NCBI GenBank assembly: GCA_029834535.1
Contig: JAQMWT010000620.1
Coordinates: 1-42,359, forward strand
DNA: 42,359 bases
Reading direction: 5' to 3'
Origin: Chrysophaeum taylorii
Lineage: Eukaryota; Sar; Pelagophyceae; Pelagomonadales; Pelagomonadaceae
Under the pieces are notes generated by a model that searched no databases, was not told where the DNA came from, and worked only from the letters and a program-made list of their open reading frames with translations. The position numbers were made by a program, and so were the translations under genes. Shown here piece after piece: positions 1-42,359 of the stretch. The stretch's first letter is position 1, and each line of letters begins with the position of its first letter.

Positions 1-127
1 CCTTCTCGTGAGTTCTAGATGCCGCCTGTCGTGTTCTGAGGATATAGGGAACATAACCTTTCATTCCCCAACCTTCCAGACGTTCACATGAGACACGATG
101 GTTCCCAGGTGACTTACCACTGCTTAT
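1..127 (+). repeat. Copia 5' LTR, 3' part
   Basis: This matches about 10562-10688, starting at CTAGATGCCGCCTGTCG in both copies. I count about 3 substitutions in roughly 118 aligned bases, plus a 5-bp and two 1-bp indels. Clear identity stops after CACTGCTT. A weak match may continue a little further, so the inner LTR end is uncertain. No convincing primer-binding site is seen. Confidence 0.75.
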
Positions 128-673
128 GTCACTCTGTTAGGTTATGGCCGCCCCTGAGTCCATGGTCAACATGCACGTAACCTATGGGTATTGGCTGTTA
201 CCGCGCCAGCCCAGCCTCGCATGTGACACTTGTCTATATCGCCATTACCATTGGGCTGTATAATATCTTTTGCACACGTGATCGTGTAACCTTGTGTGCA
301 CCTGTTCATTGCGTATTGTCATGTCAATGTTGATGTGTGTAATTGGCTAACCTGTACTCTTGCACATGTTATGGAATATTTTGGTACGTCCGTGTACATT
401 CCATGCATGCACTTAACAAGCTCCTTGAGAGCACCAAAACTAACCAGCTGCCTGAGTGACTACGCTTAGCGACACTACTCTGGACTCACAGCTTGCACAG
501 TCGTCATATAGAACATTTTCCATCGAAATCGATGAGTGTACATAGACCGATAGACAGACCCCCTTAGAATGCCCACAGTGTCAACTGCGTGACTGAACCC
601 ACATGTTCCCAGTCAACTGCTATGGCAGAACACGCAGCACGAGCCGCACCAGGCGATCACAGGTGCGGATATA

Positions 674-1860
674 TTGAAGCTCGAAGCTCCTGTAGTTGAG
701 TTCCATGAAGGGAAACCGGCCAGCTTCAGAACCGCAAGTATCCTTGCAAATCCATATCAGCTTCAACACATGGTCCAGTCATGCCGATGCTTTCCTCGAG
801 TACGACTCGCATGTGGCACTTATATACTCGGTCATGCAAGGACTACGAACTCCGGAATCAAATCTCGATCGCGTTTTCCTGGAATGGAAGACCGATAGGG
901 CTGCTGATCTCCGTTTAGCTGTTGATGAATTACCCCTGAGTATCAGGAATGGCATTTCCAACAACGCTTTCCCCACCTACCTGATGCAGAAGTAGCTCAG
1001 CTAATCACTGTCTGACTGTCAACATTACGTCCTGAAATCAATGCTCGTTTCTTAGAAGAGGAACGAATCTTAAATCGCGCGCACCCAGCCACCGCTTTCA
1101 CTGTGTTGTTCGTGCCCCGGTTACCATGTTTTCGTTAACTGCAGCTGACTGGCACACACCTCACGTACGCTACATTCTTGCATACTTACTTCAATCTTGA
1201 AAGTGTTGGAAAACCGCACTTGCGGCCTGGCCCGCCATCATGAGATATACAACAAGCTATTTACCCAACAAGGCTCGAGCTATTATGCTCATCGCCTTTA
1301 GTCGCTACGAGTCTGTTGCGACTACTGATGTGTCTTATTTGAAACAGCAATTTAACTCTTGTTTATAATCCTAACTGGTATGTCCGTATTTATCGAAGCT
1401 GTCTCATTTAGGCAAATCTCTTACCAACTTAACCAGGAAGAGACTGACCTTCAATTCGACTTTGGCACTCTTTGCAGAAAAACTATGAAGAGATACATCG
1501 AGTATCAAATGGATCGAACAAAAGACGCTTAGAACGCCCTGTTTCTTGGCAACCCTATGTCGAGGTTTATCATCTCAACCAACAAAGTTACTCCTATGCC
1601 TTTACTCATCGGACAAAAGTCTGACTCAAACTGCTAACACACTCGTCGTCACTTCGTCCCAACCTGGTACATCTTCCACGTTTAATGCTAGACGCTTGCG
1701 TAACTCTAATGATGCTCGCCAGCCTTTCTCTCGCAGCGATTTATCGTATTATCGTCCTGGTGATTCTTACGTCACCAAGAAAACTGCCGGACAGTCCCAT
1801 GACCGTCCAATTTACCCCCGCACTTGACGTCCTCTCGGTCTAACATGAAATTATTAGATC
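674..1860 (+). pseudogene. Copia Gag-like region, frame-broken
   Basis: Coding-like text runs through alternating frames. The clearest stretch (about 696-995) has the helical, Trp-containing character of copia Gag (VFLEWKTDRAADLRLAVDEL). A second piece follows at about 980-1110 (LRPEINARFLEEERILNRA). A Ser/Arg-rich stretch ends at about 1827. No intact CCHC zinc knuckle is visible. Assignment as Gag rests mainly on position between the LTR and the protease-like region. Confidence 0.4.
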
Positions 1861-2187
1861 GAACAAACCACACCTTAAACACCCTGCGTAACAGTGTAGC
1901 GAACTCACGAAGCATGTGACGATAATGATACCACGGCTCAGCTACAACAAGAATATCACGTTATTTGAGACCTATACAATCAGCTGATATCCTGTCAACG
2001 ACATCTACTGAGGACAACGTAGTTTACTTGTCTAAACGAACAGTCATGTTTAGAAGACATCATTTTGATGTAGACGTTCATCTATCTCGACCGAAAGTCG
2101 TTCACGTGGAGCCACAACACCATACTGTCGTTACTGCTCCCACCCCAACGCACTCCTCCTATACAAACACACGGGCATCCCAATACT

Positions 2188-2730
2188 GTGTCTAAATCTT
2201 TTACCGCTTCCGCCATCTCGGCTTTACCACCAGCATTATTGTCCTCGCTATCTTCACAGGTCCAATCTGCCCTCAACCTACCACCACAAGCGAAACCCAA
2301 GGGATGCCGATCCACCTCCCTATCGTCATTTGACGAAAAGCACGGCATGGCTGATGAGGCTGACGAACCATCACCACCTGTTCAACCGATCATTATTCCA
2401 ACGAATCTGTTATTGCTGGAAAACTTTTACAGCCACTTCCACTACTTGCCCACATTCGGAAACGCCTTCACCAACTACATGAAGGTAAAAGTGTCCCTCC
2501 ACATTGCTTTTTCCTATATTTTACTCTTGTGCTACCATCTCATTGATGTCCACCTACGATTTCGCAATACCCAATCATATAATTCCATTGGACTCACATA
2601 CGCCGATTGTTATTCAGACGGCAACAGGACAACAACGGGTCACACATGATGTTAACGCAACAGTTATTCCCCTACCAGATCATCACAAGTTGGCTACGTT
2701 AAGATCGACTTCGCTATGTCACGCATGACC
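2188..2730 (+). pseudogene. Copia Gag-Pol junction and protease-like region
   Basis: The segment at about 2188-2370 (LPPALLSSLSSQVQSAL) is low-complexity of the sort found between Gag and protease. About 2535-2700 reads as a retropepsin-like fragment: TYDFAIPNHIIPLDSH occupies the place of the usual DSGAxxH motif, followed by VIQTATGQQRVTHD, resembling the stretch after the active site. The Asp-Ser/Thr-Gly triad is not preserved as such, so the protease is probably dead. The assignment is by pattern and position only. Confidence 0.4.
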
Positions 2731-2780
2731 GACATCTGCTATCCTGAGCATGCTCGAGTGGAACCACGAATCTTACCACC

Positions 2781-4985
2781 GTGTTCAATGATCGAGCTGA
2801 GCCAAAGCTCAGCGCTGTCACGAGCCGCATAGACAAAGATGTACGTATACCTCACTATGCGCAGCTAATTTACCTGCTTCCTTGTATCACTTACAACATC
2901 GCGCGCGACAGCGGCTGGAACTTCGCTCCCTTGCATTTCTCAAGCGATACCATGAAAACGGATCTACTGGCATACTACAATTACCTACTCCAACGAGTTT
3001 TACCAGATCGGCCGGATTCGCCCTTGGTTCTCAATCTGAAACAGAACAAATTTGTTCAGCAAAATACGCCATTAACGCTACTACTCACGGCCAGTTTTCT
3101 CACAATCTCCGTCCTCTGTCTGTCATGTTACTTTGTTCTGGTTTGTCAACTCCGGCGTTCCTGTCTCAAGCCCTAATGACTTAGGCTTAAATATCGTAAA
3201 AGTTGTTGTTGAGTCTGATGATACGCTTGTTCGTATGTTACGCCACCGTTTTCCTACTGTACTATTATTTGAATCTCCCCGCCTTTATTAACCATCTTCC
3301 TAATCTCACCAGAGGAAAGGCGCCACTATTGTGATATAATTGAGATCACCCTCCCTGCACAAACAGGAATTTACTAAAACAGCAAGTCAGAAGACTTACG
3401 CAGCTTGACGATTCTCTTTTCGACGCATGCTGTCTGTCATCAAGCTACGCCCAGCCCTGGTACTCTGGCTGAGACGCCTCCGCATAAGTACTGTCATCAA
3501 GACCACATCACAGTGGCCAACCTATCTATACTACCCTTGATTACTGTGTCGATGTTGTTGATGGTTCCCGACCTACCTGTGGCGACTACCAATCTAGAGA
3601 AAGGTGGATATGCATCGCACGCCATATTCTACTGGACCATTAAACCATCATCGTGGCCCATCCTCCATCCCATCGCCCCCTACTTAAATCGTGGCTGATT
3701 CCTACGGCGACCTCACCATAGAAAACGCCACCACAAAAATTCCACTCGCATCAACGCCTTTGGTACCACGTTCCTGCCCTACATCCCCGCGACCTGACAG
3801 GTCCATATATCTGGTTGTTTATGGTCGCTTTGTGGATAGTCCTGCCCTTCCCCAATTGGCTCCGCCGCTCACTATGCACGCCTTCACTCACAACAGGCTC
3901 ACGAGCAACGTATCACTCTGTTCAATCCGAGTGTACTTACCATCCGTTGTGCTTTAAACGCTCCTCTATGGAGCCATTACCCAATGCACACATCCCTATA
4001 ACGTCAAGATTTTTACAATCCTCTCAACGTGTTTGCAAGCTTACAACTAACTCACCCACTCCTGTGTCCTATTACATAACCGTTTTCGAAACTAACCAAC
4101 CGTCACACAAGGTTACTTTTCATGTCCATCATTACGCCCTCTTCCTAAAGATCGTGGCTCATCTACGCCATTCCCAAGCGCCTTTGGCTACCTAACCTAC
4201 ATATCCGGAATACTGATCCGGGTGTTCCCCGATCCTCCGGATACCCGTTCCTGAGTTTGCACTCTTATCTGCACAGGTTCTGTTCAGCTTACTATGGCTG
4301 ACCTTACAACCACCGACACTCTTTCATTACAGGATTCTCTTTGCTCTGAAGATCATCACCATCTCATAGTCGCTATATTGGGTACCTTCGTGGAAGTGAC
4401 CGCAAACTCGGCTCTAAAATCCACTCAATGCTTGCTCCATTGCCAACCGTCCGAGGGTATGCCAATATTATTTTACTCGACCCTCGCAACGGGAAATTAC
4501 GCTACCCCACTCGACCGGAGTTGATTCGTGCTAACAACCACACCAAACAACAGGAATCTTCCCTATTGTCTCTACGCCATGACCTTTGCTGTGACATGCT
4601 CAGCAATGCTCTGCCTGCCGGTACGTACAGCACTCTGTACAAGCACCTTTCGCTCATCGTCGCCGATATTAATCCCTAATGTTGGACCCTACCTTCCAAC
4701 ATACTGCTGCCGTGACGAAGAAATCCTATGTATCCAATTTCATGACCGCTGACCAAGCCTCCACCACGTGCAGCACAGATACCTTGTCTTTGGCACAATC
4801 TTTTGATGTCTATTTCAGCAATGCTTGACCGAAATGTCGTTAAACTATATCGTCGTCCTACGAAGATACTCTCGCTACTCGTGATAATGAGGATGCACCT
4901 CCAAGTGACCCTGCTGTGCACCAGGATGACGAACCGCCGCCTTCCCTGCCTTAGACACCGAACTCAAGTTCGATGTTCGGCGTAA
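2781..4985 (+). other. Unassigned coding-like spacer inside the copia element
   Basis: This 2.2-kb stretch lies between the protease-like and integrase regions, where typical copia elements have only a few hundred bases. Short open stretches occur in changing frames (for example 2781-3176, 3405-3957, 4294-4679), but I recognise no domain. It may contain the pre-integrase part, an extra domain or an old nested insertion. The recurring 23-nt motif at 4827 lies near its end. Confidence 0.4.
4827..4849 (+). repeat. Recurring 23-nt motif, copy 1
   Basis: GACCGAAATGTCGTTAAACT followed by ATA. It lies just upstream of the integrase module and resembles copies at 6747, 8576 and 9868. Confidence 0.55.
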
Positions 4986-5099
4986 ACGGCACATTCCCGC
5001 TCATCCAATTCCTCGCAAGTCCTCGCACACGGATCCACCGAATATCTCAATGCCAAAGAACGTGCTAACGCTTTCACCGGGTGCATCACTGCCCCGACA

Positions 5100-5835
5100 A
5101 CGTCGCTGCCAAGGCCCCCAACGTACATGCTCGCCCTGGATTCTCTGCTTCTGACATACCATATCGCGTCTTATGCACCGACTGCATCGCACACAACAAG
5201 CGCCACCCGCACAAGCATTTCAATGCGACCAAGCCCTCTTTTGAGCAAACCCACACTGGGCGTGCGACGGCGGCTATGTGACCATCCCATCCGAATGGGG
5301 AGGCTTCACACATATCATCGTCTTCAAGGAACTCATTTCGAAATTTCTCTTGGTGTACTTTACACGCACCACCAACGCCACGGAGTTCACTCAAGCTCTG
5401 GATTTTGTGTATGACTTCTGTCGTACAAACTCAACGTGCACATGCGCACCCTCTACTCCGATTATTCAAGCCTTACTTTAGCCAGCACACATTCCCTGTA
5501 CCGCGTCGATAAGGGCATTCAACTCATTGCCTTCCCGCCGTACATGCACCACTTTAACTTTGAAGTTGAGTCTGCCATCGGTTTCATCGCCTCCGCCTCC
5601 TCAACTCGCCTTCGTTCTCTCCTTAATGCTCACTATCGTGGCGCCAAGATCGTGGAACCCGCTATCATGTTCCCATGGGCGGTGATACACACCGTTCAAA
5701 GCTATAACCTTCTCCCGAACGCCACGCTCGAGCGCATTCATCATGCTATTCTGAGTCCGTGCTACTCTACAACCAACTCAGCACTCCCCAACGATATGCT
5801 CAAGATTTTGGCGCTGAATGTTACCTCCTAGGCTC
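5100..5835 (+). pseudogene. Copia integrase region, frame-broken
   Basis: A Cys-x2-Cys piece (YRVLCTDCIAHNKRH, about 5160-5210) fits the end of the zinc-binding pre-integrase region. The catalytic core follows: IPSEWGGFTHIIVFKELISK (from about 5284) matches the GY-R-FLVFVDD-S region. About 5436-5700 holds GIQLIAFPPYMHHFNFEVES, corresponding to the family pattern GI-h-S-PY-p--NG-vER, with the Glu in place. The second Asp region reads RTLYSDYSS instead of RTDnGxEF. At least two frame changes and this altered motif mean it is not functional. The FGAECYL piece after 5790 is in another frame. Confidence 0.7.
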
Positions 5836-6740
5836 CTCCGCCACACGCTCCTTCCGCGCCTTTCTCGCTCACACCCCACACCACTATGCAAGACCATGTC
5901 ATTCAGAGGGGGACAAGGACTCCTCATCCTCAGAGGGGGCACTCCCCACCTCCTTCAGCTCCTCCTTCTTCGTCCCCTACTCCGGCCTCTTCTCCCTCTT
6001 CTGACGCTACCGCCGACGAATCTGGCTCTATGTCACCGCCGCCCTTGCTTCCTTCTTACAGAAATTTTTGCACAAGATGACCTCATTCTTGTCCCAGGTT
6101 CCAAACAGCCTAACACTCGCAAGGCCACTTGGAAACTATCCGAGCCCGGTTACAATCGTCTACTATTGGTGCTTACAAAGCCGCTGGTGGCAAGCTCGCC
6201 GATTTCCGCTGGGATCTTCGCCACCACTCTTACGTTCAAGTCTCCCGCCCTCTCCGCCCTTCATCTCCGTGGTGGTATCCTCTGGTCTGCTATCTGCTCA
6301 GAGGGGGAACATGCGTTGTTAGCTCGTCTCTTTTCCCGTTGCGTACTGACTTACTTGCCCGCTACCCGCACGTCGATGGTTACTTCGCCCACGCCAAGTG
6401 CGCATCCAGCATCCCAGCTGCAACCTTTTAACTGCTGATGGTTCACCTACGTGCCCTATTCCTCAGCCCCTTTTATCTGCGTTCACTGAACACGCTGCTG
6501 CCTTCGGCACTCTTCCTTCAATATGCACTTACGTACCTGGCGCCGACCAGCTTTATTGATCACAACTCATCCGAGTTTGGCGCTACTTCTGCATCTCTGG
6601 CTGACTTGGAGAATACCTTCTGGTCTCTAAAGAGTTTATCACCCCGGTCTTACGTACCGACCCTACTATCCATATCCAACTGGAATCTGCCCTACTACTC
6701 CTACTGACGCTGTTTCCGCTTATCCCGAAGTTGCGCACAC
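5836..6740 (+). pseudogene. Copia Pol linker, Pro/Ser-rich
   Basis: Between integrase and RT lies a Pro/Ser-rich tract (about 5886-6070, HSPPPSAPPSSSPTP) of the type that links these domains in copia Pol. It is followed by about 650 bp of weak coding character in mixed frames (LILVPGSKQPNTRKATWKLS at about 6082). No domain is recognised. Confidence 0.4.
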
Positions 6741-6746
6741 TGCCTC

Positions 6747-6769
6747 GACCGCAACGTCGCTAAACTATA
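6747..6769 (+). repeat. Recurring 23-nt motif, copy 2
   Basis: GACCGCAACGTCGCTAAACT followed by ATA. It lies directly before the RT module, 1,920 bp after copy 1. Confidence 0.6.
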
Positions 6770-6789
6770 ATTCACCAGCCACTGTTGGT

Positions 6790-8536
6790 CCTGACGAATA
6801 TAAGGTCCAAGAAGCGGACGTTTCCATTGAATATAAACTCAAGTGCCTCCGCGGCTTGTAGCCTGAAAACAGGCACGCCTACCTCAAGGCCATCGCCAAG
6901 GAACTCCACGACATCATCCGCTTTGGCTGCTTCAAACTTTCCTTACCCGACGGTGTCTCTCGTCCTATTGACAGCAAGATGGTGCTGAAGATTAAAACAG
7001 ACTCTGCAGGCAAATACGTTAAGCACAAGGCTCGCCTCGTACTACGTGGCTTCCTAGCATCTCTTGCCGATTTCTTTGGTACCTTCAGCCCCATGGCCAC
7101 TATGACCGCAATCCGGGTACTACTAGCTATTGCAGCATACAAGCAATTGCCTGTCTACCGCAGACGTCCCCGCCTTCGTTCAGTCTGACATCGATGCCAA
7201 TGTCTATGTTCAATTACCAGACGGCATCAAGCTTATCGACCCCGATGACGCTAAGTACAAGGGCCGACGTCTACCGAAACTGCTGAAGTCACTTTATGGA
7301 CTTCGGCAATCACCATCCCTTTGGAACAAAGAGATAGACGGCTTCTTCCGTAGCCTTGGTTACGCCCTGCATTCGGACTCTTGCCTATATGCTCGAGTAT
7401 CCGCACATGCTAAGTTCGTCGTATGCAGTCTGTCTGTAGACGCGACATTATTGTGTCCAATGACGACCCTCTTCACTGAATTACAGGATGCCCTCCACAA
7501 ACGGTATGCTGTAGAGCAGTTTGAACCTGTCCATACCCTCCTAGGCATGCGTGTGTGTCGCACATCTGACGGCTCCATTTCTCTGGATGTGCAAGCCAAG
7601 CTGGATGACCTTCGCTGATCACCCAGTCTTGCAGCAACTGACCCCGCTTAAATATCCTATGTCATCGTCCTTCAAGTATAAAGATGGCACTCCCAGCACT
7701 GAAACAGGTTGTACATCAATTCGCACTTTGCAACCCTCCTTGGCAAGCTGGTGTTCATGCAAGTTGCCTGCAGACCTGACTTCTCGCATGCCTTGGGCAG
7801 ATGTTCGCGCGGTATGCATGCACATTTGCTTCGCTACCTCAAGAAGCCGGAAAACCGCTCACTTCGCCTCTGGCTTCACCCTAAAGGTAATGCCATTGAA
7901 GCTCACCTTCGCACTGTCTCCGCTAATCGAATTGATCTATCCACTGTGGTCGACTACCAACCACGGATGTACTACTGCATGCCCCCCTTAGTTGCCATGG
8001 TTGACGCTGACAATGCCCCTTCCTTAGCACAGGAAGATAGGAAATCTACCACCGGGTTTGTCTTCTATCTTTTCAACTTCCTGGTTGGAAAAGCAAACTT
8101 CAACCGATTGTCTCCTGCTCAACTCATGAAGCTGAGTTGATTGCCCTCAGTATTTGTGCTGATGAAGCTGTTTGGCTACGCAAGCTGCTGGAACTCTCTT
8201 TGTCGTCAACCCCACCTTCTACGTCAACAATGCTAATGGTGAGAACACCGCTGACCCTGTCGACTTCGATGACAATGACAACCCAATTGCTGAAGATATG
8301 CGCTTCATCAGAAGCCTACCTCCTTGTCTGACAATGCTGCCGCTGTTCACACCCTAATAACCCAGATGGGTCCTCTCGATCCAAGGCACTGTCGACCGAT
8401 GGAGATCCGTGAGCCATCGCTTCAGAAAATACGAGTCCATCATGTTCCCGGCAAGCTGAACGTGGCGGATGGTTTACAAAGCCACTTGCTGCTGAGTTCT
8501 CCACCTCGCTCTACTCGGTATGCATCATGCCTCTGA
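6790..8536 (+). pseudogene. Copia reverse transcriptase and RNase H, inactivated
   Basis: The order of copia RT blocks is clear: KARLVLRGF (about 7030), TADVPAF carrying the first Asp (about 7150), LLKSLYGLRQSPSLWNKEID (about 7280), then SLSVDATLL at about 7428, where the family has YVDD. The second catalytic Asp is thus Ala. Stops occur at about 7616 and 8138. RNase H follows with VDADNAPSLAQEDRKSTTGF (about 8000), THEAELIALS (about 8130), SDNAAAVHTL (about 8325) and VPGKLNVADGL (about 8445). The region uses at least two frames with 1-nt shifts. The missing YVDD and the stops show the enzyme is dead in this copy. Confidence 0.85.
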
Positions 8537-8575
8537 CGACAATCCTTTACAGGATTGAAGATGCCTAACCCTAGT

Positions 8576-8598
8576 GACCGCAACGTCGTTAAACTAGC
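8576..8598 (+). repeat. Recurring 23-nt motif, copy 3
   Basis: GACCGCAACGTCGTTAAACT followed by AGC. It lies between the end of RNase H and the extra 3' ORF region, 1,829 bp after copy 2. Confidence 0.6.
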
Positions 8599-8663
8599 AA
8601 ACTAGCCCTGGCCCTACCTTCTTTTGCCACATTTTTTTTGTACGTGTCGTGTGAGTGTCACTC

Positions 8664-9834
8664 ATGTCTTTTTCTTGGCACTCCCGTGGCCGTGGCCGTG
8701 GCATCTCTCCAGTCGTTCGAAGGACAATTCCACGCTCGCTCTCCACGGCCGAGCCTTCTCCCAAGTTGGTTCAAAAGCGACAACCCATAACCACTGTCAC
8801 TCCTACTACCTCCCAGGCTGCTACTGTCTCACCGACACCAGCTGAACCTGTTTTACTACAATCCCTAACACTCCAGGATGGCCTCAACATGGATTTTGCC
8901 CTGATTGAACGAGGATTCTCTCTTTTTGAGAGCTTCCGTACTCCTGCTACGCCCTTTTTCTTCTGTATGAGCGGAAATCTCTACGGCACTCAACTCGATA
9001 TATGAATCTGCTGACTCTTTACTGCTTGTGGAACTTACGACCTTCATATCTATGCGCCTACCCATTACTACATTTTGGAAGCTGCTCCTGCTATTACTTC
9101 TATTGGCTGCTACAGAGGCCCCAAACGTGAACGTTTCATCCTGTCATCCTACTGTACGCAATGCCTCAACGATTTAGGGCAGCCTACATTTCTTGCTTCT
9201 ACCACATATAATTCGAAGTCACAAGCACCTAGTGAACTCCCCACTGAAGTACTGAGTCACCTCAACACAGATGACCACAAGAAGAATGGTCATATTCCCA
9301 TCTCAACTATCACCACTAACATTTGTTGTGCTTGTCACAACACCGATCAGGCGCCCATACAACCTAACGTATGTGCACGTAATGCTACCTCCTTCCAACC
9401 CCTGTAATGGTGCTCAGCTGGTCATATACGCGCACCATCATACGCCGTATCATTTGCCAAGGAGCTACATATTCTCTTGACCAGAATCTAACGCAACACT
9501 CGTCACTTGCTCATTTAGTCTTATCAGTAATCGATGCAGCCACAGCTCCACTACTCAACTACCATTGGCACTGGATCTTCGGCTTATTACTCAGATGCAC
9601 CTGGAGCATCTTAACTTTCTTGTAACGCTCGAGCGAACACAAGCTCGTAAAACTCAGGCTGTGTTCAAGCCCACCAAATACCACCATGTGATTCATACTG
9701 TTATCCAATCGTGGGTACAACACCTTGACGACTACGTATCATCCTCAGACGATACAAAGCCGCCATCACTCTTGGATGTAATGTTCGGTCCCACCTATAC
9801 TTCGGCCGAACGTCAAGACTTTCTGCACTTCTAA
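8664..9834 (+). pseudogene. Extra coding-like region downstream of copia RNase H
   Basis: A start at 8664 opens an Arg/Gly-rich N-terminus (MSFSWHSRGRGRG) that stays open to 9005. Further coding-like pieces follow in other frames: about 9075-9407 with several Cys and His residues (NICCACHNTDQ), and 9565-9834 (WVQHLDDYVSSSDDTKPPSL). I recognise no family. Copia elements usually end just after RNase H, so this is an additional 3' module. The Arg/Gly start could be a nucleic-acid-binding protein. An env-like role is possible by position only; no signal peptide or clear membrane segment is seen. Confidence 0.45.
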
Positions 9835-9867
9835 ACACGAAATACCCCTACTTGCACAGCATGTGTT

Positions 9868-9890
9868 GAACAAAATGTCATTTAACTACC
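9868..9890 (+). repeat. Recurring 23-nt motif, divergent copy 4
   Basis: GAACAAAATGTCATTTAACT followed by ACC. It overlaps the start of the coiled-coil ORF and is the most diverged copy. Confidence 0.4.
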
Positions 9891-10264
9891 ACTTCCCTCA
9901 TCAGAATCTACTATGGAAACGTCTTCGCCATCGACACACCCGCTCCTCTGCCTCGCCTGATGATGTCGATGCATTGCGTCAACAAGTCGAACAACTCCAG
10001 GAAACTCTTCGCCTATATATTCGCAAGGTCAACACCCTTAGCGCTGAGAATCTATCTCTACACACAGATCTACAGGCAGCCATTGCTTCAATTACCTCCC
10101 TGGAAAACCGGCTCTTTCCTCCTACAGCCAATGCACACGTGTTGCCTGTAACACTGTTCAAGATCACAGAGCTACTGTCTCGCTTAACGCTAACAGCTCC
10201 ACCAAGTCCAAGCCCTAAGACAGCCCTAAGACACCCTGTTACACTCTTGATGCCTCTTATGTGA
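9875..10264 (+). CDS. Small coiled-coil ORF at the 3' end of the copia element
   Basis: An ATG at 9875 opens about 129 codons to a stop at 10262-10264. Residues about 30-85 form a leucine-rich heptad pattern (VDALRQQVEQLQETLRLYI), which predicts a coiled coil. The C-terminal third is Pro/Ser/Thr-rich. No family is recognised. It lies about 115 bp before the inferred 3' LTR. A structural (Gag-like) or accessory protein is conceivable. It is the longest unbroken frame in the element. Confidence 0.45.
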   Translation: MSFNYHFPHQNLLWKRLRHRHTRSSASPDDVDALRQQVEQLQETLRLYIRKVNTLSAENLSLHTDLQAAIASITSLENRLFPPTANAHVLPVTLFKITELLSRLTLTAPPSPSPKTALRHPVTLLMPLM

Positions 10265-10379
10265 CCTCTGCGACCATCAAGACTGTATTCTCCTTCCTTT
10301 CCTTTTTTTCTTCTTCATCATCTTCTTTCTCAAGAGATGCTCTACAGTCGCACCTTGCGCTTAAGATATCTCGAGGGGG

Positions 10380-10688
10380 TGCAGAGAAATCTGCTGCCTC
10401 TTACCCTTATCCGTCCGTTGAGTCCGTTGAGAACGTGATCTCTTCCTTACCCTTCTTCTTCCTTTCTACACAATCTAATAGTCCTCTGATTTGTGCCTAC
10501 GCTCATCATCATGGTCTAGCGCGTCCCGAGGTATGTAGCACTATACACTTAACCTTTCTCGTGTAGGTCTAGATGCCGCCTGTCGTGTTCTGAGGATATA
10601 GGGAAAATAACCTTTCATTCCCCGAATTAACCTTCCAGACGTTCACGATGAGACGGGATGGTTTCCCAGGTGACTTACCACTGCTTGC
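10380..10688 (+). repeat. Copia 3' LTR, truncated
   Basis: The start is inferred from a purine-rich tract (GAGGGGG at 10373-10379) followed by TG, as expected for a polypurine tract and LTR boundary. The part from about 10562 matches bases 1-127. Similarity ends at about 10688, next to the gypsy LTR remnant, so the LTR end is missing. Confidence 0.6.
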
Positions 10689-10707
10689 TAAATACTCTGC
10701 AGAGGGT

Positions 10708-10741
10708 GGGTAAGCCTTAGCGGTCAGGAGTTGCCGCCACA
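10708..10741 (-). repeat. Gypsy 3' LTR, remnant of the first 34 bp
   Basis: Identical to 20065-20098. It is preceded on the minus strand by the purine-rich AGGGGAG (about 10746-10752), a likely polypurine tract. The rest of the LTR, about 250 bp judging from the 5' copy, is missing, and copia LTR sequence follows almost directly. Confidence 0.7.
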
Positions 10742-10771
10742 GGACTCCCCTGGTGAGAACACGAGCTGCCC

Positions 10772-11350
10772 TCAGCGAGTCCGGCGAGAAGCACGAGCCT
10801 TGGCTGAATGAGCACCTCGAGAACGAATCTTCTTGTAGGCACGTTCAACGACAGGTTCAGGAACGCATCCACCACGCAAAGTGAACTTAGGAATGAACAC
10901 ATCGATCTCATGCGGGGCAAAGTCGGTGACACAAGGAGTGGTACTGTTGTTGACCTTGGTCTTGTCGGTGAAACTGCGACCGTCCACGTCCTTGTATTCC
11001 GGCTTAAGCTTGCGAGTAGAGAGATGTGAAGTAGGCTTGTAATAAGAAGCCTTGTCATGGGGACCGAGATCAGCATAGAAATGCAGAGCGACTCGATCAT
11101 TCACATAATCATAGGGTTCATAAACCTCAGCGACATAAATCTTCTTTCGCCAATCGGACCGTTTATTATCCGAAATCCGAAAGATAACGAACTTACCATG
11201 CTTGTAATCATCCCGAAAGGTCTCTTTGGGCTTGGGCACAGCTCGATCGACCACTGGAGAAACCATCACAGGGGTGATCTGGCTAACATGAACACAACGG
11301 CGTTCGGGAGGAGAATCAAGAGACTCAATCCTGTAAGTGACTGGGGACAA
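10772..11350 (-). pseudogene. Gypsy integrase C-terminal tail domain
   Basis: This continues the integrase after its GPF motif (LRPEWRGPFVIL, ending about 11354) in a shifted frame. It starts SPVTYRIESLDSPPERRCVH, the usual small beta-barrel following the GPY/F motif. The tail has the pattern HGKFVIFRISDN, then WRKKIYVAEVYE, then ALHFYADLG and KLKPEYKD. This W-K-aEV-vHFY layout recalls chromo/SH3-barrel or BAH-like tails of other LTR-element integrases that may bind chromatin. The family assignment is by pattern only. The extreme C-terminus is basic (KKIRSRGAHSAKARASRR). Confidence 0.5.
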
Positions 11351-11353
11351 GCG

Positions 11354-12485
11354 TTACAAAATAACGAATGGACCGCGCCATTCCGGTCGAAGCTTGTTCT
11401 GAAGAAAAGGGATGTAGAGCAGAACATGTGAACCTTCTTCATATTCCACATCAACATGGTCCGCATTATAGGCGAGACGTTGTTTACGAAGAGCCTTCTC
11501 ACGAGCTTCGTTCACCGTAGCGGTATAGAACTTCAGCCTCTCGCGAGTCTCTGCCACAACATCGGAGCGAGTTTTCGGCAGGCGGCGGACATCAAGATCC
11601 ATGATCGTGTAATCGGTTGGCAATAAAGGCTGCCGGTTAAGACGAAGCATGAAAGGTGAGATCTGAGTCCCCGGAATAAACTTACGATTGTAACAGAAAG
11701 CAATGTACTCCGCGAATTCGGGCCATTCCGCGATCTTGCGGTTTTGAAGGCACGCACGGAGGAAAGCCTTGATAAAGCGGTTGACCCTTTCCGCAGGATT
11801 AGCCTGAGCATGATACGGAATCGTGGTACTATACCGAACATTGAAAGATGACAAAACTCTTCCATCAACTTGTTGACGAACTCTTTCCCATTGTCGGTAC
11901 GAATCCTCTGAGGTAGATAACCTTTGAGTAATATATTCGCGACAAAAGACTCGAGGATTGACTCAGCAGTCTTATGGTGTAGTACGTCAAGAATCAAGAA
12001 ATGAGAAAATGGATCAAAAAGACGATGAGATATGTCTCGGGACCAGCACTGGGCAAAGGTCCAAACAAATCCATACAAAGGACGACACAATCACCATCAT
12101 ACACCGGTTGCTGAAGCAGATCTGCTCTCTTTGGTTCAGGCGTACAAGCTTTCTTGCACACTATGCAACCAGCAATGTAAGCACCCACCTCATTAGACAT
12201 ATGGGGCCACCTAAAAAGCTCAAGTATCGACTGCACTGTACTTTGACGACCCATATGACCACCATTGAGAGGCGTGTCATGGTACAATCGGATGATGCGC
12301 GTCCGTAAAGTTCGGGGTGCGACTATCATCGGGTGCAAGTCGGGTGCGGCACGGTAGAGAACTCCTTTCACCACTTGATAGCGATAATTGGCTCCGTACC
12401 GACGAAGAGAATGGCCCTGAGCCATGCGATAACGAATGTCCTCGCAAGTAGCATCAGTGATCTGCTCTTTGGCTATCTCTACCAA
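11354..12485 (-). pseudogene. Gypsy integrase, frame-broken
   Basis: The H2C2 zinc finger is visible at about 12117-12260 (YHDTPLNGGHMGRQ, then CIVCKKA). The D,D,E core is present in pieces: the first Asp in MDLFGPLP (about 12050), the second in RIRTDNGKEF (about 11895, next frame), and Glu in HAQANPAERVNRFIKAF (about 11800, third frame). A GPF motif ends the 11354-11854 frame. All three catalytic acidic residues survive, but two frame changes (about 11994-12090 and about 11850) break the protein. Integrase would insert the element cDNA into chromatin. Confidence 0.85.
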
Positions 12486-12707
12486 GTCAAATTATCCGGA
12501 ATCTTGTCGATGTACTCTTGGTAATCATCGGCATCACGGAAAATACTAGGCTGGGTCTGCAGTCGTTGCTTCTGACGTTGTTTCGTAGCATGAGACGTGA
12601 CCAATTGCATCGGATCATCGAGGTCTTCTTCCTCTTCCTCCACAGGCAACTCAGTCGTAACAAACGACAGAATGACATGGCACCCAGGTAAAGGTACTCC
12701 TTCATCA

Positions 12708-14333
12708 TCAACAGAACGAGGGAGTTCTTGGCACACCAGATTCACCAAACTCGTCCGTCTCGATGACATGATCTATAGGATTGCGAGAGAGACAGCCAGG
12801 GATGCTCCTTCTCGGCGACTTCCCTGTCTTGTAACCCAATTCAGGATCAAAATTGGCGAGCCGCATCGCCCATCGAGCCAACTGCCCAGACGAGTGCTTC
12901 GCCTTTCTTAAAAAAGTCAAGTTGCGATGATCTGTTTCAAGGATCGTCTTGTGACCTTCGATATAAGAGCGGAAATGCTCAAGAGAAAGAAAAACTGCCA
13001 GGAGCTCTAGCCGGCGAGGCTCATAGTTCCGCATCTTTTTCGGCACAGCTCGGCTCCAATACTCAATTACTCGTTCCTCTCGTGTCACCTTGCTGGTTCC
13101 GTCCTTGATTTCCACGAGCTGAAAAAGATACGCACCCAGACCATCCTTAGAAGCATCCGAGCGGATCTGAAAGGGAAGATCGTAGTCAGGATGATAAACT
13201 CCACGAGAATCCACCAAAGCTTCGATGATCGTGTTCCATGCCTTTTGGCACTCAGGCGTCCACTCAAACTTAACGCCTTCAAGACACAATCGCCTAAGCG
13301 GCTCCACAATCTTCGAATAATTCTTCACATATCCCATCATAATATCGTCGACAAACGCGACCAAGTCCTTATACATCCATTTGGACAAATCGCTAGCCAT
13401 CTGCTTACAAAAGAGAGCTCCTGCTGTTTTTACTCCTAGAGGCAAGCGCAAGAAACTATGGGCTCCAAGTGGACTAACCATCGTAACAGCGTCCTGAGCA
13501 GCGGCGTCCAAACGTAAGTTCTGATAACCCCATCGAATATCAATGCACGTCCGCCAACGGCGCATGGCAAGAAAAGCCAAAGCACCATCTTGACGAATAT
13601 TCGGCCAACTGTCATTGACCAGCTGATCATTGAGCTGACGCAAGTCAACGGCAGCACGAAAAGCATTCGACGTCCCGGCCTCGGCTCCCTTCTTAGGCAG
13701 CATCAGTACAGGGAATCCCCACGGAGAGTTCGCCGGTCGGATGACTCCATCACGACACCACTCAGTGATCTGCTTTCTGAGACACTCGAGCTTTGCGGGC
13801 GTTAACCTATAAGGCGTCATCTTGATCGGTCGTGCGTTTGCGTCTTTAAAGCGTAGAGAAACCGGTGGCGAGTCCACGGGTCTCATAATCGGATCAAAGA
13901 AAGCCCACGCGTATTGCACGCAATGGCTCAACATCATCTTCGCATCATCATCCAGATGCGGGTTGTCGGGAATTCCTAGATCTCGAACAACCTTCTCAAC
14001 TTCTTCCTTCGTCGGAATTACGACTTTCATCGCATCATTGTCCTTGACGTGCTCGGGAATCTGCGGTAACGGTACACCGTCCGCATCGCGCGGCGCATCC
14101 TTCCATGGCACATCGAACTTTTCTTCGTATTTGAACCTCACCTCAGGGTGGCTCTTATTGATCTTTTCACCTTTGACGCGCACATTCGGCTCGCTCCTTA
14201 CTTTCGGCTCCTGTTCAGGTTCAGGATCCGGCGGAACGTCCACTTTTGATTGTCGGGGGCAGCAGAAAAAGCATGAGCCGTCCCCGGCGCATCTGGTGGA
14301 AGCGGAAGCATAGGAACTTCTGGCGGTTCCCAT
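12708..14333 (-). pseudogene. Gypsy reverse transcriptase and RNase H with internal RT deletion
   Basis: A 541-codon open frame. After a Pro/Glu-rich linker, RT runs from about residue 145: TPYRLTPAKLECLRKQI (173-189), VIRPANSPWGFPVLMLPKK (197-215), the first Asp in CIDIRWGYQNLRL (D265), LPLGVKTAGALFCKQM, and FVDD (327-330) in place of YVDD. Right after VDDIMM the protein jumps to GYVKNYSKIVEPLRRL, normally about 70-80 residues further on, so the RT thumb/connection is missing in frame. RNase H follows with D393 (RSDASKDGLG), E443 and D468 (ETDHRNL). The frame does not begin with a natural start; it continues Pol by frameshift. Confidence 0.88.
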
Positions 14334-16435
14334 TTAGTAGGATCCTGGAGATCATCCTTGGACACCCACTTAACGACACGAGTACGCGTATTTAACAGCG
14401 GAATCTCTACGTGACGAAAGGTGGTGTCGGAGATTCGTAAATATTTCTCAAAGGATCGATCTGTCGGGCTCAACGCAGTCGGCAGGACTTCACCACTTTG
14501 GCGGGAGCCTCTGGTCACGGAGTTGTGCAGATCGACTGCTAAAATCGCAAGAGTATCTGGAGGGACGACAGATGCTAAATGTTTGAACGAATCTGTCTTA
14601 GACAAGCTAGCCCAATCATGATCCACCGGCATCGTGAGCAACTCGGCCGTCATTTTGAGAGTCAAAGGCGGAGTGTCCGAGCGATGCGGTCCCAAACGAA
14701 GAGGAACTCGCGTAACGGTGTAAGCCGTATCTGTTGCTTCTCGGGACGAGCCAAGATTATTCAGCTGGAGAAGGTGGCGTTCATGAGCATAACCTAAAGC
14801 TGCAGCAAATTTTTGTTGCATGTTCACACATGTCTTCGGAGCCTCTTGCAAGTGCAGTGGGTGACTGGAAACCAACAATCGCACGCGAGAGCTCATCAGA
14901 GTAGGTGTGATATCATGAAAATTGACGACGTACACGTAAGGGTGTAAGCGCGCTATATACGAAATAATGGACGCCTCCTGTTCAATCAGCCACATCATGA
15001 AGCCAGCCATTTTGCACAGCTTCATCGTCCAGTTAGTGGCCGTAACACCCTTGCCAACATCTCTGGATGTCAAGTTGCAGAGTGCTGAATGAACGCAGGG
15101 CGGAGACGCTATACACATCGACGATGACCATTCCGCTTCAGGCAAATAAGCCTTGATCAACCGGAGGGTCGAGTCATATCGTCCACAGAGCGTGTGCTGA
15201 ACCACAGGTATCTTCGGAAAATTCTTCTGATGAACCTTGTTGGCAGCTGTTGACGAGTCAAGAGCAAGGACGACTCGAAACGACGTCCCGCACAACTCGT
15301 TCGCTCGTTGCAGTCCTAAAGTACTTCCTCCGGCGCCGCTGAAGAGCATCACAACCTTGCGATACGTGATCGGCACCCAGTGGACCTTTTCAAACCTTCG
15401 GCGAATCTCGCATTCTGTAACTTCTCGGCATTTCTTTTCCTCCTCGTCAGTTCGTCGGTCGAAATCGTCGTTACCGAGCGATTCTTGACGAGAATTCTTC
15501 TTCTTATCGGCAGAAGGAGACGCCTTCTGCACTGAGCTCAAAAGCATCAGTTCGGGAGCCGCATTGCCTTGAGTAAGATGGCTTGCGACCGAAACAGTGA
15601 ATGATAGGTTAGCCTTGTTAGATTCGGCTTCACCATCCTTCGTTAAATCGTCGACCGTCTCAGCATTCAGCTCGTCATCAAAACGAACAATATCGCCCAA
15701 AGCAAGGACTTCACCTTGAGTGATCACGGTCGGCATATCCTGGGTAGAAGATATCGCCACTCGAGCTGCGAACTTATCATCATCCTCAGGAGAAGAACAC
15801 ATTCCATCGACTACCCCGAGTTGCTCGTACCCAGAAGACGTAGCAACATAAACTTGCCCAGTTTCCACGGGGTCTGAAAGAGCGACTGTCACGCAGTAGG
15901 TGCGCCCAGGCTCGACCTTCATCGTGCGCGCAGCATAGGCTATCACTTCATAGGCATCGCTGTTCGAACTTTGAGAAGGCGTAACTGGAGGAACTCCCCA
16001 AGTAGTCGAAGCTCCCGCTCGTTTCGGCGGTGGACGCTGGAGGTCTTCAATCTTGCACAAGCGAGCGTAGACTCGGTTCTCAACTGTGCTCAGGCTTTGC
16101 TGCATCGCATGGTGCTGTTGCCCATAAACCTGAACTACCACGGGACTGCTCTCGTCATAAGTTGTTCTGAACGTCAAAATCGGAGAATCGACTCGTCGAT
16201 CCTGCACCTTTAACTTCTTGCGCCCGTAAGCGACTTGTGTGAGTATAAACGCAATGCGATTCCGCGGGTAGTCCACTATGGCTCCAAACACCCGAATATC
16301 GCGCGCTCCCAGCAAAAATAGATGATTAGTATCGGCCACAATAGCAACAACTGGAACGGCTACGTCGTCCGCAAGCGCAATCCGCAATGCAACCCATTTG
16401 TGGATAGTCGTTTTGTTCAATCCTGACCCATACAA
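14198..16435 (-). pseudogene. Gypsy Pol segment: protease end, linker and C5-cytosine methyltransferase
   Basis: A 745-codon open frame that begins by frameshift from the upstream Pol frame, not at an ATG. Residues about 29-64 (VADTNHLFLLGARDIRVFGA) fit the second half of a retropepsin. A linker of about 290 residues follows, partly acidic and Lys-rich. Residues about 353-640 form a C5-DNA methyltransferase domain (separate entry). The last 100 residues are a Pro-rich linker leading into the RT frame through another shift at about 14200-14330. Nothing else in Pol sits between protease and RT, so the methyltransferase is part of the polyprotein. Confidence 0.85.
14516..15379 (-). other. C5-cytosine DNA methyltransferase domain inside gypsy Pol
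   Basis: Motifs of the C5-methyltransferase family appear in order. Motif I is VVMLFSGAGGSTLGLQRANE (residues 361-380, 15326-15343 for FSGAGG), the AdoMet site. A motif II-like ALDSSTAANKVHQKNFP follows. Motif IV is CIASPPCVHSA with candidate catalytic Cys447 (codon 15095-15097). A motif VI-like LIEQ could supply Glu485 instead of the usual ENV. Motif VIII-like VVNFHDITPTLMSSRVRLL keeps the RxR pair. Motif IX-like LTLKMTAELLTMPVDHDW and motif X-like FKHLASVVPPDTLAILAVDL close the domain. The target-recognition part between VIII and IX is short, about 70 residues. The known reaction is transfer of methyl from AdoMet to cytosine C5. The divergent motifs VI and X leave activity uncertain. Confidence 0.85.
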
Positions 16436-16968
16436 AGTGCGCTCGACTGGAAGATCGCCCCGGTCAAGGATGATGCTATCCTTTCCAGTTTTTCAACCAT
16501 ACAACGATAAATATAAGAGACATCAGCGATTCCATCCATGCCTAAAGTCGTTGCAAACTTCGGCCCGTCTCGTCGTCTATAAATATGACCAACTATAAAC
16601 GTAAGGGTACCAGGGTCCAGGCAACCGATGGTGATGAGATCTTGCTCGATCTTTTCCCCATCGCTCGGCGACAGTGCAGTGTGATGACATCGTATCTCCG
16701 GTTTCGCATCGCCCGGCATCTGCATCGTCACCGCTGCTATATCTGGCGTTCTACATCTCGCCGCTAAATCTATATTGGCGCTCGCCGCTTCGGCTGCTCC
16801 CTCATTCCCCAGTTTCGCTGACAACAAGTTCTGACACTTCTCAATCGGAGGCACATATAACTCCTCCTTTATCTCTTCTGGTAATCGTCGTTTCTCGTCC
16901 ATCAAATCGGACATTCCCGTCAACTTCTCCTCCATCGGCGCCGCTGTGGTCTGCTCTGCTGCGACCAA
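16417..16968 (-). pseudogene. Gypsy Pol N-terminal segment with retropepsin-like start
   Basis: This frame precedes and overlaps the 745-codon frame. Residues near its end (GPKFATTLGMDGIADVSYIY) resemble the retropepsin start in which a hydrophobic strand leads to D-T/S-G-A-D-x-S. Here the triad reads MDG with an extra residue, so the catalytic Asp is ambiguous. The reading passes to the next frame at about 16420-16435. The first half is an acidic/hydrophilic linker without a recognised domain. Confidence 0.5.
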
Positions 16969-16991
16969 AACTGTATCGGCTAGAACATGGG

Positions 16992-17420
16992 CTAAAACGA
17001 TCTCGGGGGGCCCCGTAGGAAAAGAAGACGTCGTCCCCGACGTGAACTCAAAAAAGGTCTAACGTCATCATCGTGAACTGCCCTGCAAGACATGCACATT
17101 GACGAATGGGGGGACACTGGAACCTGCGGCATGGGTTCGTCGGTCTCCGAATCTGAGTCTTCCCAGTAGTGTGGAGAATCCAAAGTAGCATCGGATATTG
17201 CTTCCACATACAACGTAGAAGGCCACCGAACGATCCGAGCGTTGGTGGTATTTTGCTCCTGTTGCAAACGATGGCTGCTCAGCGACATCGGCAACATCAT
17301 CGGAGACTCGGGCAGGGCGCGCCGTCGGGTAAAAGACAACCACCGACATTGGCGGCGCGTCGCATAAAGATTGGAACGCGAAGGTTGCGCTCGAATGTCC
17401 CGAACTACCCTGATATCTGC
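16992..17420 (-). pseudogene. Gag-Pol linker, frame-broken
   Basis: Between the Gag stop and the protease-like frame, coding-like text occurs in two overlapping frames (17068-17349 and 16992-17339). One contains DSPHYWEDSDSETDEPMPQV followed by a Cys-x2-Cys (MCMSC). No domain is recognised. It may be the natural Gag-Pol frameshift region, or decay. Confidence 0.4.
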
Positions 17421-19343
17421 CTACGTCATACTCGTCATCGTAATGTCGATGACGTCGGCGCCGGCGCGAATTGCGACTAGAGCTAACGATCGTCTAGAAG
17501 GTGATCGTCCGTCTCGCTGTCGTGTAGAAAACGACGTAGTATCCTTGGTGCCTCTGACCTCGCTCACCATGGTCGCCATTGTGTTTCCAAGATCGGTGAG
17601 GGCCGTTTGAATTTCATTAGAAGACTCCGATCCGCGCGTGGCGTTCGCATGAGATGCATCATCACGCTTCGCCCAATCGGACCGCGATATGGGCTGCTTC
17701 TTCTGCTTACGAATTCGCTTCCACATCGCACAGTAGTAACGATCCGGATCGCGGTTGCAAACTACGCGATTTCCGTGTTCATCTTCATCATGGGTGGTCC
17801 AGAAGAACCCACAGTGCGGGCACGTTCTCTTGCCCCGCAGAAAAGGATCTCGTAAGATCAGCGGATCCGTATCCCCAGACGGTTTATCCGCATCTTGCTT
17901 GGCGTGTTGATCGAAGGCCATAGCTCGACCTCCCCGCCCTCGCGGCGGTTTATTCGATTTCGGATTAGGAGGGCCTTGGTCCTTCTCCTCCTCCATCAAC
18001 TTTCGTAAGTCGTTCTCGAGCCGCGTAATAAGCGCTACCATCGACTTAAAAGTCACGTAACTATCAGGATGTCCGCTCCTCATAGTCCGCACACGGGCCC
18101 TCAACTCCTTGGACGTCAATCCACTGAGATGCTGGTCAAGGATATCGACATCATCCATCGTGCGGCTGGACACGGAACAAAACTCCAAGGCTTCAGATTG
18201 GAATCTGGTACAATACGTCTGGACGTGCCGCTCCCCAGACTTCTTCGGAACTGAAGCCTGGGTGACCTTCCGAAGCTTGTCAAGCAGCTCCTGCTGCGTG
18301 CGCGGAGGTCGACAAGTCGATCTAAAATAATCCAAAATCTTGTCGCAATACGTCTTGTTAAGACGACGGATACGACGAACCGAGGCTCCATGCTCTTCAT
18401 CGTCAGTATCCAATTTCAAGTAAAACGACGGACCGTGCGGTAGCTCATCGCAGAGCTCCTCGTATTTCTGCAAGTGTTCCTCAAAAATTGGAGCAACGGT
18501 GTCCCGCACATGCACAGGTAGTGGGTAACGTAATTTCTCGACCGAGTAATGGTCATCTGCTAAAGTATGCATCATCGCCGCCGAATCCAAATTGAATTGC
18601 CGTTGGTCTCGGCCGTCGATGACGAGTTTGAAGTTATCAGGCTTCAAACTGGAAGTGGGTCGACGGGATCGGCTCAAGTTGCCCTTTTCGAAGGCGCTGG
18701 CAACTGTCTGCGATATTCCCCGCGATAATTCCCGTAAAATTTTCGTACCTTCATTCTCAACGTCCGCCCTACCCTCAGTCTCCGTATCGACTCGGGGCGG
18801 AGGTTCATTCCCCGTTTCAGCGTTCCTTTCCGGTTCAGGCGGCCTCACGGGCGTTTCCGGTTCGGGTCGACTCACGGGTCGTTCGCGGCTACTCTCCCGA
18901 CGCGTACGTTCGGCTAACAATTCATCACGTTCACGACGAAATCGTTCAACCTCTTCACGTAGGGTCTTCGAGGTCTCAGTCTCTTGCTGTAATGCATCAT
19001 TGAGCATATCAACTTCTCGTCGAGCCGCTTCATCTTTCTCTTCAGCCCTTTCACGAGCAAAAAGCTCAGCTAATCGTTCATTTTCGCGACGTCTCCGCTC
19101 GAGGTCTTCACGAAGTCGACTTCGGGCTGCAGATCCGCGCTCAATAGTAACACGCTCGCCACGGTCCGGAGTCGTTGGACTCAACGGCGAAAAAAAGGCA
19201 GTATCCGGAGGCTCATCAGGGGGCACGTCAGCAACGTCGACTGCCTCGGCCTCTCTTAATTCACCTTCCTCGCGGCCTATCGCAGGGGCGGCGGGAAGAA
19301 CTGGAGGAGATTCTTCCTCACGCACGTCTGCGTTTATCTCCAC
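17421..19343 (-). CDS. Gypsy Gag polyprotein
   Basis: A 640-codon open frame. Residues about 75-145 are a charged coiled coil (Arg/Glu heptads), followed by a Pro/Glu-rich stretch. Residues about 230-455 fit a retrotransposon Gag/capsid domain (helical; GERHVQTYCTRFQSEALEF, then TSKELRARVRT). Residues 508-538 carry CPHC, H518, H523, C529 and C538, a Cys/His cluster in place of the CCHC knuckle. An Arg/Gly tract (PPRGRGGRA) precedes it. The frame opens with GTG four codons after a TGA, and the first ATG is deep inside the coiled coil. The start may therefore be lost, spliced in, or reached by frameshift from the leader ORF. Gag would form the particle and bind element RNA. Confidence 0.75.
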   Translation of the reverse strand: MEINADVREEESPPVLPAAPAIGREEGELREAEAVDVADVPPDEPPDTAFFSPLSPTTPDRGERVTIERGSAARSRLREDLERRRRENERLAELFARERAEEKDEAARREVDMLNDALQQETETSKTLREEVERFRRERDELLAERTRRESSRERPVSRPEPETPVRPPEPERNAETGNEPPPRVDTETEGRADVENEGTKILRELSRGISQTVASAFEKGNLSRSRRPTSSLKPDNFKLVIDGRDQRQFNLDSAAMMHTLADDHYSVEKLRYPLPVHVRDTVAPIFEEHLQKYEELCDELPHGPSFYLKLDTDDEEHGASVRRIRRLNKTYCDKILDYFRSTCRPPRTQQELLDKLRKVTQASVPKKSGERHVQTYCTRFQSEALEFCSVSSRTMDDVDILDQHLSGLTSKELRARVRTMRSGHPDSYVTFKSMVALITRLENDLRKLMEEEKDQGPPNPKSNKPPRGRGGRAMAFDQHAKQDADKPSGDTDPLILRDPFLRGKRTCPHCGFFWTTHDEDEHGNRVVCNRDPDRYYCAMWKRIRKQKKQPISRSDWAKRDDASHANATRGSESSNEIQTALTDLGNTMATMVSEVRGTKDTTSFSTRQRDGRSPSRRSLALVAIRAGADVIDITMTSMT

Positions 19344-19404
19344 ACTGTATCAAATATCGATCAAGAATCTCGAAACACGTCCGGATCCGATCACTCGAAA
19401 TAAT

Positions 19405-19809
19405 TCACGTTGATTCCAACAACGCTATCTGTCGCTGTAAAAACAGCACTCGCGGAATTCCAATCCGCTGGCAATTCAAAAATGCCCGTGGGTAGCGATC
19501 CCACTCGCTAAACAGCTTCCACCGTTCAGCTATACCAAAATCAATTCCCGGGAGAATGCGCTGCGATTTCCAACTCGCACGCGTGTTCGTCGTCACTCGG
19601 ATCGTACGAACACAAACAACGTTCGCGTATATTCTCAACGCAAGCCGGTCCAATGGAACTCCGTGTGCTTGATCAGGGCGCACGTACAAATCCGGACCAC
19701 GTAATACAACACTTACGGCAGCAGTCGCTCGTCGGCGACCGATGTAATCGCACGATCTCATATTCTCCACCACGTATGGCGGCACAGAAAAACCTTCCCG
19801 ACCCCCAAG
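19405..19809 (-). other. Leader ORF between gypsy 5' LTR and Gag
   Basis: A frame of about 130 codons runs from just inside the inferred 5' LTR edge to a stop 62 bp before the Gag frame. It has some coding character (IDFGIAERWKLFSEWDRYPR) but no recognised domain. It could be a leader peptide, the lost N-terminus of Gag, or chance. Confidence 0.3.
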
Positions 19810-20098
19810 TGACAAAGGGGGTACTCACCGACTCGTCCTAGACCTCACTGAACGAGGAAAACACGGACGCGGGGTCGGATATGCTCGCCACACACCTTGC
19901 TCACGCTCACCAAGCCTCTCAACAAGATGGAGAGATGGTATATGATAGCAAGAATACTACAAGAATACGGCAAGAATGCTTCTCACAAGAGAGAGGTATG
20001 ATGTCGTCACTAAGAAGATAGGGAAAGGTGTCCCGTTGAACGGGTATCAAGCCTCAAGAAGGGGGGGTAAGCCTTAGCGGTCAGGAGTTGCCGCCACA
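19810..20098 (-). repeat. Gypsy 5' LTR (inner end inferred)
   Basis: The outer end is set by the 34-bp repeat and begins TG on the minus strand. The inner end is placed at a CA dinucleotide (minus strand TTTGTCA) at 19810-19811. It is followed two bases later by TGGGGGTCGGGAAGG, a possible but unproven primer-binding site. Only 34 bp of the partner LTR survive, so the length of about 289 bp cannot be checked. Confidence 0.45.
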
Positions 20099-20102
20099 GT
20101 AG

Positions 20103-20369
20103 GCGGCGGGCGGCGAACCCGACCTCGACGTCGACTCAAACTGGGTACGCGGGAAAACCATCCTCACCCGGGTCAGCTCAAACAACAGCTTTGAGTACGA
20201 CGCGAACATGCGACAGGGTGCGGATAGCCTTATGAAGAAGCACGAAACCACCCCCGGCGAGACCTTCGGAAAGCTAGAGATCCAGTACGCCCCGGCTGGC
20301 CAATCGTGGTGGAGCCAGCTCGTTTCGCTTGCCGGGGACAACGTGTGGTCTTACTACTGCCTCGCGTAG
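20103..20369 (+). pseudogene. 3' end of a host coding sequence cut by the gypsy element
   Basis: Immediately outside the gypsy LTR a frame runs 88 codons to TAG at 20367-20369 with strongly coding composition (SNWVRGKTILTRVSSNNSFE, then AGQSWWSQLVSLAGDNVW, ending YYCLA). There is no start. The frame meets an in-frame TAG at 20100-20102, right at the junction. The simplest reading is a host gene interrupted by the insertion, whose 5' part lies beyond the copia element and outside the window. A final exon is the alternative, because the bases before it end in CAG. No family is recognised. Confidence 0.6.
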
Positions 20370-20634
20370 CTCCTCGCCACACTCCGGTCACCACCTCCTC
20401 TGTTCTCTTCACCACCTTTCTTCTCTCTTCACCCCTTCTCTTCACCTCCCCCCCCCACGTGCCTTATTCTTATTAATTCGGGGTCGCGGCAGTACTACCC
20501 CGTAATTAGAACGCCTTAGGTGGTAGACACAACACAACCCAATCGCCTGCAGCGGCGGCGGTGGCGCACGAGGAGGGCGCAGATTCAGCGAGTTCGTGGT
20601 GCGCTGATAAGTGCGACGACTCGCGTTCTGAAGC
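20370..20634. other. Convergent intergenic region, CT-rich
   Basis: About 265 bp between the stop of the truncated + strand frame and the stop of the CW-finger gene. The first 90 bases are a CT/CCA-rich tract typical of a 3' UTR. No gene is seen. Confidence 0.6.
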
Positions 20635-21879
20635 TCAACGCCGTTCTTCGCTGTCCTTAATGAGTCTTGCCCAGCCCATTTTGAGGTCGTACTTTATGTC
20701 GTGAATGGCTTTGTTTCCAGCTAACTGCAGGGCTTCAAGGATGGTTGAGGCCTCGCAGTATGCGGCATAGCGCATAGCGGACGCCACGCCACCGGGCGAG
20801 ACAAGCTTTGACCTCGGGTTGACGTCCCTCGTAAAGACGATGCGGGTGTTGGGTTCGACGTTGTATCTCATGCACAAACTTTCTGGTGAGATGTCGCCGA
20901 TTTTGGGAAGCGCTTTGCCTTTCGTCGTCACAAATTTCCTGAGTTTCCTGGAAGACGTCCGTTTCCTCGTCTTCTGCTTCTTCTTTAAAGGTTCGCTCGT
21001 GCGCTCGCACTTACTGCACTTCAAGTCGTCTTCGGTCAGAAAGAGATCGCTCGGCGTTGCGAATTGGTCGCCGCACCGTTTGCACTCGTAGATGTGTAAA
21101 TCATGATCGGTGAGCGGCTCCTCGGCGATGTCGCATCGCCGCCATGCCCGATCCGGGTGCATCTCACACGTCCATTCTGTTTCCGGCGACATATCGATGG
21201 TGCACGGCAGCTGCCTCCATTTATCGCACTTGTCGCAGCACACCCAGAGTGAGGGGGTGTCGTTCACGATGTCGACAACTTCTGAATCAACCCGCGACAC
21301 TTGTCTGACACCTCCTGCTTCTTTTTCCACGACTGCGGCCGGCTCGACGCCCTGATCCTCTGGCTCGTCGACGGAAGAAGCGGGATCGTCCACCACCCGT
21401 CTCGGGTCCTCGTTCGGATCCTCGGCATCCAGGTGGTAGCAATCAATCGCCACGTCCACGAGCGTCCGATACAACTCATACTTTCCCGGGACGTCATTCG
21501 GCCTTTTGTAGGTGGTGTTGCCCGCGGTCTTGAACCTGGTCCAGCCGTCGTAGTTCATGAGAATAATAAGAGATTCGCGTTGGTCTGGCGACAGCAGCTT
21601 CTCCTCCGCCCGCTCCTCGTTGGGCAACTGACCCCCCAAGTCGCCTCTTGGTACATTTGTTGGCGGCACCTGCGTCGATGACGGCTTGAGCGCCCTCACC
21701 GCGCGCAGGAACCGGTTCCGCGCGAGGGCTTTCCACGGCGTAACAACCTGCATGAGTTCCTCGTCCGTCGCCAGTCGCAGGTCGTCGACGGTCTCGGCGA
21801 TCGCGAAGATGGACGCCTTCTGCGCGTCATCGAGTGCGAGGGGCGACAAGAATCCTTTAATTTCTTTAATCGTCGGCAT
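20635..21879 (-). CDS. CW-type zinc-finger protein with SAM-like N-terminus
   Basis: A single-exon frame of 414 aa from an ATG at 21879. Residues 210-256 match the CW zinc finger: SLWVCCDKCDKWRQLP with C215, C218 and W221, then W236, C238 and C249. CW domains of known proteins read histone H3 Lys4 methylation in the nucleus. Residues 266-291 hold a second CxxC...CxxC pair. Residues about 8-65 resemble a SAM-like helical domain (DDLRLATDEELMQVVTPW). A Lys/Arg run (LKKKQKTRKRTSSRKLRK) is a likely nuclear signal. The C-terminal 85 residues are conserved-looking but unassigned. The gene starts 54 bp from the divergent methyltransferase gene. A chromatin-reader role is inferred from the CW finger. 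Confidence 0.85.
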   Translation of the reverse strand: MPTIKEIKGFLSPLALDDAQKASIFAIAETVDDLRLATDEELMQVVTPWKALARNRFLRAVRALKPSSTQVPPTNVPRGDLGGQLPNEERAEEKLLSPDQRESLIILMNYDGWTRFKTAGNTTYKRPNDVPGKYELYRTLVDVAIDCYHLDAEDPNEDPRRVVDDPASSVDEPEDQGVEPAAVVEKEAGGVRQVSRVDSEVVDIVNDTPSLWVCCDKCDKWRQLPCTIDMSPETEWTCEMHPDRAWRRCDIAEEPLTDHDLHIYECKRCGDQFATPSDLFLTEDDLKCSKCERTSEPLKKKQKTRKRTSSRKLRKFVTTKGKALPKIGDISPESLCMRYNVEPNTRIVFTRDVNPRSKLVSPGGVASAMRYAAYCEASTILEALQLAGNKAIHDIKYDLKMGWARLIKDSEERR

Positions 21880-21933
21880 CGTATCGTCCAGAGATCGTCC
21901 TGATACGTATACCCGGCTATCTATCTATTGGCT
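21880..21933. promoter_or_regulatory. 54-bp shared divergent promoter region
   Basis: Only 54 bp separate the two start codons of the CW-finger and RMT2-like genes, so both promoters must lie here or overlap the coding regions. It contains a GATACGTATAC near-palindrome and CTATCTATCTATTGG, whose ATTGG end matches an inverted CCAAT box. Confidence 0.55.
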
Positions 21934-23044
21934 ATGGAGGGAGAAGCAAGCCCCGGCGAGACGTCTGAGGACGGCGCGACGGCCGAAGGGAAAGGGCTCA
22001 TCAAGGCCGCGAGCCTTGGCGACGTTGAGGAATGCAGGCGCGTGCTTGATCGCAACGTGGTCGCGGCGTCGTTCCAGGACTCGACAAGCGGGAAATCGGC
22101 GCTCATGGCGGCGGCCGGAGCCGGCTGCGTCGAAGGCGTACGGCTCCTTCTCGAACGTGGCGCGCCGTGGAACGCCCTCGACCGAGAAGCCAAATGCGCG
22201 GGCGAGTACGCTATGGCGAGCGGCAGTCAGGCTTGCGTGGACGCGTTGGTCAACGCCGGCGTCCAGGCCCAGCTCCTTTTCGGGGCGCTCGAAGATACCA
22301 CGACCTCCGACGACCGGACGACCGACGGCTACCTCGCCGGCGACGTCGCCTTGGACTCGGAGACGCTCGTCGATGCCAACGGCGACGCCGTCATGATGGA
22401 GTGGTAACCGCGCCTTTTGCTCGTTAGCTCGATGCTCTCGCAGGGAACGGCCGCTCATGGAGGCTTCGGCAGACGTGCTTAGCGGCAAGTTTCCGCACGA
22501 ATGGTGCGCGATTTTGCGCGCTAAAAGCGACCTGAGCGTGTTGAACGTCGGCCACGGCATGGGGATCATCGACGGGTGCCTACGCGAGCGCCGTCCTCGA
22601 CGCCACACCATTGTCGAGGCGCACCCCACCGTCATCGATTCCATGCGCGCTGGTGGCTGGTTTGATCGCGCTCTCGTCCGCGCCGAGCGCTGGCAATCGG
22701 CCGTCGCCGATCCTACCTTTGGTCCTTTCGATTCCGTCTACTATGACACCTACGCAGAAACGTACAATGACATGCGCGACTTCTTCCGCACGCTTCCGCG
22801 ACTCCTCGCCAAGCCCCACGGCATATTTTCGTTCTTCAATGGCTGTTGCCCCTTCAATCCTTTCTTTCATGGGGTCGCTTGCGAGCTGATCTCCCTCGAA
22901 CTCGCGGCAATCGGCCTCGAACTCGACTTTGTTCCGATCAAGGTCGAGCCCCTCAATGCGGCGACGTGGCAGGGTATCCGCCGACGATACTGGGTCTTCG
23001 ATTCCTACTACCTTCCTATCGCCCGATGGAAGAATCTTCAATAA
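21934..23044 (+). CDS. RMT2: RMT2-type protein arginine methyltransferase, one 40-nt intron
   Basis: Exons 21934-22403 and 22444-23044 join to 356 codons. The intron 22404-22443 (GTAACC...CTCGCAG) removes an in-frame TAA and restores EWERPLMEA, the usual link between the two domains of this family. Residues about 20-110 are ankyrin-like (SALMAAAGAGCVEGVRLLL). The C-terminal half is the RMT2/guanidinoacetate-methyltransferase-like fold: VLNVGHGMGIIDG (AdoMet site), HTIVEAHPTVIDSM, FDSVYYDTYAETYNDMRDFF and GIFSFFNG. Yeast Rmt2 has the same ankyrin-plus-methyltransferase architecture and methylates the delta-nitrogen of an arginine in ribosomal protein Rpl12. That substrate is an inference here. 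The ATG at 21934 is chosen because the earlier open codons lack an ATG. Confidence 0.9.
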
Positions 23045-23299
23045 TGATCGAGCTACAAGATACCCGCGGAAATAAAGCGCTTGGTTGGGCTGCTTTCTCG
23101 GACCTCGCCACGTTTCGTTTCGTTTCGTTTCGTTTCTTCGTTTCGTTTCGTTTCCCCTGATCAACCTGTAAGTTCCCCCTGATCAACCTGCAAGCTGATC
23201 AGCCAACTTCCAAAGCCTTCTTTTCTGCGTGTTGTGTTCTCACCTTGTCGTCTCGCTACCTGGCACGGTTTGGGCGTGACTCCAGTTCCAGAGCCGCTA
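23045..23299. repeat. 3' flank with GTTTC simple repeat and a short duplication
   Basis: CGTTTCGTTTCGTTTCGTTT and similar units occupy about 23110-23155. CCCTGATCAACCTG occurs twice (about 23155 and 23178). No gene is seen. Confidence 0.6.
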
Positions 23300-23960
23300 T
23301 CTTGTACAGCCCGTGACTGGCGCAAGTTCGCAATGGAGCTTGGGATATATCGATGACGGGAACGGCCGCGGGCCGATCGACCGAGGGGTTGTCGTCAAAA
23401 TCTTGACGTCAAACAGCCGTTGTATGTTGACGTTGACGTTGACGTGACTTGACGTAGCGACTTTTGGCGAGCAGGTCACGGTCGAGGGATTTTACGTGAC
23501 GTCGGCGGAAGCGCCAGGGCTAAAGTGCCCGTACACCAGCTCGTGTTGGATGAGGATGTGAGCTGGGCGGAGGATGAGGAATACGTCGCGAGGCCGTACG
23601 TTTCACTGGAGCAGTATCGGGATAACACGCTCGTGAAAGCCGGGAGGAGAGCGGTGCCTTCAGGTTCCTTGGAAGCACGTTAAGCGCCTGACAGGGGATC
23701 ACCCAGACTGTGCGAAGAAGACATTGACTGCAGTAAAAAGATGCCCTGCTGCGTCTATCGCGATCCGAAGAGGGGCACGACGTGTTAAGAACTGCTGCGA
23801 TGCCGAGGAGGACGACCAGCGGTACTTTGGACGGCTACGTTTCGGTGACCACTGGTTTTCCTCCGACAAGAAAGCTGTCGCGCTCTTGTGTTTTCTTCTG
23901 CTTCTGCAGGCGGAGGGAGGTACGAGAGACGAGGGAAGGCGAGGAAGACACTAGCTGTTC
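23300..23960 (+). pseudogene. Unidentified decayed coding region
   Basis: Coding-like fragments follow one another in shifted frames: QWSLGYIDDGNGRGPIDRGV (about 23325), FGEQVTVEGFYVTSAEAPGL (about 23465), LVLDEDVSWAEDEEYVARPY (about 23540, other frame) and DDQRYFGRLRFGDHWFSSDK (about 23810). A TTGACG tandem (about 23426-23445) interrupts the first. I recognise no family. The pattern suggests one old gene or element remnant. Weak evidence. Confidence 0.35.
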
Positions 23961-24689
23961 GTGCAGGACTTTCCCGGCCTCTACCGGCCTCTGCCTTCTC
24001 GTTTTCGTTATGTTGACTTTGACTTGACCAGAGTGAAGGCAGTCATACTGGAAGTAGAGTTTGACGTGACCGAGATCCGACCACTGTCTCCGTGACGTCA
24101 AAACCAAGATTTTTGATGTGGCCAAATTTCGAGTCAAGGTGCAGCTCTGAGTTGCTTTTGTCAGCACCTTAGCTAGAAGGAGAAGAGGAAGAAAGAAGAA
24201 GAGGAACGGCCCCCGCAGACTGAGTAAGTGACTGAGTGACTGACTCTCCAAGAGGGAGGTGCGTTGGGAAAGCCCACAGCGTTATTGTTGTTGTGATTAG
24301 CAACTATATTTGCGCCCTGTTTTTTTTTTTTTACGTATCGAGGCCAAGGTGCAACACAGCCCCACACGCCCCGAGAGTCCTCGCACCATATCACCACGGC
24401 ACTGGGCGGTTCTTGATATGATAGGAATGAATCGCAGACGATAGAAAATCCCATACAGGTGTAAAGCTTCGTTGAAGAGACAAAGCGCGAGGTAAAGTAG
24501 GAGCCGGATGCGCGTCAGACCAAAAGATGGTCAACAAGAGTGTCTGTCGGTCGTGCGAGATGGTAGTCGGTCGGCAGGTTGGCCCAAGATTACTGTGCAG
24601 TGGCGGCGGCAGCGGCGAACCGCAGCATACCCTTGATTGGAGCCGTAGTCAGAATGCCAAGCGCGCGCGCACACACAAAGACGCGCAAA
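23961..24689. other. Intergenic region with no recognised gene
   Basis: It contains a short GACTGAGT-type repeat near 24225 and a run of about 12 T at 24320. No convincing coding sequence is seen on either strand. It probably includes the 3' UTR of the U2AF-like gene on the minus strand. Confidence 0.5.
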
Positions 24690-26449
24690 TCAAAGGAGGC
24701 CGTAGTGCGCAAAGTCCGAGTAGTTTTCGGGCGGCGGCGGCGGCGCCGGTGGGTTGACGTCGCGGTTGTGGTCTCCAGGTGTCGGCGGGGGCAGAGCAGG
24801 TGATTCTGGAACGAACTCGACACGGAGTTTGCGGCCGTCGAAGAGGCGGTGCCTGAGTGTGGCGAGGGCGAGAATGGCGTGGTCGACGAGGGAGAAGCGG
24901 ACGAGAAGGTCGTCGCCGTCGGGCGTGGCGGAGACGACGGTTCCATACTTTGCGCACTCTCGCTGGACCTCGTCGAGAATACCGTCGACAACAGCGGTTC
25001 GTCGGCGTCTCGCGTCGTCCTCGTTGTCGGGGATGTCTTCGGGGTCGGTTTCCTCGAGGATTCGTCTGAGGACGATCGTTCGGTGGGGGTCGAGGGTAAG
25101 CTTCTCGAGGTCATCGACGTCGGCTCGCGCGAGAGGGGGGGGTTCCATGACGGCGGCGGCACCGCGGATCTCGAGGGGCTGGAGGTCGCCCTTGCGGTAC
25201 TTGTCGAGGACGTCGATCCAGCGGGGCTCTTCCGAGGCTCGATGCTGCGGTCCCGCATATTTCGAGGGCCTGCCGATCCTCAGCTGCGAGCCCTGGAAAG
25301 GGATGCCGTTGAACTGGAGCATCGCGTCGGTCTCCTCGACGCTGCGGAGCTCGACGAAAGCGAAGTGTCCCGAGAGACGGAGGGAGATGATGGGGTCGCC
25401 CGGGCCGATGACCTGGCCGAGCTGTCGGGCGACGAGGCCCAGAAACGCCCGGATCGACGACTCGGTCATCAAGGCCGAGGTGTTGCCGATGAAGAGCTCG
25501 CGGCACACCTTTTCCGAGGCAGGGTCGCCCGGGCTCATCGAGAGCGCTGCTGCCGCCTCGTGAGGAAACCCCGAGGGCGCGCCGTCGCGGTCGAAGCCGC
25601 CCTCGACCAAGAGTTGCTGCCAGGTCGACGCGGGCGTGACGGGTCCGTCGTATTTGGAGGGTCTGCCAATCTTGAGGACGTGGCCCATGAAGGGGATCCC
25701 CGTCAGCGAGAGCGCGCGGTCCGTTTCCTCGATAGTCCGGAGCTCGACGAAGGCGAAGTTCGCCGAGACGCGGCACTGGACGACCGGAGCGCCCGGCGCC
25801 GAGTTCATGCGCATCGTCGACATGGCCGCGTTCAGGTGGTCGATCAGCATGCGCTCCGTCGTCTGGGGGGGGGTGTTGCCGACAAACAATTCGCGCCGCG
25901 GCTTGGTCGCGGCGTCGGGCACGATCGGTACGAGCCCCATTTGTGCCGCGGCCGCCACGACGTCGCCGCCCGGCGCCACGACCGGCGGGGTTCCCGGGGG
26001 GGGCGCCGACGAGAAACCGCTTCGTCGCGGCCGCCGCGGAGCCGGAGGCGCGTCTTCCGTCTCCTCGCACCGGCGTCGTCGGTCCGAGTCGTTGTCGTCG
26101 TCTTCCTCGTCCCGTCGACGTCGACGTCGCGACGAATCCTCGCCGCCGTTATCTCGAAGGCCGCGGTTGTAGTAGCCCGGGACCTCGTCGCCGCGACGCC
26201 GCCGATCATCCCGTCGGCGCCGATAGTCGTCGTCGTCGCGCCGCCGGTCCTCCTCGTCTCGCCATCGATCCGAATGTTCGCGGCGCCGCGACGACGATTC
26301 GTACGACGAATACCGGCGCCCATCGTCCCGCGACGACCGCCTGCGAGGGGGGTGCCAACATGATCATATCACAACACGCACGACGAGCCGCGGGTGTACC
26401 CGCCGTCGTCCCAGTCGCCGCGACGCCTCTCGTCGCGGTACGGCGCCAT
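24690..26449 (-). CDS. U2AF large-subunit-like splicing factor, one 41-nt intron
   Basis: Exons 26449-26382 and 26340-24690 join to 572 codons. The intron 26381-26341 (GTGCGTG...CCTCGCAG) keeps frame. Residues about 20-110 are an Arg/Ser then Arg/Asp-rich region (RRYSSYESSSRRREHSDRW). RRM1 is at about 171-254 (LFVGN and NFAFVEL), RRM2 at about 302-385 (LFIGN and HFAFVEL). Both end in a GRPSKY-GP motif, typical of U2AF65. A third RRM at about 440-533 (ILDEVQRECAKYGTVVSA, FDGRKLRVEF) fits a U2AF-homology motif. A Pro-rich tail ends the protein. The U2AF large subunit binds the polypyrimidine tract at 3' splice sites in the nucleus. PUF60/RBM39-type relatives are less likely given three RRMs in this order. 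Confidence 0.88.
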
Positions 26450-26640
26450 CGCCAGCAAACTCAAAACCCGAACCCTTTCTCTTTTAAACCGGCAAACTCA
26501 AAACCCGAACTCTCTCTTCTCTTTAAAAACGGGCGGCACGGCCCGCACGTGTTGCGCGCCGTGCCACCCTTGCACACGTTCTTCCACTGGCAACCGTACC
26601 ACCAACGCGCTTAATTGCGGCCTCCGCCCTGTCTCCTCTT
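26450..26640 (-). promoter_or_regulatory. Upstream region of the U2AF-like gene with imperfect duplication
   Basis: GCAAACTCAAAACCCGAAC occurs twice (about 26456 and 26500), each copy followed by a CT-rich tract. It lies directly upstream of the minus-strand start. A promoter role is inferred from position. Confidence 0.4.
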
Positions 26641-27494
26641 GGATGTCTGTCCTATTCGACGCCTCGAATGGGTGTAGCCACGGTAGCCTCCACTCCGCCT
26701 CCTCCAGGAACCGTACCCTCCCTTCCGGTACGCCGCGCTCGCGTTTTCGAAGACCTACCCACAGCGATCGACGAGGTTCCCATCACTGACCTTATTTATT
26801 ACTTCGCCGCGCCCGTTCTTTGCCGCGCGACATCCCGACCAACGAAGCGTGCGTCCCTGCCCACTTCCGCAAAGCGTGGTTTGATCAAGCCGCTTCTGAC
26901 GACGACGACGATGCTCGTGATCCTGCTCTACTTTGGTACGTGAGTCTCCACAATCTGCCGCGAATGCGGCGCGAAACGCGCGGGCGGCCGTTTCGCGGAC
27001 CTTTTTGCGGACTTTGCCGCTGGGCTCCGAGACCTCCTCGTTGATGGGACGTAGGCCCAGCAGCCAGTGGAGCAACGAAGTCCTTACGTCATCGGCGAAC
27101 CTTTCCCGACAAGGTCGATTCAGTGATGGACAAAGAAAGCGACGACATGGAGACCTTGTTTATTCGCGGGGGACGTCGGCTGAAGTTGCTTGAACGTGAA
27201 GTGAACGAAGGCACGCAGCTCAACATCGGCATGGTGGGGAGCTGAGCTTGTCCACGACCGTCCGCTGCTCGAGCTCGTTTAAAGCATTATTACCTTTGTC
27301 GAGATGGATGATGACATGCTCGGGATGTTGCTCGACGCGAGAGCGGACACCAAAGATGTTGAGACGCGACGGACCTCTACCGCGACGTTGATCGGAAAAC
27401 AACGCCTCTGATTGTTACACACTACTCACTGTCCAGCGGCACGGCGGCAGACGGTACCTATACCGATAGGACGCATCACGGGGTATCGGATACG
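26641..27494. other. Weakly coding region between U2AF-like gene and RT-like remnant
   Basis: Short open stretches exist on the + strand (for example LRVPAHFRKAWFDQ-like text around 26830) but no domain is recognised. It may be the N-terminal part of the decayed RT-like gene that follows. Confidence 0.3.
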
Positions 27495-28980
27495 GTGTGT
27501 TTGACTAACGGGATGAAAGTCTTCACTCTCGACACGGAAGCAGTACCAATCGGGCTTTGCAGCGAGCAGCTCCGCGTGGACCCACAAGCGTTCTGTCCGG
27601 CGCTTGGCATGGGTTTCCCCGAGAACCCCGACGTCAAAATGTTCTTTTGGACGGCACCCGCACTCTTGCCTGCACCCCTGTTGTTGCCGATGACCTCTTT
27701 GTGTTCGGCGTGCCTTTAGTAGTGTCAGCCCGACATGCCGGGGATTCCGTTGTCGTCTTTACTTTGCAACACGAGGCATTGATGATCACGTGAGCTACGC
27801 GAACAATATTCGCACTCAGCTCCACAACGGCTCTCTCCAATGCATGTACTCTTTGGCCCGCTACTGCATCGCTCCGCGTATAGACTACGCCGCGCAGCAT
27901 TGCGACACGCCACTCCTCGGTCTTTCACTACGGCTTCGACGTCAACGGCTCCGGAGCCGAGGCGCTTCAGGCCTTTGACGCCGACGATATCGTCATCCAA
28001 TGCCTTCGTCTTTCGATGCGGAATGGGGGCGGCGATGTCCACTCTTTCGCCGACCTCAGCCCCGATGCCTTCGTCAGCACGGTGGCTCAGTCCCTCCCGC
28101 ACCTCGTTCACCTCCGTGAAGCGAGGGGCGCCATCGAGGTCCCTATATATATACCCCGGCTCGTCCTGAGCGCCAACTCCAACGCAGGCAACGAGATGCG
28201 CCGCTGGAACCACCTCGTCTCCAGGTGCCGCCTGGCTTGGGCTCTCGATGATTCAGGGACGGGCTCTTTGCACTGAACTCTTTACGACACTTGCTTCCCA
28301 CTGCGGCGCTAATTTCGATGAACCCGCCAAAGTCTAGCTCGTCGACAGCCCCCTCGCCCGAAAGCTCGTTTCCATGGGCGTCCTCGTGGACCTCGCTCTC
28401 CGGACCAACCTGCTCGTGCCAAGCTCTAGCGTGCCCTCACCTCGCAGATAGAGGAGGCATCTCGGGCCGATGCGCTATGGTGCCCGTGGCCTCGTATTTG
28501 ATCGATGATGCCCGTGGGGTCACGACGTCCTCGTGCGATCTCTTCTCCACATTCTTCACCAGCTCGTGGCCCAACTTGTTGCTCCGGGTGCCCAACTGCA
28601 TCTGGGCTGAGTGTCAATACTTGGCCTATCCTATTCCGACTTGCATGGGCCTCGTGGGCATCCGCATTCCTGGCACTGATGCCGTTCTCGACGCGCGCGG
28701 TAAGATCGTCCTCACCCACAACTGCCTCGTCAACCGCGACCGAGAAAGCATTGGACGCACTACGACATGCTCCGACACATCCTACACTTTCCTCTCGGAG
28801 GCCGGAATCCCGTCCAGTCAGAGTTGCTTCGGTGTCTTTTCTGTGGTCGTCCCCCCTACCGTCTGCTCGCTCTTCTGCGGCCGGTATCAAGGCAACCTCG
28901 CCCAACGTCACGTGCTGCCTGACATCCTCGTCACGATCGACTGGGAGCAACTCTTGGGCGTTTATTCAGGCTGTGCTTGA
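27495..28980 (+). pseudogene. Decayed reverse-transcriptase-like gene (C-terminal half)
   Basis: Fragments in changing + strand frames follow the order seen after the palm of non-LTR-like RTs in protists: KVFTLDTEAVPIGLCSEQLR (about 27520), a LFVFGVPL piece in the place of LGxPxG (about 27695), IRTQLHNGSLQCMYSLARYC (about 27808) followed by IAPRIDYAAQHC, matching the QxxxxLLRxCxxPRxxYLLR block, then LRLSMRNGGGDVHSF (about 28005), matching LPLRxGGLGL. The distal part (28291-28980) has Cys/His and Arg-His text in mixed frames. No catalytic xADD box is seen. The assignment is by remembered family pattern and is tentative. Confidence 0.45.
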
Positions 28981-28999
28981 CCCTCCGTGCCCCCAACCC

Positions 29000-29249
29000 T
29001 CCCTGCCGTGCTTTGGGCAAAACCACCCGCCTTGAAAAACAAACGCCTCTGCCCGCGCTCGAACCTCCGCTCATCGCAGTCGACATTTAAAAACCCCCAC
29101 CGATCACTCGCAACGCCCTCCAACCAGGCGACTTTAAAAGAAGCACACACCCCCCTTGTTAGTACTCGGCCTTCAAAACCCTCACTGTTGTTCGCACCCC
29201 CCGAACCCTCTCCTAGCAGTCGACCTTTGAAAACCCTTACCGTTGGCCC
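29000..29249 (+). repeat. Diverged tandem repeat array upstream of the RanBP2-finger gene
   Basis: Related elements recur about every 30-60 bp: GTCGACATTTAAAAACCC (about 29079), GCGACTTTAAAAG (about 29138), TCGGCCTTCAAAACCCTC (about 29168) and GTCGACCTTTGAAAACCC (about 29220). It ends just before the ATG at 29250, so it may form the promoter or 5' UTR. Confidence 0.45.
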
Positions 29250-30242
29250 ATGCTCGTCGAGCATCGCATCGTCGACTTGCGCGCCTTGTGCCGGAGCGCG
29301 CACGCGGCGTCTCCACCCCAAAACTTCTCGTTGGCTGCCGTGACGTGTCAGGACGACGACGACGAGTACTGGGACGAGGATGAGCAAGTCGGTCGCCCGC
29401 GACCGCCCCCTACCGTGCAAGGCGATGCGCCACGTTCTCCGGAAAAAAGCGATGCGCCACGTTCTCCAGAACACAAAAACCGCTGGTCGTGTATATTCTG
29501 CGACTATGGCGACAACGTTGCCGACAGATGCGAAATGTGCGACGAGGCGCGACCCGACGCGCCGCCGCCGCGGCGCCGAAGGGTAATCGTCGATTCCGAC
29601 GACGATAAGATCTCCGGCGGCGAAGACGATATTCGCGAGGAAGACGTCTCGCCCTCGGACGAGGAGCTCTTCGGCGACGATGCGGCGCGCAAGTCCTGCC
29701 GCGTCGTCGAGGACGACGATACCGAGGACCTCTGTTCCGACGACGAGGACCAAATCGACGATACCTCGCCTGGCCACGAGGTCATCGTCATCGACGACGA
29801 CGACGACGACGTAGTGGACCTCACGGCCGGAGAGGACGAGTACCAGGAGAAACCCGAGGCCCCCATCCGCCGGATCGAACTCGCCGACTTCGACGATATC
29901 ATCGACGACGAGAATGACGACGACCCACCCTCCAACGCCGACGACCTTCTCATCCCCGAGATCCAGGACACCTTCCGCTCGGTGGCCTGGCTCCAGGCCA
30001 CCGGGACCTCGAGGATCAACTACAATGACTTCATCCTGGACGACAAGGCCCTCGAGGCCGGCTTGAAGCGCCTCGAGGAGGCCCGCCGCAAGCGCAACGC
30101 TGCTGCCGCTAACGGAAAGCCGATCGAAAAACGCAGGAAGGTCCGGACCAAGAAAACCACGCGCTCCTCCAACACCAATGCTCCTTCCGGAAAAGGCCGC
30201 GCCCGCAAGTGGCGCGCGAAACCCCCTTCTAGGCGACGCTAG
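29250..30242 (+). CDS. Acidic nuclear protein with RanBP2-type zinc finger and SUMO-interaction-like motifs
   Basis: A 330-aa frame from the ATG at 29250. Residues 79-97 match a RanBP2-type zinc finger (RWSCIFCDYGDNVADRCEMC: W79, C81, C84, C94, C97), a fold that binds RNA or ubiquitin in known proteins. Residues 110-240 are very acidic. They include hydrophobic-acidic motifs VIVIDDDDDD (178-187) and VVDLT (188-192) that fit SUMO-interacting motifs. A tandem 8-residue repeat DAPRSPE-K/H lies at about 59-76. The C-terminus is basic with a nuclear-signal-like EKRRKVRTKK. A nuclear scaffold or SUMO-linked role is inferred. The true start could be further downstream, because the first 30 residues look poorly conserved. 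Confidence 0.8.
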   Translation: MLVEHRIVDLRALCRSAHAASPPQNFSLAAVTCQDDDDEYWDEDEQVGRPRPPPTVQGDAPRSPEKSDAPRSPEHKNRWSCIFCDYGDNVADRCEMCDEARPDAPPPRRRRVIVDSDDDKISGGEDDIREEDVSPSDEELFGDDAARKSCRVVEDDDTEDLCSDDEDQIDDTSPGHEVIVIDDDDDDVVDLTAGEDEYQEKPEAPIRRIELADFDDIIDDENDDDPPSNADDLLIPEIQDTFRSVAWLQATGTSRINYNDFILDDKALEAGLKRLEEARRKRNAAAANGKPIEKRRKVRTKKTTRSSNTNAPSGKGRARKWRAKPPSRRR

Positions 30243-31156
30243 TGACGGCCTCGTCTATAATGTCTCGGCTCGTTGGTTTTGCGTCCAAATTCGGACCCCG
30301 CGCACAATCGGGCTAAAACTCCTCCTGACCAGGGGCCCGGGTCAAACCAGATTCGAGTATCTGGGGATAAATTCGCACCCTCGGCGGACTTCACGGATCC
30401 TGAGTCCGCGGCGGCGTGGAGGTAATTGTGTACATGTCAAACACAGTGAGTTCCCGGGAAATCGTGTTGATAAATAGCTCGGGCTCGAGGGCAGGAGTCC
30501 AAAGCAAATGCGACAAGAGGCTTCAATCAACTCATCGCATCGTTGAATACGTAAAGTCGAACCGCCCTTTGCGGCTAAATAAATGGCGACGGCGACGTAG
30601 GTTATAGGTGTACACTTTAGCGGATCAGCTGGATTCGGCGCCTTCGACGGTCGGATAGGTCGATGCGGTGCGACCGCGCTCCAAAGTCAAGTCAGTCCCC
30701 CCCCAGCCTCTGTAGCCCCCCCTCTGTGCGCCCGCCTCTGTGGGCCCGTCTCTGTGGGCCATTGACGTTTCGTTGCAGGCACTCAATCCCCCTCCATCGT
30801 TGCCTAACCGTACCCCCTTCGCTTGGTAAAAAGAGAGATGCTGCACTGTTGCCAGAGTGTTGGTCCAAGTTTGGATTGACGTCGAGCGTTCGAACGGATT
30901 GAGTTTTTTCGAACGGACTGCTGGCTCTAGGCTGGGGCGTGCGGAGCTCAGGGTTTTATCTCCGATCGCCATCGGAACGACGTCAGAAGGACAAACATCG
31001 TTGTTGAAGTTGTGGGCCACGACGTACTTCCGTTGGACGTTACGTGCCAGAAGCGTACGCACACGTCAGCACAGATCCATCGAAGACCATCTGGTGTACG
31101 CGCTGACACGGTTCGTTTCGTGAAGTCACACCACACATCTAACAACAAAGAGAACA
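30243..31156. other. Intergenic region and promoter of the small secreted protein gene
   Basis: About 0.9 kb without a convincing gene. It holds an imperfect CCTCTGTG(G/C)GCCCG repeat at 30705-30765 and TTCGAACGGA twice (about 30887 and 30910). The last 200 bases presumably hold the promoter and 5' UTR of the gene at 31157. Confidence 0.5.
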
Positions 31157-31591
31157 ATGGCCCGCCGCATGGTTGCTTTGTTAGTGTTCCTCCTCGCGCC
31201 GCTTGGCATGGCTGCGAGTCGTCGGTCCGGTGGACGCGCGGGCGGCCGTGGCTTTCGGTCGTCTCGGTCCATGTCGCGCAGGACTCAAACGCGGCGCAAC
31301 GCAGCCGCCACCGACACGACCCCCGCGCCCCAGCAGGCGGTCGCCGTGCCTGTCATGTCGCCCTTCGGCTTTGGCGGTTTCGGCCTTTCCCCCGGCATGT
31401 GGTTCGGCATGTCGCTGGTTGATTCCATTATGCACGAGCAGCGCCGGGCTGAGATGATGCGCCAGCAGCTCGAGACGCAGAAGCAGCTTGGCAAGGACGC
31501 TGCTGAAATTGAGGCACTGAAGACTCAGCTGGCCAACCAGGAGAAACGCATTGCCGATCTCCAGGCCAAAAAGGATGCGAAGGAGGAGTAA
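31157..31591 (+). CDS. Small secreted Arg/Gly-rich coiled-coil protein
   Basis: A 144-aa frame with ATG at 31157. Residues 1-20 form a signal peptide (MARRMVALLVFLLAPLGMAA) with a likely cut after AA. Residues 21-50 are Arg/Ser/Gly-rich (SRRSGGRAGGRGFRSSRSM). A Gly/Phe/Met-rich hydrophobic middle (FGFGGFGLSPGMWFGM) follows. The C-terminal 60 residues form a coiled coil (AEIEALKTQLANQEKRIADL). The protein would enter the secretory pathway; its function is unknown. The mix of a GF-rich centre and terminal coiled coil suggests a structural or membrane-associated secreted protein. Coding composition and the intact signal peptide support a real gene. Confidence 0.8.
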   Translation: MARRMVALLVFLLAPLGMAASRRSGGRAGGRGFRSSRSMSRRTQTRRNAAATDTTPAPQQAVAVPVMSPFGFGGFGLSPGMWFGMSLVDSIMHEQRRAEMMRQQLETQKQLGKDAAEIEALKTQLANQEKRIADLQAKKDAKEE

Positions 31592-31989
31592 AAAAGAATG
31601 CTCACCGGTCATGTCATAAGCCGCTCGCCGTCGCCTCTTTATCCTACCTTCTTTCTCCAAAGTCGACATGCCACCGATACCGCTCCAATATCAGAAGCCT
31701 CTCGTCGTCTCTTTTTCTCCTTCTCTCTTTCTCCTCGGTCGGCATATCACCGATACGTCTTAAATTTCGATGCCTGAAAGCAAAGCACCTTTCTCAGCCC
31801 TTGTGTTTCTCCTAAAAATAAATTTTTATGTCTAATGTGCACAAACCTTACTAGCCGTCATCCCTTCAGAAGAGGGACGTGGCGCCTCCGTGTTATTGGT
31901 ATGATGCCGAGAGTCCCTAGACCAGGAGGCATATAGGAAACGTAATATACTATGTATGTCGCGCGCGCGATTTCGACGGACGCCTCTAC
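31592..31989. repeat. Convergent 3' flanks with an imperfect direct repeat
   Basis: Two related units of about 60 bp (31622-31681 and 31698-31758) each run from a CG/CT-rich start to GTCGACATGCCACCGATAC or GTCGGCATATCACCGATAC. An A/T-rich AAAAATAAATTTTT at 31815-31828 could serve polyadenylation. No gene is seen. Confidence 0.5.
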
Positions 31990-33376
31990 CTAGTTCCCCA
32001 TAGCGGCGGCTGCGGCTGCGACCTCCTGCGCAATCTCGAGACCAGGGCGACGATCGCATGCCTGCGCGCCCATGTCATGAGAACGGAAGGGACGTAGTCT
32101 CACCCGACGGAGGGCAGCGATACCGACGTCCCCTGTAAGACAGACAGGGAGCGGTGAGTGTGATTGGGGGTGCGGGGGTCACCGATCGCCTTATTGCCTC
32201 CAATTTCGACGACCTGGATCGAGCAAGTCGGGTCCCCAAGGGCAGTAGCCAACTCCTACAAGAAGGGAAAGAAACTGGCGCGAGCGCTACTCCTTTGGAA
32301 AAAAAGACAAAAAAACCCGCCTCGGCGCCGCGATCGCCGAGGTCGGAAGCGGCGAGGCCGAGGGTCTCGAGAGGCACCCGATCGGGTGGCTCGGCGCTCA
32401 AGATCGCGGACGCGACGCGGGAGGCACCGTCATCGCCGATAGAATTGTTGTGTGCGAAGAGGTGGACGACGGCGTGCGAGGCGACGAGAGCGGCGAGGCC
32501 GCGGCCGGAAATCTCGTTGGAGCTCACGTCGAGGACGTCGAGGCGCGCTTTCTCGGTTTTGAGAGCGTCGGCGATCGCCCCCGCGCCCACGTCGGTGACG
32601 CTATTGTGCGCGATGCGTAACTCCTTGATTTTCATCACGGCGGGCGCGAGCACGGCGATTTCGCGCGTCGACAGCTCGCACGCGGAGACGTCGAGGCGCT
32701 CGAGCTTTGACGTCCCCACGGCCCGCGCAGCAACTACCACGTCGAAGGCCCCCTGTCGAAGCGACTGGCACCGCAACTCCTTGATCCCACTCGCGACGAA
32801 ATCGGCGACGCCCGATTCGACTCGGCCGTTGTCGCTCGCGTCGACAATCTCTAGCGACTCCGACTTCGTCGCGGCGGCGACGAGCGCCCGAAGCCCGTCG
32901 TCGCCAAAGCAGTTGCGCGCCACATTGAGCTCCTTGAGGCGCTGCGACGCGCCGAGCTCGCGCGCCACGGCTTTCAATCCCTCGTCGCCAATGCCTTTGG
33001 CTTCGAGTTCGAGCGTCGTCAGCGCTCGCGCGCACGGAGCGAGCGCTGCGGCGCCCTCGTTGCCGAGCGTCGCGCTTCCTGCGTCTAATATCCGCATCGA
33101 CGAGCTCGAGGCGATGGCCTCGCCGAGCGCGCGCGCTCCCTCCACACTCAAATCGTGGCCGCTGCACCGCAACTCGGTCAGAGACGAGGACGACGCGCGC
33201 ATCGCCGCCGCCAGAGCCACGGCCTCCGAGGCGCCGAACTTGCGGTGCCGCAGTATCACGAGGCTCCGCAGCCGCCCCTCGCGCACGCCATCCACAAGGT
33301 CCTCAACGCCGCGTTTCGCCGCAGCAGACCACGCGGTCATCGTGTCGTGTGGTTTCGGCGCTGTACCGGACCCCAT
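31990..33376 (-). CDS. Leucine-rich-repeat protein (RNase-inhibitor type), two introns
   Basis: Exons 33376-32321, 32255-32183 and 32132-31990 join to 423 codons. LRRs of about 28 residues repeat from about residue 60 on (LKELNVARNCFGDDGLRALV, LDVLDVSSNEISGRGLAALV). Intron 2 (32182-32133, GTGACC...CTTACAG) and a GC-AG intron 1 (32320-32256, AG|GCGGGT...TTGTAG|GAG) restore the repeat: LGDRGAE joins ELATALGDPTCSIQVVEIGG, then NKAIG joins DVGIAALRR. Without splicing the repeat breaks off after LGDRGAE. The ATG at 33376 is chosen because upstream codons lack an ATG. RI-type LRR proteins act as protein-binding scaffolds (RanGAP, NLR and RNase-inhibitor families); no other domain is present. Divergent from the transporter gene, 62 bp away. 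Confidence 0.82.
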
Positions 33377-33438
33377 AACGGACCGCCGTCGCCTCAACGC
33401 CAGTGAAGCCAGCAAATCAGATTGCAGTTCCGCAGGAG
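33377..33438. promoter_or_regulatory. 62-bp shared divergent promoter region
   Basis: The start codons of the LRR gene (-) and the transporter gene (+) are 62 bp apart. No TATA box is seen. Confidence 0.5.
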
Positions 33439-34784
33439 ATGGGCACGAACACGGCGACGTGCGGGTTCGCCGAACTCGTGGTGTTCTTCGGGGCCCTCAT
33501 CTCCGGTACTGGATGCTCGCTCTTCAGCAAGGTGTTGCTCTCGATGCACTCGATAGGCCGAGAAGGGACCGACGAATCCTTCCAGAATCCACTATGTGTG
33601 TCCGCGGTGACGCGTCTCGTTGTTGAGATTGTGTTTTTTCTCGCGCAGTCCAAACCTGGGCCATGTTCTTGGGAATGGCGTGCTCGCTGCCGCTGCACAT
33701 GGCCAACGAGGCGCGCGAGCGCCGTAGGGCCAAGTGCGGGTACGCGGCCATCGGCGAGCCGGAGCGAAAGCCCGTGCCGCTGACGACCTACTTTCTGTTG
33801 GCGATCCCGAGTCTCTTCGACCTCGCTGCCACCGCCTTTGCGATGTTTGGCCTCACCTACATCACCGTCAGCGTGTATCAGATTCTTCGAGGAGGCGCGA
33901 TCGTCTTCGTGGCCATCCTTAAACACTTCGTACTCTGCGATAAGCTCCTGAATTTCATGTGGGTCGGCGTCGGCCTCAACGTCTTGTCGATCGTTATGGT
34001 CGGCTTGACGGCGAGCGACGAGGGCTCGGGCCCCTCGAACGACAAGAATCCCCTCGTCGGCGTCGGTCTCATCCTCTGCGGCGCCATCGTCCAGAGCCTC
34101 CAGTACGCCTTCGAGGAGAAAGTCATGTCCTCGGACGTCGGCACGCCGCCTCTCCTCGTCATCACCATGGAGGGTATCTGGGGCTTCATTGTCTGCACCT
34201 GCGTCCTCTACCCCGTCTGCTCCTACCTCAACCTGGAGGATCCGATGGACACGTGGATCATGCTCAAAAACAGCGGCGAGATCCAGTTCGTTTTTGCCCT
34301 CTACTTCATCGCGGTCTTCTTCTACAACCTCTTCGGCGTCCTCGTCACCTACATGCTCAACAGCGTCTGGCACGCTATCCTCGACAACTTTCGACCCATC
34401 ACCGTCTGGGCCACCGATCTCGCGATTTACTACGTCTTCACCCGAGGCACCTACGGCGAAACCTGGGGGTTTCCGGGCTCCTATATCCAGCTCGCTGCCC
34501 TCGCCGTCCTCATCTACGGCACTGCTGTATACAACGGATCCGTTCGTCTTCCCGGCTTCTCGTACCCCGAGCCGGCCCCAGAACCATACGTCTCCAGGCT
34601 CGCCTCCCCGCTTATCGTGCGCGCTTCTCCCGCCCTCGCCTCGCCAGCCCTCAGCCGCTCGCCCCTCATCATGGGCGTCACTCGGCCTGGCCTCCCGCAG
34701 CACCGTCGCGCGCCCGTTCCCATACAACCGCCCCCCATCGCCGAGTTGGCGCCCGGGACGCGGCCGCGCGCCAATTCCCAGTGA
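33439..34784 (+). CDS. SLC35F6-like drug/metabolite-family transporter, one 53-nt intron
   Basis: Exons 33439-33595 and 33649-34784 join to 430 codons. The intron (GTGTGTC...TCGCGCAG) joins FQNPL to FQTWAMFLGM, a conserved block of the family. About ten hydrophobic segments are visible. Typical SLC35F/EamA text includes LISGTGCSLFSKVLL, PLTTYFLLAIPSLFDLAATA, VSVYQILRGGAIVFVAI and ILCGAIVQSLQYAFEEKVM. The C-terminal 80 residues are a Pro/Ser/Arg-rich cytosolic tail. SLC35F6-type proteins sit in endomembranes (lysosome or mitochondria in animals); the substrate is unknown. The ATG at 33439 is the first in the frame. Confidence 0.87.
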
Positions 34785-34847
34785 TAATAGTATGGATACC
34801 TCGCTCTCTCATAATCTGTCGCCGCGGGTGAGCCTTCGATGACCACC

Positions 34848-35062
<215 letters not shown>

Positions 35063-36491
35063 CGGGTAAGCAAGCTTGCCCAAGGGAAGATCATCAAGGT
35101 TCGTTAGTTGCGCGTATTTAAGCACCCATAAGATCCTCCCGCTGGGCGACGGCCGGCCACCTGAGGTTACTCTGGTTTTTCTTTTTTCAAGAGAATCAAC
35201 CGGTGTTATCAGCATTGGGAATTCACTAAACCAAGTGAACACGCATCACGTCACCACGCAAGTCTATCGAGTCTGGTGAAGGAATTTGAAGCGAAAATGT
35301 CGCCCTACGTGGCGATCGCGAAACCTTGGTGAAGTGGACGCTACCTTTTTTACGCCTGCGCCGGTCCCCGCCGCTCCCCGTCAATCCCGTGCCCGCCGCC
35401 CGCTATTGCCGAGGTCAGGTGCCCTAAGTTTCATTCGCGTTTGGGGCGAAGGAAGAGTCAAGGGCCGTGGATGGTATTCTGTATATCTTGGCTTAATCAA
35501 TGTGAACGACCTCGGTATCTTCAGATTCCTTTTCATCATCAACCTCCAGTTGTCACCGAAGAAACTTCGGGATCTTGGCGTTTTTTTCAACTCGCTCTTG
35601 GGTCCGAGGTCGCTGTACATAATCTGGGCCGCCGCAATAGAATTCTTGTTCATGCGCAGTAGGGGAACTTTGTCTGTCTCGCCCGCGCTGAGCCGAGAAT
35701 GCCATTAGGGCTGAGAGCTTTGACTGGCTGGTCATCATGGCCCGGAAGTATAGCTTGCAATCTCCAATTTTTTGTACTTCGAGGCTGCCACAACGCCCAC
35801 GGCCGTCATAACGCCCTCCTTTTCTTGGTCTGTCTTCTGTTTCTTGGTGAGCTGTTACGTTCCATCTCGCCCCCCTCGCAGATGCGCAGCCTCAAAATGG
35901 GCAAGAGACTTGGTCTGCTACGCGCCTTCTTGCTTGGAGTCTCTCGTCACCTTCAGGCGGCCCCAGCATATGCGCCGCCTTCCCACTGACGCGGTCAGAA
36001 TGATGATGTTCCTATAGTCGGCGCACGCAGTCCCACACCCTGGACCTGGTCAATCGTCCAGTAATGCCGGGTGCGTTCCACGTTAGCATCGACGTCGCAA
36101 TCGACACGCCGCTCTTGTGCTCCTCCTTCCGTTCCGCGTTTTCCTCCTAATCATTTATCAAAATTATCTTCCACCTCTAAATGATAGCGCGGCTCCACTT
36201 CGCTCATCATACGGTGAGGATCAGGCCGTCAGCCTTAGTGAATGAATGAATGAATGAATGAATGAATGAATGTGAGGTGAACGCGGGATTTCGGGGGTTA
36301 CAACATGATTTCGTTAAAGTAAAGTGAAATGAACCAATTTATTTCAGTGAACCTGGTGAAGTGAGCTTAGTAAATTCCCAACGCATCCAGATGTGTTCTT
36401 CTTCTTCTTCATTTTCTTTTTCTTAAAACATTATTACTGTGGCAAAAAAGAGAGTAATAATTCCCTCGTTACATTAAAAAATTCAAGAACG
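35063..36491. other. Intergenic region with no recognised gene; (AATG)n at 36237-36272
   Basis: About 1.4 kb. A 140-codon + strand frame (35286-35708) has no domain and no coding-like relatives in neighbouring frames. A nine-unit (AATG)n array lies at about 36237-36272. A pyrimidine-rich TTCTTCTTCTTCATTTTCTT at about 36397-36420 precedes the PH-domain gene. Confidence 0.5.
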
Positions 36492-38000
36492 ATGAGCGTC
36501 CGGCTGTCCGCCGACGGGTTCTGCGAGAGATTCTCCTCCTACGCGGACTTTGGCGCGCCGCAGCACCTCGGGTGGGTCAACAAAAAGGGCCCGGCAGGCC
36601 ATTTCGGTAGCAAGTTTTGCCCGCGGTACTTTGTGATACGGGGCTCGCGGCTCGAGTACTATGCCCCCCTCAACCACGAGGAGAAAGAAGCAATCCCCGA
36701 AGAGGAGCTCGTCGGGACGCTCGAGGGGTGCGTGAGCTTAGCGGCGCTAAGTACCATCGAGGAGGGCCACTTCGGGGGTCCCGAGGGGTACGTGTTGACG
36801 CTCGCGACGTCGGAACGAGCGTACGCGCTGGGGTTTAAGAGCGCGCAAGAGCGCGCGGCCGCCAAGGCGAGCATCGAGGCTCGATCAACGGTCGCGTTTC
36901 GTGGTCGCGTGATTGCGTACTACGCGTGCCACCAGGGCGAGCACGACTTCTGCGGATGGATCGTGAAGAAAGGCGCGAAACAGTTCGTCGCGTCGTGGAA
37001 AAAGAGGTGGGCGACGCTCGACGGCGCGTCGCTCAAGTATTTCGAGAAGGTCGACGACGCCGAAGCCAAGGGAGGGATATTGGTCAAGTCGGCGACGGCT
37101 ACGCAGGTGGACCGTGGGTTTGGGTTCGCGGTGACGTGCGCTAAGGGCGACCGGCACCACGGGAGTCTGGTCGCGTACGCCGAGACCGCGGTCGAGCGCG
37201 ACGCGTGGCTCGTCGCGCTCAACCGCGAGGTCGAGGACGTCGACGTCAAGACCGTCGAGGGACTTTTGGACTGCAGCATGGGCGGCGGGCCTGTCGTGCG
37301 CCAATACGCCAAGCTCTGCGGGTCCTATTTCCAGTTCTTCCGGTCGCGAGGCGACCGCTTTGCCGTCGGCGACCTCTTCGCGGCGGGCGCGAGCGAGGGT
37401 ATCGTCCCGGCCTCCGACGACGCTCTGAAATCCCACCCCGAGTGGCTTGGTGCGACGGGCCGCACGCCCCGCGATCCCTTTTCGGACGTCTTCGCCTTTA
37501 CGGTCCACGCCGACTGCGGAAGGGTCCTCGAGTGTCGTGCGTCGGCCGCCGACGACTTCGAGGCCTGGATGGGTGTCCTTAAACAGGCGGTCGACAATCC
37601 TTTTTGCGTCATCGCAGCCTGCAGTGATCGACGCACCGAAAGCACCTTGGCCCGGCTGACGCAACACGCCGACTCGATTAGTAACCCTGTTCTCACGCGA
37701 ATCGACGACCTCCCGCCCGTCGTCGACTCGGAGCGCGAACGCGAGACTACTGTGGACGGCGTCGAGCTCAAGGACCGCGTGACCATGGGCGCACGCGACC
37801 CATCCGAATCATCACGGCAATGGCCCGAGGCACGCGAACCGGAAGCGAACAACAGCCTCTCTTTTTTTGGCGGTTCGAAACACCGGCTCTCCGACGTTCC
37901 CCGGGGCTCCAACGTGACGGTCGACCTCGATGCTGTTGCGGCAAAAGACGACACGCCACCTAAATCTTGCAAGTCCTGCTGCCGCTGCGTTATCCTCTGA
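36492..38000 (+). CDS. PH-domain protein with C-terminal CaaX box
   Basis: A 502-aa single-exon frame from the ATG at 36492. The first PH domain is at about residues 20-135 (LGWVNKKG, then KFCPRYFVIRGSRLEYY). The second is at about 150-245 (CGWIVKKGAKQFVASWKKRW, ATLDGASLKYFEK, ending AWLVALNREV). A third PH-like domain at about 250-365 begins GGGPVVRQYAKLCGSYFQFF and ends with DDFEAWMGVLKQAV. The last residues, CKSCCRCVIL, form a CaaX box (CVIL) with upstream cysteines. This predicts prenylation, geranylgeranyl by the Leu rule, plus possible palmitoylation. With PH domains this places the protein at phosphoinositide membranes. A signalling adaptor role is inferred. The ATG at 36492 is preferred over non-ATG upstream codons. 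Confidence 0.85.
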   Translation: MSVRLSADGFCERFSSYADFGAPQHLGWVNKKGPAGHFGSKFCPRYFVIRGSRLEYYAPLNHEEKEAIPEEELVGTLEGCVSLAALSTIEEGHFGGPEGYVLTLATSERAYALGFKSAQERAAAKASIEARSTVAFRGRVIAYYACHQGEHDFCGWIVKKGAKQFVASWKKRWATLDGASLKYFEKVDDAEAKGGILVKSATATQVDRGFGFAVTCAKGDRHHGSLVAYAETAVERDAWLVALNREVEDVDVKTVEGLLDCSMGGGPVVRQYAKLCGSYFQFFRSRGDRFAVGDLFAAGASEGIVPASDDALKSHPEWLGATGRTPRDPFSDVFAFTVHADCGRVLECRASAADDFEAWMGVLKQAVDNPFCVIAACSDRRTESTLARLTQHADSISNPVLTRIDDLPPVVDSERERETTVDGVELKDRVTMGARDPSESSRQWPEAREPEANNSLSFFGGSKHRLSDVPRGSNVTVDLDAVAAKDDTPPKSCKSCCRCVIL

Positions 38001-38478
38001 CCTCCTGGTCTTGAAACAATATCCGATCCTGCCTGGTATGGCACCCAGAGGACCGTCGATTCGCTCGGTCAGTCGATCGTCTCTGGACACCTGTGCCAGT
38101 CGCGGCGATGCAATCTCTCGCCGCCTCCGGATCATCCTCCTGCTGCTGCTTCTTCTTCTTCTTCTTCCAGGGGGGGGGGCACAGGGGTTGTTGTTGTATA
38201 GTGACACACTTTTTTTGCGTCTTCGTGTGTGCATCCTAACTACTAATCGACAGATGTTTGTCTGTCTGTTTGTTTGTCTATGTGGGCGGACGTTTCCGGA
38301 CGGTCCGTTAGAAGTGCTTGCTTCCTACATGCGGAAGACCAGAGGGGAAGGACCGGGTGAAGAGTCGCGAAGCCCAACGTTCGCGGCATTTTCAAACCAA
38401 AGCATAGCGTGAGGATATATAGATGCGACGCCAAAGCCAAAGCCGAGCCAAACGTCCGACGCGCCAAAGTCGTAGGAC
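38001..38478. other. Intergenic region, low-complexity tracts
   Basis: It contains a CTGCTGCTGCTTCTTCTTCT tract at about 38141-38168 followed by a run of nine G, and a TGTTTGTCTGTCTGTTTGTT tract at about 38256-38276. TATATAG at 38415-38421 precedes an Arg-rich 70-codon frame (38423-38635) whose stop overlaps the ATG at 38632. I do not call it a gene. Confidence 0.5.
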
Positions 38479-38586
38479 GCGACCAAGTCGTGGACGACCA
38501 AGTCGAGGAGGTCGCCAAGTCGAAAGCGGGGTGCGACCAAGTCGTGGACGACCAAGTCGAGGAGGTCGCCAAGTCGAACGCGGGGT
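38479..38586 (+). repeat. 54-bp tandem duplication upstream of the recombinase gene
   Basis: Units 38479-38532 and 38533-38586 differ at one base. Each unit itself contains three or more AAGTCG elements. It ends about 20 bp before TATATATATA (38606-38615) and 46 bp before the ATG at 38632, so it occupies the promoter position. Confidence 0.9.
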
Positions 38587-38631
38587 GAGTCCGACGGACG
38601 TAGTCTATATATATACGCGGATCGACAAAAC

Positions 38632-40968
38632 ATGAGCGGCGCCGCGGTTCCCAGCGGAACCATCGGGAGCGCAGGAATGTCTGGAGACCGCGACCGAGCT
38701 CGAACGAACGCGATTCGGCACTTCAATGCTTTCGCCAACGGCAAAGGCGACCGGCCCCGGGGCCCCTTCAGCGATGTGGACGTTGCGGTCTTGGCGGCGC
38801 CCAGGGTTTGGGAACGCTTCGCCTTCTATCTCGTCGAGGAAACGAGCCTCGGAACGACGAGCATCCTCGACATTTTGGGCATCGTCCTCCGGGCCGCCAA
38901 GACCAGGTTCGACGTTCGGGGAGCGGCGGCGGACGTCAAAGACTTCTTCATGTGTCTCAACTCGGATTCGCGCTCGGAATGGGCCGTCTGGTATCGTGGT
39001 ATACGCCACAACATCCAGCGCATCAAGTCTCAACGCTCGATGGCGGCGGGCGAAGATGAGGACCACACGGCTCCAGCTATCTACCCTTGCCAAATTGACC
39101 GCATTGTCCGGGCCTACGCTCGGAAGGGCAGCCAGGAATCCGCCAAGCGCATCCACACGATCCACGGCCTCTGGATGGCAGGGGCTCGATCGAGCGAGCC
39201 CAGGTGGATGGCGCTAGGAAACGTGGGACGCTTCGACGTCCAGTTCAACGCGTGGTTCATCACGGTGCCGCAGTCCAAGGTCTCGAAGACCAAGCTCACT
39301 GCCTGGATTGCGGGGAACGGGTGGGAACGCTGCATTCTTACGTCCTTTGCCGACAACATGGTCCTCAATCGCCTCGAAGTCCAGGAGGACGACGGCACTC
39401 GCTGGCTCTTCCCCGACCTCGTCAACACCGACAGCTCCGCGAAGAGGATCGGGCGATACGTCAAGGACCTGTTGCCGCATTCCTCAACGGCGGCCCGAGG
39501 CTCGCGTGCTCGCAGCTTCGAAGCCGTCGAAATTACTGGCGGCGACGACAAGCCTCCCGACAACGCCTCCGCGGCTAGCTTCCGCCACGGTGTCTGCGAG
39601 TATCTTGCCGGCTCGTTGGCCCTCGAGCACTGCGTAATGGTGACGGGACACGAGCTTCGCTCTGTCTCAGCATTCTTCGAATACTTCCGGAAGTTGAACT
39701 GCCAAGTCATGCCGGGCGCTATCATCCTCGCGGGCTGGCGCAAGCCGGCTTGGAGCCAAATACCCCGCGGTCCCGTGCCGGCGTCCATCGACGTCATCCT
39801 CGCCCTCGGCGTTGACCCCGACAAGCTCGTCGATGTCATAAAAGCCGTGCTTCAGATCGACACCCAGTACCCCGAAGAATATCAACGCGACGGGAAGTGT
39901 GGAGCCTCATCACGGCGGCCTTCGCCAGCATCGTCATGTACTACCCCGAGCGGCAGGACGGCACTTATTTCCTGTTCGTTAACCTTAAGCTTCGAGACGC
40001 CGTCAATCATATCTTTAGTACCCAGTATCGCGCCCGACGCCGTCCCGCCAATGGAGCCGCAAAATTCGCTCTGCGTTCGACGAGGCCAACCTTCACCTCA
40101 CAGGCCGCTGGATCTCAGGCGATGAGGATCGTGAGATGGCTCGCCAGCGCAACGAAAACCGCGAGCTCCACGGAAAGGTCGATCAACTCCACGGAAAGTT
40201 CGATCAACTCCACGGAAAGTTTCGATCAGCTGCAGATGATGGTTGGGTGCCTGCTCGATAACTTTGGATCGCGCTGCCAGCCCAACCACCGCAACTGCAG
40301 CCAATCGAGCCACCGGAGCAGCCACTCCTGCCGCCTCCACCGGCGCTGCCGCCTCCAGCAGCGCACAACCCCGTCGCTCCGCTTCCACCACCGCCGCCGC
40401 CTCCCGCGATGGCATCGGCGTCGGTCCCGGCCTTGGCCCCGGCCCCTGTCGTGCCTCAGCCCGAGCGGATCGTGAATGCACCAATCCCGCACCGGCGCCC
40501 ACAGCCGTTGTCGTGCCCCCGCCCACGCCGGCGGCAGTCATGCCGCCTTTGGTCATGCAATCTCGAGGCCCTCTCCCACCCTCCGTCTTCCCGGCCTGCA
40601 CTCACGCGACCGCTCCTCCACAGCCAAAAACATGCTCGTGCGTTCCAGCGCAGCACCCTCATTCGACCTCGACAAACTCAGTGGCGTCGCCGCCGTGGAT
40701 GTCGTTATCGGGTGGTAGGACATAAATTGCCTCCCGCCATGACACGCCAGGACAAGAGACGCTGCGAGAATCTGCTCAAGTATGTCAGGTTTATGGGAAC
40801 CGACGCCGAAATCAAGGGATTGGCATCGTCGAACATGGAAATTGGCAAAAGCGCGCACTTGCCACCAAACTCCTCGGCTTCGTACGCCGCTACCTTGCGA
40901 TGTTGTATATGAAGCACAAGAACCCATCGGATCCGATGCCCAAGGCCTTCAAGCGAAGGGCGGCATGA
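38632..40968 (+). pseudogene. Crypton-like tyrosine recombinase gene with frameshifts
   Basis: The first frame (38632 to about 39890) holds tyrosine-recombinase features: GARSSEPRWMAL (first Arg), PQSKVSKTK (Lys), ASAASFRHGVCEYL (box II Arg), TGHELRS (His) and a candidate nucleophile in FFEYFRK. The rest is in other frames: VWSLITAAFASIVMYYPERQ (39897 on), RQWSRKIRSAFDEANLHL (about 40046), a coiled-coil repeat at about 40172-40225, a Pro-rich linker (40300-40500) and a C-terminal part ending FKRRAA at the stop 40966-40968. Breaks fall at about 39890, 40030, 40219 and later. Cryptons move by recombinase-mediated excision and integration. No terminal repeats are recognised. The family call is by pattern. 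Confidence 0.65.
40172..40226 (+). repeat. 21-bp tandem repeat in the recombinase coiled coil
   Basis: CTCCACGGAAAG(G/T)TCGATCAA occurs about 2.6 times, encoding LHGKxDQ heptads. The last copy has one extra T (AAGTTTCGATCAG), which shifts the frame. Confidence 0.85.
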
Positions 40969-41249
40969 AGGCCAACTACATCGTCGACGACCGAGTCAGT
41001 CAGATCTCCAAACTCCCGGAATCTCCGCCGGAATTTCCCAATCTCAAGAGCAAACTTCCACAATTCCGAAAGGAGATCGACGACACGTTCGACCCCGATT
41101 TCGCCCCCCCGCTGCCAAACGCCGCGCATCGCGAGCAGCAACTAATCCGAACACCGCGAGCACGCCCTGAACCGCCCCTAAGCCGCCGGCCGTCCGCGGC
41201 CGGGAACAAGCTGACATTACAAGTAGAAAAGCATCACCCTTCGGTTAGC
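40969..41249 (+). other. Short coding-like stretch after the recombinase gene
   Basis: One frame stays open here and reads KANYIVDDRVSQISKLPESP and FRKEIDDTFDPDFAPPLPNA. It could be a further recombinase fragment, the 5' part of the Helitron-like gene, or chance. No domain is recognised. Confidence 0.3.
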
Positions 41250-41710
41250 AACCTCGGCCGACCCCGTAGCCTCGTGCCAGAAGGCCGCGAAAGGGTCCTT
41301 CTACGCGGCGCGAGCCGCCGTGTCGAAGAAGCGGCTTTAGCGGCGCGGAGGTGCCGAGACGCCGGAGGGCACCACAAACCGCCGGCGGCGTCGGAGAAGC
41401 CGCCACGGCGCTGGAGGGCGCCACTAAAGCCTTCGGCGCCGCCAAAGCCGCCAGGGCCTCCGGCGGCGGCGTCACCGGCGCCGCCAAAGCCGCTGGCGCC
41501 TTCGGCGCCTTGCGCCTCCAGCGCCGGCCCCGAAGGGCTTCGGCGCCTCCTTCGGCGCCTTCGGCGCTTCGGCGCTTCGGCGCTTTGGGGCCTTCGGCGC
41601 CTTCGGCGCTTCGGCGCTTTTCGCCACCTTTTCGGCGCCTTCGGCGCCTTCGGCGCCTCGCCACCTTTTCGGCGCCTTCGGCGCCGGCGCCTCGGCGCCG
41701 GTACTTTTTT
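41250..41710. repeat. GC-rich low-complexity region of CGGCGCC-TTCGGCG units
   Basis: From about 41380 the sequence is built of irregular repeats of GGCGCCTTCGGCGC and CGCCGCCAAAGCCG, with many overlapping palindromes. Open frames through it are Ala/Pro/Arg/Ser low-complexity on all six readings and are not genes. Confidence 0.85.
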
Positions 41711-41764
41711 TTCCGGCACGGGGGTCCGGAACGTCCGTTTGTTCTGTCTGTCCCTCGATTTAGG

Positions 41765-41810
41765 TAAGGATCAGGTAGGCGCGAGAGTAAGGATCAGGTA
41801 GGCGCGAGAG
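41765..41810 (+). repeat. Perfect 23-bp tandem duplication
   Basis: TAAGGATCAGGTAGGCGCGA plus GAG occurs twice, at 41765-41787 and 41788-41810. It lies just before the Helitron-like helicase fragment. Confidence 0.95.
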
Positions 41811-41816
41811 CCAGAC

Positions 41817-42359
41817 AGTGATCCTCAAGCCGTCTACGGCGACCTCGCAGACTATTTCCACGACCCGCGGCGGCTCTTTCAGCGCGCCATTCTCACGCCC
41901 CGTCGAAACGATGTTGTCGATGCTGACAACGCGCGCATGACCGCGGCCTTTTTTTCCCGGAGACGAGGCGTCGGAGTTCTTTTCGGCCGACTAAAGACGA
42001 CGCCTCGTTCTTTACAGTCGAGTTTTCAACTCCCTGACAACCAACGGCATGCTGACTTTGATCGCGAGCTTAATCTTCGCAACCTCGACCCGTCGCACGG
42101 CCACTGCAACGGTACCAGATACATGATCGATCGTGTCGTTGTCACCGAGGCTCCTCCAACCTGTATCCCTAAGGCCACCGACGCCAAACGATCACAAGAG
42201 CCAGAGGCCAGACGCCCGCAGGTCGGCGTCCTCTTGCCGAAGCCCGTCTTCTGCCACGTCCAGCTCTACGTGGCTCTCTGTCGATCGGCAACCCCGAGGA
42301 TATCCTCTTCTGAGTCGACGACTCCACCCTACCCCACACGTGCTGCGCAATACCGATAA
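41817..42359 (+). pseudogene. Helitron/Pif1-like helicase, C-terminal part, runs off the window
   Basis: The frame from 41817 carries VYGDLADYFHDPRRLFQRAI then LTPRRNDVVDADN, matching the AILTPxNxDVxxxN block of Helitron Rep-helicases and Pif1 relatives. After a frame break (about 41960-42045) a piece reads FNSLTTNGM, and then the first frame resumes with LNLRNLDPSHGHCNGTRYMI, the LLRNLDPxxGLCNGTR block. Near the end VFCHVQLYVALCRS corresponds to the conserved HGQLYVALSRV motif, with Gly to Val and Ser to Cys changes. The order is right for the last third of the helicase. The Walker motifs are not present in the window. The 3' hairpin of a Helitron would lie beyond 42359. Confidence 0.75.

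Follow-up and report, generated by a model that had tools for sequence, protein, structure and literature searches.

A C5-methyltransferase-type domain between protease and reverse transcriptase in a Ty3/Gypsy-type retrotransposon family of the alga Chrysophaeum taylorii

The DNA analysed here, referred to as the window, is an entire contig (C620, 42,359 bp) of the pelagophyte Chrysophaeum taylorii; the genome searched comprises 70.8 Mb in 697 contigs. The window contains a retroelement of which all parts lie on the minus strand. It starts with a 5' LTR of about 325 bp (19775..20098), which begins TGTGGCGGCAAC and matches both LTRs of other copies. An ORF of 640 codons in the Gag position (17421..19343) follows, with a zinc-finger-like string near its C-terminus; a Pfam search with this ORF gave no family match worth the name. 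A protease-like segment (16268..16536), recognised by eye (DGIADVS ... LLGARDIRVFGAIVDY), is divided between two frames and has no Pfam match. Its C-terminal part belongs to an ORF of 745 codons (14198..16435), which continues into a domain of C5-methyltransferase (MTase) type of 288 codons (14516..15379) and a linker. RT and RNase H are encoded by an ORF of 541 codons (12708..14333), to which RT_RNaseH matches above cut-off (E 1.4e-26) and RVT_1 below it (E 3.3e-5). The remaining parts are an integrase zinc-binding domain (11997..12485; Integrase_H2C2, E 1.2e-14, above cut-off), an integrase core (11533..12090; rve, E 8.1e-6, 26.5 bits, under the cut-off of 32.6), the C-terminal end of the polyprotein (10772..11350; Integrase_p58_C, E 4.6e-4, under cut-off) and a 3' LTR remnant of about 40 bp (10703..10742), which shares 98% identity with the beginning of the 5' LTR.

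The order protease, RT, RNase H, integrase is that of Ty3/Gypsy elements, the protease being placed by eye. As judged from this order and from the LTRs, the element is a Ty3/Gypsy-type LTR retrotransposon. The original prediction had described an LTR-bounded unit with protease upstream of the MTase and RT, RNase H and integrase downstream. The outline is right, but the window copy departs from it in detail: one of its two LTRs is a remnant, the protease is visible only by eye and is split, and RT and RNase H, though present, are in a different frame from the 745-codon ORF. The MTase and RT frames meet near a poly-C tract at about 14265-14275, and some 265 bp of RT directly after the FVDD motif, present in other copies, are missing. 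With its short 3' LTR, its RT deletion and its broken frames, the window copy is defective.

Just upstream of the 5' LTR lies a gene with a CW-type zinc finger (PF07496; 20635-21879). Two stretches of the right flank (41733-42359 and 38234-38279) are seen again within or close to several Gypsy copies (L029, L030, L031 and L034), and also on contig C314 (L048), as if a short repeat had inserted.

The five MTase motifs quoted in the original prediction are located in the 745-codon ORF in the order given there, namely FSGAGG (15343-15326), SPPC (15106-15095), SSRVR (14893-14879), LTLKMTAELL (14665-14636) and VVPPDTLAI (14569-14543), all on the minus strand. The Pfam family DNA_methylase (PF00145), which it had proposed as a check, matches the ORF above cut-off (E 4.5e-5, 23.5 bits against 22), the isolated domain (E 3.1e-6, 27.3 bits) and 14 of 14 aligned copies of the domain. 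The Pfam match spans motifs I and II only; motifs IV to X were assigned from profile and multiple alignments with bacterial MTases. A six-frame comparison of the domain with phage and plasmid records (E <= 1) gave two phage and seven plasmid matches, every one of them annotated as a DNA or DNA-cytosine methyltransferase. The best of these is a gene on a Sphingomonas plasmid (L072), with 32% identity over residues 8-139 and E 3e-5. Profile alignment with four phage or plasmid MTases gave E 1.3e-10 over 124 columns, from motif I to motif VI; motifs IX-X aligned too, but weakly, in a separate stretch (E 0.0024, probability 12%).

Alignment with the bacterial enzymes also shows where the domain departs from them: EQE stands in place of the ENV of motif VI and AS in place of the GN of motif X, and there is little sequence between motifs VIII and IX. 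The catalytic cysteine (Cys95), the FSGAGG of motif I and both arginines of motif VIII are present in 24 of 24 copies, and the proline preceding the cysteine and the glutamate in the place of ENV in 23. On these comparisons, the Gypsy domain is a genuine C5-MTase-type domain, with a likeness greater than chance. AlphaFold, run on 14 rows, gave a mean pLDDT of 39.6. A set of 5.8 billion proteins yielded no relatives at E <= 1e-3, either for the cut MTase domain, in a search whose length range leaves out long relatives, or for region 340-745 of the ORF, and viral contigs yielded none either.

The genome was searched with the window MTase (135 of 1002 candidates scored) and with the MTase of a second subfamily (135 of 1004), and the union of both searches gives at least 175 places with the Gypsy MTase. 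The two subfamilies, A (including the window) and B, are 83-84% identical in the MTase. Contigs C10 and C297 carry near-identical places and are of similar length, which suggests that they are allelic; because the assembly may hold such contigs, the MTase places are not all separate insertions. For at least 75 of the 131 scored RT places, an MTase lies on the same strand 0.5-2.5 kb upstream, the usual distance being about 1055 bp. The other 56 have none among the matches listed, and in the one of these that was examined, an MTase adjoins the RT.

An LTR pair surrounds the MTase in five of the eight copies compared (C5, C174, C619, C246 and C10, the pair being in two pieces in the last two), and is absent from the stretch fetched for C147, C22 and C665. 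In these five the LTRs are direct repeats beginning TG; the two members are identical in C5 (336/336), and 94.3% and 88.7% identical in C174 and C619. The C5 copy, with its identical LTRs, has one continuous open frame of 3067 codons. No exact target-site duplication was found at the LTR ends of any of the five, even C5, and a primer-binding site was sought by eye without result. Copies in which the MTase is absent or lies outside the LTR pair were looked for, and there was none among those examined. The central claim, that of a Gypsy-type element with a C5-MTase-type domain within it, is borne out, and in all five copies where an LTR pair was found the domain is inside it.

The MTase and RT are in one frame (anchored in RT) in 10 of 24 copies and not in the other 14; the 24 are 21 subfamily-A copies together with C5, C22 and C671, some of them with other indels or stops. 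The poly-C tract between the two domains is at the same place in the copies. As the frames differ near this tract, a programmed MTase-RT frameshift was considered, but the length of the tract varies so widely between copies that the difference is more simply explained by slippage or by a sequencing error in the homopolymer.

The selection acting on the domain was estimated from 21 subfamily-A copies, these being the window copy plus 20 taken from the 28 highest in a ranking by MTase similarity. Their 210 pairs give a mean dN of 0.0117, a dS of 0.080 and a dN/dS of 0.146, where dN is biased downward as a result of the ranking. The comparison of A with three B copies does not have the same form of that bias, and gives a dN of 0.11 with a saturated dS (mean about 2.2; one of 63 pairs was not computable). 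For 13 A copies with an RT readable in one piece (78 pairs), dN/dS is 0.136 in the MTase and 0.36 in the RT. A stop codon within the MTase domain is found in one of 24 copies. The MTase domain is under purifying selection.

The window element has a ratio of observed to expected CpG of 1.21, against 1.34 for the body of C5 and 1.28 for the right flank; the two LTRs measured (window 19775-20098 and C5) have values of 0.77 and 0.82. In the left flank (window 1-10700) the ratio is lower (0.91) and the TG content higher than elsewhere in the window. At CpG, changes from C to T and from G to A occur at about 1.55 times the rate per site of those at other C/G sites. Since CpG is not depleted in the body, and changes at CpG are raised only to this extent, there is no footprint of lasting CpG methylation there. 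Any mark made by the MTase may be in another sequence context, short-lived, or on RNA, or there may be none.

The type of MTase was assessed by comparison with known classes. The likeness is greatest to the bacterial type, then to DNMT2, with none measurable for DNMT5 and DNMT3A. Bacterial Dcm-type MTases give the best sequence likeness, aligning at motifs I, II, IV, the glutamate of VI, VIII, IX and X. They differ from the Gypsy MTase in standing alone as enzymes, in having a longer target-recognition region and in keeping ENV and GN intact. Against the host DNMT2, BLASTP gives E 2e-4, and the profile comparison with DNMT2 gives E 5.8e-8 over 74 columns. DNMT2 also heads the list of solved structures, with no better than E 0.085. 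The SPPC of motif IV is shared with DNMT2 and the VVPP of motif X with the bacterial rows, while the CFTK-like segment and the GNSLNV-like motif X of DNMT2 are absent in an alignment with five DNMT2 rows. DNMT3A and DNMT5 were rejected as parents, as neither could be aligned: the profile values are E 0.18 for DNMT3A (a weak test, with one reference row and the first 167 residues) and E 0.83 for DNMT5 (also weak, with two rows). The SNF2 part typical of DNMT5 has no Pfam match in the Gypsy element. DNMT1, DNMT4 and DNMT6 entered the comparison as chains in the solved-structure search only. Placement does not draw on a 17-row tree, in which the branches of the elements are long and for which the tool gave a warning of long-branch joins. 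On the basis of these comparisons, we call the domain a bacterial-type or unassigned C5 MTase.

Retroelements bearing MTases are known from other algae. The original prediction mentioned examples from dinoflagellates and charophytes, and these correspond to the Symbiodinium and Klebsormidium nitens cases described in PMC5890265 (de Mendoza et al., 2018), namely SymbioDIRS-Dnmt3, SymbioLINE-Dnmt and KnitGypsy-Dnmt3; the same paper cites Iyer et al. (2011) for links between MTase and RT. KnitGypsy-Dnmt3 is a close parallel: it has a DNMT domain in a Gypsy Pol ORF, is present in several copies and is described as having Ka/Ks below 0.2, comparable to the purifying selection seen here (PMC5890265). 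It differs in being Dnmt3-related, whereas the domain described here is not recognisably DNMT3 (as judged against DNMT3A), and in its DIRS-like repeat arrangement, as against plain LTRs where a pair was found, for example in C5. When tested in yeast the KnitGypsy domain gave no methylation, a result that its authors regard as inconclusive (PMC5890265). In Symbiodinium, hundreds of intronless DNMTs under purifying selection are described within retrotransposons (PMC5890265); these are DIRS and LINE elements in dinoflagellate hosts, rather than LTR Gypsy elements, and the SymbioLINE domains form an orphan lineage, as the domain described here may also do. The elements of the present family are of another kind, as they have LTRs. 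De Mendoza and colleagues are also said to have found that two of the SymbioDIRS-Dnmt3 domains methylated CG in yeast.

According to a 2025 survey in Mol Biol Evol (PMC12344493), LTR Copia and DIRS elements contain some members of DNMT3, so that a link between Copia and DNMT as such is already in print. Those cases are in streptophytes and dinoflagellates, are of DNMT3 type and are attributed to the 2018 paper, in which the element from the charophyte is given as Gypsy; the main text of the survey makes no mention of Aureococcus or pelagophytes. Among stramenopile algae, the Ectocarpus element Sola1-1_Ec32 (PMC12477816) likewise carries a methyltransferase, but it is a DNA transposon with a separate gene of N4C/N6A type, where the present case is an LTR element with a C5-type domain. 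DNMT5 and DNMT6 have been named in pelagophytes (PMC9998398), and DNMT5 in Aureococcus (PMC3145265). The main text of the C. taylorii genome paper (PMC10366177) does not mention transposons. Our literature search found no C5-MTase in a stramenopile LTR element, although an earlier notice is possible in Iyer et al. (2011). Whether this lineage is a separate acquisition was a question that the original prediction left open. A separate acquisition is now favoured, because the domain has no measurable likeness to DNMT3A, as far as one reference row can tell, and Dnmt3 is what the Gypsy and DIRS elements published so far carry. By its sequence, the family looks like a separate capture of a different type of enzyme.

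The genome contains other C5-MTases. PF00145 has at least 57 matches in it (123 scored of 474 candidates), out of which a DNMT2, a DNMT5 and 18 further loci were examined. The DNMT2, on C634 (L045), matches solved DNMT2 chains with E 3.9e-39 and has both the CFT segment and GNSL; the neighbouring gene encodes a light-harvesting protein (best matches VCPI-6, PCPI-8 and FCP8). The DNMT5, on C621 (L046), has a SNF2 part. All 18 further loci (L011-L028) align to a domain of a Ty1/Copia polyprotein, one of them being the query's own place. Two such Copia copies, L047 (C96, 3597-9455) and L048 (C314, 201-5807), have a C5-MTase between protease and integrase. The C96 ORF contains a protease-like DGAS, PF00145 (E 1.1e-7), RVT_2 (E 1.6e-38) and rve under cut-off (E 0.006); the C314 copy has no rve match. 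The Copia MTase has a dN/dS of about 0.1 (six pairs from four copies), and a piece of it has no relatives in the 5.8-billion-protein set at E <= 1e-3. A common origin of the Gypsy and Copia domains was considered, and none was seen in sequence or profile comparison; they could be related by great divergence. It is possible, though we would stop short of calling it probable, that Gypsy and Copia elements in one alga independently captured unrelated C5-MTases that are not recognisably DNMT3, in both cases directly after the protease. If so, the same place taken twice would imply that an MTase there is repeatedly useful to LTR elements.

Taken as a whole, the reading that we favour, as somewhat the more probable one, is that a Gypsy family captured a C5-MTase of bacterial or unassigned type between protease and RT, and uses it to mark its own cDNA. 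The two halves of this proposal differ in strength. We place considerable confidence in the anatomy and the separate capture. Two subfamilies that have diverged from each other both carry the domain, which in several copies sits between paired LTRs. The marking of cDNA by the predicted MTase is tentative, and so is the idea in the original prediction that the enzyme would methylate the DNA of the element or help it to hide from host silencing. The sequence of events would be that a Ty3/Gypsy family which captured the domain multiplied in the algal genome; that the MTase is made as part of the Gag-Pol product and enters the particle with RT; and that it acts on the nucleic acid of the element, most likely the new cDNA, before or at integration. 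New copies would therefore arrive already marked. In favour of the reading as a whole are the identity of the domain, its invariant cysteine and purifying selection, the intact C5 frame, and the CG methylation reported in yeast for two SymbioDIRS-Dnmt3 domains. Counted against it are the body without CpG depletion (though the LTRs and the left flank are lower), the limited excess of changes at CpG, the EQE and AS substitutions, the short region between motifs VIII and IX, the downward bias on dN from the ranking, the differing MTase and RT frames in 14 of 24 copies, and the yeast result for KnitGypsy.

Several of these points would also suit a noncatalytic domain whose role in the polyprotein is structural or lies in binding nucleic acid. 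DNMT3L offers a parallel for such a role. The loss of ENV and GN and the short target-recognition region are consistent with it; but the cysteine, FSGAGG and the RxR arginines in every one of 24 copies, and the glutamate of ENV in 23, argue the other way, because a dead enzyme would not need its cysteine, and we regard a noncatalytic role as unlikely. Slightly less likely still is an RNA methyltransferase whose target would be the element RNA or a tRNA. DNMT2 comes second in overall likeness, by BLASTP and profile and with the first place among solved structures, and the element body has no CpG footprint, both of which would fit an RNA substrate; however, bacterial DNA MTases fit better (E 3e-5, and E 1.3e-10 by profile), and the domain lacks a CFTK-like segment and has VVPP as its motif X.

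Two further alternatives concern the origin and location of the domain. It could be a descendant of DNMT3, as in KnitGypsy-Dnmt3, that has diverged past recognition, or it could have arrived with an element related to KnitGypsy-Dnmt3. The superfamily is the same and the place in Pol is of the same kind (PMC5890265), but DNMT3A gives no more than E 0.18 by profile, for its one reference row and first 167 residues, and SPPC in motif IV with VVPP in motif X fits bacterial types; with DNMT3A as the DNMT3 compared, we consider this descent improbable. Finally, the window alone, with its 3' LTR remnant and broken frames, might be read as a host MTase gene that lies next to a Gypsy element and outside it, or as a join made there in the assembly. 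The other copies already refute this, since the same order is found on many contigs (at least 75 of 131 RT places), within LTR pairs and, in C5, in a continuous frame, and we give it practically no weight.

Mobile elements are commonly silenced by cytosine methylation, and elements that carry an MTase of their own are therefore a puzzle. If the reading given here is right, the known cases are joined by a further lineage of algae and by another type of enzyme, with LTR elements of two superfamilies inside a single genome of about 71 Mb and one or more MTase-bearing copies of very recent date. An LTR element carrying an MTase of bacterial type, which is what the Gypsy case would represent, is not described in the literature surveyed. 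Repeated capture by Gypsy and Copia elements, if true, would point to a shared step in their life cycles, for example the marking of cDNA or RNA inside the particle.
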